This document shows, piece by piece, positions 1 through 51,521 of a stretch of DNA of 51,521 nucleotides. Both the position numbers and the translations under genes were made by a program. The DNA is from Asanoa siamensis (GTDB lineage Bacteria > Actinomycetota > Actinomycetes > Mycobacteriales > Micromonosporaceae). The notes under the pieces are model-generated. The model saw only the letters and a list, made by a program, of their open reading frames with translations, ran no database searches and was not told the DNA's origin. The stretch is taken from positions 1 to 51,521 of the forward strand of contig NZ_BONE01000056.1 in assembly GCF_016862555.1 (NCBI RefSeq). The letters are read 5' to 3'. Positions within the stretch are counted from its first letter, which is position 1. The number at the start of each line of letters is the position of its first letter.

Positions 1-171
1 CTCCGCCAGCCTCACCGCGTCGGCATAGCCGAAGGCCGCGGCCGCGGGTCAGGAGCGCTCCGCCAGTCTCACCGCGTCGGCATAGCCGAAGGCCGCGGCC
101 GCGGGTCAGGAGCGCTCCGCCAGCCTCACCGCGTCCGCGTAGCGGAGGGCGGCCGCCCGTAGCTCCGCCTC
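1..171. repeat. 57-bp tandem repeat copied from the mazG 3' end
   Basis: Three head-to-tail units begin at 1, 58 and 115. The first two differ at a single base (c at 10, t at 67). The third lies inside mazG; it matches for about 21 bases and then diverges. The period is 19 codons. Read on the minus strand in the mazG frame, every unit ends in Glu-Arg-Ser-stop, so the two extra units sit behind the real stop as untranslated copies of the gene's tail. The array runs off the left edge, so its copy number is unknown. Confidence 0.9.
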
Positions 172-1047
172 CGGGTCCTCGCCGGCCGCCCGGGCCGCGG
201 CGACCAGGCGCAGCAGCCGCGAACCCAGGTCGTCGCCCGTCGGCAGCGCCACCTCCAGGCCGGCCCGCTCCGTGCGTTGCAGGAACTTGGCGGCCAGGGC
301 CAGTGCCGGTTGGGCGAGGGCTACGCCGTCCATGGCCGAGTCGCGGGACTTCTCGGCCTTCTTGATCTGCTCCCAGTTGTCGATGATCTCGTCGACGGAG
401 CCGACCTCGGTGCCGGCGAAGACGTGCGGGTTGCGGCGGATCATCTTCTCCACCAGGCCGCCGGCTACGTCGTCGACCGTCCAGCGTTCGTCTTCCGGCA
501 GGTCCTCCGCCAGCCGCGCGTGCAGCACCACCTGGAGCAGCACGTCGCCCAACTCCTCGCGCAGGCCCGCCAGGTCCTCGGCCTCGATCGCGTCGTAGGC
601 CTCGTACGCCTCCTCCAGCAGGAACTGCGCCAGCGACTGGTGGGTCTGGGCCCGCTTCCACGGGTCGCCGCCCGGCGAGTAGAGGCGGTCCATCACGGCC
701 ACCGCGTCGAGCAGCCGGCCCCCGGCGGGGTCCCAAGACCCGTAGGTCACCTCGAGCTCGGCCAGACCGGGCTGGCGCGCCAGGCGTACGCCCAGCTCAC
801 GGGCCAGATCCGGGTCACCCGTCGGCCCGGCGAGCCAGACGATGTCGCCCTCCCGGGCGTGCTCAAGCAGGCTGTCGACCCGCGCCGGCACGATCGTCAC
901 CGTCCCACCGGCCGCGCGCACGGCGTCGGTCAACGGCGTCTCGGCGGCGGCCAGCACGGGCCGCGCCCGGACGGCGTCCCAGGCGTCCGCGGTCAGCAGG
1001 CCGGCCGGCAGCCGCGGCGACGTGACGAGCAGCAGGATGCGGGGCAT
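106..1047 (-). CDS. mazG: MazG family nucleoside triphosphate pyrophosphohydrolase
   Basis: This 313-residue protein hydrolyses NTPs or dNTPs to the monophosphate and pyrophosphate, a cytoplasmic house-cleaning role in the MazG family. Residues ~1-110 form a leader resembling the remnant domain seen in long actinobacterial MazG proteins. The MazG domain follows, with metal-binding acidic motifs visible in LLEEAYEAYDAIE and LREELGDVLLQVV, then the conserved RRNPHVFAG segment. The ATG at 1047 is chosen because the family leader MPRILLLV starts there; longer reading into the next gene gives low-complexity nonsense. It lies 8 bases downstream of the lipoprotein gene and probably shares its transcript. 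The 3' end is duplicated downstream as 57-bp repeats. Confidence 0.93.
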   Translation of the reverse strand: MPRILLLVTSPRLPAGLLTADAWDAVRARPVLAAAETPLTDAVRAAGGTVTIVPARVDSLLEHAREGDIVWLAGPTGDPDLARELGVRLARQPGLAELEVTYGSWDPAGGRLLDAVAVMDRLYSPGGDPWKRAQTHQSLAQFLLEEAYEAYDAIEAEDLAGLREELGDVLLQVVLHARLAEDLPEDERWTVDDVAGGLVEKMIRRNPHVFAGTEVGSVDEIIDNWEQIKKAEKSRDSAMDGVALAQPALALAAKFLQRTERAGLEVALPTGDDLGSRLLRLVAAARAAGEDPEAELRAAALRYADAVRLAERS

Positions 1048-1055
1048 GTCCCTAG

Positions 1056-1793
1056 CTAAGCGCGGTCGGAGACGGTGTCGCTGCCTTCCAGGTACGGCAG
1101 GTCGTAGAAGACCGCGCCCTGCTGGGAGGAGACCACCATCGGGGCCGCGAGCGGCAGGTAGCGCGGGTTGACCGTCGCGTCGCTGGCCGTCGCCGCCTTC
1201 TCGAGCAGGCCGGTGAGCTGGTAGGCCGCCGAGACGAACTCGCCGTTGCCGAATGCCTGCTTGATCTTGGCCAGGTCGAAGCCGGCCTCGATCGCGTCGA
1301 CCTTGACCAGCGCGTTGTAGACGCCGCGCAACTGATCCTCGGTCACGGCCGGGACATTGGTGCCGATCTTGGCGAAGATGGCCTGCGAGAGGTTGACCCA
1401 CTCGGCGTAGTCCTTGGCGTACTGGCTCTCGGCCGGCACGCCCAGCCCCGCCGCCACCTGCTCGGCGCTGACCGTCTCGACCGGCTGCACGCCCTGCTCG
1501 GCGGCGACCTTGCGGCCCAGGTCGAGGGTGACCTCGAGGTCGACGACCTGCTGTCGGCTGACCTTCGGGCCCGACGCCGGCTCGGCACCCGGCTGCTCCG
1601 CAGCGGGCGTAGCCGCCGGGGTCGCCGACGCACCCGCACCCGCGCCGTCGAAGATCTGCGTCACCTGGTCCTCGGTGACCTTCCGGTCGCCCAGGTAGGC
1701 GGCCACGGATGGCTCGGAACGACAGGCCGCCAGGCCACCGAGGCCGAGGGCGGCGACGACGACGATCGACGCGATGCGGCGGGCACGAAGCAT
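1056..1793 (-). CDS. SurA N-terminal-like lipoprotein (putative extracytoplasmic chaperone)
   Basis: This 245-residue protein starts with a lipoprotein signal: MLRARR, a hydrophobic stretch, then a lipobox ending Leu-Ala-Ala-Cys around residue 23. The mature part begins with a SurA/PpiC-type N-terminal pattern (AAYLGDRKVTEDQV) and an Ala/Pro/Gly-rich insert. No parvulin isomerase domain is evident, so it is probably a chaperone-like domain alone rather than an active prolyl isomerase. The ATG at 1793 places the signal peptide at the N-terminus. It lies between mfd and mazG, all on the minus strand, 38 bases after the mfd stop. Confidence 0.8.
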   Translation of the reverse strand: MLRARRIASIVVVAALGLGGLAACRSEPSVAAYLGDRKVTEDQVTQIFDGAGAGASATPAATPAAEQPGAEPASGPKVSRQQVVDLEVTLDLGRKVAAEQGVQPVETVSAEQVAAGLGVPAESQYAKDYAEWVNLSQAIFAKIGTNVPAVTEDQLRGVYNALVKVDAIEAGFDLAKIKQAFGNGEFVSAAYQLTGLLEKAATASDATVNPRYLPLAAPMVVSSQQGAVFYDLPYLEGSDTVSDRA

Positions 1794-1831
1794 GGTCGAC
1801 ACTCTCTCACGCCTCGCCGTCGCGCCGCCTT

Positions 1832-4800
1832 TCACCCCAGGACGTCCTTCACCAGCTGTTCGCACCACTGCAGCAGGGCCTGGTCGCGCAGCGGCTCGCC
1901 GCCGATCCGGCGCGTGGTCGGGCGCGGCACGCTGACCTGGTCGATCGCCGCCTTGTAGACCGCGTCGGGGTGGTAGCGCTTGAGCCGCAACTGCCGCGAG
2001 TCGGGCAGCGGCATCGGCGAGAACCGCAGGTGCTTGCCCTGCACCGACACGTCGGTGATCCCCCGCGCGCGCATCACGAGCCGGAACCGGGCGATCGCCA
2101 CCAGGTTCCGGACCGGCTCCGGCGGCTCGCCGTACCGGTCGGTCAACTCGGCCACAATCTCGTCGAGCTTCTCGGTGGTACGGGCCTCGGCCAGCTTCCG
2201 GTACATCTCGAGGCGCAGCCGCTCCACCGCGATGTAGTCGTGCGGCAGGTTGGCGTCGATCGGGAGGTCGATCTTGAAGTCGAACTCCTCCTCGGGCTTC
2301 TCGCCCTTGAACGCCGACACCGCCTCGCCGACCATCCGCACGTAGAGGTCGAACCCGACGCCCTCGATGTGGCCGGACTGCTCACCGCCGAGCAGGTTGC
2401 CGGCGCCACGGATCTCGAGGTCCTTCTTGGCCACGTACATGCCCGCACCCAGCTCGGTGTGCTGGGCGATCGTCGCGAGCCGCTCGTGCGCGTGCTCGGT
2501 CAGCGGCTTCTCCGGCGGGTAGAGGAAGTAGGCGTACGCCCGCTCCCGGCCCCGGCCGACCCGGCCGCGGATCTGGTGGAGCTGGGCCAGGCCGAGCAGG
2601 TCGGCCCGCTCCACGATCAGCGTGTTGGCGTTGGGGATGTCGATGCCGGACTCGACGATCGTGGTGCAGACGAGGACGTCGTACTCCTTCTCCCAGAAGC
2701 CGACCATGACCTTCTCGAGCGCTTCCTCGCCCATCTGGCCGTGCGCCACCGCCACCCGCGCCTCGGGCACCAGCTCACGCAGGCGGCGCGCCGCCCGATC
2801 GATCGACTCGACCCGGTTGTGCAGGTAGAAGACCTGACCGTCGCGGAGCAGCTCGCGGTGGATCGCCGCGGCGACCTGCCGGTCGTCGTGCGCGCCCACG
2901 AAGGTCAGCACCGGGTGCCGCTCCTCGGGCGGGGTCGCGATCGTCGACATCTCCCGGATGCCGGTGATCGCCATCTCCAGCGTGCGCGGGATCGGCGTGG
3001 CCGACATGGTCAGCACGTCGACCGACGTACGCAAGGACTTCAGGTGTTCCTTGTGCTCGACGCCGAACCGCTGCTCCTCGTCGACGACGATCATGCCGAG
3101 GTTCTTGAACCGCGTCGCCGATGCCAGCAGCCGGTGCGTGCCGATCACGATGTCGGCGGTGCCGGCGGCGGCCATGTCGAGCGTCTGCTCGGCCTCCTTC
3201 GGCGTCTGGAACCGGGACAGCTGCCGGATCTGCACCGGGAACTGGTTCATCCGTTCAGTGAACGTGTTGAAGTGCTGCTGGGCGAGCAGGGTCGTCGGCA
3301 CGAGCACCGCGACCTGTTTGCCGTCCTGGACGGCCTTGAACGCCGCGCGTACCGCGATCTCGGTCTTGCCGTAGCCTACGTCGCCGCAGATCAGGCGGTC
3401 CATCGGCACCGACTGCTCCATGTCGCCCTTGACCTCGTCGATCGCGGAGAGCTGGTCGGGCGTCTCGGTCCACGGGAACGCGTCCTCCAGCTCGCGCTGC
3501 CACGGTGTGTCGGGGCCGAACGCGTGGCCCTTGGACGCCTTGCGGGCCGCGTACAACTGGATGAGCTGCGCGGCGATCTCCCGGACGGCCTTGCGGGCGC
3601 GGGCCTTGGACTTCTGCCAGTCGGTGCCGCCCATCTTGTGCAGCGCGGGCGTCTCGCCGCCGACGTAGCGCGAGAGCTGGTCGAGCTGGTCGGTCGGCAC
3701 GTACAACCGGTCGCCGGGCTGGTTCTTCTTCGACGGGGCGTACTCGATGACCAGGTATTCGCGGCTCGCGCCGTTGACGACCCGCTGCACCAGCTCCACG
3801 TATCGGCCGATGCCGTGCTGCTCGTGCACGACGAAGTCGCCGTTGCGCAGCTCCAGCGGGTCGATGGTGTTGCGCCGCCGGCTGGGCATCTTCCGCATGT
3901 CGCGCGTGGTGGCGCCGCGCCCGCCGGTGACGTCGTTGCCGGTCAGCACGGCCAGCCTGGACGCCTCGTCGACGAACCCGTGGTTCAGCCCGCCGCAGGT
4001 GACCAGCACCGTCCCCGGCTCCGGCGGCGCGTCGATGCCCTCGGTCAGGACGGCACCCAGGCCGGCGTCGCGCAGCACCTCGACGGCCCGCTGCGCCGGC
4101 CCGTGGCCCTCGAAGACGAGCGCGACCGCCCAGCCCTGGTCGCGCCACTGCCCAACGTCCTTGATCACCTTCTCGGTCTCGCCGTGGTAGAGCGCCGTCG
4201 GCTGGGCCGCCAGCGCGATCGCGTCACCCGTGTCGGGCGTGACCGTGACGGTCTCGAGCGGGTCCTCCCAGGGCGCCGGCTCGGCCTCGGCCACGCTCTC
4301 CACGAGCCCGAACGGCGAGACGGACCACCAGGGCAGCCGCAGCTCCTCGGCGGCGTGCCGTACCTCGGCCAGGGTCTTGAATGCGGCGGCGCCGAGGTCG
4401 ATCGGCGCCTGGCCACCGACGGCGGCCGCGGCCCAGGAGGCCTGGAGAAACTCCTCGCTGGTACGCACGAGGTCGTGCGCCCGGGTGCGGATGCGCTCGG
4501 GGTCGCAGAGCAGCACGTGGGTGCTCTTCGGCATGCAGTGCACGAGCAGCTCGAGCTGGTCGGCCCCCACGAGCGCGGGTGCGAGGCTTTCCATGCCCTC
4601 GACCGGGATGCCCTCGGCCAGCTTGTCGAGAATCTCGAGCAGCTCGGGGTGCTGCTCGCCCAGCTTTCGGGCCTTGTCTCGGACGTCGTCGGTCAGCAGC
4701 AGCTCGCGACACGGCGGCGCGAACATCGTCTCGACCTTGTCGATGGTCCGCTGGTCGGCGACGGCGAAGGTGCGGATCTCGTCGACCTGGTCGCCCCAGA

Positions 4801-5410
4801 ACTCGACCCGGGAGGGATGCTCGTCGGTGGGCGGGAAAACGTCGAGAATGCCACCGCGTACGGCGAACTCGCCGCGCTTGGTGACGAGATCGACCCGGGC
4901 GTACGCCATGTCGTTGAGGCGGTGCGCGACCTCGTCGAGATCGGCATCCTGGCCGGCGGCGAGCTCGACGGGCTCGAGGTCACCGAGCCGCTTGAGCTGA
5001 GGCTGCAGCATGCTGCGGACGGGGGCGACGACGACCTTGACCGGGTTGTCGCCGGGGTGGGCGAGCCTTCTGAGGACGGCGAGCCGCCTGCCGACGGTGT
5101 CCGACCTGGGCGATAGGCGCTCGTGCGGCAGGGTCTCCCAGGCGGGGTAGCTGACGATCTGGTCGGCGGGCAGCAGGCTGCCGAGCGCGGCGGCGAGATC
5201 GTCGGCCTCACGGGAGGTGGCGGTGACGGCGAGCACGGGCCGATCGGCGCCGTCCCGCACCGCGGCGACGGCGGCGACGACGAAGGGCCGCAGGGCAGCG
5301 GGCGCGGTGAGATCGAGCCCATCGGCGTCGGGAAAGCCGGCACGAGCGAGATCGCGCGCACGGGCCAGGCCGGCGTCACCCAGGGCAGCGGCCAACAGAC
5401 CATGAAGCAT
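1832..5410 (-). CDS. mfd: Transcription-repair coupling factor
   Basis: Mfd removes RNA polymerase stalled at DNA lesions and recruits UvrA. The 1192-residue length is normal for the family. The N-terminal UvrB-like region is followed by a CarD-like RNA polymerase interaction domain (GDFVVHEQHGIGRY, about residue 528), Walker A GDVGYGKTE (~676), DEEQ box (~777), SATPIPRTL, and the helicase motif QIRGRVGRG (~944). A TRCF domain ends the protein. The ATG at 5410 has GAGAGG seven bases upstream. A GC-rich open frame on the opposite strand is a compositional shadow. Confidence 0.98.
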   Translation of the reverse strand: MLHGLLAAALGDAGLARARDLARAGFPDADGLDLTAPAALRPFVVAAVAAVRDGADRPVLAVTATSREADDLAAALGSLLPADQIVSYPAWETLPHERLSPRSDTVGRRLAVLRRLAHPGDNPVKVVVAPVRSMLQPQLKRLGDLEPVELAAGQDADLDEVAHRLNDMAYARVDLVTKRGEFAVRGGILDVFPPTDEHPSRVEFWGDQVDEIRTFAVADQRTIDKVETMFAPPCRELLLTDDVRDKARKLGEQHPELLEILDKLAEGIPVEGMESLAPALVGADQLELLVHCMPKSTHVLLCDPERIRTRAHDLVRTSEEFLQASWAAAAVGGQAPIDLGAAAFKTLAEVRHAAEELRLPWWSVSPFGLVESVAEAEPAPWEDPLETVTVTPDTGDAIALAAQPTALYHGETEKVIKDVGQWRDQGWAVALVFEGHGPAQRAVEVLRDAGLGAVLTEGIDAPPEPGTVLVTCGGLNHGFVDEASRLAVLTGNDVTGGRGATTRDMRKMPSRRRNTIDPLELRNGDFVVHEQHGIGRYVELVQRVVNGASREYLVIEYAPSKKNQPGDRLYVPTDQLDQLSRYVGGETPALHKMGGTDWQKSKARARKAVREIAAQLIQLYAARKASKGHAFGPDTPWQRELEDAFPWTETPDQLSAIDEVKGDMEQSVPMDRLICGDVGYGKTEIAVRAAFKAVQDGKQVAVLVPTTLLAQQHFNTFTERMNQFPVQIRQLSRFQTPKEAEQTLDMAAAGTADIVIGTHRLLASATRFKNLGMIVVDEEQRFGVEHKEHLKSLRTSVDVLTMSATPIPRTLEMAITGIREMSTIATPPEERHPVLTFVGAHDDRQVAAAIHRELLRDGQVFYLHNRVESIDRAARRLRELVPEARVAVAHGQMGEEALEKVMVGFWEKEYDVLVCTTIVESGIDIPNANTLIVERADLLGLAQLHQIRGRVGRGRERAYAYFLYPPEKPLTEHAHERLATIAQHTELGAGMYVAKKDLEIRGAGNLLGGEQSGHIEGVGFDLYVRMVGEAVSAFKGEKPEEEFDFKIDLPIDANLPHDYIAVERLRLEMYRKLAEARTTEKLDEIVAELTDRYGEPPEPVRNLVAIARFRLVMRARGITDVSVQGKHLRFSPMPLPDSRQLRLKRYHPDAVYKAAIDQVSVPRPTTRRIGGEPLRDQALLQWCEQLVKDVLG

Positions 5411-5609
5411 GGATGATCCTCTCGGGGCACGCAGGACGGCCCCCCAGCCGGCAGGCAGGGGGGTGCGACGTGCGGCTCCAAGACTACGCCGGGGGTACGA
5501 CAACCCGCCCGCACGTTTCGCCAGGGCCGGTTCTCGATCAAGGCTCAGCGCCGCCCGCGCGCTGTCGACCAGGGGTTGCGCATCTAGCTGATCACGTTTC
5601 AATGAGGTA

Positions 5610-6494
5610 GTGAGCAGCTCCAACCTGGTGCGGTACTGGAGCCATCCCGCAGTCGCCGGGGTGGACCTGATGCGGGCCCGCTTCCGGCGGCACGAGTTCC
5701 GCCGGCATAGTCACGAGACGTTCGCGATCGGACTTATCGAGACCGGGCCCGAGGATCTCGGATTCGGCACCGGGTCCGATATAGCAGCTTCCGGCGGCGT
5801 CGTCCTGATAAATCCGGGCGAGGTGCATGCCGGCCGGGCCGCCGCTGACAACGAGTGGAGCTACCGGGTGTTCTACCCTGACCCGGAGCTGATCACAGCG
5901 CTGGCCAAGGAGCTGACGGTCGGCGGACCCCCGGCCTTCCGGGAACAAATTGTCTACGCCCCGCAGATGTTCGCCGACCTCCGCGCCGCGCACCAAGCGG
6001 CCGACAAATGCGACGATCTGGCGTCGAGCTATCTCCTCCAGGTCACTCTCGGTCGGCTGCTCACCCGGTACGGTGAGCCGGCGCGGCGGCGCCTGACCGC
6101 ATTCGCTTCTCGCCAGTACGTCGATCGGGCAACCGCGGTGCTGCACGAACGGATGATGTCCCCGCCAACGTTGGACGAGCTCGCTGCGCTGGTCGGCACC
6201 GGGAAGTTCGCGCTACTCCGAGCGTTCCACACGGTCCACGGGGTGCCGCCGTACGTGTACCTCAACCAGCTGCGGGTGCGTCACGTCCAGAGGATGCTGG
6301 AGCGGGGAGTCGGGCTCGCGGACGCGGCTGCCGCTGCGGGCTTCACCGACCAGCCGCACATGTCCCGGAACTTTCGGGCAATCATCGGGGTGGCGCCTGG
6401 GGCATACCGGCGGGAATGCGAGGAGCGGCGCAACTACGTACAAGACCTGACGGCGCGGGGCTCTCTACGGTCGCGAAATGAGTTTCCCACTTGA
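5610..6494 (+). CDS. AraC family transcriptional regulator
   Basis: This 294-residue protein has an N-terminal cupin-like sensing domain (HSHETFAIGLIETG; later NPGEVHAG) and a C-terminal double helix-turn-helix of the AraC/XylS type (~180-275, including VYLNQLRVRHVQRML and GFTDQPHMSRNFR). The GTG at 5610 is the best start but has only a weak ribosome site. The stop overlaps the following decarboxylase gene by 17 bases, so the two are co-transcribed and the regulator most likely controls the decarboxylase in response to a small molecule. Codon use is less GC-biased than in mfd (ATA, AAT and GAA appear), a mild hint of acquisition. Confidence 0.9.
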   Translation: MSSSNLVRYWSHPAVAGVDLMRARFRRHEFRRHSHETFAIGLIETGPEDLGFGTGSDIAASGGVVLINPGEVHAGRAAADNEWSYRVFYPDPELITALAKELTVGGPPAFREQIVYAPQMFADLRAAHQAADKCDDLASSYLLQVTLGRLLTRYGEPARRRLTAFASRQYVDRATAVLHERMMSPPTLDELAALVGTGKFALLRAFHTVHGVPPYVYLNQLRVRHVQRMLERGVGLADAAAAAGFTDQPHMSRNFRAIIGVAPGAYRRECEERRNYVQDLTARGSLRSRNEFPT

Positions 6495-7875
6495 CCTTGA
6501 ACCCGAGACCGTGGATCACCTCGGCCGCCGGGCTGTCGAATTCGTTACGAACTACCTCCGTGCGCTGCCGACTGAACCGGTATCACACTTCGCAGACGCG
6601 GACCGCCTGGTGGGTGAACTGCTCGGCCCGCCGCCAGAGAAACCGGGCGACCTGGGCGACCTGCTGTCGACACTCGGTACCGCCGCCGGATACGGCCTCA
6701 ACCCGGCAGCCGGCGGCTATCTCGCATACTTTCCCGCCGGCGGACTGCCCAGCGCCGCGATCGCCGAGATGGTCGCTCAGACTTTGAACCGGTTCACCGC
6801 GTTCGCTGCGCTCGCGCCTGGTCTGGTTGCCATGGAGCAGGGCATCATCCGATGGCTCTGTGTCGAGCTCGGGCTACCCGCGGGGTCGAGCGGGTTGGTG
6901 CTGAGCGGCGGATCGATGGCGAACCTGGTCGCCATCGTGGCAGCGCGTGATGACCGCTTGACCGGCGATCCGCGGCGGGGGGTCGTGTACGTCACCGAGC
7001 ACACCCACTACTCCGTGTCGAAGGCCGCCCATCTCGCGGGTCTGGAGGACTCACAGCTTCGCGTGGTTCCCACCAGGGACGACATGCGGATGAACCCGAC
7101 GGCCACCGCGGAACAGATCGCCATCGACCGGGCCGCCGGGTTGTACCCGTTCCTGCTGGTCGCTACCGCCGGCGCCACGAGCACCGGCCTCGTCGACCCA
7201 CTCGACGAGCTGGGCAGGCTCGCCCGCCGGGAAGACCTGTGGTTTCACGTCGACGGGGCATACGGCGCGCCGTACCAGCTCACCGAGCGCGGCCGGGCGC
7301 TACTCGCCGGGATCGAGGACGCCGACTCGATCGTGCTGGACCCGCACAAGAGCATGTTTCTGCCGTACGGGACGGGCATGTTGCTGGTCCGAGACGAACG
7401 AACGCTGCGCGCCGCGCACGCGGGGGACGGCGATTATCTGCAGGACATCGGCGGCGTGGCAGAGCTGCCCGACTACGCCGCCCTCGGCCCCGAGCTGAGC
7501 CGTGAGTGGCGGGGCTTACGCCTGTGGCTGCCACTGCAACTGCACGGTGTGGCCGCGTTCCGTGAGGCTCTCGACGAGAAGCTCGACCTGGCGCGCTCGT
7601 TGTATCGGGCGCTCGCCGCCGAGCCCCGGCTCGAGCTGCCGTGGGAACCGGACTTGACCGTGGTCGGCTTCCGGCTACGCGACGCTGGGCCGGACGCCGC
7701 CGCCATACACCGTCGGCTGCTCGACCGAATCAACGGTACCGGACGAATCTTCCTGTCCAGTACCAAGATCGGCGGTCGGTACACGGTACGACTCTGCCCG
7801 CAGGGTCTCCGGACAAGCGCCGCGCACGTCGCCGAGGCAATCGACCTGATCCGGTCCGCAGTGCACGATGTATGA
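6478..7875 (+). CDS. Pyridoxal-phosphate-dependent amino acid decarboxylase (group II)
   Basis: This 465-residue protein belongs to the aromatic-amino-acid/glutamate decarboxylase family. Visible motifs are the glycine-rich LVLSGGSMANL, the cofactor-ring aspartate in WFHVDGAYGAPY, and the Schiff-base lysine in DPHKSMFLPYG (Lys291). Expected chemistry is loss of CO2 from an L-amino acid to give an amine; the substrate cannot be read from the sequence. It starts inside the 3' end of the AraC gene, showing translational coupling. No transporter or other catabolic gene is alongside. Confidence 0.88.
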   Translation: MSFPLDLEPETVDHLGRRAVEFVTNYLRALPTEPVSHFADADRLVGELLGPPPEKPGDLGDLLSTLGTAAGYGLNPAAGGYLAYFPAGGLPSAAIAEMVAQTLNRFTAFAALAPGLVAMEQGIIRWLCVELGLPAGSSGLVLSGGSMANLVAIVAARDDRLTGDPRRGVVYVTEHTHYSVSKAAHLAGLEDSQLRVVPTRDDMRMNPTATAEQIAIDRAAGLYPFLLVATAGATSTGLVDPLDELGRLARREDLWFHVDGAYGAPYQLTERGRALLAGIEDADSIVLDPHKSMFLPYGTGMLLVRDERTLRAAHAGDGDYLQDIGGVAELPDYAALGPELSREWRGLRLWLPLQLHGVAAFREALDEKLDLARSLYRALAAEPRLELPWEPDLTVVGFRLRDAGPDAAAIHRRLLDRINGTGRIFLSSTKIGGRYTVRLCPQGLRTSAAHVAEAIDLIRSAVHDV

Positions 7876-7933
7876 AACGGGAATTGGGGCACGCAGAACG
7901 GAATAGCCCTTTCCGTGCGGTCGAGGGACCGCA

Positions 7934-8959
7934 TCAGTAGCGGACCGAGATCCGCTGCGCCCCGGCGTCGACCCGTGCCTCGCCGCCGTAGGGCAGGACC
8001 AGCTGCGGGTCGGTGTGGCCGATGTCCAGGTCCAGCACCGCGACCGCCTCCGGGGCGTATTCGCCGATCGCCCGCAGCACCGCCGCCCGCTGGTCGTCGC
8101 CGTAGGCCCGCTTCGCGTCGGGCGCCAACTGGTTGGACCGGTCCCAGCACTTCGGCCGGCCGACCAGGATCGCCGGGCAACCGGACAGCCAGCCGCGCTC
8201 GCCCAGGCTGCGCAGCATGTAGTAGACCTCGGTCGCCGACGGCATGTCCTCGGACGTCTCCATGAAGAAGATCGCGCCGGGCGGCGGGGCCGCGACCACG
8301 TCGGCCGCCAGCAGCCAGGTCAGCACCTCGATGTTGCCGCCCCACAGGCGCCCGGTCACCGCACCCGACGCGCCGTGCCAACGCCGCCCCGAGGACGGGA
8401 ACATCGGCTGGGTCACCGACGCGTAGCCGGGCGTGAGCCAGTCGACCGACTCGTCGGTGTAGTCGGACGACGGGGTCAGGTCGAACCACGAGGAGCCGAA
8501 CAGCGCCGCCGACAGCGAGTCGCGGGTCAGCGGGTGCATCGCGCCGGCCCGGCCGAAGTGCACCAGGATCGAGCCGCCGTGGTAGCCGACGATGCCGAGG
8601 CCGCTGAGGTAGTTGAGCAGGGTGGTGTTGTCGGAGTAACCCAGGAACGGCTTCGGGTTGGCTCGCAGGACCGCCGGGTCCAGGTGGCGCAGGATCCGCA
8701 GCTGGTCGTCGCCGCCGATGGTGGCCAGCACGGCCTCGATCGAGGGATCGGCGAACGCCGCCATGACGTCGCGGGCCCGATCAGCGGGCGAGGCCCCGAG
8801 CACGCGGGTAGTGGGAAATTCCACCGGCTCGAGCTTGAACTCGTCGCGCAGACGCCGCAGCCCCAGTTCGTACACCTCGGGAAAGATGGCCGGCAGGCCC
8901 GCGGACGGCGAGATCACCGCGACGCGTGACCCGGGTCGGGGCTTCGGTGGGTATTCCAT
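7934..8959 (-). CDS. S66 family LD-carboxypeptidase (MccF/LdcA-like)
   Basis: This 341-residue serine peptidase is of the family that trims the terminal D-residue from muropeptide tetrapeptides or detoxifies microcin C-like compounds. The Ser-Glu-His triad is readable: Ser109 in LGYSDNTT, Glu234 in FFMETSEDMP and His315 in GHTDPQL. No signal peptide is seen, so it is cytoplasmic. The length and the YHGGSILVHFG segment favour the MccF branch over classical LdcA. The gene is convergent with the decarboxylase and divergent from ppc. Confidence 0.88.
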   Translation of the reverse strand: MEYPPKPRPGSRVAVISPSAGLPAIFPEVYELGLRRLRDEFKLEPVEFPTTRVLGASPADRARDVMAAFADPSIEAVLATIGGDDQLRILRHLDPAVLRANPKPFLGYSDNTTLLNYLSGLGIVGYHGGSILVHFGRAGAMHPLTRDSLSAALFGSSWFDLTPSSDYTDESVDWLTPGYASVTQPMFPSSGRRWHGASGAVTGRLWGGNIEVLTWLLAADVVAAPPPGAIFFMETSEDMPSATEVYYMLRSLGERGWLSGCPAILVGRPKCWDRSNQLAPDAKRAYGDDQRAAVLRAIGEYAPEAVAVLDLDIGHTDPQLVLPYGGEARVDAGAQRISVRY

Positions 8960-8965
8960 TCACGA

Positions 8966-8971
8966 AGGTTA
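8966..8971 (-). promoter_or_regulatory. Possible -10 box of a leaderless transcript (S66 peptidase)
   Basis: On the minus strand TAACCT lies exactly six bases before the ATG at 8959. This would place transcription start at or next to the initiation codon. No Shine-Dalgarno sequence is visible, and leaderless mRNAs are common in actinobacteria. The -35 match is poor (TTAATC). Confidence 0.35.
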
Positions 8972-9102
8972 GCGACGGGCGCAAACGGGATTAACCGCCC
9001 AACAGGCCAAGGCCACACCGCCCGCGTGCCCGGTCGGCGCAGGTAGCATCATCATGCACGGGACAGCGCTGTCCGCCCCGCACCGCCGTAAGGAGCGCAC
9101 CC

Positions 9103-11895
<2,793 letters not shown>

Positions 11896-11896
11896 T

Positions 11897-11910
11897 TGCG
11901 ACGCGTCGCA
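11897..11910. repeat. 14-bp perfect palindrome after ppc
   Basis: TGCGACGCGTCGCA begins two bases after the ppc stop and 23 bases before the next start codon. With no loop it is more like a protein-binding site than a terminator; chance occurrence in GC-rich DNA is possible. Confidence 0.4.
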
Positions 11911-11932
11911 CCGGCCTGCCACGATCGGCGGC

Positions 11933-12688
11933 ATGACGGGGGTCGACGCGGCACGTGGTGTCAGCACATGGTCTCGGGTGCGCCCGGCCCTTCGGGTCGG
12001 GCTCGCCCTGCTGTGGGTCGCATGGGCTGTTGTCACATGGTGGTCAGCGCCGCGGGCGGCCACGATCGCGGAGGCCCAGGCTGACGCGGCGGCCGGCCGG
12101 ATCGTCGCCCATTACTGGGCCGACTCGTTCGCCGCCAGCGCCAACGACACCCTGTGGTTTGCCCCGCCGCAGGTGTCGACGATCTACGACGGACCGGCAC
12201 AGATGCTGGTCTGGCGCGCGGGCTTCGGCCGGGTGCACTACGCGCTCGTCGCTGACATCGTCACCGAGCCGGGCCCGCGCGGCCTGGTGGTCGTGGAGCC
12301 CAACCCGGCGGACCCGCTCCGCGCGGCCCTGCCTGCCGGTCAGCACGGCAACCCCATCCCATCGGTGGCCTCCGTTCTCGCGCTGACGATCGCGTTGGTC
12401 TGCTTCGCCGTCCTGATCCAGGGTCCCGCACCGAAGTTGGGCACGCGTTGGTTCTGGTTCTTCCTCGGCCTGCTCCCGTTCGGCCTCGGCGTCCTGCTGT
12501 GGCTACGCGCGGAACGCCCGTGGACCGAGCCCGAACCGCCGGCACCCGACAAGAAGACCGGCCAGCCCAAGCGGTACACGGGGCTGACCGGCCTCGGTCT
12601 CTTGATCGTCGGCGGGATCGTCATCTCGATCCTGGTCGCGCTGTTGCGCTCCCTACCGGAGTGGCTCGTGCCGAGCGCTCTTTCCTAG
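11933..12688 (+). CDS. Four-helix membrane protein of unknown function
   Basis: I do not recognise this 251-residue protein. It has one hydrophobic helix near the N-terminus (~22-44), an extracytoplasmic-looking stretch of ~95 residues, and three more hydrophobic helices toward the C-terminus (the last around VGGIVISILVALL). A basic, Pro-rich loop (PDKKTGQPKRYTG) lies before the last helix. The gene follows ppc by 37 bases and may be read with it. Its TAG overlaps the TAG of the convergent ABC permease gene through a shared CTAG. Confidence 0.75.
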   Translation: MTGVDAARGVSTWSRVRPALRVGLALLWVAWAVVTWWSAPRAATIAEAQADAAAGRIVAHYWADSFAASANDTLWFAPPQVSTIYDGPAQMLVWRAGFGRVHYALVADIVTEPGPRGLVVVEPNPADPLRAALPAGQHGNPIPSVASVLALTIALVCFAVLIQGPAPKLGTRWFWFFLGLLPFGLGVLLWLRAERPWTEPEPPAPDKKTGQPKRYTGLTGLGLLIVGGIVISILVALLRSLPEWLVPSALS

Positions 12689-13394
12689 CTCGTCTCGCCG
12701 GTCACCGAGAACGAACCCAGCTTGCGGATGGCCACCACCAGGAACACGACCGTAACCACGATGCTCATGACGACGGCGACCGGGAGCGACACGTTGTTGT
12801 TCAGCAACGGCGAGGCCGATGCCTTGTCTGCGATGGTGAGCGCGTACTGCTGGACCGAAAGCACCCGCGTCCCGCTGACCAGGTTCGACAGCAGGCCTTC
12901 CCAGACGATCACGTAGACCAGGCCGAGGAGCACTGGTCGGCGGGAGACCAGGCTCAGCGCCACGAAGATCGTGGAGTAGATGACCGCGCCCACGGTGGAG
13001 CCGACCACGATCCCGAGGCCGAGCCGCGGACCTGAGGCAATGGCGCCGACGATGTAGAAGGGAACGGCGGCGGTGGCCGCGGTGACGCCGATGGCGACGA
13101 GCAGCTTCGGCACCACGATCCGCCAGCGCGGGATCGGCTTCGACAGGATGTGCGTGATCGTGCCGTCGTCGATCTCGGCGCCGAGCACGCCGGTGCCGAC
13201 GATCAAGGCGACCACCGGCAGCAGCGTAGTGAAGCCCATCGCCACGATGACTTCCTGAACCCATTCCTCGGGCGAGGCGCCGCTCAGGCGCGGGATCAGC
13301 GCCACTGCGACCATCAGCACCGGCAACGGCAGGAGCAACAGGAACCGGCGCCGGCCGAGCAGGCCGCGCGTGGTGATCCAGGCGACCGTGGACA

Positions 13395-13395
<1 letters not shown>
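12685..13395 (-). CDS. ABC-2 type transporter permease (second pair)
   Basis: This 236-residue integral membrane protein has about six hydrophobic segments and the ABC-2 exporter layout: an N-terminal helix after MSTVAWITTRGLLGRRR, then LVALIVGTGVLGAEIDDGTITHIL-type sequence, in which the DDGT motif before the second helix pair is typical. It is the last gene of a four-gene operon; its ATG shares one base with the TGA of the ATPase gene upstream (TGATG), so the two products surely form one exporter. Substrate unknown. Confidence 0.88.
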
Positions 13396-14299
<904 letters not shown>

Positions 14300-14303
<4 letters not shown>

Positions 14304-15169
14304 GACTGCGACACCTTCCGGTAGCGGCCGATCATCAGCGTCACGCACAGGGCGATCACGCCGAGGGTGACGAGGGCGTACAGCGGGCCGAACGGGCCGA
14401 TGCCGCCTTCCTCGATCTCGTTGGCCGACTCGAAGAGCCAGTCGCCGACGCCGCCGACCATGGTGGCCGGGTTGACGATCTGGGCGAGCTGGTGGGAGGT
14501 CTCGGACGGCACCGTGTAGAGCACACCGACGATCGGCACGGTCACGAGGAACACGCCGACGATCGCCGCGGCCGCCACCGCGCGCCGCTTGAGCAGTGAC
14601 GCCACCAGGATCGCGATGCTGGCGAACACGACCGCGTAGAGGGCGGTGTAGATGATCCCGAGCCCGGCGTCGGCCAGCTCGTTCATCACGTTGCCGAAGC
14701 CCTTCACCGAGAACGCGGCGCCCAGGAAGATCAGGATCTGGCCGCCGCCCCAGACCAGGACGATCCCGGTCACCAGGGCGGCCAGCTTGGCCAGCGCGTA
14801 GTCGGCGGGCCGCAGCGGCCGCGAGAAGTAGAGCGGCAGCACCCCGCTGTGCAGGTCCCGGGAGACCAGCTCTGGCGCGGCGATCGCCACGAACAGCACC
14901 ATCAGCGTGCTCAGGAACTGCGGCAGCTCGGCGTACTTCATGACGACCTCGCCGGTCTGCGCCCGGATCGCCATCATCACGATGCCGACGATGGTGACCA
15001 CGCCGACGATCAACCAGGGAAAGATCTTCGCCTTGAAGTTGCGGCCGAGGCCGAACACGGTACGCAGGCTCTGCGTGTAGAGCGCCAGGAAGACGTCGCC
15101 GCGGCCGAGCCGCTCGCCTTCGTACCGCTGGTATCCGATGTCATGGATGACACCCGCGGGGCTAGACAT
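14300..15169 (-). CDS. ABC-2 type transporter permease (first pair)
   Basis: This 289-residue permease has six predicted membrane helices. Its start MSSPAGVIHDIGYQRYEGERLGR is characteristic of a group of actinobacterial ABC-2 permeases; the segment SRDLHSGVLPLYFSRPL precedes the second helix group. The ATG lies inside the 3' end of the upstream ATPase gene (8-base overlap), and its own stop overlaps the next ATPase gene. Works with the ATPase at 15162-16076. Confidence 0.9.
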
Positions 15170-16076
15170 GCGCGGCCTCCCGGTCGGCGAAGAGCTCGGC
15201 CACCCGGTGGCGGCGCTGGTCGAGGCGGTGCAGGGGAAGATCGAGATCGGCCACCGCGGTCAGGATGCGGTCATAGGTCTGATCGTCCTCCAGGGGTACG
15301 AGCAGCGCGTGGTTGTCGCGGGTGACCGGCAGCCGCATCTCCAGCAGCCTGGCCTCGAGCTCCGCGTCTCCCTCGCTGACCTCGACGACCAGCACGTCGG
15401 TCGAGGTGGTCATCGCCGACACGTTGTCGGAGCGAAGCAGCCGGCCGCCGTCGATCGCGATCAGGTGGTCGCAGATCCGCTCGACCTCGCCGAGCAGGTG
15501 CGAGCAGACCACGACCGAGATGCCGAACTCGGTGCCGATCCGCTGCACCAGGCTGAGCATCGCGTCCCGGCCGGCCGGGTCGAGGCCGTTGGTCGGCTCG
15601 TCCAGCAGCAGCAGGTCGGGGTCGTGCACGAGCGCCTGGGCCAGCTTGACCCGCTGCTTCATGCCGGTGGAGTAGCCGCCGACCTGCCGGTAGCGCTCCT
15701 CGTAGAGGCCGACGTGGCGCAGGGCCTCCGAGGCGCGCTCACGCGCCGTGGTCTTCGGCAGCCCGCTGATCCGGCCGAGGTGGGTCACCAGCTCGGCGGC
15801 GGACAGGTCGGGCGGCAATGAGTCGTGCTCGGGCATGTAGCCGACCCGGGCGCGGACGCCCATGGGGTCGACGGTGGGATCCAGCCCCAGCACCTGGACC
15901 CGGCCGGAGGTCGGTGGCAGCAGCCCGAGCAGGATCTTGATCAGCGTGGACTTGCCCGCGCCGTTGGCGCCGACCAGCCCGATGATCCCCGGCTCGACGC
16001 TGACCGTCAGGTCCGACAGCGCGGTCACCCGGCCGCCGTATGTCTTGGTGAGCGACTCGGTCGCGATGAGTGTCAC
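15162..16076 (-). CDS. ABC transporter ATP-binding protein (first pair)
   Basis: This 304-residue ATPase leads the four-gene exporter operon. Walker A GANGAGKST, signature YSTGMKQRVKLAQAL, Walker B LLLLDEPTNGLDPAG and H-loop VVCSHLLGE are intact. The GTG at 16076 is selected because the conserved beginning (LIATESLTKTYGG) follows immediately; upstream in-frame sequence is not protein-like. Its 5' region is shared with the divergent APS kinase gene at 16223. Confidence 0.92.
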   Translation of the reverse strand: MTLIATESLTKTYGGRVTALSDLTVSVEPGIIGLVGANGAGKSTLIKILLGLLPPTSGRVQVLGLDPTVDPMGVRARVGYMPEHDSLPPDLSAAELVTHLGRISGLPKTTARERASEALRHVGLYEERYRQVGGYSTGMKQRVKLAQALVHDPDLLLLDEPTNGLDPAGRDAMLSLVQRIGTEFGISVVVCSHLLGEVERICDHLIAIDGGRLLRSDNVSAMTTSTDVLVVEVSEGDAELEARLLEMRLPVTRDNHALLVPLEDDQTYDRILTAVADLDLPLHRLDQRRHRVAELFADREAAHV

Positions 16077-16222
16077 GGGCTCAGCGTATGACCCAGCGTC
16101 ACTGCCGTGGATCCGGCGCACCCCGGATCTCGCCATTAAGGGATCGGGTTCCGTGGGTCCCACTCGACCCTGACGGTACGGTGCTGAGACACTTTGGGCG
16201 CGGATTGACCGAGGGGGTTGGT

Positions 16223-17746
16223 TTGAGCGAGCGCGGGTGGCTGATGCCCGAGGAGATGCTGCGCGACGCGCCGGCTTACAATCCACGGCCGTCCGAGCTC
16301 GCCGACCTGGAGCTGCTGCTCACCGGGGCGTACGCGCCCCTGACGGGGTTCCTCGGCCGGGCCGACCTGATCGCCCTGCAGCGCCGCGGGCGGCTCGAGG
16401 ACGGCACGCCGTGGCCCCTACCCGTGACCCTGGAGATCCCTGAGTCGCTGGCGCTCGGCCTCGACCTGTCCGACCCGGCGCTGCGCTCGATCGTGCTGAC
16501 CGACCAGGAGGGCGCCCCGATCGCCGCCCTCGAGGTCACCGACACCTGGCCGACCCGGGACGGGCGCTACGGCGTCGGCGGCCCGGTCCGCCAGCTCGGC
16601 GACGGCCGGCACGGGCCGTTCCAGCGGCTGCGCCGCTCGCCGGCCGAGGTCCGCGAGCTGCTGCCGCCGGGCCGGGTGCTCGGCGTGGTCGCCGACCGCC
16701 CGCTGCACCGGCCGCAGCTCGCCCAGATCGCGCACGCGGCCCGCACGCTGGCCGCGCACCTGCTGGTGCTGATCCCCGTCGGCGACGCGGGCCCCGGTGG
16801 CCTGTCGCCCGAGGTGCTGGTCCGCACGGTGTTCGCGGCCCGCGACCGGATGCCCCCCGCGACGCTGGTCGCGGTGCCGCTGGTGCGCCGCGGCGACGAG
16901 ATCCGCGACGCGCTGCTCCGGGCCCGGGTCGCCGCCGCCTACGGCGTGACCCACCTGCTCTCGACGGGCGAGATGCTGTCGGGCGGCGGCCCGCGGGTGC
17001 TGGTGCCGCGCGAGCTGGCCTACGACAACCGCGACGGCCAGTGGCGCTGGCGCGACGACATCCCCCCGCGCAACCGGCGGCTGGCGCTGACCAACGAGGA
17101 GATCGACGATCTGCTCGATCGCGGCTTCCCGCTGCCGGAATGGCACACACCGCCGGCGGTGGCCAAGGAACTGGCCCGCGCCCGCCCGGCGCGGCGGCAT
17201 CGGGGCCTGGTCGTGTTCATGACGGGTCTGTCGGGCTCGGGCAAGTCGACGGTGGCGCGCGGGGTCGCTGATCATCTGCGCGAGACCGGCGACCGGACCG
17301 TGACGCTGCTCGACGGGGACGTGGTCCGCCGGGAGCTGTCGGCGGGTCTCGGTTTCAGCAAGGAGGACCGCGACCTCAACATCCGCCGCATCGGCTGGGT
17401 GGCGGCGGAGGTGGCCCGGCACCGGGGGATGGCGATCTGCTGCCCGATCGCCCCTTATGCGGCGGCCCGCAAGACGGCCCGCGACATGGCGACACTGGCG
17501 GGGGCGGGCTTCGTGCTGATCCATGTCGCGACCCCGCTGGAGGTCTGCGAGCGCCGGGACCGCAAGGGCTTGTACGCGAAGGCGCGGGCGGGCTTGATCA
17601 AGGGTATGACGGGGGTGGACGACCCGTACGAGGTGCCGCTGGACGCGGACCTGACGATCGACACAAGCCAACTGAGCGTGGACGAAGCCGTAGCCGCGGT
17701 CCTGCACCACCTGACGGAAACGGGTTGGGTCGAGCCCAAGCACTGA
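16223..17746 (+). CDS. cysC: APS kinase fused to a degenerate ATP-sulfurylase-like domain
   Basis: This 507-residue protein has two parts. Residues ~1-310 resemble ATP sulfurylase: a PUA-like start (LTGAYAPLTGFLG) and a nucleotidyltransferase-like middle. The catalytic QxRN-PxHRxH motif is replaced by ADRPLHRPQ (157-165), so sulfurylase activity is doubtful. Residues ~325-507 are a complete APS kinase: P-loop GLSGSGKST (Lys341), LDGDVVRRELSAGLGFS, RKGLYAKARAGLIKGMTG and DDPYE. It phosphorylates adenylyl sulfate to PAPS, the donor for sulfotransferases such as those at 27838 and 32121. TTG at 16223 has GAGGGGG five bases upstream; ATG at 16244 is an alternative. Confidence 0.88.
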   Translation: MSERGWLMPEEMLRDAPAYNPRPSELADLELLLTGAYAPLTGFLGRADLIALQRRGRLEDGTPWPLPVTLEIPESLALGLDLSDPALRSIVLTDQEGAPIAALEVTDTWPTRDGRYGVGGPVRQLGDGRHGPFQRLRRSPAEVRELLPPGRVLGVVADRPLHRPQLAQIAHAARTLAAHLLVLIPVGDAGPGGLSPEVLVRTVFAARDRMPPATLVAVPLVRRGDEIRDALLRARVAAAYGVTHLLSTGEMLSGGGPRVLVPRELAYDNRDGQWRWRDDIPPRNRRLALTNEEIDDLLDRGFPLPEWHTPPAVAKELARARPARRHRGLVVFMTGLSGSGKSTVARGVADHLRETGDRTVTLLDGDVVRRELSAGLGFSKEDRDLNIRRIGWVAAEVARHRGMAICCPIAPYAAARKTARDMATLAGAGFVLIHVATPLEVCERRDRKGLYAKARAGLIKGMTGVDDPYEVPLDADLTIDTSQLSVDEAVAAVLHHLTETGWVEPKH

Positions 17747-17973
17747 TCGCGGCGTCAACTTCTCGCTAGCTGCCCACATCGTGTCTTGATCGCTCAGGAC
17801 CTTGCCACGAGGCGCAGTTTGAGGAAGGATCTCCGGACCAAGTCATTCGTCCGAATGGCGACGGTACCCGCCCCTTTTTAGGTAACCATTTGCCGGCCGT
17901 CCCCTCAGCTGCGCCCTCGGCGCGCTAGCGTTATGTCCCAAATGACACGTTGATCACCACAGGAGTGTGGATT

Positions 17974-18252
17974 GTGTCGGTAGCGGCGTTCGACGACCCC
18001 ATTAAAATCCTCCGTAGACACGGTTCGTCGCCAACGGAGCGGTGTAGCACCAACGTCACGTGTCCCGACGTCTTCGAACTTGCGGATGGCCGGTTTGCGG
18101 TCGTGGGCTTGGACGCGACTGGAGCCCTCGACGGCGAGCTACACAAAGTTGAGGCTTCCCGCGCGGATGACGAGCGAATCGTCGTGTTGCCGAGGGACGT
18201 CATGCTGGATGCGCTCAGGGACATCAGACGGGCACCAGACACGCCCAGTTAG
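17974..18252 (+). CDS. Small conserved actinobacterial protein, function unknown
   Basis: This 92-residue soluble protein contains a compact segment (DDPIKILRRHG, CSTNVTCPDVFELADG, FAVVGLDATG). The sequence style is familiar from small Streptomyces and Micromonospora proteins, but I know no function. The two cysteines in SPTERCSTNVTCP could bind metal or form a disulfide. GTG at 17974 is chosen over the upstream ATG at 17950 because AGGAG sits eight bases before it. A possible -10 box TAGCGT is at 17926-17931. Codon use is much less GC-rich than in neighbours (ATT AAA, CGT AGA). Convergent with the DUF6082-like gene. Confidence 0.75.
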   Translation: MSVAAFDDPIKILRRHGSSPTERCSTNVTCPDVFELADGRFAVVGLDATGALDGELHKVEASRADDERIVVLPRDVMLDALRDIRRAPDTPS

Positions 18253-18320
18253 CTCAGCAACATCTCGCAATGGATATTGGACCGGGGCGACGAGCCGGGG
18301 GAGCCTGACGGTTCCAGGCG

Positions 18321-19004
18321 CTACATCCCCAAGGTTTGCTTGCATTCAGCGCGGATCTCGTCGCCCACTTGATTCATCTTGTGCTCAAAGGAGCCTGCCA
18401 CCAACGCACTAGCGCGTGCTTCTGCGGTTGCGGCCCAGTAATCACGAATGATCGGGCTTAGAAATAGATACCTGAATGTCCTTCGCAGTTCTTCCTCATC
18501 GATCTCGCCAAAGTGGCGCATCCAGGTGTGCTGGAGAATCAAATTGACGTACTGGTACTGACGATTTCGGATCTCGGAATCCGTCACCTTCGGCCAGACA
18601 GCTGCCAACTTAGGGTCAGCTATCGACATCTTCATCAAATCCATGTGAAGGCGGCGGACGTCAGCCTCGGCGCTCCGACGGAGCTCGGCTTGCGTCTGTA
18701 CAAGCGCATGGCGCTGTACCTCCAGCTCGCCCCGCTGCGATCTCAACTCCGTAAACTGCATCCAGAACGTCACCACAACAGCCGCTAGGGCAAGGCCCGA
18801 GAAGAGGGCGTTTAGGACACCAAACGAGTCGCCGACGTCTGCCAGAGCCGACCAGCTCAGATCTTTCGCAGTCGAAGCGAGCAGGCTCGCCGCACCCACG
18901 CCGAAAAGCAACGCACTGGTCAGGGCGACCAAGACGGCAGCACTCCAAGCCAACACGCGCCGAACTCGGCGGACGACTACCTGGCCGCTTAGTTTCTCAT
19001 CCAC
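18321..19004 (-). CDS. DUF6082-like membrane protein
   Basis: This 227-residue protein has two hydrophobic helices (~16-42 and ~62-84), then a charged helical, possibly coiled-coil stretch (ELRSQRGELEVQRHALVQTQ) and a conserved helical domain (DLMKMSIADPKLAAVWP, RQYQYVNLILQHTWM). The arrangement matches the actinobacterial DUF6082 family, whose role is unknown. The GTG at 19004 has no clear ribosome site. Base composition is lower in GC than the surroundings, as for the convergent small gene at 17974, suggesting joint acquisition. Confidence 0.75.
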   Translation of the reverse strand: MDEKLSGQVVVRRVRRVLAWSAAVLVALTSALLFGVGAASLLASTAKDLSWSALADVGDSFGVLNALFSGLALAAVVVTFWMQFTELRSQRGELEVQRHALVQTQAELRRSAEADVRRLHMDLMKMSIADPKLAAVWPKVTDSEIRNRQYQYVNLILQHTWMRHFGEIDEEELRRTFRYLFLSPIIRDYWAATAEARASALVAGSFEHKMNQVGDEIRAECKQTLGM

Positions 19005-19201
19005 AGGTGGCCACCAAAGTCCAAATTCTCACCCGAACGGCTAACTTGCCAGCGCCCATCGCCATACTTCGATATTGGCATCGAGGCGCAAGCGGCGCCA
19101 TGGCTTTGACTAGAGGAAGCGTGAGTGAACGAACGGGAAGGCGGCCGTGTGCACCAGTTCAGAACGCTAGCCCGCAATCGGCCCTACCGCGATTCGAATG
19201 A

Positions 19202-19779
19202 TCAGTCAGGGTTCAGGCCCGCGAAGGCCAGGCGGAGGATTTGGTCCACCTGTTCTGCCGGGCGGGCCTTTGTGCAGCTGGGCGCGGTAGCAGATCGGGC
19301 CGTAGAGGATCTCCACCACGTCGTCCAGGTTCGCGTCCGCGCGTAGCTGGCCTTGCGATCGCCCGCGTTCCAGACGGTCCCGGGCCACGCCCGCCCGGGG
19401 CTTCACCAGGCCGTCCGAAGGACTTCGCCACTTCCGGGTCGTCCTGGGCCGCGCCGATCAGGCTGAGGTACGGCGCGAAGCGCGGGCTCGACAGGATCGC
19501 CGCGACGGCGGCCATCTCGGTGCGGAGGTCAGCGATCCGGTCGCCCGCGTCCGGGACATCCGTGGCCTGGCCGGCCAACGCGTTGATGCCCTCCTCGACT
19601 ACCGCCGCCTTCGAGGGCCACGAGCGGTAGATCGTCTGCTTGCCGACGCGCGCGCTTGGCGATCTCCTCGACCTGTGGTGCGGGCCAGGCCCTGCTCGCG
19701 GGACAGCTCCAGGGCGGCCTCGATGATCGCCTGGCGTGCGCTTTCACGGCGGCGGTCGTGGCTCCGTCGACCGCGACAT
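19202..19779 (-). pseudogene. TetR family regulator broken by about five frame changes
   Basis: Read in pieces, this stretch gives a full TetR protein: ESARQAIIEAALELSREQG, VEEIAKRA, VGKQTIYRSWPSKAAVVEEG, DPEVAKSF, DGLVKPRAGVARDRL, DDVVEILYGPICYRAQLH and EQVDQILRLAFAGLNPD before the stop at 19202. By my hand translation the frame changes near 19755, 19685, 19655, 19415 and 19262, each in the same sense (+1, or equally -2). No premature stop interrupts the pieces. Either the gene is dead with odd regularity, or the local sequence holds indel errors. It is divergent from another frameshifted gene, the two ATGs overlapping in CATG at 19777-19780. Confidence 0.75.
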
Positions 19780-20138
19780 GGACACCACCACCGAGAACCC
19801 GTTCGCGGCGGCGCAATACCCCATGCAGGGCGCCATCCCGCTTCCTGAAAGCGTTGCTGCTGATCGCGCTGGGCAACGCGATCAGCAGGCGGCGCCTTCT
19901 TCCCACCTGGGTCGACGGATCGGCCGGCCTACGTCCTCGCCGCGATCAACCTCGCATTCGTCCCTGCGTGTTCTTCGGTGACGAACCGGCCGACTTCTAC
20001 ACCGCACTGGACTGGGGCACCATCGCGACTATGGGCGCCGTCTGGAGCCCGTGGACCCTCGCGGTCAGCATCAGCACGCTGCGCAGCGCCGGCACGATCA
20101 CCACCGCCAGGCCCGTCAAGCAGGACGGGTACGCCTGA
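19778..20138 (+). pseudogene. Small membrane protein gene broken by at least three frame changes
   Basis: Pieces in alternating frames join into one plausible protein of ~120 residues: MDTTTENPFAAAQYPMQG, then FLKALLLIALGNAIS, then GGAFFPPGSTDRPAYVLAAINLAFV, then VFFGDEPADFYTALDWGTIATMGAVWSPWTLAVS and the C-terminus VKQDGYA. It would have about three membrane helices. The frame changes lie near 19835, 19887 and 19965. I do not recognise the family. As a divergent partner of a TetR gene it may be the regulator's target. The same caveat about sequence errors applies. Confidence 0.6.
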
Positions 20139-20244
20139 CCAAGCAGCGAAAGTGCCCGGGTCCCGACGGGGGGATCGGGGATTTCTTTGCCCCGACGAGC
20201 TTGACAGCGGCTGGCCTGAGGAGCATATTCAACCTAGAAGTTAA

Positions 20245-20260
20245 TTAACCGAGTGGTTGA
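20245..20260. promoter_or_regulatory. Putative ArsR operator
   Basis: TTAACC-GAGT-GGTTGA is an imperfect inverted repeat (one mismatch in six-base arms) in an AT-rich stretch 16 bases upstream of the arsR-type start codon. The position suits autorepression. Inferred from symmetry and placement only. Confidence 0.45.
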
Positions 20261-20275
20261 GGAAGGCAGGCCGCG

Positions 20276-20599
20276 GTGGACCGGTTGAGCGAGGTGTTCA
20301 GCGCTCTCGCTGATCCGACGCGGCGGGCGATTCTGGCGCGGCTGGCCGAAGGCGAGGCGACCGTCAACCAGATCGCCGAACCTTTTCCGATCAGCCTCCA
20401 GGCGATCTCGAAACACCTGAAGGTGTTGGAGAAGGCCGGCCTGATCACTCGGGGCCGGGAAGCGCAGTGGCGGCCCTGCCGGCTCGACGCGGCACCTCTA
20501 CGCGAGGTCGCCGATTGGGTGACCGGTTACCAGGTCTTCTGGGAAGAGCGTTACGACCAGCTAAGTGAGTACCTCAAACGGATCCAGAAGGAGCACTGA
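20276..20599 (+). CDS. ArsR family winged-helix regulator
   Basis: This 107-residue repressor has the typical start VFSALADPTRRAILARLAEGEATVNQIA and recognition helix region ISLQAISKHLKVLEKAGLI. It lacks the Cys-Val-Cys metal motif of arsenic sensors. It belongs to the group paired with AHSA1/SRPBCC genes. GTG at 20276 follows GAGGAAGG. The AHSA1 gene begins one base after its stop, so the two form an operon. Confidence 0.9.
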   Translation: MDRLSEVFSALADPTRRAILARLAEGEATVNQIAEPFPISLQAISKHLKVLEKAGLITRGREAQWRPCRLDAAPLREVADWVTGYQVFWEERYDQLSEYLKRIQKEH

Positions 20600-20600
20600 G

Positions 20601-21065
20601 ATGGCGAACAACCTGACCGTGACCACGCCGTCCGACCTCGAGGTCAAGATGGTGCGCGTGTTCGACGCACCCAAGGCCCTGGTGTTCGACGCGCACTCCA
20701 AGGCCGAGCACGTCAAGCACTGGTGGGGCCGGGGCAACCCGCTCGACATCGAGATGGACTTCCGGGTCGGCGGCTCGTGGCGCTTCGTCGAGCACGCGCC
20801 CGACGGTGACTGGGCCTTCCGGGGTGAGTACCGGGACATCCAGGCGCCCGACCGGATCGTGCAGACCTTCGAGTTCGAGGGCATGCCCGGGCAGATCTGC
20901 GAGGAGACGCTGGATCTCACCGAGGACGGCGGCAAGACCACGGTCACCAGCGTGACCCGCTTCGACACCAAGGAGCAGCGCGACGGGATGATCGAGTCGG
21001 GCATGTCGGAGGGGGCGGGGCAGTCCTACGACGCCCTGGCCGACTACCTGGCCAAGATCAGCTAA
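20601..21065 (+). CDS. SRPBCC/AHSA1 family protein
   Basis: This 154-residue START-like domain protein carries the family pattern RVFDAPKALVFDAHSKAEHVKHWWG near the start and the FRVGGSWRF strand later. Such proteins have a hydrophobic cavity for small ligands; the partner ArsR regulator probably controls it. ATG at 20601 has AAGGAG upstream, inside the 3' end of the arsR-type gene. Ligand unknown. Confidence 0.9.
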   Translation: MANNLTVTTPSDLEVKMVRVFDAPKALVFDAHSKAEHVKHWWGRGNPLDIEMDFRVGGSWRFVEHAPDGDWAFRGEYRDIQAPDRIVQTFEFEGMPGQICEETLDLTEDGGKTTVTSVTRFDTKEQRDGMIESGMSEGAGQSYDALADYLAKIS

Positions 21066-21083
21066 GGCTCGACGAGCCAGCAG

Positions 21084-21115
21084 GAGGGGATGCCCGGCGG
21101 ACCGGGCATCCCCTC
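21084..21115. terminator. Bidirectional hairpin between convergent genes
   Basis: A perfect 14-bp stem (GAGGGGATGCCCGG at 21084-21097 and its complement at 21102-21115) with loop CGGA lies between the AHSA1 stop (21065) and the GH26-like stop (21123). No U-tract follows, as usual for actinobacterial terminators. Confidence 0.75.
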
Positions 21116-21122
21116 GACTCGT

Positions 21123-23162
21123 TCAGCGCCGCGTCAGGTCCACGTTGAACGTGGGTTGCTGACCCAGCCGGCGGTACGCGGCGAGACCGTCCGACGTGCG
21201 CGTGACCCGCGAGTCCTTGCCGCTCTGGTCGGCGGGCGTGTCGAAATAGACCATCGCCTTCAGCCGCGGGAACATCGAGATCTGCCGCGCCACCGAGTCG
21301 TACAGCTCGGCCATGTGCCCGGGGTTCCGCGACGAATACCAGACTCCCCACTCGCCGAGCATGAACGGCTTGTTCGGGTGCCGCGCGGCCGCGTAGTTGT
21401 AGAAGCCCGGCCAGTCCGGCGCGCTGCTCGACGTGCGGTTCATCAGCTCCTCGAAGTCGCCGTACCCGTACTCGCCCCGCTCGCTGTGCGCGTAGACGTC
21501 CCAGCCCAGCCAGTCGACGACGTCGTCGCCGGGATACAGGTCCTCCCACCACGACTGCGTCAACCACGGGATGTACGCCATGTGCACCATCACCGAGACC
21601 AGGTTGGTGACGCCCTGCGCCCGCAACCGGTTGATCACGTACCGGAACATGTTGCGGTAGTCCGTCGCGGTGTAGCCGGAACCGCTCGACGCGCGGACGT
21701 CGTTCTCGGGCTCGTGGTGCACGGTGAAGAAGAACGGGTCCGTGAAGTTGTCGCGGATGTGCTCGGCCAGCCGGTCGAGATAGTTGTCGGTGTCCTCGTC
21801 ACCCCGGGCGATCCGCGCCCAACTCGCACCGGTCGGCTTCCAGTTGAGGAAGAGCAGGCGCGGTTTGGCCGGGTCGCGGGCGAGCCGCATCTCCATCGCG
21901 GTCGGGAAGATCTCGGTGCCCCGGTGATAGGCGTGATAGATCGCCTGCGTACGACCGGTGTCCGCCTCGAAGTCCAACAGCGCCTCATCGCGCGGCTGGT
22001 CCGTGTGCGCACCAGGGGCGACACCCCAGAGCACCCCACACGTGGGTACGAGTCGCGGCCCCAACGAGCATCGCGGGTCACCGCCGGGCGTCGTCGGACT
22101 GGTCGAAGGAGTAGGCGTCGGCGGCCCGGCGGTCGGGGTCGAGGTCGGGCCCGCGGTCGGCGTCGAAGTCGGGCCAGTGGTCGGGGTCGACGTCGGCCCC
22201 GCGGTCGGCCCGGCGGTCGGCGTGGAAGTCGGCCCGGCGGTGGGCGTGGAAGTCGGCCCAGCGGTCGGCGTGGGAGGCGCCGGCGTCGTCGGGTCCGTGG
22301 TCGGCGCCGGCGTCGTCGGCTCGTCCGTCGGGTCGTCGGTCGGATCCGGCACCCCGGGCAGATCCGGCAGGTCAGGAAGATCCGGCAGGTCCGGGAGATC
22401 GGGCACCCCCGGCAGGTCGGGCAGATCCGGAAGGTCAGGCACCCCCGGCAGCCCGGGCAGGTCCGGCGGCTCCGGCCGGTCCGGCGGCGGAGGCAGGCTC
22501 GGCCGCGGCCACGACGGCATCCCCGGCAGGTCACCCACGCCCGGCACCCCCGGCAGACCGGCACCGACCCACGGCGTCACCGCGTCCTGCCAGGACACCC
22601 GCAGCGTCGGCGCCGCGCCGGCCGCCCGTACCCCGTCGCCGTCGAAGAAGTCCGCGGCCGCACCGCCCGGCGCGGTCACCGCGAACGCGTACGTCCCCCG
22701 GCCCTTGATCGCCTTCGACACGTCGAACCGCACCGACCGGTCGGACGGCCCGGGCCGGGCGATCCCCAGCACCGACCCCAGCGGCGGCGCGTTGAACCGG
22801 TCCAGCCCGTCCTCGCGCCACGACGTGGCCGGCACCGCGCTGATCTCCAGCAGCCGCGGCAGGTCGCCGGCCCGCCGGGTCAGCGTGATCTCGGCCCGCG
22901 CCGGCGTCCGTTTCGCGCGCCCCGAGGCCAGGTCGAACTTCAGGTAGGTGACGGCGGCCCCACCGCCCAGCCCGCCCGCGACCAACTGCACGCGACTCCC
23001 GCGGGGGCTCTCCCCCGTCGTCGTCGCGTACCCGTCGGCGCTCGCGGCCAGCCGGATGTCGGGATTGGACCCGAGGGCGCCACCGACGACGCCCAGCAGG
23101 ACGGCGAAGCTGGTCAGGCCGGCCGCGACCGCGGCGCGCCGTCCTCGCAGTGGTCTGGCCAT
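21123..23162 (-). CDS. Secreted GH26-like glycoside hydrolase with long Pro-rich linker
   Basis: This 679-residue protein has an N-terminal signal segment (RGRRAAVAAGL then FAVLLGVVGG), a beta-sandwich domain of the DNRLRE/CBM96 type (~35-195), a low-complexity linker (~205-360) of Pro-Asp-Leu and Thr-Pro-Thr-Ala-Gly repeats, and a C-terminal catalytic domain like beta-mannanase family GH26. The likely acid/base is Glu484 in HHEPEND and the nucleophile Glu604 in GEWGVWY. It would cut a beta-linked polysaccharide outside the cell. The start at 23162 has GGAGGGA upstream. It is divergent from the Wzz-like gene, and a second GH26-like gene lies in the same cluster, so it may trim the cluster's own polymer. 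Confidence 0.85.
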   Translation of the reverse strand: MARPLRGRRAAVAAGLTSFAVLLGVVGGALGSNPDIRLAASADGYATTTGESPRGSRVQLVAGGLGGGAAVTYLKFDLASGRAKRTPARAEITLTRRAGDLPRLLEISAVPATSWREDGLDRFNAPPLGSVLGIARPGPSDRSVRFDVSKAIKGRGTYAFAVTAPGGAAADFFDGDGVRAAGAAPTLRVSWQDAVTPWVGAGLPGVPGVGDLPGMPSWPRPSLPPPPDRPEPPDLPGLPGVPDLPDLPDLPGVPDLPDLPDLPDLPDLPGVPDPTDDPTDEPTTPAPTTDPTTPAPPTPTAGPTSTPTAGPTSTPTAGPTAGPTSTPTTGPTSTPTAGPTSTPTAGPPTPTPSTSPTTPGGDPRCSLGPRLVPTCGVLWGVAPGAHTDQPRDEALLDFEADTGRTQAIYHAYHRGTEIFPTAMEMRLARDPAKPRLLFLNWKPTGASWARIARGDEDTDNYLDRLAEHIRDNFTDPFFFTVHHEPENDVRASSGSGYTATDYRNMFRYVINRLRAQGVTNLVSVMVHMAYIPWLTQSWWEDLYPGDDVVDWLGWDVYAHSERGEYGYGDFEELMNRTSSSAPDWPGFYNYAAARHPNKPFMLGEWGVWYSSRNPGHMAELYDSVARQISMFPRLKAMVYFDTPADQSGKDSRVTRTSDGLAAYRRLGQQPTFNVDLTRR
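22115..22480. repeat. In-frame codon repeats of the GH26 linker
   Basis: From ~22115 to 22290 a unit of about 24 bases encodes Thr-Ser-Thr-Pro-Thr-Ala-Gly-Pro. From ~22350 to 22475 shorter 9- and 12-base units encode Pro-Asp-Leu and Pro-Gly-Val. All copies keep the frame, so they are protein linker repeats, prone to slippage and length variation. Confidence 0.85.
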
Positions 23163-23180
23163 CAGGTTCCCTCCATCGTG

Positions 23181-23198
23181 ACGCCGGTCTACCGGCGT
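23181..23198. promoter_or_regulatory. Palindrome in the leader of the secreted GH26 gene
   Basis: ACGCCGGT-CT-ACCGGCGT is an eight-base-arm inverted repeat 18 bases upstream of the ATG at 23162, in the region shared with the divergent Wzz-like gene. It could be a repressor site or a hairpin affecting translation. Function inferred from symmetry only. Confidence 0.45.
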
Positions 23199-23265
23199 GG
23201 CTGATGGTGCACAAGACCGACTTTAACCAAAATCAGATACTTAGGAGCATTAGCCGTTTTTCTGG

Positions 23266-23294
23266 GTGACCGGCGCCTCCGCCGTTTGTACGAT
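23266..23294 (+). promoter_or_regulatory. Probable promoter of the exopolysaccharide operon
   Basis: GTGACC at 23266-23271 and TACGAT at 23289-23294 are separated by 17 bases, a good match to the housekeeping actinobacterial consensus. The first gene starts at 23348, leaving a leader of about 45 bases. Confidence 0.5.
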
Positions 23295-23347
23295 TCGTCC
23301 CCCCACGGGCGAGTTACGCGAAACCCACCCCGCCCGTTGAACCTCCC

Positions 23348-25225
23348 GTGGAAACCACCGGCCCCACCGCTCCCGACCTGTCCGACTACCTCGGCCTGCT
23401 CCGCAGGCAGTGGTGGCTGGTCGTGCTCGGATGCGGGCTCGGCATCGGCGGAGCCTTCGGCGCGACCCAGCTCATGCCGAAGACCTACGAGTCGGTCACC
23501 TCCGTCCTGGTGCAGCCGGCCGGCCAGGACACCAACGTCGCCGGCGGGCGCACCAAGGGCGACATCAACCTCGACACCGAGGCCCAGCTCGTCGCCTCGA
23601 CCCAGATCGCGGTCGGCGCGGCCGAGCTCCTGCGCTCCGGCGAGGCGCCCGACGTGCTGGCCAAGGGGGTCTCGGTCACGGTGCCGGCGAACACCGCCGT
23701 CCTGGAGATCACCTACAAGGCCGCGGACCCGAGCCGCGCCCAGACCAACTCGCACGCGTTCGCCGAGGCGTACCTGCGCAACCGCGAGGCCAGCGCGCAG
23801 GCCGGCATCGACGCCCAGATCGCGGCGCTGACCAGCAAGGTCAAGCAGCTCAACACGAACCTGGCGCAGATCAACTCCAAGCTGGCCGCGCTCTCCGAGA
23901 CCAGCGCGTCGCGGCCGAGCCTGGAGAGCCAGCGCAGCACCAACCAGAGCCAGCTCAACTCGCTGAGCGGGAAGCTCAACGACCTGACCACCGAGACGGT
24001 CAGCGCCGGCAAGATCATCAGTGACGCGCAGCTGCCGACGACCCCGACCAAGCCCAACAAGAAGCTCAACCTGGCCACGGGCGCGATGCTCGGGCTGCTG
24101 CTGGGCCTGTCGGTCGCGGTGATCCGGGAACGGCTCGACCGCCGGGTACGGGCGGCCGGTGACGTGGAGCGGGTCGCCCGGGTGCCGGTGCTGGCCGAGC
24201 TGAGCATCGCCTCGGGGCCGCAGCTCGACGAGATCTTCCAGCCCTACGCCTCCGGGGGCCGGACCTTCAACCGCCTGCGCAACGAGGTGCTGGCCAGCCT
24301 GCGCCCGGAGGACCGGGTCGTGGTCGTCGCCGGCGCCAGCCGGGGCGTCGCGTCCACGCTGGTCGCCGCGAACCTGGCGGCCGCGATGGCCCGCAGCGGC
24401 AGCGAGGTCGTGCTGGTCGGCGCCCACCTGCCGGACAGCCTGGTGGACGCCGCGCCGCTGGCCCGGATGTTCGGGGTGGGCGCCACGCCCGGCCTGGGCG
24501 ACGTGCTGACCGGCAAGGTCCCGCTGCGGTCCGCGGTGCAGCGGGCGCCCCGCGTCCCGTCGCTGCGGGTGATCACCACGGGCGGCACCGGCAGCGCCGG
24601 CGGGCTGCTCCAGTCGCAGGCCCTGCGCCAGGCGCTCCACCAGCTCCGCCGGCGCGACTGGTACGTCGTGATCGACGCGCCGTCCACGGCCACCAGCGCC
24701 GACGCCCAGAGCCTGGCCCGGCTCGCCGACGCCGCGATCCTCACCGTCGAGTTGCGGCGCACCCGCCGCCCGGAGGTGGTCGACGCGGTCGCCCAGCTCA
24801 CCCGGGTCGGCACCCCGCTGCTGGGCAGCGTGGTGATCCCCCGGCTGGCGAGCGGCATCGAGAACGGGCACGGCGACGACGAGGCCGACTTCAACCAGGA
24901 CGACGACGCGCCGGACTTCGACGACCTGCGCGACCTCGACGACTCCGGCGACCTGGCCCGCGAGCTGCCGCGAGCCCGCCCGGGCACGGCGTCGGTGCCC
25001 GCGTCAGCACCGCCGAAGGCCCGCTCCGAGGACGACTCCGGCGACCTGAGCATCGCGGGCATCAACCTGGCCGGCAGCCGGCCGATCACCCGCAACCGGC
25101 CCGCCGCCGCCCGGCCCCGCCAGCACGACCCCGACCCCGACACCGCGGTGCTGCGCCGGCTCGACAACGACACGCTCCGCGACATGGACCGCACCGGCAA
25201 CAATGGTCAGCACTCAGCTTCGTGA
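23348..25225 (+). CDS. Wzz/BY-kinase-like polysaccharide co-polymerase, P-loop degenerate
   Basis: This 625-residue protein has the chain-length-determinant layout: a helix at ~20-42, an extracytoplasmic domain with a helical stretch (KVKQLNTNLAQINSKLAAL), a second helix at ~240-257, then a cytoplasmic Rossmann-like domain. The region equivalent to the BY-kinase Walker A reads GASRGVAST (329-337): the catalytic lysine is missing. VVIDAPST resembles Walker A'/B, and the C-terminus has no tyrosine cluster. It should set polymer length or act as scaffold without kinase activity. GTG start; the polymerase gene overlaps its end by 23 bases. Confidence 0.85.
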   Translation: METTGPTAPDLSDYLGLLRRQWWLVVLGCGLGIGGAFGATQLMPKTYESVTSVLVQPAGQDTNVAGGRTKGDINLDTEAQLVASTQIAVGAAELLRSGEAPDVLAKGVSVTVPANTAVLEITYKAADPSRAQTNSHAFAEAYLRNREASAQAGIDAQIAALTSKVKQLNTNLAQINSKLAALSETSASRPSLESQRSTNQSQLNSLSGKLNDLTTETVSAGKIISDAQLPTTPTKPNKKLNLATGAMLGLLLGLSVAVIRERLDRRVRAAGDVERVARVPVLAELSIASGPQLDEIFQPYASGGRTFNRLRNEVLASLRPEDRVVVVAGASRGVASTLVAANLAAAMARSGSEVVLVGAHLPDSLVDAAPLARMFGVGATPGLGDVLTGKVPLRSAVQRAPRVPSLRVITTGGTGSAGGLLQSQALRQALHQLRRRDWYVVIDAPSTATSADAQSLARLADAAILTVELRRTRRPEVVDAVAQLTRVGTPLLGSVVIPRLASGIENGHGDDEADFNQDDDAPDFDDLRDLDDSGDLARELPRARPGTASVPASAPPKARSEDDSGDLSIAGINLAGSRPITRNRPAAARPRQHDPDPDTAVLRRLDNDTLRDMDRTGNNGQHSAS

Positions 25226-26585
25226 CCGCGGTCGCCGCGCCCGCGCGTGGCGACCGCTCACCTCGGAGGTCTGGCTGCCCGCCTGGCCGCTGACCGGGGT
25301 GCTGCTGCTCTATCCACTCTGGTGGGCGCTCGGCCTCGGCGTGCTGATCTTCCCGCTGGCCGCCGTGCCGATGGCCTGGTTCCTGGTCAAGGCGCAGGCG
25401 GCGGGCCGCAGCATCCGGCTCCCACCCGGGTTCGCGTACTGGGTGGTGTTCCTGGCCGTTCTGGTCATCGGTGTCGCAGTGCTCGGCACGGACCCGACCG
25501 GCACCGTGCCCGAGCGCGGGATCGAGCGGATCCCGGGCGCGGTGTTCCGGCTGGGTGAGTACGGCGCCCTGACCGTGCTGCTGCTCTACGCGGGCAACCT
25601 CAACGAGCGCGAGCTGCCGATCCGCAAGCTGGTCCAGCAGCTCGGCTGGCTGTTCGTGGTCACCGTGGCCGGCGGCCTGCTCGGCGTCTACGCCGGCACG
25701 TTCGAGTTCACCTCGCCGATCGAGCTGCTGCTGCCGGAGCACATCCGGGGCAAGGGCTTCATCCGGAGCCTGGTCCATCCGTACGCGGCCCAGATCCACG
25801 ACATCATCGGCGACCACCGACCGCGCCCGGCGGCGCCGTGGGGCTACACCAACACCTGGGGCAACAACTTCTGCCTCCTGATGGTCTGGTTCTGCGCGGC
25901 GGTGTTCGGCGCCGCGACCCGGCGGCGGGTCAAGATCCTCGCGATCGCCTGCCTCGCGGTCTCGGTGATCCCCGTGGTGATCTCGCTGAACCGGGGCCTG
26001 TGGATCGGCCTCGGCGTCGCCGCCCTGTACGCGGCCGTCCGGCTCGCCCTCGCCGGCCGGGTCTGGGTCATCGGCGTGCTGGTCGCCGCGGTCGCCGCCC
26101 TCGGCGCGGCGCTGGCGGTCACCCCGCTCGGCGACGTGGTCGACGCCCGGCTCGACAACGGCAAGTCCAACGGCGTCCGCTCGTACCTGGTCGAACGGGC
26201 GCTGACCGGCGCCACCGAGTCCCCGCTGATCGGCTTCGGCTCCACCCGGACCACGATCGGCGGCCGCAACTCGATCGCGGTCGGCGAGAGCCACGACTGC
26301 GAGCGGTGCGGCAACTTCACCATCGGCGGCAACGGCCAGCTCTGGCAGCTGATCTTCGCGCACGGCCTGATCGGCACGCTGGGCTACCTGGGGTTCTTCG
26401 GCTACGGGATCTGGCGGTTCCGGCGCGACCGCAGCCCGGTCGGCATCGCCGGCAGCTGCGCGCTGGTCGGCTCGTTCGCCGCGATGCTCTGGTACAACAC
26501 GCTGGTCACCCCGCTGGCGTTCATGTTCCTCGCGTACGCGCTGCTCTGGCGCAACGCCCGCACCGACCCCGGAGTGACCCCTTGA
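25203..26585 (+). CDS. O-antigen ligase/Wzy-like polysaccharide polymerase
   Basis: This 460-residue membrane protein has about ten hydrophobic helices and a large loop between middle helices (~165-215, including HPYAAQIHDIIGDHRP). The sequences WGNNFCLLMVWF, SLNRGLWIGLG and GFGSTRT agree with the Wzy_C/O-antigen ligase family, where an arginine after the SxNR motif is functional. It would join repeat units on the outer face of the membrane. The start lies in the 3' end of the Wzz-like gene; the stop overlaps the next start. Confidence 0.85.
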   Translation: MVSTQLRDRGRRARAWRPLTSEVWLPAWPLTGVLLLYPLWWALGLGVLIFPLAAVPMAWFLVKAQAAGRSIRLPPGFAYWVVFLAVLVIGVAVLGTDPTGTVPERGIERIPGAVFRLGEYGALTVLLLYAGNLNERELPIRKLVQQLGWLFVVTVAGGLLGVYAGTFEFTSPIELLLPEHIRGKGFIRSLVHPYAAQIHDIIGDHRPRPAAPWGYTNTWGNNFCLLMVWFCAAVFGAATRRRVKILAIACLAVSVIPVVISLNRGLWIGLGVAALYAAVRLALAGRVWVIGVLVAAVAALGAALAVTPLGDVVDARLDNGKSNGVRSYLVERALTGATESPLIGFGSTRTTIGGRNSIAVGESHDCERCGNFTIGGNGQLWQLIFAHGLIGTLGYLGFFGYGIWRFRRDRSPVGIAGSCALVGSFAAMLWYNTLVTPLAFMFLAYALLWRNARTDPGVTP

Positions 26586-27841
26586 GCCCTGTCGCCACGG
26601 CGCCGGCACACCTGCGAGCACAGGACGCCAAACTGCGCGCGGAGTACCTGCGTGAAGTGCTCGACCTGCTCTATCCCGCACCGTGCTTCACCGACGGCGC
26701 GCCCGGCGACGACACCGACGGCCGGGTGGCCGGCACCCCGGTGGTCGACTACCTGGTCGTGCCGGACGCACGCCGTCCCCGGCTGCTGGTGCCGGCCCGG
26801 TCCCGGCGGATCGCCGCCGCCGCGGTCCGGCGCTACGCCGAGCCGCAGGGCCGGATCGCCAAGCTCAAGCGGGACGCCGTGGTCACCGCGCTGCGCAGCG
26901 GCGCGAGCGGCCTGCTGCTGCGGGACCGGGTCCGGGTCTACGGGCCGGCCGCCGAGACCATCGACGGCTACCTGCACCGGGTGCTCGGCGCCGACGTCGC
27001 CCTCAGCATCCACATCGGACCCGCGCGGGCCAACCGCAAGCCGGTGCTGCAGCTCATCTCCCGGGACGGGCGCACGGTCGGCTTCGGCAAGCTGGGCACC
27101 GGGCCGCTGACCCGCCGGCTGGTGCGGGCCGAGACGGCCGCCTTGAACGCGCTCGCGCACGCCGTGGTCGACGACGTCACGATCCCGAGCGTGCTGCACA
27201 GTGGACAGTGGCGCGGGCACCAGGTGCTGGTGCAGAGCGCCCTGCCGGTCTGGCAGCCGCGGGCGCCGCTCTCGGCCGACCGGCTGGCCGCCGCCATGCG
27301 CGCGGTCGCGCTCTGCTGCGGCACCTCGAAGGGCTGGCTGTCGACCAGCCCGTACTGGTCGGACATGCGGGAGCGGCTGGCCGGGGTGGCGGACCGGCCG
27401 GACGGCGCGGCGCTGGGCGAGGCCGCCCGCGCCCTGGCCGCCCGGGCCGGCGACACCGACCTGCGGTACGGCGCCTGGCACGGCGACTGGTCGCCGTGGA
27501 ACATGGCCCCGCTGTCGAGTTCCTTGCTGGTCTGGGACTGGGAGCGGTTCACGCTGGGCGTGCCCCTCGGCTTCGACGCGCTGCACTACGAGTTGCAGCG
27601 CCGGATCCAGACCGACCCCGACGCGGCGGCCGCCGTCGAGCGGATGGTCACCCGGGCGCCGCTGCTGCTCGCGCCGTTCGACGTGCCGCGCGAGGCGGCC
27701 GAGTTGACCGCGCTGCTCTACCTGATCGACCTGGCCGCCCGCTATCTCGCCGACCGGCAGGCCGAGGCCGGCGCCCGCCTCGGCGTGCTCGGGACCTGGC
27801 TGCTGCCCGTACTCGTCCGCCGTGTGGAGGCGTTCCGGTGA
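26582..27841 (+). CDS. APH-fold phosphotransferase in the polysaccharide cluster
   Basis: This 419-residue protein has a C-terminal aminoglycoside-phosphotransferase/choline-kinase-like catalytic core: the Brenner-type motif HGDWSPWNM followed by VWDWERF, corresponding to the catalytic Asp/Asn and the metal-binding Asp. The N-terminal ~200 residues are less typical. Given its neighbours, the likely substrate is a sugar, lipid-linked intermediate or glycan rather than an antibiotic, but this is inference. The TTG at 26582 overlaps the preceding TGA (TTGA) and has GGAG seven bases upstream, which decides the start. Confidence 0.82.
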   Translation: MSPVATAPAHLRAQDAKLRAEYLREVLDLLYPAPCFTDGAPGDDTDGRVAGTPVVDYLVVPDARRPRLLVPARSRRIAAAAVRRYAEPQGRIAKLKRDAVVTALRSGASGLLLRDRVRVYGPAAETIDGYLHRVLGADVALSIHIGPARANRKPVLQLISRDGRTVGFGKLGTGPLTRRLVRAETAALNALAHAVVDDVTIPSVLHSGQWRGHQVLVQSALPVWQPRAPLSADRLAAAMRAVALCCGTSKGWLSTSPYWSDMRERLAGVADRPDGAALGEAARALAARAGDTDLRYGAWHGDWSPWNMAPLSSSLLVWDWERFTLGVPLGFDALHYELQRRIQTDPDAAAAVERMVTRAPLLLAPFDVPREAAELTALLYLIDLAARYLADRQAEAGARLGVLGTWLLPVLVRRVEAFR

Positions 27842-28710
27842 AGTCCTCGCATGTTCCGGCCCCCGTCAAGCGGGTCGTCCACTTCGGATCCCGGTCGTAC
27901 GGCCGGATCACCGCGCCCGCCCGGATGCTGCCGTCGTTCCTGATCTGCGGTGGGCAGCGGTGCGGCACGACGTCGCTCTACCGGGCCCTGGCCGCACACC
28001 CCGTGGTGCTCAAAGCCGTGCTGCACAAGGGCGTGCATTATTTCGACACGTCCTATCAGCACGGGTTCGCCTGGTACCGCGGGCATTTCCCGCTCCAGCG
28101 CACCGCCGCCAAGGTCGAGGAACGCTGGGGTGTGCCGGCGCAGACCTTCGAGTCGAGCCCGTACTACATGTACCACCCGCACGCGGCGGCCCGGATCGCC
28201 CGTGACCTGCCCGGCGTCAAGCTCGTCACGCTCGTCCGTGACCCGGTCGAGCGGGCCTACTCGCAGCACGCCCACGAGCTCGCCCGCGGCTTCGAGTCGG
28301 AGCCGTCGTTCGCCCGCGCGCTGGCGCTCGAGCCGGGCCGGCTGCACGGCCAGGAGGAGCGCCTCGCCGACGACCCGACCTACTACAGCTTCGCCCATCA
28401 GCACCACGCCTACCGGGCCCGCGGCGAGTACGCCACCTACCTGGACGCGATGGCCGGCCGGGTCGGCCGCGACCAGATCCTGGTGGTGGAGAGCGAGCGG
28501 TTCTTCAGCACGCCGGAAGAGGTCTACGACGAGGTGCTGGCCTTCCTCGGCCTGCCGAACCTGGGCTACCCGCCGTTCGAGCGGCACAACGCCCGGCCGC
28601 GCGAGTCCGCGATGGACGAACGTACCCGGCGCGACCTGACCAGCCATTTCGCGGCGCACGACGACCGCCTGACCGAGTGGCTGGGCCACCCGCCGGTCTG
28701 GCGCCGATGA
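27838..28710 (+). CDS. Sulfotransferase (PAPS-dependent), first copy
   Basis: This 290-residue protein transfers sulfate from PAPS to a hydroxyl or amine. The 5'-phosphosulfate loop is GGQRCGTTSLYRAL (near residue 38) and the 3'-phosphate motif is VRDPVERAYSQH (~132), as in heparan-type sulfotransferases. It has no signal peptide, so it acts in the cytoplasm, before export of the repeat unit. GTG at 27838 overlaps the upstream TGA by four bases, and the flippase gene overlaps its end in the same way. Confidence 0.92.
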   Translation: MKSSHVPAPVKRVVHFGSRSYGRITAPARMLPSFLICGGQRCGTTSLYRALAAHPVVLKAVLHKGVHYFDTSYQHGFAWYRGHFPLQRTAAKVEERWGVPAQTFESSPYYMYHPHAAARIARDLPGVKLVTLVRDPVERAYSQHAHELARGFESEPSFARALALEPGRLHGQEERLADDPTYYSFAHQHHAYRARGEYATYLDAMAGRVGRDQILVVESERFFSTPEEVYDEVLAFLGLPNLGYPPFERHNARPRESAMDERTRRDLTSHFAAHDDRLTEWLGHPPVWRR

Positions 28711-30275
28711 CGGCGCCCCCCGCGAGTCTCGCGCCCGCCGACAGCGCAGCGACGAAGAAGGCGATCGGCGGGGTCGCGCGGGGTGGGGTCGCCGGCATCC
28801 TCGGTGCCGGGGTGGCCGGGCTCGCCGGGCTCGCGGTCACCTGGCTCGTCGCGCACCGGCTCGGTCCCGAGCACGCGGGCGCCTTCTTCGCCGCGACGGC
28901 GGCGTTCGTGCTCACCTCGACGCTGGCGAAGCTGGGCACCCAGACCGGGCTGGTCTACTGGCCGGCCCGGCTGCGCGCCCAGGGGCACGGCTTCCTGCTC
29001 GGCGCCTGCCTGCGCAGCGCGTTCGCGCCGGTGGTCTGCGCGGCCGTCGCCGTCGGGATCGCGCTGTACGTGTCCGCGCCGGAGCTGGCCAGCCTGACGG
29101 CCGGTGACGCGCCGCCGGCGATCCACGCCGAACTGGTGCGGCAACTCCGGCTGCTGGCCGCGTTCGTACCGCTGGCGGTGCTCTCCGACACCCTGCTCGC
29201 GGCCACCCGCGGCTACCGGCTGATCCGGCCGACCGTGCTGCTCGACAAGCTGGTCCGGCCCGGGCTGCAGACGGTCGGCGTCGCCGCGGTCGCGGTCAGC
29301 GGCGTCGCCGGGCCGAGCCTGTTCGCGCTCGCCTGGGCCCTGCCGTACGTGCCGACCGCCCTGCTCGCCGGGTACGCCCTGCACCGCGCACACACCCGCA
29401 CCATGGCCGACATCGTGCCGACCCGGGTGAAGCGCTCGCACCGGGCCAGCATGCGCCGGGCGTTCTGGCGGTTCACCGGGCCGCGCTCGATCGCCTCCGT
29501 CGCCCAACTCGCGCTGCAGCGCGTCGACGTGCTGCTGGTCGCGGCGCTGGCCGGCCTCGGCGCCGCCGGGCTCTACGCGGTCGCGGGCCGGTTCGTGGTG
29601 CTCGGCCAGTTCGCCAACCAGGGCATCACCCAGGCGGTGCAGCCCCGGCTGGCCGAGGCCCTGGCGGTCAAGGACCGGCTCGCCGCCAACACCCTCTACC
29701 AGACCGCGACCGGCTGGCTGATCCTGCTGACCTGGCCGCTCTACCTGCTGGTGATGACGTACGCGCCGGCGTACCTCGGCATCTTCGGTCCTGCCTTCCG
29801 CGACGGTGCCTCGATCGTCGTCGTGCTCGCGGCGGCGATGCTGGTCGCGACCGGCTGCGGGATGGTCGACACCGTGCTGTCCATGGCCGGGCGGACCACC
29901 TGGAACCTCGGGAACGTGCTGGTCGCGCTCGGCCTGACGATCGCGCTCGACCTCGCGCTGATCCCCCGGATGGGCGCGCTCGGCGCCGCCATCGGGCTGG
30001 CCGCCGCGGTGGTGGCCAACAACGTGCTGCCGCTCGCCCAGGTCGGGTTCGGTCTCAAGCTGCACCCCTTCGGCGCCGGCTGGCTGTCGGCCGCGGCGGT
30101 CACGGTCGTCAGCTTCGGCGTCGCGCCGCGGGCGGTCGGCTACGTCCTCGGCGGCGGGCCGGGAGCCACGATGACCGCCCTCGGTGTCGCGGGCGCCACG
30201 TATCTGGCCGGCGTCCGCCTCCTGCGGCGCCCACTCGCGTTGGACGCCTTGAAAGCCCTGCGCCGCAAGCGCTGA
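28707..30275 (+). CDS. Wzx/MurJ-like polysaccharide flippase
   Basis: This 522-residue protein has about 12-14 hydrophobic helices and the layout of the polysaccharide exporter (MATE/MOP) superfamily: a first helix with repeated Gly-Ala-Gly, LVAHRLGPEHAGAFFAATA, and a C-terminal half beginning near AGLGAAGLYAVAGRF. It is expected to flip lipid-linked repeat units. The ATG at 28707 overlaps the sulfotransferase TGA (ATGA). Confidence 0.88.
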   Translation: MTAPPASLAPADSAATKKAIGGVARGGVAGILGAGVAGLAGLAVTWLVAHRLGPEHAGAFFAATAAFVLTSTLAKLGTQTGLVYWPARLRAQGHGFLLGACLRSAFAPVVCAAVAVGIALYVSAPELASLTAGDAPPAIHAELVRQLRLLAAFVPLAVLSDTLLAATRGYRLIRPTVLLDKLVRPGLQTVGVAAVAVSGVAGPSLFALAWALPYVPTALLAGYALHRAHTRTMADIVPTRVKRSHRASMRRAFWRFTGPRSIASVAQLALQRVDVLLVAALAGLGAAGLYAVAGRFVVLGQFANQGITQAVQPRLAEALAVKDRLAANTLYQTATGWLILLTWPLYLLVMTYAPAYLGIFGPAFRDGASIVVVLAAAMLVATGCGMVDTVLSMAGRTTWNLGNVLVALGLTIALDLALIPRMGALGAAIGLAAAVVANNVLPLAQVGFGLKLHPFGAGWLSAAAVTVVSFGVAPRAVGYVLGGGPGATMTALGVAGATYLAGVRLLRRPLALDALKALRRKR

Positions 30276-30295
30276 ATGCCGACCGAAGGAGAAAC

Positions 30296-31288
30296 GTGCG
30301 TATCCCCGCCGCCGTGGTGTCCGTCCTCGTGCTCGCGCTCGCCGGCTGCACCGCGGGCAAGCCGGAGCCGGAGGCCACGGCCGACTTCCAGCGGAGCCCG
30401 CGCGGAGTGGCCACCAAGACCGGGCCGTTCGAGAGCGGGCCGGTCAAGCCGCCGACGGACAAGGTCTGGGTGGGCGCCTGGGTCAAGCCCGAGGTGTGGG
30501 GCCAGGCCGGCCGGCGCGACGCGGTCGCCAAGGTGGAGAAGTCGCTCGGCCGCCGGTTCGACGTCATCAACACCTACCGGACCTTCGACGAGAAGTTCTG
30601 GACCGACACCGACAAGGAGTACGTCAAGCGCGGCAGCGTGGTGATGGTCAGCTGGGCCTCCGGCGACACGCGGTCCATGGTGGACGGGCGGCACGACGAG
30701 ATGATCCGGGCCCAGGCCAAGAAGATCGCGAAGGCCAAGCGTCCGGTGATGATGCGGTTCCGCTGGGAGATGGACCGGCCCAACCTGCAGGCGACGATGT
30801 GGTCGCCGGAGGACTACGTCGCGGCCTGGAAGTACACCCGGCGGATCTTCAAGGAGGAGGGCGCCACCAACGCGTCCTGGGTGTGGTGCCCGACCGCGGA
30901 GGGCTTCGACCGGGGTGACGCACCGGCCTTCTACCCGGGCGACGACCAGGTCGACTGGACCTGCGTCGACGTCTACGCCAGCAGCGAGTTCAAGCCGCTG
31001 GACCAGCTCATGGGCAATTTCCTGAAGTGGGCGGCGGAGCGGCCCAAGCCGATCATCATCGGCGAGTTCGGGGTGTCCGAGGAGTGGGGGTCCGCGAAGC
31101 GGGCCGAGTGGATCCACGACGCGACCGAGGTGTTCCAGGCCAACCCGCAGATCCGGGCGGTGGCCTACTTCGACTCGGATCCCGACGACAACCCACCGAC
31201 GCTGCAGTTCAAGATCTCGGACGACGAGGCCGCCTTCGGCGCGTTCCGCGAGCTGGCGGGTGAGCTGTCCGGTGAACGGGCTCCCTGA
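30296..31288 (+). CDS. GH26-like lipoprotein glycoside hydrolase
   Basis: This 330-residue protein has a short signal peptide with lipobox Leu-Ala-Gly-Cys (Cys ~18), so it should be anchored outside the membrane. The catalytic domain resembles GH26: acid/base Glu158 in RFRWEMDRPN and nucleophile Glu257 in IIIGEFGVS, with VDVYAS and AYFDSD strands as in the larger GH26 protein at 21123. GTG at 30296 has AAGGAG upstream, 20 bases after the flippase stop. It may release or edit the polymer during export. Confidence 0.85.
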   Translation: MRIPAAVVSVLVLALAGCTAGKPEPEATADFQRSPRGVATKTGPFESGPVKPPTDKVWVGAWVKPEVWGQAGRRDAVAKVEKSLGRRFDVINTYRTFDEKFWTDTDKEYVKRGSVVMVSWASGDTRSMVDGRHDEMIRAQAKKIAKAKRPVMMRFRWEMDRPNLQATMWSPEDYVAAWKYTRRIFKEEGATNASWVWCPTAEGFDRGDAPAFYPGDDQVDWTCVDVYASSEFKPLDQLMGNFLKWAAERPKPIIIGEFGVSEEWGSAKRAEWIHDATEVFQANPQIRAVAYFDSDPDDNPPTLQFKISDDEAAFGAFRELAGELSGERAP

Positions 31289-31299
31289 TCCAGGAGGCC

Positions 31300-32070
31300 T
31301 CAGCCGCGGCGCTTGGCGGTGGCGAGGAGGCGCAGGGCGTACGGGGCGTCGTGGCGCAGGTAGCGGCGGGCCAGCCGGCGGGGCTCCGAGCCCAGCCGGT
31401 GCGCCCACTCCAGGCCGGCGCGCTGCATCCAGACCGGGGCGCGGTGCTGGTGGCCGGCGACGAAGTTGACGGCCATGCCGCAGCCGAGGAACCAGGTGCG
31501 CGGCAACTCGCTGCGCAGCCGGCCGATCAGCCGCTCCTGCCGGGGGAAGCCGATGCCGACGAAGACCAGGTCGGGCGCCGCGGCGACCACCGACGCGACA
31601 GCGTCGTCCACCGCGGCCGGGTCGGCGTCGAAGCCGAACGGGGGCGACCGGTGCCCGGCCACCGCCAGCCCCGGACAGCTCGTGGCCAGCCGGTCGGCGG
31701 CCCGCTGCGCGATGTCGGGGGTGTCGCCACCGAGGACGAACACCGAGCGGGTGTCGGCGGCCAGCCCGGCGGAGAGCGACCAGATCAGGCTCGATCCGGT
31801 GACCCGTTCCGGCAGCGGGTTGCTGGCCAGCCGGCTGGCCCAGATCAACGGCATGCCGTCCGCGACGACCAGCGTGGCGTCGTCCAGGAACGCGCGGACC
31901 TCGGGGCACGACCGGGCCTGCCGGACGATGTCCACGTTCGGGGTGAGGATCCGCCCTCCGTGCCCGCGCGCCAGCGCCCGCCGCACCACGGTGACCACCC
32001 GGCGTTCGGTGATCATGTGTAGCCGCGAACCGTCCAGCCGAACTCGGGCAAATCCGTAATGAAGTGACAC
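31300..32070 (-). CDS. WecG/TagA/CpsF family glycosyltransferase
   Basis: This 256-residue enzyme transfers a sugar from a nucleotide donor to a lipid-linked acceptor. Family motifs are TPNVDIVRQAR, ADGMPLIWASRL, FVLGG, VGIGFPRQERL and FLGCGMAVNFVAG. GTG at 32070 is favoured over an in-frame ATG at 32127 because GGGAG lies seven bases before it. It is the only gene of the polysaccharide cluster on the minus strand: convergent with the GH26 lipoprotein (11-base gap) and divergent from the second sulfotransferase. Confidence 0.9.
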   Translation of the reverse strand: MSLHYGFARVRLDGSRLHMITERRVVTVVRRALARGHGGRILTPNVDIVRQARSCPEVRAFLDDATLVVADGMPLIWASRLASNPLPERVTGSSLIWSLSAGLAADTRSVFVLGGDTPDIAQRAADRLATSCPGLAVAGHRSPPFGFDADPAAVDDAVASVVAAAPDLVFVGIGFPRQERLIGRLRSELPRTWFLGCGMAVNFVAGHQHRAPVWMQRAGLEWAHRLGSEPRRLARRYLRHDAPYALRLLATAKRRG

Positions 32071-32120
32071 TTCGGCTCTCCCGCTCGTTATGTGATGAAA
32101 ACGAGCGAAGGCGGGTAAAG

Positions 32121-33071
32121 GTGGCACGCTTACTCTTCGTCGGCGGGCTGGGCCGAAGCGGCACCACGCTGGTCGAACGGCTGCTCGGCGAGCTGCCTGG
32201 GGTCTGCGCGCTCGGGGAGGTCGTCCACCTCTGGCAACGTGACATCCGCGGCGACGAGCGATGTGGCTGCGGCGAGCGGTTCTCCGTGTGCGCGTTCTGG
32301 ACCAAGGTCGGCGAGACCGCCTTCGGCGGTTGGGGCAACGTCGACGTCTACCGGGTGCTCGCCCTGCAGGCGGCGGTGGAACGCACCCGGCACATCCCGC
32401 GGCTCGCCTCGCCCCGGCTGCCCGACGACTACCGGGCCCAGGTGCGGGAGTACGCCGGCTACTACACCGCCGTCTACCGCGCCGCCGCCGAGGTGACTGG
32501 GGCGTCCGTGCTCGTGGACTCCTCCAAGCACAGCGCGCTCGCGCACTGCCTGCGCTGGGCCACCGGGATCGACCTGCGGGTGGCCCACGTCGTCCGCGAC
32601 CCCCGCGGCGTCGCGCACAGCTGGACCAAGGTGGTGGCCCGGCCCGAGACCGACGGCCAGAGCGAGATGACCCGCTACTCCCCCGGCCGCTCGGCCATGC
32701 TCTGGAACGCCCACAACGCCGCGTTCGGCCTGCTCGCCCGCCGCGGCGTGCCGCTGCTGCGGGTCCGCTACGAGCAGTTCGTCGCCGACCCGTCGGCCGG
32801 CCTGACCGCGCTCGCCGAGTTCGCCGGGCTCGCGCTCGGCGAGGGCGACCTCGACTTCCTCACCGAGGCGCACGCCGACCTGCGGGTCGGGCACAGTGCC
32901 GCCGGCAACCCGATGCGGTTCTCGGTCGGCCGGATACCGCTGCGCCGCGACGACGGCTGGGTGAGCGGCCTGCCGGCCACGGACCGGCGCCTGGTCGGCG
33001 CGGTCTGCGCCCCGCTGCTGCGCGCGTACGGCTACCCGGTCATGGTCTCTTCCCGCGGAGGTACGCAATGA
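32121..33071 (+). CDS. Sulfotransferase, second copy
   Basis: This 316-residue protein is unlike the first sulfotransferase in detail but has the same fold motifs: the phosphosulfate loop GGLGRSGTTLVERLL at the N-terminus and the 3'-phosphate site VVRDPRGVAHSWTKV. A cysteine-rich insert (ERCGCGERFSVCAFW) follows the first motif. The pair suggests sulfation at two positions or on two sugars. GTG at 32121 starts just before the P-loop; only a weak ribosome site is seen. The next gene overlaps by ATGA. Confidence 0.9.
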   Translation: MARLLFVGGLGRSGTTLVERLLGELPGVCALGEVVHLWQRDIRGDERCGCGERFSVCAFWTKVGETAFGGWGNVDVYRVLALQAAVERTRHIPRLASPRLPDDYRAQVREYAGYYTAVYRAAAEVTGASVLVDSSKHSALAHCLRWATGIDLRVAHVVRDPRGVAHSWTKVVARPETDGQSEMTRYSPGRSAMLWNAHNAAFGLLARRGVPLLRVRYEQFVADPSAGLTALAEFAGLALGEGDLDFLTEAHADLRVGHSAAGNPMRFSVGRIPLRRDDGWVSGLPATDRRLVGAVCAPLLRAYGYPVMVSSRGGTQ

Positions 33072-33985
33072 GCGAGTGGCCGTCGGTCGGTGTGGTCATC
33101 CCGACCCGGAACCGGCCGGAACTGCTCCGGCAGGCGCTGGCCGCGGTGCGGGCGCAGGACTACCCGGGGCAGTTGCGGGTCGTGGTGGCGTTCGACCAGA
33201 CCGAGCCCGACCTGTTGCTGGCCACCACGGAGGGCGTACCCGTGATGGTCATCTCGAACTGGCGCGCACCCGGCCTCGCCGGCACCCGCAACAGCGGGAT
33301 CCTGGCCCTCGACACCGAACTGGTCGCCTTCTGCGACGACGACGACGAGTGGGCGCCCGACAAGCTGCGGACCCAGGTGCCCGCGCTGACCGCGTCGACC
33401 GCCGAGTTCGCGACCTGCGCCATCGCGGTGTCGTTCCAGGGCAAGGTGACCCCGCGGCTGGCCGGGATGGCCTCCGTCGGCGTGGCCGAGCTCGCCCGCT
33501 CGCGGATGGCGATGCTGCACTCGTCGACGTTCCTCATGCGGCGGTCGGCGCTGGTCGAGTCGGACCGGATCGGGCTGGTCGCCGAGGACGCGCCGGGTTC
33601 GCAGAACGAGGACTGGGACCTGCTGCTGCGGGCCGCGCGCCGGCACCCGATCGTGCACGTGGACGAGCCGCTCGTGCGGGTGCTGTGGGGGCGCAGCTCG
33701 CATTACGCGTACGAGTATCAGACGAAGATCTCGTCGCTGCGCTGGATGATGGAGCGGCACCCGGAGATCCGCGGCTGCCCGCCCGGCGCGGCCCGGGTCT
33801 ACGGCCAGCTCGCCTGCTGGAGCGCGGCGACCGGCAACCGGGCCGAGGCCTGGAAGTGGACGCGGGAGGCGGTCCGGGCCAACTGGCGCGAACCGCGCAC
33901 GGCGATCGCGGTCGCCGCGATGACGGGCGCGGTCAAGGTGGAGAACGTCCTGTCCACCCTGCACAGATATGGCCGCGGCATCTGA
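33068..33985 (+). CDS. Glycosyltransferase family 2
   Basis: This 305-residue protein has a GT-A fold start VVIPTRNRPELLRQALAAVRAQ, GLAGTRNSGIL and the metal-binding acidic run FCDDDDEW, followed by an acceptor region with NEDWDLLLRAA. It transfers a sugar from a nucleotide donor inside the cell. The C-terminal helical part (~240-305) is not membrane-spanning. It overlaps the sulfotransferase stop by four bases, so glycosylation and sulfation are translationally coupled. Confidence 0.92.
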   Translation: MSEWPSVGVVIPTRNRPELLRQALAAVRAQDYPGQLRVVVAFDQTEPDLLLATTEGVPVMVISNWRAPGLAGTRNSGILALDTELVAFCDDDDEWAPDKLRTQVPALTASTAEFATCAIAVSFQGKVTPRLAGMASVGVAELARSRMAMLHSSTFLMRRSALVESDRIGLVAEDAPGSQNEDWDLLLRAARRHPIVHVDEPLVRVLWGRSSHYAYEYQTKISSLRWMMERHPEIRGCPPGAARVYGQLACWSAATGNRAEAWKWTREAVRANWREPRTAIAVAAMTGAVKVENVLSTLHRYGRGI

Positions 33986-34018
33986 CTTTTGTCGGTGGGT
34001 GTGGCTACATTCGGCGCC

Positions 34019-34822
34019 GTGAAGGTGACTGTCGCCGACGGCGTCGGGCTCAACGTGCGACACACGGTGGGCGCCGCGGCGCCCGCGTTCCTGTTGGTGC
34101 ACGGCCTGGCGTCCAACGCCCGGCTGTGGGACGGGGTGGCCGCCGCGCTCGCCGCGGCCGGGCACCCGAGCTACGCCGTCGACCTGCGCGGTCACGGCGA
34201 GTCCGACCTGCCCGACCAGGGCTTCGACACCGCGACCGCGGCGCGCGACCTGGCGTCCGTGATCGCGTCGCTCGGTCTCGACCGGCCGGTGGTGGCCGGG
34301 CAGTCCTGGGGCGGCAACGTGGTGGTCGAGCTGGCCGCGACGCACCCCGCGCTGGTGCGGGCGCTGGCCCTGGTCGACGGCGGGTGGATCGACCTGCCGG
34401 CCGAGTTCGACTCGTGGCCGGCCTGCGCGGCGGCGCTGCGGCCACCCGACGTCAACGGGTGGCGGGCCGACGACCTACGGGCGCGGCTGCTGGCCGGGCA
34501 TCCCGACTGGTCGGCCGCCGCGGTCGACGCGACGCTGGCCAACCTGCGGGTCGGCCCCGACGGGCGGCTGTCGCGGCGGTTGCCGGTCGAGCGGCACATG
34601 GAGATCCTGCGCAGCATGTGGGACCACCCGCCGGGCCGGTGGTTCCCGCGCCTGACGATGCCGGTGCTGCTGCTGCCGGCCGGCGACCCGGCGCGCGTCG
34701 CGTCCGCGGCGGCGGCGATCCCGTCGGCCACGGTGCGGGCTTACGCGGGCGGCGACCACGACCTGCACGCGCAGCAGCCCGACCGGCTGGCCGCCGACCT
34801 GCTGACGCTGGTGCGGTCATGA
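34019..34822 (+). CDS. Alpha/beta-hydrolase
   Basis: This 267-residue hydrolase shows the oxyanion segment LLVHGLASNARLWDG, nucleophile elbow GQSWGG and the C-terminal histidine in GGDHDLHAQQP. The substrate is unknown. The GTG at 34019 is preferred; a TTG at 33989 is possible and neither has a strong ribosome site. The stop overlaps the next gene (ATGA), indicating coupling to the S51-like fusion protein. Confidence 0.88.
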   Translation: MKVTVADGVGLNVRHTVGAAAPAFLLVHGLASNARLWDGVAAALAAAGHPSYAVDLRGHGESDLPDQGFDTATAARDLASVIASLGLDRPVVAGQSWGGNVVVELAATHPALVRALALVDGGWIDLPAEFDSWPACAAALRPPDVNGWRADDLRARLLAGHPDWSAAAVDATLANLRVGPDGRLSRRLPVERHMEILRSMWDHPPGRWFPRLTMPVLLLPAGDPARVASAAAAIPSATVRAYAGGDHDLHAQQPDRLAADLLTLVRS

Positions 34823-36417
34823 GCCGGCTGCTGGTGGTGATGGGCTCCGGCGAGACCGCGCCCACGATGATCAAGCCGCACCGGTCGGTCTTCGAGCGTG
34901 TGACGGGTCCGGCGGTGCTGCTGGACACGCCCTACGGTTTCCAGTCCAACGCCGACGACATCTCGGCGCGGGCGGTCCGCTACTTCCGGCAGAGCGTCGG
35001 CCGGGCGGTCGAGGTGGTCACCTGGCGGCGGCCACCGGCCGACCCGGTGGCCACGGAGCGTGCGCTGGCCGACCTGCGGGCCGCGGGTTGGGTGTTCGCG
35101 GGCCCGGGCAGCCCGACCTACACGCTGCGCCAGTGGCGCGACACGGCGATCCCGGCCTTGCTGGCCGACAAGCTGGCGCGGACGGGGGTGGTCCTGTTCG
35201 CCAGCGCGGCGGCACTGACGCTGGGCACACACACGGTGCCGGTCTACGAGATCTACAAGGCGGGCATCGAGCCGCACTGGGCACCGGGCCTTAATTTGAT
35301 CGAGGCGGCGATCGGCTTCCCCGCGGTGGTCATCCCGCATTACGACAACGCGGAGGGCGGCCACCACGACACGCGCTACTGCTATCTGGGCGCGGGCCGC
35401 CTGGCGGCGCTCGAGGCCGAGCTGCCGCCCGACCATCTGATCATCGGGGTCGACGAGCACACGTCGGTCTGCTTCGACCTGGACGCCCAGACGGCGACGG
35501 TGTCCGGGAACGGCGTGCTCACGCTGCGCCGGGCGGGTGCCAGCGCCGTTTTCCCGGCTGGTTCGGTGCTCACGTTCGCGGAGGTGGCGGAGGGCCCCAC
35601 GGCCCGGGGCGCGGGTCTGCGCGGCGCCGCGGGTCTGTCGGGCGCCGCGGGTCGGTTGACAGCTGGGGGTCAGCCCGACGCCGCAGGTTTCCCGGGCGCC
35701 GCAGGTCTGCCGGCCGCCGCCGGCTCGCCCGGCGTCGCGGGTCCGCCTGGCGCCGCGGGTCCGCCCGGCGCCGCGGGTCCGTTGACGGCCGCAGGTTCGT
35801 CTGGTGCCGCGGGTCCGTTCGACGCTGCGGGTCCGTTCGACGCGGCGGCACCGTCTGGCGCCGCGGTGCCGTTTGGCTCGGCGGGTTCACACGGCGCCTC
35901 AGGTCTGTTCGGCGCTGCGGGTGCGTCGACGGCCGGGGGTCCGTCGGCCGAGGCCGCGGGCTTCGCTTCCCTGCCCCAGCAAACCGGCGCGACCCCCACC
36001 GCGCCGCCCTCGCTTCGGGGCACGACCGACGAGCTGGACGCTCGGTTCGCTGCGGGCCTGGCGGCGCGCGATGTCGATGTCTGTGTGGCCACGATCCTCG
36101 ACCTCGAGCAGGCCATCGTCGACTGGTCCGCCGACACCGAGACCAGCGACGGCCCCGACTATCCCCGGTCGGTGCTGCGCGGCATGGTGGTCCGGCTGGG
36201 CGAACTGGCCCAGCGCGGTGCCGTCGACCCGGCGGAGACGGTCGGGCCGTTCGTCGACGCGCTGGTCGATCTGCGCGCCCAGGCGCGGGCCAACCGTGAC
36301 TTCGCCACCTCTGACGCGGTCCGCGACCGCCTGGCGGCCGCCGGGGTCGACCTCCGCGACGGCCCGTCCGGCACGACGTGGCACTTCACACAGGAAACGG
36401 ACTCGGGAGTCCGTTAG
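34819..36417 (+). CDS. S51-like domain + collagen-like repeats + CysRS-type C-terminal domain
   Basis: This 532-residue protein is a three-part fusion. Residues ~1-255 resemble the class-I glutamine-amidotransferase/peptidase S51 (cyanophycinase-like) fold, with GSGETAPTM, FAGPGSPTYTL and a nucleophile-elbow-like FASAAALTLG (Ser129). Residues ~260-385 are Gly-Ala-Ala-rich with collagen-like Gly-Pro-Pro steps. Residues ~400-532 resemble the C-terminal helical domain of cysteinyl-tRNA synthetase, including RAQARANRDFATSDAVRDRL and a final DGPSGTTW. No signal peptide is seen. ATG at 34819 overlaps the hydrolase stop. The last codons coincide with the first TetR operator. Confidence 0.85.
   Translation: MSRLLVVMGSGETAPTMIKPHRSVFERVTGPAVLLDTPYGFQSNADDISARAVRYFRQSVGRAVEVVTWRRPPADPVATERALADLRAAGWVFAGPGSPTYTLRQWRDTAIPALLADKLARTGVVLFASAAALTLGTHTVPVYEIYKAGIEPHWAPGLNLIEAAIGFPAVVIPHYDNAEGGHHDTRYCYLGAGRLAALEAELPPDHLIIGVDEHTSVCFDLDAQTATVSGNGVLTLRRAGASAVFPAGSVLTFAEVAEGPTARGAGLRGAAGLSGAAGRLTAGGQPDAAGFPGAAGLPAAAGSPGVAGPPGAAGPPGAAGPLTAAGSSGAAGPFDAAGPFDAAAPSGAAVPFGSAGSHGASGLFGAAGASTAGGPSAEAAGFASLPQQTGATPTAPPSLRGTTDELDARFAAGLAARDVDVCVATILDLEQAIVDWSADTETSDGPDYPRSVLRGMVVRLGELAQRGAVDPAETVGPFVDALVDLRAQARANRDFATSDAVRDRLAAAGVDLRDGPSGTTWHFTQETDSGVR
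35605..35960. repeat. In-frame collagen-like codon repeats
   Basis: Units of 15 and 18 bases built around gcgggtccg-ggcgcc recur about twenty times, imperfectly, encoding Ala-Gly-X-X-Gly-Ala and Phe-Asp-Ala-Ala-Gly-Pro variants. The frame is kept throughout. Absence of strict Gly-X-Y periodicity makes this collagen-like rather than a true collagen helix. Confidence 0.8.
36396..36415. promoter_or_regulatory. TetR-type operator, copy 1
   Basis: AACGGACTC-GG-GAGTCCGTT is an inverted repeat with nine-base arms, overlapping the stop of the S51-like fusion gene and ending on the first base of a possible -10 box TAGATT (36415-36420). The same core recurs 32 bases downstream. The likely ligand is the TetR protein encoded at 36823. 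Confidence 0.65.
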
Positions 36418-36428
36418 ATTGGAGGCAA

Positions 36429-36446
36429 CCGGACTCGGGAGTCCGG
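36429..36446. promoter_or_regulatory. TetR-type operator, copy 2
   Basis: CCGGACTC-GG-GAGTCCGG repeats the 16-base core of copy 1 exactly. It lies just downstream of the expected transcription start and upstream of the ribosome site GGGGAGGA (36453-36460) of the SnoaL-like gene. Centre spacing of 32 bp is three helical turns, so both sites face the same side of the DNA. Confidence 0.65.
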
Positions 36447-36466
36447 ATCCACGGGGAGGAACCATC

Positions 36467-36826
36467 ATGAGCTACGCGCGGATCAGCGACGCCGTCCGGG
36501 AGCTGGCCTTCGAGCCGACGCTGCCGTTCGAGGAGGCGCTCGACAAGTACTACGCGCCCGAGTTCGAGCACCGCAACGACGGCGAGGTGCTCGACCGGGC
36601 CGGCTTCGCGGCGATGGTCACCGGCATGCGGAGCCGGATCGCCACCGGCACGATCACGGTGCTCGACGAGCTGCACGACGGCACGACCTACGCGGAGCGC
36701 CATGTCTACGACGTCACGATGAAGGACGGCAGCCGGCTGCACCGGGAGCTCTACGTCTTCGCCACGCACGCCCCGGACGGTCGCTTCCGCACGGTGACCG
36801 AGACCGGCTTCGACGTCGTGCCATGA
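36467..36826 (+). CDS. SnoaL-like (NTF2 fold) protein
   Basis: This 119-residue single-domain protein fits the SnoaL/NTF2-like fold: a cone-shaped pocket from curved sheets, with patterns DKYYAPEFEHRNDGEVLDRAGF, TITVLDELHDGTTYAERHVY and HRELYVFATHAPDGRF. Such proteins are isomerases, hydrolases or ligand binders; no activity can be assigned. A strong ribosome site precedes the ATG. It is expressed with the TetR gene, whose ATG overlaps its stop. Confidence 0.88.
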   Translation: MSYARISDAVRELAFEPTLPFEEALDKYYAPEFEHRNDGEVLDRAGFAAMVTGMRSRIATGTITVLDELHDGTTYAERHVYDVTMKDGSRLHRELYVFATHAPDGRFRTVTETGFDVVP

Positions 36827-37362
36827 CGCGGGTCAGCCACAGCCGCACCGACGCCCGGCGCAACCACGACCGGGTCGTCGCCGCGGCCCGGGAACTCTTC
36901 GCCCGCCACGGCCTCACGGTCACGGTGCCACAGGTGGCGGCCCACGCCGGCGTGGGCCGGGCGACGGTCTACCGCAGCTACCCCACCAAGGACGACCTGG
37001 TGCTGGCGGTCGCCGAGGAGAGCTTCACGGCGCTCGAGTCCTGGACCCGAGCGGCCATCGCGAACAACACGGCGCTCGCCACCTACGTGCCGGACCTCTT
37101 CGCCCGCCTGGCCGCCGACCGCGGCCTGGCCGAGACCTTCTTCGAGGCCCGCCTCCTACCGGCCACCCGGCTCCTGGACCTGATCGGGGAGCTGGTCACC
37201 GCGGCCCAGTCGACCGGACAGGTCCGCGCGGACCTTGACGACCTCGACCTCCGCATCACACTCTGCGGCCCGGCCCGCCAACTCATCGCCCTCGACCAGT
37301 GGTCCCCCGACCGCTGGCGCCGCCACGGCGCGATGGTGGTCGCCGCGCTCCGCCCGTGTTGA
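36823..37362 (+). CDS. TetR family transcriptional regulator
   Basis: This 179-residue repressor has the N-terminal helix-turn-helix (~17-60: VVAAARELFARHGL, VPQVAAHAGVGRATVYRSYPTKDDLV) and a C-terminal ligand domain. It overlaps the SnoaL-like gene by ATGA and most likely represses its own operon through the two palindromes at 36396 and 36429. Confidence 0.93.
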   Translation: MTRVSHSRTDARRNHDRVVAAARELFARHGLTVTVPQVAAHAGVGRATVYRSYPTKDDLVLAVAEESFTALESWTRAAIANNTALATYVPDLFARLAADRGLAETFFEARLLPATRLLDLIGELVTAAQSTGQVRADLDDLDLRITLCGPARQLIALDQWSPDRWRRHGAMVVAALRPC

Positions 37363-37377
37363 CCTGAGCCACCTCGT

Positions 37378-37406
37378 GCAACCTCGAACCCGTCCGCGAC
37401 CGTCTT
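37378..37406 (+). promoter_or_regulatory. ECF-type promoter of the sigma factor operon
   Basis: GCAACC at 37378-37383 and CGTCTT at 37401-37406 are separated by 17 bases. The AAC in the -35 and CGTC in the -10 are typical of promoters read by extracytoplasmic-function sigma factors, so the operon is probably autoregulated. The ribosome site GGAAGGAG begins ten bases further on. Confidence 0.6.
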
Positions 37407-37432
37407 GCTCCCGACGGAAGGAGCGCGGACGC

Positions 37433-37954
37433 GTGAAGGGACCTGACGAAGAGGAGTTTCGTGAGTTCGTCACCAACGCTCGGGAGACCCTGCGCGGGCT
37501 GGCCTACCTGACCTGCGGCAGCTGGGCGATGGCCGACGACGCGGTCGGTGCCGCGCTCAGCAAGCTCTACGTGCGGTGGAACCGAATCGCCGCACCCTAC
37601 GCGTACGCCCGGCGCATGGTCGTTCTCGCCGCCATCGACGAGACCCGCCGGCCGTGGCGCCGGGAGCAGGCGGCCGGCGACCTCCTGCCCGAACAACCCG
37701 GACCCGACCGGTACGGCGCCGTCGACGACCGGTTGCACGTGCAGGCCGCCCTCGCGCGGGTGCCACCGGGGCAGCGCGCCGTCCTCGTGCTGCGCTTCTA
37801 CGAGCAGCTCAGTGTCGAGGAGACCGCCGAGGTGCTCGGGCGCAGCCAGGGCACCGTGAAAAGCCAGACCGCCCGTGGCCTGGCGGCGCTGCGGGCCGCG
37901 CTCGCCGCCGACGAGAACCGTGTCACCACCGCGCAAGGAGGAGACTCCCGATGA
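37433..37954 (+). CDS. SigE-family RNA polymerase sigma factor (ECF type)
   Basis: This 173-residue sigma factor has region 2 (FREFVTNARETLRGLAYLTCGSWAMADDAVGAAL, then KLYVRWNRI) and region 4 (ALARVPPGQRAVLVLRFYEQLSVEETAEVLGRSQGTVKSQTARGL); no other domain is present. GTG at 37433 has GGAAGGAG nine bases upstream. The next gene overlaps by ATGA and encodes a one-helix membrane protein, the usual place for a regulator of the sigma factor. Confidence 0.92.
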   Translation: MKGPDEEEFREFVTNARETLRGLAYLTCGSWAMADDAVGAALSKLYVRWNRIAAPYAYARRMVVLAAIDETRRPWRREQAAGDLLPEQPGPDRYGAVDDRLHVQAALARVPPGQRAVLVLRFYEQLSVEETAEVLGRSQGTVKSQTARGLAALRAALAADENRVTTAQGGDSR

Positions 37955-39030
37955 GCGACATTCGACAGCTGCTCGAAACGGCCAAGGGTGACCCGCCACC
38001 GCCGGCGGACACGGTCGACGACATCATCCGCGCCGGGCGACGACGGCTGCGGCGCTCCCGGACCGGTACGTTCGGCGGCGCCGGCCTGGGCCTGGTCGCC
38101 GTCGCCGCGACCCTGCTCGTCGCGACGTCCGGCACACCGGCCGACCGGCCGACCGAGGTGCCGCTGGAGACGGCGACCACCGCGGTGCCGGCCCGACCGC
38201 TCACCGCCACCTTCGCCGGCTTCCGCGTCGGCGGCTTCGAGGTGACCGATCCCCTGCGGATCGCCCCGACCTACCAGCAGGCGCTCGTCCGGCGGCCCGG
38301 CGGCGAAGGCGCACCGGACGTCGGGGTCCTCACCGTCTACGCGGCCGGCGTCTTCCGGCCCGACCGGTTCAGGGCCGGCGCGCCGCTGGAGATGAACGGC
38401 CGCCCCGGCTGGGCCGCGATGGTCGACCGCACGATCGTGTACGGCACGCCGGGCACCCGCAAGACGACGACCAAGGTCATCCCGCTTCCCGCCCTCGCCT
38501 GGCAGTACGCGGAGGACGCGTGGGCCACCCTCGAGTCGAACGACGACGACGCCAAGCAGGGCCTGCCCGCGGTCTCCCTGCGGCGGATCGTCGACGCGTT
38601 CGCACCCGGCGGGGCCCGGCCCGCCACCGCGCCGGTCAAGGCCGGCTACGTGCCGAACGGCTGGACGGTCGCCGCCGTCGGCCGCAACCTGACCACCGGT
38701 GACTCCCTGCTGGCGGAGACGATCTGGGTCCCCGCCGACACCGGCTTCGACTCGCTCGCGGCGCCACTGGACCTGACCGGGGCCGGCCTGCCCGCCATCG
38801 CCGTGCGGATCTCGCCGGTTGACCGCGAAGGCCCGTACCGGCACCCGGTGAACCCACCGTGCCCGGTCGGCGAGCACTTCTGCGACGTCCCGATCGACGG
38901 CCGGTTCTACGCGGAGGTCCACGACATGTCGGGCACCCTGTCGGCGGCGGAGCTCACGGAGATGACCAAGGGTCTCAGGTTCGCCACGGTGGCCCGCCCC
39001 GAGACCTGGTTCCCGGTCCCGTCGAACTAG
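37951..39030 (+). CDS. Membrane-anchored partner of the sigma factor (putative anti-sigma)
   Basis: This 359-residue protein has a ~35-residue cytoplasmic start (IRQLLETAKGDPPPPADTVDDIIRAGRRRLRR), a single membrane helix (~40-62) and a long extracytoplasmic domain. The architecture suits a sensor/anti-sigma factor, though no zinc-binding HxxxCxxC motif is present, so the inhibitory role is inferred from linkage. Two cysteines in PPCPVGEHFCD could form a disulfide. Translationally coupled to the sigma gene. Confidence 0.78.
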   Translation: MSDIRQLLETAKGDPPPPADTVDDIIRAGRRRLRRSRTGTFGGAGLGLVAVAATLLVATSGTPADRPTEVPLETATTAVPARPLTATFAGFRVGGFEVTDPLRIAPTYQQALVRRPGGEGAPDVGVLTVYAAGVFRPDRFRAGAPLEMNGRPGWAAMVDRTIVYGTPGTRKTTTKVIPLPALAWQYAEDAWATLESNDDDAKQGLPAVSLRRIVDAFAPGGARPATAPVKAGYVPNGWTVAAVGRNLTTGDSLLAETIWVPADTGFDSLAAPLDLTGAGLPAIAVRISPVDREGPYRHPVNPPCPVGEHFCDVPIDGRFYAEVHDMSGTLSAAELTEMTKGLRFATVARPETWFPVPSN

Positions 39031-39074
39031 CGGGATAGATTGGGCCCGCTCACGCGGCAAGGGGAGGAATGCTC

Positions 39075-40100
39075 ATGCGGTATCGCCGGCTCGGATCCAC
39101 GGGAACCGTCGTCTCTACGCTCTGTCTCGGCACGATGACGTTCGGCGCCGAGACCGACGAGGCGGGCTCGCAGGCACAGCTCGACCGGTTCGTCGAGGCC
39201 GGCGGGACCTTCCTGGACACCGCGGACGTCTACTCCCGGGGCATCTCGGAGCAGATCATCGGTCGTTGGCTGCGCGCGCGGCCGGGCGTACGCGACCGCC
39301 TGGTCATCGCGACCAAGGGCCGGTTCCCGATGGGCGACGGCGCCAACGACGCCGGCCTGTCCCGGACCCACCTCAGCCGGGCGCTCGACGCCAGCCTGGG
39401 CCGGCTCGGCGTCGAGACGATCGACCTCTACCAGGCGCACGCCTGGGACCCGATGACGCCGATCGAGGAGACGCTGCGCTTCTACGACGACGCGGTGCGG
39501 GCCGGGAAGATCCGGTACGTCGGCGTCAGCAACTTCGTCGGCTGGCAGTTGCAGAAGGCCGTGCTGCTGGCCCGCTTCGGCGGCCTGCCGCCGATCGTCA
39601 CGCTCCAGCCGCAATACAACCTGCTCGCCCGCGACATCGAGCACGAGGTCGTGCCCGTCTGCCTCGAGGAGGGCGTCGGCATCCTGCCGTGGTCGCCGCT
39701 CGGCGGCGGCTGGCTGACCGGGAAGTACCAGCGCGACGAGGTGCCCACCGGCGCCACCCGGCTGGGCGAGAACCCGAACAGGGGCGTCGAGGCGTACGCC
39801 GGTCGCAACGCGTCCGAGCAGACGTGGCAGATCATCGAGGCGCTGGGTGACATCGCCAAGGCCCGCGGTGTGTCGATGGCCGCGATCGCGCTGGCCTGGC
39901 TCGCCGACGCGCCGGCGGTCACCTCGGTGATCCTCGGCGCCCGGACGACCGCGCAGCTCGACGACAACCTGACCGCCGGCGACCTGGTCCTGGACGCCGA
40001 CGAGCGGGCCCGGCTCGACGAGGTCAGCGCGCCGCGCGTCGCGGACTACCCGTACGGGCGGGCGGGCATCGACCAGCGCGGCCGCCGCCTGCCCAGCTAG
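39075..40100 (+). CDS. Aldo/keto reductase
   Basis: This 341-residue NADPH-dependent oxidoreductase shows the tetrad context: Asp and Tyr in DTADVYSRG, Lys in VIATKGRF, and His in LYQAHAWD; cofactor segments VGVSNFVGWQ and LGARTTAQLDDN follow. The ATG at 39075 is preferred over 39069 because GGGGAGG at 39061-39067 is then seven bases away. TAGATT at 39036-39041 may be its -10 box. Its stop abuts the stop of the convergent phosphoesterase gene with no gap. Confidence 0.92.
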   Translation: MRYRRLGSTGTVVSTLCLGTMTFGAETDEAGSQAQLDRFVEAGGTFLDTADVYSRGISEQIIGRWLRARPGVRDRLVIATKGRFPMGDGANDAGLSRTHLSRALDASLGRLGVETIDLYQAHAWDPMTPIEETLRFYDDAVRAGKIRYVGVSNFVGWQLQKAVLLARFGGLPPIVTLQPQYNLLARDIEHEVVPVCLEEGVGILPWSPLGGGWLTGKYQRDEVPTGATRLGENPNRGVEAYAGRNASEQTWQIIEALGDIAKARGVSMAAIALAWLADAPAVTSVILGARTTAQLDDNLTAGDLVLDADERARLDEVSAPRVADYPYGRAGIDQRGRRLPS

Positions 40101-41576
40101 TTACTGACAATTGACGAACTGCCCGACGCCGAGGTCGCAGTCGGTGCCCGCCACGGGGTTGCCGGCCCGGTCGTGGAAGCCCACGTGCCAGGCCGCCCCG
40201 GGCCGGCTCAGCACCGCGTAGCCCCACTCGCGCCGGGTGATGAGCTGGCCGAGCGGCAGGCGGTCGACGTCCTTGCCGACGAGCTGGCTGTCGACCCAGT
40301 CCTTCGGGTCCAGGGTCGTGCCCGAGGCACCGACGGTCAGCTGCGGCGGCCGGTAGGTCACCGCCGCGCCACCGAAGTCGAGCGCCTGGTAGAGGTGCAC
40401 GTGCCCGGAGAGCACGGCGCCGATCCCGGGGTTGAGCTGCTGCAGGCCGCTCGCCCGGATCGCGTCGTCGAGCAACTCGTCGATCCAGAGCGGGTTGTCG
40501 TTGGCCGTGCGGCCGTGCACCGCCCACAGCGGCGTGTGGCTGAGCAGGAACGTGTCGCCGCTGACGTTCGCGTTGACGGTGTCGAACTCCGCCGTGTAGC
40601 GGGCGAGCCGCGCGCCCCGGTCGCAGGTCGGCGCCGGGCCTTCGTCCGAGGCGCACGAGGTGTCCATGTTGAGCAGCGTCAGCGAGCCGGCCCGGATCCG
40701 CTCCGGCGGGCTGAAGTCCTGCGGCGGGTTGCTCGTGCACGCCGTCGTGCTGGGTTCGGCGGCCAGGTAGCGGAACCACGCCTCACCGCCGCGCCCGCAG
40801 TTCTCGTGGTTGCCGCGGACGAACACGAACGGCGCCCGGCCCAGCAGTTCCTCGGCCGGCAGGAAGAAGTCCGTGACCAGGCAGCCCCAGGTGTGCGCGT
40901 TGTTGCCGAGCCCCGCCGCGCCGCACAGGTCGGTGGGCTGGCGGCGCGGCGAGGTCCGGTAGAGGTAGTCGCCGACGTGGACAGCCAGATCCGGCGGTAC
41001 GGGCTTCGTCGCGGCGCTGTCGGTGACCTCCGCGAGCGGCCAGCCCTGCGCGTCGCACCGCTGCATCGGGCCGCTCGCCGGGATCCGGCAGCCTGTGTCG
41101 CCGATGACGGCGATGCTCGCCGGGCGGGGCCGAGCCGGGTTGGGCTGGGTGTATCCCGGTATCGGCACGTTGCCCTGCGGATCGGGGTGCACCGGCACGC
41201 CGACGCCGCTGGTGTCGATCCGCGCCGCGGTGGCGGCCGGGTTGACCCGGCGCGCGCAGAGCGTGGCCGTCGACGGGTACGCGCCGACCTGGAACTCGGG
41301 CACGAGCTGGTGCCGTTGCGTGCTGGTGCCGATCGTCTCGACGACGAACGGGCAGGTCGCCTCCGGGGTCGCGTACCGGACCTGGACCCCGTCGGGGACG
41401 AGCTGCGTCCAGGCCCAGCCCATCCGCGGCGGGTTGGCCGGGTTGTAGCCATCGCCGGCGAGGTCCGAGCTGACCGCAGCCGGGCCGGCTGCGGCCGAGG
41501 TGAGGGCCGCCGCGAGCAACAGACCGACCGAGACCCCGAGACGCAGCACAGTTCGACGTGTCACGCCGGGGATCAT
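40101..41576 (-). CDS. Secreted metallophosphoesterase (calcineurin-like)
   Basis: This 491-residue protein has a signal peptide with a twin-arginine pattern (TRRTVLRLG, then a hydrophobic run to TSAAAG), suggesting Tat export of a folded metalloenzyme. Metal-binding blocks are in order: IGDTG (Asp160), HVGDYLYR, RGNHENC (Asn256), LLSHTPLW and GHVHLY (His392). Several cysteines in the mature part imply disulfides. It should hydrolyse phosphate esters outside the cell. It lies 20 bases after the FGE-like gene, at the end of the transporter operon. ATG at 41576 is likely; GTG at 41564 is possible. Confidence 0.85.
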   Translation of the reverse strand: MIPGVTRRTVLRLGVSVGLLLAAALTSAAAGPAAVSSDLAGDGYNPANPPRMGWAWTQLVPDGVQVRYATPEATCPFVVETIGTSTQRHQLVPEFQVGAYPSTATLCARRVNPAATAARIDTSGVGVPVHPDPQGNVPIPGYTQPNPARPRPASIAVIGDTGCRIPASGPMQRCDAQGWPLAEVTDSAATKPVPPDLAVHVGDYLYRTSPRRQPTDLCGAAGLGNNAHTWGCLVTDFFLPAEELLGRAPFVFVRGNHENCGRGGEAWFRYLAAEPSTTACTSNPPQDFSPPERIRAGSLTLLNMDTSCASDEGPAPTCDRGARLARYTAEFDTVNANVSGDTFLLSHTPLWAVHGRTANDNPLWIDELLDDAIRASGLQQLNPGIGAVLSGHVHLYQALDFGGAAVTYRPPQLTVGASGTTLDPKDWVDSQLVGKDVDRLPLGQLITRREWGYAVLSRPGAAWHVGFHDRAGNPVAGTDCDLGVGQFVNCQ

Positions 41577-41596
41577 TCCAGGAGCAGTCCGGACAA

Positions 41597-42250
41597 TTAG
41601 GACGTGACACGCAGGGTACGCGCGACCCGGAAGCCGACATCGTCGACCTGGTACGTCGGGTGGCTGCGCCGCCGCACCGAGGCCCGGCAGCTCCACTGCT
41701 CGTCGAACCAGCCACCGCCGCGCAACACGCGATAGGTCCCGTAGACCTCGGCGTCGTACACGTCCCAGCACCAGTCCCAGACGTTGCCGAGCATGTCGTG
41801 CAGCCCCCACGCGTTCGGGCGCCGGCCGCCCACCTCGTGGATCCGCTCACCGGAGTTGCCGCGGTACCAGGCGATCTCGTCGAGCGGCCCGTAGCGCGGC
41901 CCGGTGGTGCCCGCCCGGCACGCGTACTCCCACTCGGCTTCCGTCGGCAGCCGATAGCCGGGAGACGCCCGGTCCCAGGTCACGTCCGCGCCGGCGATGC
42001 CGTAGGCCGGCGCGAGCCCGCAGGCCGACGACAGCGCGTTGCAGTAACCCACCGCGTCGAGCCACGAGACGCTCTCCACCGGCAGCCGCTCCCCGCGCGC
42101 CGCCGCGCTCGGCCAGGCGCCGGTGACGCCCGCGTACTCCGCCTGCGTGACCGGGAACGCGGCCAGCCGGAACGCCGCGACGTCGACCGTCCACCGCCGT
42201 TGGGTGCGCCGGTCGGCCAGGGTCACGCTGCCGGCCGGCAGGTCCACCAT
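41597..42250 (-). CDS. FGE/SUMF1-fold protein lacking the catalytic cysteine pair
   Basis: This 217-residue protein has the formylglycine-generating-enzyme fold: PVTQAEYAGVTG, PVESVSWLDAVGYCNALS, YRLPTEAEWEYACRAG, MLGNVWDWCWD and LRGGGWFDEQWSCRASVRRR. True sulfatase-activating FGEs bind copper through two cysteines in the last block; only one is present here, so a different oxidase-like or structural role is more likely. It starts on the last base of the ATPase gene (TGATG overlap), so it belongs to the transporter operon. Confidence 0.85.
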   Translation of the reverse strand: MVDLPAGSVTLADRRTQRRWTVDVAAFRLAAFPVTQAEYAGVTGAWPSAAARGERLPVESVSWLDAVGYCNALSSACGLAPAYGIAGADVTWDRASPGYRLPTEAEWEYACRAGTTGPRYGPLDEIAWYRGNSGERIHEVGGRRPNAWGLHDMLGNVWDWCWDVYDAEVYGTYRVLRGGGWFDEQWSCRASVRRRSHPTYQVDDVGFRVARTLRVTS

Positions 42251-43260
42251 CAAGCGATGACCTGGTGCAGTTCCGCGTAGTGGCAGGCCGACGGGTGCGG
42301 GTCGACGGCGCGCTGCGACAGCGGTGGCTCCTCGCTCGCGCACCGCGGCTGCGCCTTCCAGCAGCGGGTCCGGAAGCGGCACCCGCTGGGCGGGTCGGCC
42401 GGTGACGGCACGTCGCCCGACAGCCGGATGATCTGCCGGCGGGCCCGGGCCGTCGGGTCCGGCACCGGCACCGCCGACAGCAGGGCCTGGGTGTACGGGT
42501 GGGTCGGGCGCAGGTAGACCTGGTCAGCCGTGCCGGTCTCGACGATCCGGCCCAGGTACATCACCGCGATCCGGTCGCTGATGTGCCGGACCACGGACAG
42601 GTCGTGGGCGATGAAGATGTACGCGAGACCCAACTCGTCCTGCAGCCGCTCCAGCAGGTTGACCACCTGGGCCTGCACCGAGACGTCCAGCGCCGACACC
42701 GGCTCGTCGCAGATGATCACCTCGGGCCGCAGCGCGAGGGCGCGGGCGATGCCGATGCGCTGGCGCTGGCCGCCGGAGAACTGGTGCGGGTAGCGGTTCG
42801 CGTGCTCCGGGCCGAGGCCGACCTGCTCCAGCAGCTCCCGCACGGCCATGTCGCGGTTGCCCTTCGGGGCGGCCTCCGGGTGGATGTCGAACGGCTCACC
42901 GACGATGTCGGCGACCGTCATCCGCGGGTTGAGCGAGGTGTATGGGTCCTGCATGACCATCTGCATGCTGCGCCGCAGCCGCCGCAGGTCGCCGGCGCGC
43001 ATCCGGAACAGGTCGTGACCCTTGAGGTACGCCCGGCCGGCGGTCGGCGTCTCCAACCGCATCAGCAGCTTGGCCAGCGTCGACTTGCCGCAGCCGGACT
43101 CGCCGACCAGACCCAGCGTCTCGCCGGGCCGCAGCTCGAAGCTGACACCGTCGACGGCCTTGACCGCGCCGACCTTCTTGGGCAGCAGCAGGCCGCGGTT
43201 GATCGGGTAGTGCTTGACCGCGTTCTCGACCCGCAGGATCGGCTCAGGCATGACGGGCAT
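42250..43260 (-). CDS. Oligopeptide/dipeptide ABC importer ATPase (DppF/OppF type)
   Basis: This 336-residue ATPase has Walker A GESGCGKST, signature FSGGQRQRIGIARAL, Walker B VIICDEPVSALD and the C-terminal oligopeptide-family extension with cysteines (CRFRTRCWKAQPRC) that in relatives hold an iron-sulfur cluster. ATG at 43260 has GGAGG six bases upstream and overlaps the partner ATPase gene. Confidence 0.95.
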   Translation of the reverse strand: MPVMPEPILRVENAVKHYPINRGLLLPKKVGAVKAVDGVSFELRPGETLGLVGESGCGKSTLAKLLMRLETPTAGRAYLKGHDLFRMRAGDLRRLRRSMQMVMQDPYTSLNPRMTVADIVGEPFDIHPEAAPKGNRDMAVRELLEQVGLGPEHANRYPHQFSGGQRQRIGIARALALRPEVIICDEPVSALDVSVQAQVVNLLERLQDELGLAYIFIAHDLSVVRHISDRIAVMYLGRIVETGTADQVYLRPTHPYTQALLSAVPVPDPTARARRQIIRLSGDVPSPADPPSGCRFRTRCWKAQPRCASEEPPLSQRAVDPHPSACHYAELHQVIA

Positions 43261-44407
43261 CGAGCGCCTCCGGCGGGAAGTGGCACGCGCTGGCCCGGTC
43301 GAGGCGGCCGATCCGCAGCAGCGTCGGCTCGGTGATCCGGCACATCTGCTGCGCGTACGGGCACCGGGGGTGGAACGCGCAGCCCTGCGGGATCGCGATC
43401 GGGTTCGGCGGGGTGCCGCTGATCGAGTGCAGGCCCTGGCCGCGCCGCTCCAGGCGGGGCACCGAGGCCAGCAACCCACGGGTGTACGGGTGGGCGGGCG
43501 CGCCGTACAGCGTGTGCACGTCGGCCTGTTCGACGACCCGGCCCGCGTACATCACGGTGATCCGGTCCGCGACGTCGGCGACCACGCCCAGGTCGTGCGT
43601 GATCAGGATGAGCGCCATCTCGAGCTCGGCCCGCAGCGTCGCCAGCAGGTCCATGATCTGGGCCTGCACGGTGACGTCCAGGGCCGTGGTCGGCTCGTCG
43701 GCGATCAGCAGCTTGGGCCGCATCGCCAGGGCCATCGCGATCATGACCCGCTGCCGCATGCCGCCGGAGAACTGGTGCGGGTAGTCGTCGACGCGCTGCG
43801 CGGCGGCCGGGATCCGGACGAGGTCCATCAGCTCGACCGCCCGCCGCTTGGCGTCGGCCTTCGCTATGCCGCGCCGCGAGCGCAGCGCCTCGGTGATCTG
43901 CCAGCCCACCGGGTAGACCGGGTTGAGCGCCGACAGCGCGTCCTGGAAGACCATGGCGATCTCCTGGCCGCGCACCTGCCGGCGGCGCTCCGGCGCCATG
44001 GTCAGCAGGTCCTCGCCGCCGTAGAGCACCTGGCCGCCGCGGACGACCGCCGGGGGTGTGTCCAGGATGCCGAGCACCGCCTGCGCGGTTACCGACTTGC
44101 CGGAACCCGACTCGCCGAGGATCGCCAGCGTCTCGCCGGGGTCGACGTGGAACGAGATCCCGTTGACCACGCGGGCGACGCCGTCCCGGGTGTCGAACTC
44201 GACCCGCAGGTCGCGCACGTCGAGCAGGTGCTCGCCGGAGGTCGGCCGTTCGACGCGGGCCCGGCTCGGCGCGGTCGTCCAGGCGGCGGTCGGCGTGTCC
44301 CAGGAGGCGGACCGGTCGTCGCCCCAGCCGGCCACCACGGGCGCGGTCTGCGACTCGCCGGACGCGGGGTAACCGTGCGTCGGGTGCGGATACTGCTGGT
44401 AGGTCAT
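43244..44407 (-). CDS. Oligopeptide/dipeptide ABC importer ATPase (DppD/OppD type)
   Basis: This 387-residue ATPase has an unusual ~60-residue N-terminal extension rich in Tyr, Gln, Pro and Ser (MTYQQYPHPTHGYP), before the normal domain: Walker A GESGSGKSV, signature FSGGMRQRVMIAMAL, Walker B LLIADEPTTALD and the cysteine-bearing C-terminus (CAFHPRCPYAQQMC). ATG at 44407 overlaps the permease stop (ATGA). Confidence 0.93.
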   Translation of the reverse strand: MTYQQYPHPTHGYPASGESQTAPVVAGWGDDRSASWDTPTAAWTTAPSRARVERPTSGEHLLDVRDLRVEFDTRDGVARVVNGISFHVDPGETLAILGESGSGKSVTAQAVLGILDTPPAVVRGGQVLYGGEDLLTMAPERRRQVRGQEIAMVFQDALSALNPVYPVGWQITEALRSRRGIAKADAKRRAVELMDLVRIPAAAQRVDDYPHQFSGGMRQRVMIAMALAMRPKLLIADEPTTALDVTVQAQIMDLLATLRAELEMALILITHDLGVVADVADRITVMYAGRVVEQADVHTLYGAPAHPYTRGLLASVPRLERRGQGLHSISGTPPNPIAIPQGCAFHPRCPYAQQMCRITEPTLLRIGRLDRASACHFPPEALDARHA

Positions 44408-45351
44408 CGGCGCAGCTTCGGGTCGAAGGCGTCCCGGATGGCGTCGCCCAACATGATGAACGCGAGCACCGTCAGGGTCAGGAACAACGAGGGCGCGATC
44501 AGCGGCATGGCCGCCTCGCGGACGTGCTTGCCGGCGGTGGCGATGTCGATGCCCCAGGAGATCGCCGGTGGGCGCAGGCCGATGTTGAGGAACGACAGCG
44601 TGGCCTCGGTCGCGATGAACGTGCCGAGCGCGATGGTCAGCACCACGATGAACGGCGCGAGCGCGTTCGGCAGGATGTGCCGCCACATGATGCGCAGCGG
44701 GCCGGCGCCGAGCATCCGGGCCGCCGCGACGTAGTCCTGGCTGCGCGCGGCCAGCACCGAGGAGCGCATCACCCGGGCCGCGGTGGTCCAGCCGAGGATG
44801 CCGAGCACGATGACCACGCTGACGATGCCGGAGCCGGAGCGGTCCGCGGCCAGCCGCTTGCTCAGCACGATCGCGGCCAGCAGCAGCGGGATGCCGAGCA
44901 CGACGTCGATCACCCGGGACAGCAGCGCGTCGAGCCAACCGCCGAAGTAACCGGCCAGCATGCCGAAGACCAGACCGATCACGCCGGTCAGGAGTACGGC
45001 GAACAGGCCGACCAGCACCGAGGCGCGGGCGCCGTGCACGGTGCGGGAGAAGACGTCGCAGCCCTGGAAGTCGTAGCCGAGGATCGCGCCGCCGGACGGG
45101 CCCGCGTACTGGCGGCGGGTGTTGCACGCGGTCGGGTCGGCCGAGCTGAACAGCCCGGGCGCGACGGCCATCAGGACCACCAGCACGACCAGCGCGGCCG
45201 CGACCCAGAAGATCCAGTTGCGGCGCAGGTCGTACCAGGCGTCGCCGGCCAGGCTGCGGGTCTTCGGCGGCGGGGTGCCACCGGCGGCGGGCGGCACCTC
45301 CCCGGGCCGCGCGCCCAACTCGGTGGTGGCCGCCATCTCCAGGTCACTCAT
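44404..45351 (-). CDS. Oligopeptide/dipeptide ABC importer permease (DppC/OppC type)
   Basis: This 315-residue permease has the OppC N-terminal domain and about six helices; the coupling EAA-like segment is YVAAARMLGAGPLRIMWRHILPNALAP. The start overlaps the end of the other permease gene by eight bases. Confidence 0.95.
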   Translation of the reverse strand: MSDLEMAATTELGARPGEVPPAAGGTPPPKTRSLAGDAWYDLRRNWIFWVAAALVVLVVLMAVAPGLFSSADPTACNTRRQYAGPSGGAILGYDFQGCDVFSRTVHGARASVLVGLFAVLLTGVIGLVFGMLAGYFGGWLDALLSRVIDVVLGIPLLLAAIVLSKRLAADRSGSGIVSVVIVLGILGWTTAARVMRSSVLAARSQDYVAAARMLGAGPLRIMWRHILPNALAPFIVVLTIALGTFIATEATLSFLNIGLRPPAISWGIDIATAGKHVREAAMPLIAPSLFLTLTVLAFIMLGDAIRDAFDPKLRR

Positions 45352-46270
45352 ACCGGATCCTCGGGTCGAGTACGGCGTAGAGCAGGTCGACGAGCAGGTT
45401 CGTGACCAGGAAGACGATGACCAGCACGCTGACGAAGCCGACGACCAGCGGCCCGTCCTCGGTCTGGATGCCCAACAGGAGCTTGGAGCCGACGCCCGGG
45501 ATGTTGAAGACGCCCTCGGTGACGATCGCGCCGGCCATCAGGTTGCCGAGGTCGACGCCGATCAGCGTGATCACCGGGATCAGCGAGTTGCGCAGCACGT
45601 GCACCGAGACGACCCGGCGGACGGCGAGGCCCTTGGCGCGGGCGGTCCGCACGTAGTCGGCGCGCACGTTCTCGGCCACCGACGTGCGGGTCAGGCGCAG
45701 GATGGTCGCCGTCGAGGCGGCGCCGAGCACGAGCGCGGGCAGGATCAGCCCGTAGAGGTCGGGCCGGGCGCCGGCGGTGGTCGGGAACCAGCCGAGCTTG
45801 ACGCCGAAGACGAGTTGCGCGATCGGCGCGAGCACGATGATCGGCAGGCCGACGACGACCAGCGTGAGCGCCAGCGTGGTGTTGTCGAAGACGGTGCCGC
45901 GGCGCAGGCCCGCGACCAGGCCGGCGCCGATGCCGAACAGCGCGGCGAAGAAGAGCGCGAGCAGGGCCAGCTTGATGGTGTTGGGCCAGGCGTCGGCCAT
46001 CACGTCGCCGATCGGCCGGCCCGTGAGGGTGCGCCCGAGGTCGCCGGTGAGCAGGCCCTTCATGTAGTAGGCGTACTGCACGAGGAACGGGTCGTCGAGG
46101 TGGTACTGCTCGGTGAGCACCTGCCGGACGTTGTCGCTGACGGGCCGGTCGCCGGCGAGCGCCTGCAGCGGGTCGTTCTGGTTCGCGAACATCAGGGCGT
46201 ACACCACGAAGGTCGTCCCGATGAAGGTGACGACCATCTGGAGCAGACGTCTGATGATGTAGCGAGCCAT
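45344..46270 (-). CDS. Oligopeptide/dipeptide ABC importer permease (DppB/OppB type)
   Basis: This 308-residue permease begins MARYIIRRLLQMVVTFIG, typical of the family, and has about six helices. The ATPase-contacting loop is YVRTARAKGLAVRRVVSVHVLRNSLIP. It follows the binding-protein gene by 123 bases containing a strong hairpin, which probably lowers its expression relative to the binding protein. Confidence 0.95.
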   Translation of the reverse strand: MARYIIRRLLQMVVTFIGTTFVVYALMFANQNDPLQALAGDRPVSDNVRQVLTEQYHLDDPFLVQYAYYMKGLLTGDLGRTLTGRPIGDVMADAWPNTIKLALLALFFAALFGIGAGLVAGLRRGTVFDNTTLALTLVVVGLPIIVLAPIAQLVFGVKLGWFPTTAGARPDLYGLILPALVLGAASTATILRLTRTSVAENVRADYVRTARAKGLAVRRVVSVHVLRNSLIPVITLIGVDLGNLMAGAIVTEGVFNIPGVGSKLLLGIQTEDGPLVVGFVSVLVIVFLVTNLLVDLLYAVLDPRIRYE

Positions 46271-46346
46271 GCGTGCCAGTCTCTGTGCGCCGGGTGACCT
46301 GGGTGAGGATCGGAAAGTGAACTTACCCCGCGTCCGCTGACGGCCA

Positions 46347-46380
46347 GCGACCGCCGGTCCCGGAAAGGACCGGCGGTCGC
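46347..46380 (-). terminator. Intra-operon hairpin after the binding-protein gene
   Basis: A perfect 14-bp stem (GCGACCGCCGGTCC at 46347-46360, complement at 46367-46380) with a six-base loop lies 13 bases past the binding-protein stop. It may be a partial terminator or mRNA stabiliser giving excess binding protein over permease. Confidence 0.7.
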
Positions 46381-46393
46381 GGGGTGCGCCAGG

Positions 46394-48025
46394 TCAGCCC
46401 AGGACCTCGATCTGGGTGAGGTCGATCCGGCTGAACAGGTCGACCACGACGTTCTGCACGCGGGTCGAGTAACCGAAGTTGTTCTGCGTGAAGCGCAGCG
46501 GGATCACCGGCAGCTCGCGGGCCAGGATGTCCTCGGCCTGCTGGTACTTCTTGATGGACTCTTCCTGCGTCGCCGCCTTGGAGCCCTCTTCGAGCAGGCG
46601 GTCGAAGTCACCGTTGCTGTAGCCGTAGTAGTTCGACGAGCCGGTGGTCGAGTAGAGGGGGTTCAGGTAGCTCTCCATGGACGGGTAGTCCATGATCCAG
46701 CCCAGCCGGAAGATGCCGACCGGCGTCTTCGCCTCGACCTTGTCGAGCAGGTCCGCGATCTTCGCCTCCGGCACCGCGGTGCACTCGACGCCCAGGTTGG
46801 CGTTGAGCTGGTTGCAGGTCGCGTCGATCCAGTCCTTGTGCGGGCCGTCCGAGTTGTACGACAGCGTGATCTTGCTGGGGCCGCCGGCCTGCTGGTAAAG
46901 CTGCTTGGCCGCCTGCGGGTTGAACTCACAGGCGTCGCCGCAGGTGTTCTCGCGGTAGCCGGCGACGACCGGCGAGACGAACGAGCGCGCCGACTGCTGC
47001 GAGCCCTTGAAGACCGACCGGACGATCTCGTCGCGGTCGATCGCCTTGGAGATCGCCTTGCGCACGTCGGGGTTCGAGAACTCCTGCTCGAACGTGGGGA
47101 ACGCCAGGAACTGGAACTGCGACGCCGAACTGCGCTGGAAGCGGTCACCGAGGTCGTCGGGCGCGGTGGGGATGCTCTCGGTCGGGATCTGCGGGATCAC
47201 GTCGAGGTTGTCGGAGAGCACGTCCGCGTACGCGGCGCTGGGCTGCAGGTAGATGCGGAACTCGACGCCGCCGACCTTGGGCTTCGCGCCCGGGTAGCCG
47301 TCATACTTGGCCACCTCGACCTTGGCGTCGTGCTCCCACTTGCCGTTCATCATGAACGGGCCGTTGCCGATCGGCGCGCTCTCGAAGTCTTCCTTGACCA
47401 CGCCGGGTGCCGAGAAGGCGGCCTTCGGCAGCGGGTAGAAGGCGCTGTAGCCGAGCATCGTCTCGAACTCGGTGAACGGCGCCGACAGGGTGACCTGGAA
47501 GGTGAGGTCGTCCACCTTCTTGAGGCCGCTCATCGTCTTGGCCTTGGGCGTCGGGGCCTTCTCCGGGCCCTCCGCGCCGTCCGGGTCCTTCGACTGCGTC
47601 GCCGCGTAGCCACCGATCCGGCTGAAGAAGAAGCCGTTGTTCTGCGCGTTCGGGCCGTAGGCCGCGTAGTTCCACGCGTCGATGTAGTTGTCGGCGGTGA
47701 CCTTCTCGCCGTTGTGGAACGTGTAGCCGTCCTTGAGCTTGATCGTCCAGGTCTTGTGGTCCTGGGACTCGACCGACTCGGCGGCGTCCGGCACCGGCTT
47801 GAAGCTGTCGTCGTAGCTGACCAGCGGGGCGAACAGGGCGGAGAGCACCTGGATGCCGCTGGCGTCGTTGCTGTTGGCCGGCGTCATGTGCTGCGGCTCG
47901 GCGATCTGGATGCTGACGACACCGTCCGGGTCGACCTTCGCCGAGTCACCGCTGTTGCAACCGACCAGACCGGCGGTGACGGCCAGGGGTACGACGGTTC
48001 CGGCGATCAGCCTGCGAACCTGCAT
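46394..48025 (-). CDS. Oligopeptide-binding lipoprotein of the ABC importer (SBP family 5)
   Basis: This 543-residue protein has a signal peptide with lipobox Leu-Val-Gly-Cys (~Cys23) and the family-5 binding fold: TWTIKLKDGYTFHNGEKVTADNYIDAWNYA, IGNGPFMMNGKW and PDVRKAISKAIDRDEIV. The sequence FGYSTRVQN near the end is conserved in peptide-binding members. It captures peptides outside the membrane for the permeases downstream. The start ATG at 48025 follows a GAGGAGG-like ribosome site. Confidence 0.93.
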   Translation of the reverse strand: MQVRRLIAGTVVPLAVTAGLVGCNSGDSAKVDPDGVVSIQIAEPQHMTPANSNDASGIQVLSALFAPLVSYDDSFKPVPDAAESVESQDHKTWTIKLKDGYTFHNGEKVTADNYIDAWNYAAYGPNAQNNGFFFSRIGGYAATQSKDPDGAEGPEKAPTPKAKTMSGLKKVDDLTFQVTLSAPFTEFETMLGYSAFYPLPKAAFSAPGVVKEDFESAPIGNGPFMMNGKWEHDAKVEVAKYDGYPGAKPKVGGVEFRIYLQPSAAYADVLSDNLDVIPQIPTESIPTAPDDLGDRFQRSSASQFQFLAFPTFEQEFSNPDVRKAISKAIDRDEIVRSVFKGSQQSARSFVSPVVAGYRENTCGDACEFNPQAAKQLYQQAGGPSKITLSYNSDGPHKDWIDATCNQLNANLGVECTAVPEAKIADLLDKVEAKTPVGIFRLGWIMDYPSMESYLNPLYSTTGSSNYYGYSNGDFDRLLEEGSKAATQEESIKKYQQAEDILARELPVIPLRFTQNNFGYSTRVQNVVVDLFSRIDLTQIEVLG

Positions 48026-48098
48026 TGAGCCTCCTCGGTGGCACTTCGCGCGCGGGTCGACGCGCCACCGGTCGGGTGACGCAGTGCAACGACGGCAA

Positions 48099-48126
48099 AG
48101 GTTAGTCAACCGACTGCCTCAGCCAA
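48099..48126 (-). promoter_or_regulatory. Probable promoter of the peptide importer operon
   Basis: On the minus strand TTGGCT (48126-48121) and TAACCT (48104-48099) are separated by 16 bases, giving a start near 48092 and a leader of about 67 bases. Confidence 0.5.
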
Positions 48127-48334
48127 AACCGGCGATCACGGCGAGGTCACGACGCCGGTCCGGCCAGGTGTTGCGGGTCAAGCTTTTCGTCTGTTGTGGA
48201 ACAGCCACCCAACGCAAGGTCACGAGTGGACCGGGGAAAATTATGCCTCAGGATTCGGAGCAAAACGGCCCGTCCCTAAGACGGATAAGTCGGATATACC
48301 TGCGGCAGGCCGCTAGCGTGCGACTACCCACTGT

Positions 48335-48380
48335 GACCGGTGGGCCGTCGGCCTCGATCTCGACCGAGGACACCCCGGTC
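48335..48380 (+). other. Possible leader stem-loop of the M23 peptidase gene
   Basis: GACCGG (48335-48340) pairs with CCGGTC (48375-48380), and inside it CCTCG (48352-48356) pairs with CGAGG (48365-48369). Cell-wall peptidase genes in actinobacteria often carry leader riboswitches, but I see no conserved core of a known class here. Confidence 0.25.
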
Positions 48381-48426
48381 GGCGTGGCGACGTGACCGAG
48401 TTGTCCCAATTTCCGATCATCGTGTT

Positions 48427-49590
48427 ATGCGACTCCGTATCGCAATAGCCGCATCTGCCGTCCTAACCGCATTGATCGGATCTGCCGGAGTCGCGGCCAC
48501 CGCGCACGCCGGCCCCCGATCGGACCTCGCCGCCGTCGTCCGGCAACTGCTGATCACCCGCAGCAAGGCGTCTCCCCTGCCGGCCCCCGAGCCGCAGGTG
48601 AACATCGCCGGGCGGACCACCAGCACGTGGGGCTTCGGCACCGCGGTGCTGGTAGCACCGAAGGTGGCGGGAGCCTACCCGGAGGGTTGGCTGTTCATCG
48701 CCTACCGCGACCGGGCGGGCTGGACCGCCGCGCTGGAGGGCGAGCGGGCCTTCGCCGACCTCGCCAGCCGCTCGCCGATCCTCAGCTCGGAGGAGCGCAA
48801 GGTGTTCGGCGTCGACCGCACCCGGGCCGAGGCGCTCGACCGGCGCACCGGCCTGCGGCTGCCCTACGCGAACGGCCAGACCTGGACGCTGACCGGCGGG
48901 CCGCACCCGATGAGCACCAGCGTGCGCAGTTCGATCGACCTCTCCGGCGGTGACGGCAAGGTGCTGTCGGCGCGCGCGGGGCTCGCGTACACGATGTGCT
49001 CGTCGAACAAAGGTTGGATCCGGGTCGTCCACGACCGTGGGTGGGCGACCGACTACTACCACCTCGAGGGCAACCTCAAGGTCAGCGGCAAGCGGATCGG
49101 CGACGGGGTGTTCCTCGGCAACATCGGCAACGACGTGTCCTGCGGCGGGTCGTCGACCGGGGCGCACGTGCACTTCTCGCTGCGATACAAGAACAAGTAC
49201 GTGGCGATCAACGGGCACGCCGTCGGCAAGTGGGTCATCCGCCAGACCGCCAAGTCCTACGAGGGGTACGCGCTGCACGGCTCGGAGCGGGCCGACGTCG
49301 GCGACGGGCTCTACAACTACGGGCGCCTCGGCTTCCGCCAGGGCATCGTCGACACCGACGGCGGCGGCTCCAGCATCCACCGGGCGGGTCCCGGCACGAG
49401 CTACGCGGCGGTCGGCGAGAGCGCCGACGGCGACACGCTGGACATCGTCTGCTCGGCCCGGGGCGAGACCCACACCGGCCGCGACGGAGTCAAGACCAAC
49501 CTGTGGAGCAAGCTCAAGGACGGCAGCTACGTCAGCGACGCCTTCCTCTGGACCGGCCGCAGTGACCCGGTGAACGGCTGGTGCCCCTAG
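48427..49590 (+). CDS. Secreted M23 family peptidase with C-terminal SH3-like domain
   Basis: This 387-residue protein has a signal peptide ending near AATAHA. The zinc-site residues of an M23/LytM endopeptidase are present: His160 and Asp171 in PHPMSTSVRSSIDLS, and His247/His249 in GAHVHFSL. The C-terminal ~85 residues (IHRAGPGTSYAAVGE, LWSKLKDGSYVSDAFLW) form an SH3-type domain. It probably cuts peptidoglycan cross-bridges or cell-wall-linked peptides. The ATG at 48427 has no evident Shine-Dalgarno sequence. Confidence 0.88.
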   Translation: MRLRIAIAASAVLTALIGSAGVAATAHAGPRSDLAAVVRQLLITRSKASPLPAPEPQVNIAGRTTSTWGFGTAVLVAPKVAGAYPEGWLFIAYRDRAGWTAALEGERAFADLASRSPILSSEERKVFGVDRTRAEALDRRTGLRLPYANGQTWTLTGGPHPMSTSVRSSIDLSGGDGKVLSARAGLAYTMCSSNKGWIRVVHDRGWATDYYHLEGNLKVSGKRIGDGVFLGNIGNDVSCGGSSTGAHVHFSLRYKNKYVAINGHAVGKWVIRQTAKSYEGYALHGSERADVGDGLYNYGRLGFRQGIVDTDGGGSSIHRAGPGTSYAAVGESADGDTLDIVCSARGETHTGRDGVKTNLWSKLKDGSYVSDAFLWTGRSDPVNGWCP

Positions 49591-49659
49591 GGAAGGGCAT
49601 CCTGACCGGCGCTGATACGGTCGCGGGAAATCTGCCGGTAACAGGGAGTTGAGGCGACC

Positions 49660-50610
49660 ATGGGCAAGAAGGTCACCGTCGTCGGTGCCGGTTTCTACGG
49701 CTCGACGACGGCGCAGCGGCTGGCCGAGTACGACGTCTTCGAGACCGTCGTGCTCACCGACATCATCGACGGCAAGCCCGAGGGACTCGCCCTCGACATG
49801 AACCAGTCGCGGCCGATCGAGGGCTTCGAGACCCAGGTCGTCGGCGTCACCACCGGCACCGACGGCTCGGGCTACGAGCAGATCGCCGGCTCCGACATCG
49901 TGGTGATCACCGCCGGCCTCCCGCGCAAGCCGGGCATGAGCCGGATGGACCTGCTGGAGACCAACGCCAAGATCGTCCGGGGCGTCTCGGAGCAGGTCGC
50001 CCGGCACGCGCCCGACGCCGTCGTGATCGTGGTGTCGAACCCGCTCGACGAGATGACCGCGCTGGCCCAGATCGCCACCGGCTTCCCGAAGAACCGGGTG
50101 CTCGGCCAGGCCGGCATGCTCGACACCGCCCGGTTCAGCAACTTCGTCGCCGAGACGCTGGCCGTCCCGGTCGGCACGGTCAAGACGCTGACCCTGGGCT
50201 CGCACGGCGACACGATGGTGCCGGTGCCCTCGCAGTGCACGGTCAACGGCAAGCCGCTCTCCGAGCTGCTGCCGGCCGAGAAGATCGACGAGCTCGTCGT
50301 GCGCACCCGCAACGGCGGCGCCGAGGTGGTCGCGCTGCTCAAGACCGGTTCGGCCTACTACGCCCCGTCGGCCGCGGCCGCCCGGATGGCCCGCGCGGTC
50401 GCCGAGGACAGCGGCGCGGTGCTGCCGGTCTGCGCCTGGGTCGACGGTGAATACGGCATCAACGGCGTCTACCTGGGCGTCGAGGCCGAGATCGGCGCGG
50501 GCGGCGTGAAGCGCGTCGTCGAGACCGACCTCACGCAGGCCGAGCGCGCCGCCCTGGGCGAGGCCGCCGAGGCGGTCCGCGCCAAGCAGGGCGACGTCGC
50601 CAACCTCTGA
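49660..50610 (+). CDS. mdh: Malate dehydrogenase
   Basis: This 316-residue enzyme interconverts malate and oxaloacetate with NAD. The NAD fold starts VTVVGAGFYGSTTAQRLAE; substrate arginines are in LPRKPGMSRMDLL; SNPLDEMT and catalytic His182 in GSHGDTMVP follow. The Arg pattern and length match the lactate-dehydrogenase-like malate dehydrogenases rather than true lactate dehydrogenases. ATG at 49660. Confidence 0.93.
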   Translation: MGKKVTVVGAGFYGSTTAQRLAEYDVFETVVLTDIIDGKPEGLALDMNQSRPIEGFETQVVGVTTGTDGSGYEQIAGSDIVVITAGLPRKPGMSRMDLLETNAKIVRGVSEQVARHAPDAVVIVVSNPLDEMTALAQIATGFPKNRVLGQAGMLDTARFSNFVAETLAVPVGTVKTLTLGSHGDTMVPVPSQCTVNGKPLSELLPAEKIDELVVRTRNGGAEVVALLKTGSAYYAPSAAAARMARAVAEDSGAVLPVCAWVDGEYGINGVYLGVEAEIGAGGVKRVVETDLTQAERAALGEAAEAVRAKQGDVANL

Positions 50611-50611
50611 C

Positions 50612-50668
50612 GCGAAAGGAACGGTCCGTTATTAACGCTATGCGTTAATAACGGACCGTTCCTTTCGC
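50612..50668. terminator. 27-bp perfect hairpin between convergent genes
   Basis: The arms 50612-50638 and 50642-50668 are perfectly complementary over 27 bases with a three-base loop (TAT). The outer part reads GCGAAAGGAACGG and the inner part GTTATTAACGC. It begins one base after the mdh stop and ends on the first base of the MBL stop codon, so it can end transcription from both sides. Confidence 0.85.
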
Positions 50669-51462
50669 TACAGCGTGACGAAGGGGTCACCCAGGTGGGA
50701 AACCGCCAGGGTGGCCCCTTTCGCACGCGCGTCGCGGAGCACCGCCACCCGGGTCGTCCGCGCGACCTCCGGGTCCATCTCGTGCGTGTAGGCCGTCTCC
50801 GGCGTGACCAACTGCACCGCGTGCACGAGCAGGTCGCCGGTGACCAGCACCGTCTCGCCGCCGTCCTCGAGCAGCACCGACTGGTGGCCGGGCGTGTGGC
50901 CCGGCGTGTGGATCACCCGAAGGCCCGGCGCCAGCCGGTGCTCGCCGTCGATCGCGTCGAGCTGGCCGGCGGCCAGCAACGGCTCGATCGCGTACGGGCC
51001 GGCCGGTGCCCCGTGCTCCTTGATGGCCGCGATCTCGGCCTGCTGCATGAGGTAGCGCGCGTTCGGGAAGAACGCCCCGCCGTCGCGCATGGCCCAGCCG
51101 ATGTGGTCGGTGTGCAGGTGGGTCAGGACGACGGTGTCGACCTCGGCCGGATCGATGCCGACCTCGGCGAGCGACGCCGGGAGCCGGCCGGGCACGGGCG
51201 CCCACGCCGCGGCGGGCGAGTCGGCCGGGCCGATGCCGGCATCGACGACGACGGTGCGGTCGCCCAGGCGGATCGCGAAGCAGCGGAAGCGCAGGAGCCA
51301 GTCGCCGCCCGCGGTGACGGACGCGGGATCGGTTTCGTCGGCTCTGCGCCAATCGTCCGGTGTTGCGGTGGGAAATGCCTTTGTTCGTGGCTCGAAGAAG
51401 GGACCTTCGCCGTCGGGTAGGGCGATGATCGTGGCTTCTCCGACCTGGCGCTGGAGGGGCAT
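50668..51462 (-). CDS. MBL-fold metallo-hydrolase
   Basis: This 264-residue enzyme has the metallo-beta-lactamase motif HLHTDH (His115 to His120), HTPGHTPGH and a later metal-ligand Asp in TGDLLVHA. Similarity in layout is to lactonase or glyoxalase-II-like hydrolases; the substrate is unknown. No signal peptide is seen. Its last base block is part of the hairpin shared with mdh. Upstream of 51462 to the window end no other gene is seen. Confidence 0.9.
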   Translation of the reverse strand: MPLQRQVGEATIIALPDGEGPFFEPRTKAFPTATPDDWRRADETDPASVTAGGDWLLRFRCFAIRLGDRTVVVDAGIGPADSPAAAWAPVPGRLPASLAEVGIDPAEVDTVVLTHLHTDHIGWAMRDGGAFFPNARYLMQQAEIAAIKEHGAPAGPYAIEPLLAAGQLDAIDGEHRLAPGLRVIHTPGHTPGHQSVLLEDGGETVLVTGDLLVHAVQLVTPETAYTHEMDPEVARTTRVAVLRDARAKGATLAVSHLGDPFVTL

Positions 51463-51521
51463 CGCCCGATGGTCCCACGGTGCGGCCCGGGGCGAGGCCC
51501 CCCATAGGCCCTGTGTCGAAG

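Follow-up and report, generated by a model that had tools for sequence, protein, structure and literature searches.

The closest described counterpart of the locus reported here is the wps-1 cluster of Actinoplanes missouriensis, for which a paper dated June 2026 proposed a sulfated polymer, with experimental verification awaited (PMC13390465). According to the portions of that article consulted, deletion of most wps-1 genes, or of the SAT/APS-kinase gene AMIS_7390, damages sporangia, and the phenotype of the latter mutant was called unexpected. The wpsB mutant is normal by SEM and yields approximately tenfold fewer spores; wpsD is dispensable and wpsF is needed (PMC13390465).

The synechan (xss) system of Synechocystis PCC 6803 likewise has Wzx, Wzy and PCP proteins alongside a pair of sulfotransferases from different subfamilies, but it has eight glycosyltransferases, a measured sulfated product and other regulators, and no kinase, GH26 protein or such APS kinase is named in the consulted part of its description (PMC8205485). 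Sulfated capsule polysaccharides have been reported together with gene-cluster analysis for Vibrio KMM 8419 and Cobetia marina KMM 1449, which are marine and belong to other phyla (PMC11641403, PMC11766843). An actinobacterial polymer, the exopolysaccharide of Kocuria AG5, has a reported sulfate content of 25.6%, although the consulted part of this chemical report gives no gene cluster (PMC9504734). Among the literature matches listed, none but the wps-1 paper describes, in its title or the opening of its abstract, an actinobacterial gene cluster for a sulfated polysaccharide.

A wps-1 type gene set in Asanoa siamensis

The window (the whole stretch of DNA that was analysed, 51,521 nucleotides) carries at 21123-33985 genes for Wzz, Wzy, a kinase, a sulfotransferase, Wzx, a second sulfotransferase, GT26, GT2 and GH26, all of which are shared by domain and order with wps-1 as described, as is a SAT/APS-kinase gene that lies next to wps-1 (PMC13390465). 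On the plus strand, a Wzz-like co-polymerase with a BY-kinase-like domain (wpsK, 23348-25225; Pfam Wzz plus GNVR) is followed by a Wzy-like polymerase (wpsJ, 25203-26585), a kinase of the APH/fructosamine-3-kinase fold (wpsI, 26582-27841), sulfotransferase ST1 of the heparan-sulfate sulfotransferase type (wpsH, 27838-28710; Pfam Sulfotransfer_3/1), a Wzx-like flippase (wpsG, 28707-30275) and a lipoprotein-like GH26 protein (wpsE, 30296-31288; Pfam GH26, E 1.5e-6). A WecG/TagA/CpsF glycosyltransferase of family GT26 lies on the minus strand (wpsC, 31300-32070; Pfam E 4.9e-53, and NCBIfam), and the plus strand then resumes with sulfotransferase ST2, whose subfamily differs from that of ST1 (wpsB, 32121-33071; Pfam Sulfotransfer_3, model and fold), and a GT2 glycosyltransferase (wpsA, 33068-33985; Pfam). 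At the left edge, a minus-strand gene (21123-23162) encodes a CBM96/DNRLRE domain, a Pro/Thr-rich linker and a GH26-like domain (Pfam GH26, E 1.2e-5). No Pfam match to wpsD (DUF4262) or wpsF (methyltransferase) was obtained between 21123 and 33985, where there is also no gap for them.

Flippase, polymerase and co-polymerase thus make up the set expected of a Wzx/Wzy pathway. The Wzy_C score of 22.8 bits and the Polysacc_synt score of 26.1 bits fall below their cut-offs of 31.7 and 28.2, and both assignments are supported because the positions of these genes are conserved among the loci of relatives. Pfam agrees with the first-pass annotation on Wzz-, Wzy- and Wzx-like proteins, two glycosyltransferases, two GH26-like proteins and a pair of dissimilar sulfotransferases; that annotation named its parts correctly and overlooked the kinase gene, which begins with TTG and overlaps wzy by 4 bases. 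Its description of genes joined by four-base overlaps holds for the junctions Wzy/kinase, kinase/ST1, ST1/Wzx and ST2/GT2, but Wzz and Wzy overlap by 23 bases and Wzx and GH26 are separated by 20. Because the GT26 gene is on the opposite strand, the locus is not a single operon.

In contrast to wps-1, the APS kinase fusion (16070-17746, plus strand; PUA-like, ATP-sulfurylase-like and APS kinase domains by Pfam; AMIS_7390 type) is near the locus yet not directly adjacent, with the CBM96-GH26 gene and approximately 3.4 kb intervening between it and Wzz. In many Actinoplanes-type loci, a relative of the CBM96-GH26 gene lies beyond the APS kinase, on its far side. This fusion probably belongs to the functional unit, which would then reach further left than the locus as first described.

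The kinase scores below the Pfam APH cut-off and was assigned from its motifs, an AlphaFold model (pLDDT 87.7) and Foldseek, which places it near fructosamine-3-kinase, aminoglycoside kinases, maltokinase and glucosamine kinase; its sequence has no match to solved structures at E<=1. In view of these fold neighbors, we favor a sugar or small-molecule substrate over a role as a protein kinase, which was also considered. The Wzz-like protein includes a CpsD/MinD-type ATPase region (all NCBIfam matches below their cut-offs) whose Walker A stretch, GASRGVAST, contains no lysine, and lysine is absent from all nine Walker A columns in the 93 aligned rows. Active BY-kinases (Wzc/CpsD) need this lysine, and the ATPase domain of the co-polymerase is probably dead.

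By eye, wpsE carries a lipobox and the CBM96-GH26 protein is probably secreted. The GH26 domain of the latter retains both glutamates, in the stretches HHEPE and GEWG, that we take to be the catalytic pair. A mannan-type substrate for the GH26 proteins was considered: the nearest solved relatives of wpsE are the GH26 endoglucanase H and AlXyn26A, followed by a beta-1,3-xylanase, and the weak matches of the CBM96-GH26 protein include mannanases. Matches of this protein to circumsporozoite protein fall in the Pro/Thr-rich linker and were dismissed.

The first-pass annotation had advised searching relatives for the same gene set, and this search succeeded. In two sets of loci fetched by ST1 match, relatives of Wzz, Wzy, the kinase, ST1 and Wzx co-occur in 39 of 40 family loci and in 59 of 61 loci, although the sets overlap, with at least eight of the 40 also among the 61. 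Across these loci, the kinase is retained as consistently as Wzx and Wzy, and it is found in 66 of 394 genomes of the class. An APS kinase fusion is present within the fetched neighborhood of 49 of the 61 loci, and related clusters recur beyond the family, from which 20 regions were inspected. One genome (G003) carries a kinase-Wzz-GT2-Wzy cluster with no ST1, and therefore the kinase is not invariably accompanied by a sulfotransferase.

Sulfate activation and the two sulfotransferases

At E<=1e-3, the Sulfotransfer_3 and Sulfotransfer_1 profiles match nothing in the genome other than ST1 and ST2. Both retain the P-loop-type and RDP..S motifs on recounting in the alignment, which presumably bind PAPS. 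A search of the genome with the PF03567 profile gave no match, but its control was equally silent, so this absence carries no weight.

The fusion at 16070-17746 is the genome's only strong APS kinase match, and its APS kinase P-loop is intact. The catalytic motif of ATP sulfurylase is QxRNPxHxxH; when aligned to solved SATs, the fusion's sulfurylase-like domain reads VADRPLHRPQ where QTRNPMHRAH is expected, and none of the 73 ungapped rows among the 75 aligned retains the motif's Q, R, N or second H. From these motifs, the fusion is expected to make PAPS, with a degenerate sulfurylase motif. Co-occurrence of APS kinase with ST1 failed as a test of dedication, since 199 of 200 family genomes have an APS kinase whether or not an ST1 match is present, and the enzyme is therefore not exclusive to wps.

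A candidate priming transferase in a second block

The first-pass annotation had observed that the cluster lacks a priming enzyme and has few transferases, with a repeat unit either small or completed from elsewhere, and a fitting candidate primer resides on contig C1 in the order pth-PGT-cysQ-cysD-cysN (the names CysQ, CysD and CysN are assigned by domain). Neither a priming enzyme nor cysQDN is named in the consulted portions of the wps-1 description (PMC13390465). The PGT is a PF02397 plus PF13727 protein, and the profile search found two more PF02397 genes (contigs C2 and C3) and two PF00953 genes, one of which is presumably MraY.

The advice to look for a priming transferase near the cluster in relatives was likewise rewarded: in six regions, which represent three genera, the PGT and cysQ-cysD-cysN share 20 kb with genes of the wps set, and the PGT lies within 46 kb of ST1 in at least 24 genomes from five genera. 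CysD-CysN occurs in 5 of the 20 out-of-family regions, and CysN-CysD-CysQ follows ST2 in three Nocardiopsis loci. Uncorrected for shared ancestry, all 20 of the inspected ST1-bearing genomes, which were selected by PGT match, have the PGT next to pth, and it is absent from the pth-cysQ locus in 17 of 17 others, of which six (G003 is among the 17) have no ST1 match and the rest have ST1 matches that are mostly weak.

With a PGT cut of E<=1e-80, set after inspection of the data, 27 of 200 genomes have conflicting calls for PGT and ST1 (18 with ST1 only, nine with PGT only). In each of the six of these nine whose locus was inspected (G140, G170, G174, G021, G005 and G059), the PGT is solitary, with no cys genes. 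The solitary copies score 607-622 bits, compared with 572-676 for pth- or cys-linked copies, and so the cut fails to separate the two and is an imperfect marker of the linked PGT; other positive calls beyond those inspected may include paralogues.

Proposed pathway, alternatives and implications

We consider it likely that the locus is an Asanoa form of wps-1 whose predicted product, a sulfated exopolysaccharide, is made by the Wzx/Wzy route from two separated gene blocks. In the following scheme, we infer all reactions, their order, the kinase substrate and the sulfate from gene content, motifs, conservation, linkage and presence or absence, which were observed directly. The PGT of the second block would charge undecaprenyl phosphate with the first sugar phosphate, and CysDN would make APS, with CysQ clearing PAP. 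In the window, the fusion would convert APS to PAPS. GT26 and GT2 would lengthen the lipid-linked unit, the APH-fold kinase may phosphorylate a sugar either in this unit or in a precursor, and ST1 and ST2 would transfer sulfate from PAPS. Wzx would then flip the unit, Wzy would polymerize it under the Wzz-type co-polymerase, and the GH26-like enzymes may trim or release the chain.

Two alternative readings concern the sulfate. The fusion might serve assimilation into sulfur amino acids, making the mutant phenotype nutritional, a role suggested for AMIS_7390 in the 2026 paper (PMC13390465) and in keeping with its annotation class and its presence, by APS kinase domain, in nearly all family genomes. 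However, CysH (L085:1423-2187) carries both motifs of APS reductases, CCXXRKXXPL and SXGCXXCT (PMC3125206), and therefore PAPS should go to sulfotransferases rather than to cysteine. The degenerate sulfurylase motif, the presence of a CysDN pair that probably serves assimilation too, and the macroscopically unchanged growth on agar of A. missouriensis mutants, including that of AMIS_7390 (PMC13390465), also make a nutritional explanation highly improbable. Alternatively, ST1 and ST2 might modify a small metabolite, a lipid or a protein tyrosine and merely share a locus with polymer genes. The closest solved folds for ST2 (structure model and fold search) are tyrosylprotein sulfotransferases, with polyketide-type sulfotransferase domains next, and in genome G034 (region L077) an ST1 relative sits next to an APS kinase fusion with other wps genes absent within 20 kb. 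We regard such an acceptor as rather improbable, given that ST1 resembles heparan sulfate sulfotransferases, is tied to the kinase and Wzx genes by four-base overlaps, keeps the company of Wzz, Wzy, kinase and Wzx in 59 of 61 loci, and when deleted in A. missouriensis (wpsH) gives a phenotype like that of whole-cluster deletion (PMC13390465).

Two further alternatives concern the chain itself. Primers can be shared, and a C2 or C3 PF02397 enzyme or a WecA-type enzyme might prime wps, leaving the PGT incidental to cysQDN; the several candidate genes in the genome, the 18 of 200 genomes with ST1 and no strong PGT, and the similar-scoring paralogues that stand alone elsewhere are all compatible with this. 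It is nonetheless unlikely in view of the presence/absence pattern at the pth-cysQ junction, the linkage to wps in several genera, and the distance of the C2 and C3 copies from the PGT in the tree, albeit on long branches. Similarly doubtful is an attached product in place of a free, long exopolysaccharide, namely a short sulfated glycan that the Wzy-like protein, acting as ligase, would join to a lipid, a protein or a cell-wall polymer: Wzy_C is the O-antigen ligase family, and the lipoprotein-like GH26 and CBM96 proteins suggest a surface-bound substrate, but a Wzz-type protein in 59 of 61 loci points to polymerization. A sulfated exopolysaccharide, as the first-pass annotation proposed, is the best reading, given that the PAPS supply, both sulfotransferases and the Wzx/Wzy machinery make up a conserved set, with the sulfate itself predicted. 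The locus matches a cluster already in print, and therefore the idea is not new. Our additions are the PAPS source, the PGT-cysQDN block, the recurrence outside the family and the constancy of the kinase.

More tentatively, and with less than even confidence, we propose that an old system in two blocks, common to Actinomycetes, produces a surface polymer that is sulfated and probably phosphorylated as well. This system's core would include Wzx/Wzy, a heparan-sulfate-type sulfotransferase and a dedicated fructosamine-3-kinase-fold sugar kinase. Location of the priming enzyme within the cysQ-cysD-cysN operon would allow chain initiation and PAPS turnover to be co-expressed. Such a polymer may serve spore or cell coats generally, and not only sporangia; among the literature matches listed, no direct statement on Asanoa morphology was found. 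Loss of PAPS for two sulfotransferases would offer a simple cause for the AMIS_7390 mutant phenotype, and the PGT between pth and cysQ is a candidate primer gene for the polymer. The question also widens, from one sporangium-forming species to a gene set of which the kinase occurs in 66 of 394 genomes of the class.

Gene content and conservation of the probable polysaccharide locus

The gene set at 21123-33985 matches the wps-1 cluster of Actinoplanes missouriensis in domains and order, a comparison made with the published description rather than with sequences, although wps-1 has wpsD and wpsF and the window has no counterpart of either (PMC13390465). In A. missouriensis, normal sporangium formation is reported to require every wps gene except wpsD, and the authors state that experimental verification of a sulfated polysaccharide is still awaited (PMC13390465). 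The locus described in the first-pass annotation is real, conserved, and represented in a relative by a cluster with deletion phenotypes; its reading as a probable sulfated exopolysaccharide locus is not new, as the core of the idea has been published. The present analysis adds the logic of PAPS supply, a gene that may prime the polymer, a proposed arrangement in two blocks and the taxonomic breadth, which we found neither in the open-access literature searched nor in the consulted text of PMC13390465.

Pfam domain matches bear out the genes listed earlier, except that one had been overlooked, an APH-fold kinase gene at 26582-27841. The Wzy and Wzx proteins score under the Pfam cut-offs, and their positions are nonetheless conserved among relatives. 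The four-base overlaps said to join the genes occur at Wzy/kinase, kinase/ST1 (sulfotransferase, 27838-28710, + strand), ST1/Wzx and ST2 (sulfotransferase, 32121-33071, + strand)/GT2, but Wzz and Wzy overlap by 23 bases, and the GT26 and CBM96-GH26 genes lie on the opposite strand. The window is contig C56 of a genome of 8.78 Mb, and its ST1 is 95% identical to its counterparts in Asanoa ishikariensis and A. iriomotensis, which places the host in or close to the genus Asanoa.

The proposed search for the same gene set in relatives succeeded. The five-gene core (Wzz, Wzy, kinase, ST1 and Wzx) occurs together in 39 of 40 Micromonosporaceae loci hand-picked from the listing of ST1 matches (38 genomes, two with two loci each) and in 59 of 61 loci of a second set retrieved by ST1 match, which shares at least eight loci with the first. 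Counts in the second set, truncated loci included, are 61 for Wzx and ST1, 60 for the kinase, and 59 for Wzy and Wzz, and thus the kinase is as constant as the flippase and polymerase. Counts for the other genes are lower (GH26 lipoprotein, 56; GT2, 53; ST2, 53; GT26, 51; APS kinase, 49; CBM96-GH26, 39). Matches to ST1 at E<=1e-3 occur in 183 of 200 family genomes, many of them weak and not implying wps membership.

The kinase model (pLDDT 87.7) has fructosamine-3-kinase, aminoglycoside kinases and maltokinase as nearest folds, with low TM-scores by query length (best 0.44 among the matches listed). In an alignment of 99 rows, almost every ungapped row retains its HGD..N and WD.E motif residues. 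The Walker A lysine of the Wzz protein is absent in the 93 rows examined, and this protein is therefore probably, on its sequence, a co-polymerase that lacks kinase activity. ST1 comes closest to a bacterial sulfotransferase and to heparan sulfate 3-O- and N-sulfotransferases. The nearest folds to the ST2 model (pLDDT 90.3) are tyrosylprotein sulfotransferases, and a polysaccharide acceptor for ST2 is accordingly tentative. The closest solved relative of the GH26 lipoprotein is GH26 endoglucanase H.

Other arrangements were also encountered. A divergent cluster type (L078-L082, L141, L143, L145 and L199-L202) has the kinase, ST1, ST2 and GT2 in most cases, in a different order, and no GT26 match was found in these loci; G071 (L056, L080) and G030 (L060, L082) carry both types. 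At L239 (G003), relatives of the kinase, Wzz, GT2 and Wzy are grouped with no sulfotransferase match. At L077 (G034), an ST1 relative directly adjoins the APS kinase fusion, with no further wps match within 20 kb, and this pair perhaps serves another sulfated product. In the window, an open reading frame at 34819-36417 (+) adjoins an alpha/beta hydrolase gene and encodes a Gly-rich, collagen-like stretch ahead of a C-terminus that resembles the CysS anticodon-binding domain; relatives of the hydrolase and the collagen-like protein lie near wps genes in 10 and 8 of the 61 loci, respectively.

Sulfate activation

The genome has a single strong APS kinase match, a PUA-like/sulfurylase/APS kinase fusion (16070-17746, Pfam); a second, partial match (E 7.5e-4) was set aside. 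In the alignment to solved ATP sulfurylases, the catalytic stretch QTRNPMHRAH of the fungal enzyme corresponds to VADRPLHRPQ in the fusion. Of that motif, Q, R, N and the second H are missing in all 73 ungapped rows (75 aligned, two gapped there). The APS kinase P-loop is intact. Between this gene and the GH26 gene, the interval 17750-20250 has a GC content of about 0.63-0.67, compared to about 0.72 around it, and holds the gene of a DUF6082 protein (18321-19004), with little else that is convincing as a gene; the APS kinase is nearer to the cluster in many relatives.

The CysH protein of this genome (L085:1423-2187) carries CCFMRKVEPL and SIGCWPCT, in agreement with the motifs CCXXRKXXPL and SXGCXXCT given for APS reductases (PMC3125206), and PAPS is thus probably not required for cysteine synthesis. 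The same study left one such enzyme, encoded in a genome together with an APS kinase, as ambiguous (PMC3125206). At E<=1e-3, no Sulfotransfer_3/1 proteins other than ST1 and ST2 were found in the genome. In A. missouriensis, the SAT/APS kinase family gene AMIS_7390 is also required for normal sporangia, which its authors considered unexpected and tied to sulfur amino acids (PMC13390465). On these grounds, a shortage of PAPS for the two sulfotransferases would explain that phenotype better than a nutritional cause. The presence of APS kinase in 199 of 200 family genomes counts against exclusivity to wps.

A candidate priming transferase

The cluster was said to lack a priming enzyme and perhaps to be completed from elsewhere. 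One of three PF02397 proteins in the genome is a candidate (PGT), located on contig C1 in the order glmU-(prs)-rpl25-pth-PGT-cysQ-cysD-cysN (genes named by domain content and visual inspection). The remaining two PF02397 proteins lie far from it in the tree, on long branches. A search of relatives for a priming transferase near the cluster had been suggested, and three genera supplied six regions (G062, G040; G012, G086, G050; G035), fetched because their listed PGT and wps positions were close, where the PGT-cys block and wps genes share the same 20 kb. Of the 123 genomes that have both genes, at least 24 (from five genera, one of which accounts for 17) carry PGT and ST1 on one contig no more than 46 kb apart, a count of positions in which the genes beside PGT were viewed in a minority. 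A second cysQ-cysD-cysN copy lies apart from pth in G001, G010 and G003 (L226, L227 and L229), with cysN in pieces at L226.

Among the 200 genomes, 123 have both ST1 and PGT, 50 have neither, 18 have ST1 only and nine have PGT only; the PGT cut (E<=1e-80) was set post hoc, and all presence/absence counts are raw, from genomes related by descent. The 18 comprise six of g34, whose single fetched locus is the wps-free L077, eight of g4, whose two fetched loci (L078, L079) are divergent clusters, and G070, G197, G111 and G066. Five of the nine are at most 94% complete, and in the six that were fetched (G140, G170, G174, G021, G005 and G059) PGT has no cys genes beside it, two being on short contigs. 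These solitary PGTs (L240-L245) score 607-622 bits, equal to some pth- or cys-linked copies, and so the cut cannot separate the two; direct inspection of loci is cleaner.

On inspection, PGT is next to pth in 20 of 20 ST1-bearing genomes (19 and that of the window), all selected via a PGT match, and cysQ follows in 19. Conversely, a CysD search in 24 chosen genomes (23 and the wps-bearing G022) gave 22 matches, and at the 17 loci fetched no PGT was found in the retained pth-cys locus; at one, in G027, cysQ was not seen either. Six of the 17 genomes have no ST1 match (G053, G073, G027, G036, G032 and G058), G034 carries ST1 but no wps cluster, the divergent cluster is present in G045, and nine have weak ST1 matches (E 1e-17 to 1e-62), including G140, with PGT elsewhere, and G003, with the kinase-Wzz-GT2-Wzy cluster. 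Within g22, wps and PGT occur in G022, and the same operon is retained in G053 and G073 with no PGT in it and no ST1.

Distribution beyond the family

Kinase matches at E<=1e-15 occur in 66 of 394 genomes of the class, three of them in the family. Twenty regions retrieved by kinase match from 20 of the 63 others include ST1 in 19 and the five-gene core in 14. CysD and CysN are present in five: at L199, L200 and L202 they adjoin a fuller cluster, and at L203 and L205 pth-cysQ-cysD-cysN is next to the kinase, with ST1 or GT2 as the only other wps polymer genes. In Nocardiopsis (L141, L143 and L145), ST2 is followed by cysN-cysD-cysQ.

Loci with ST1 relatives occur in Nocardiopsis, Serinicoccus and Glycomyces, among others, and none of these three is known to form Actinoplanes-type sporangia. 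If they indeed form none, the polymer would not be confined to sporangia.
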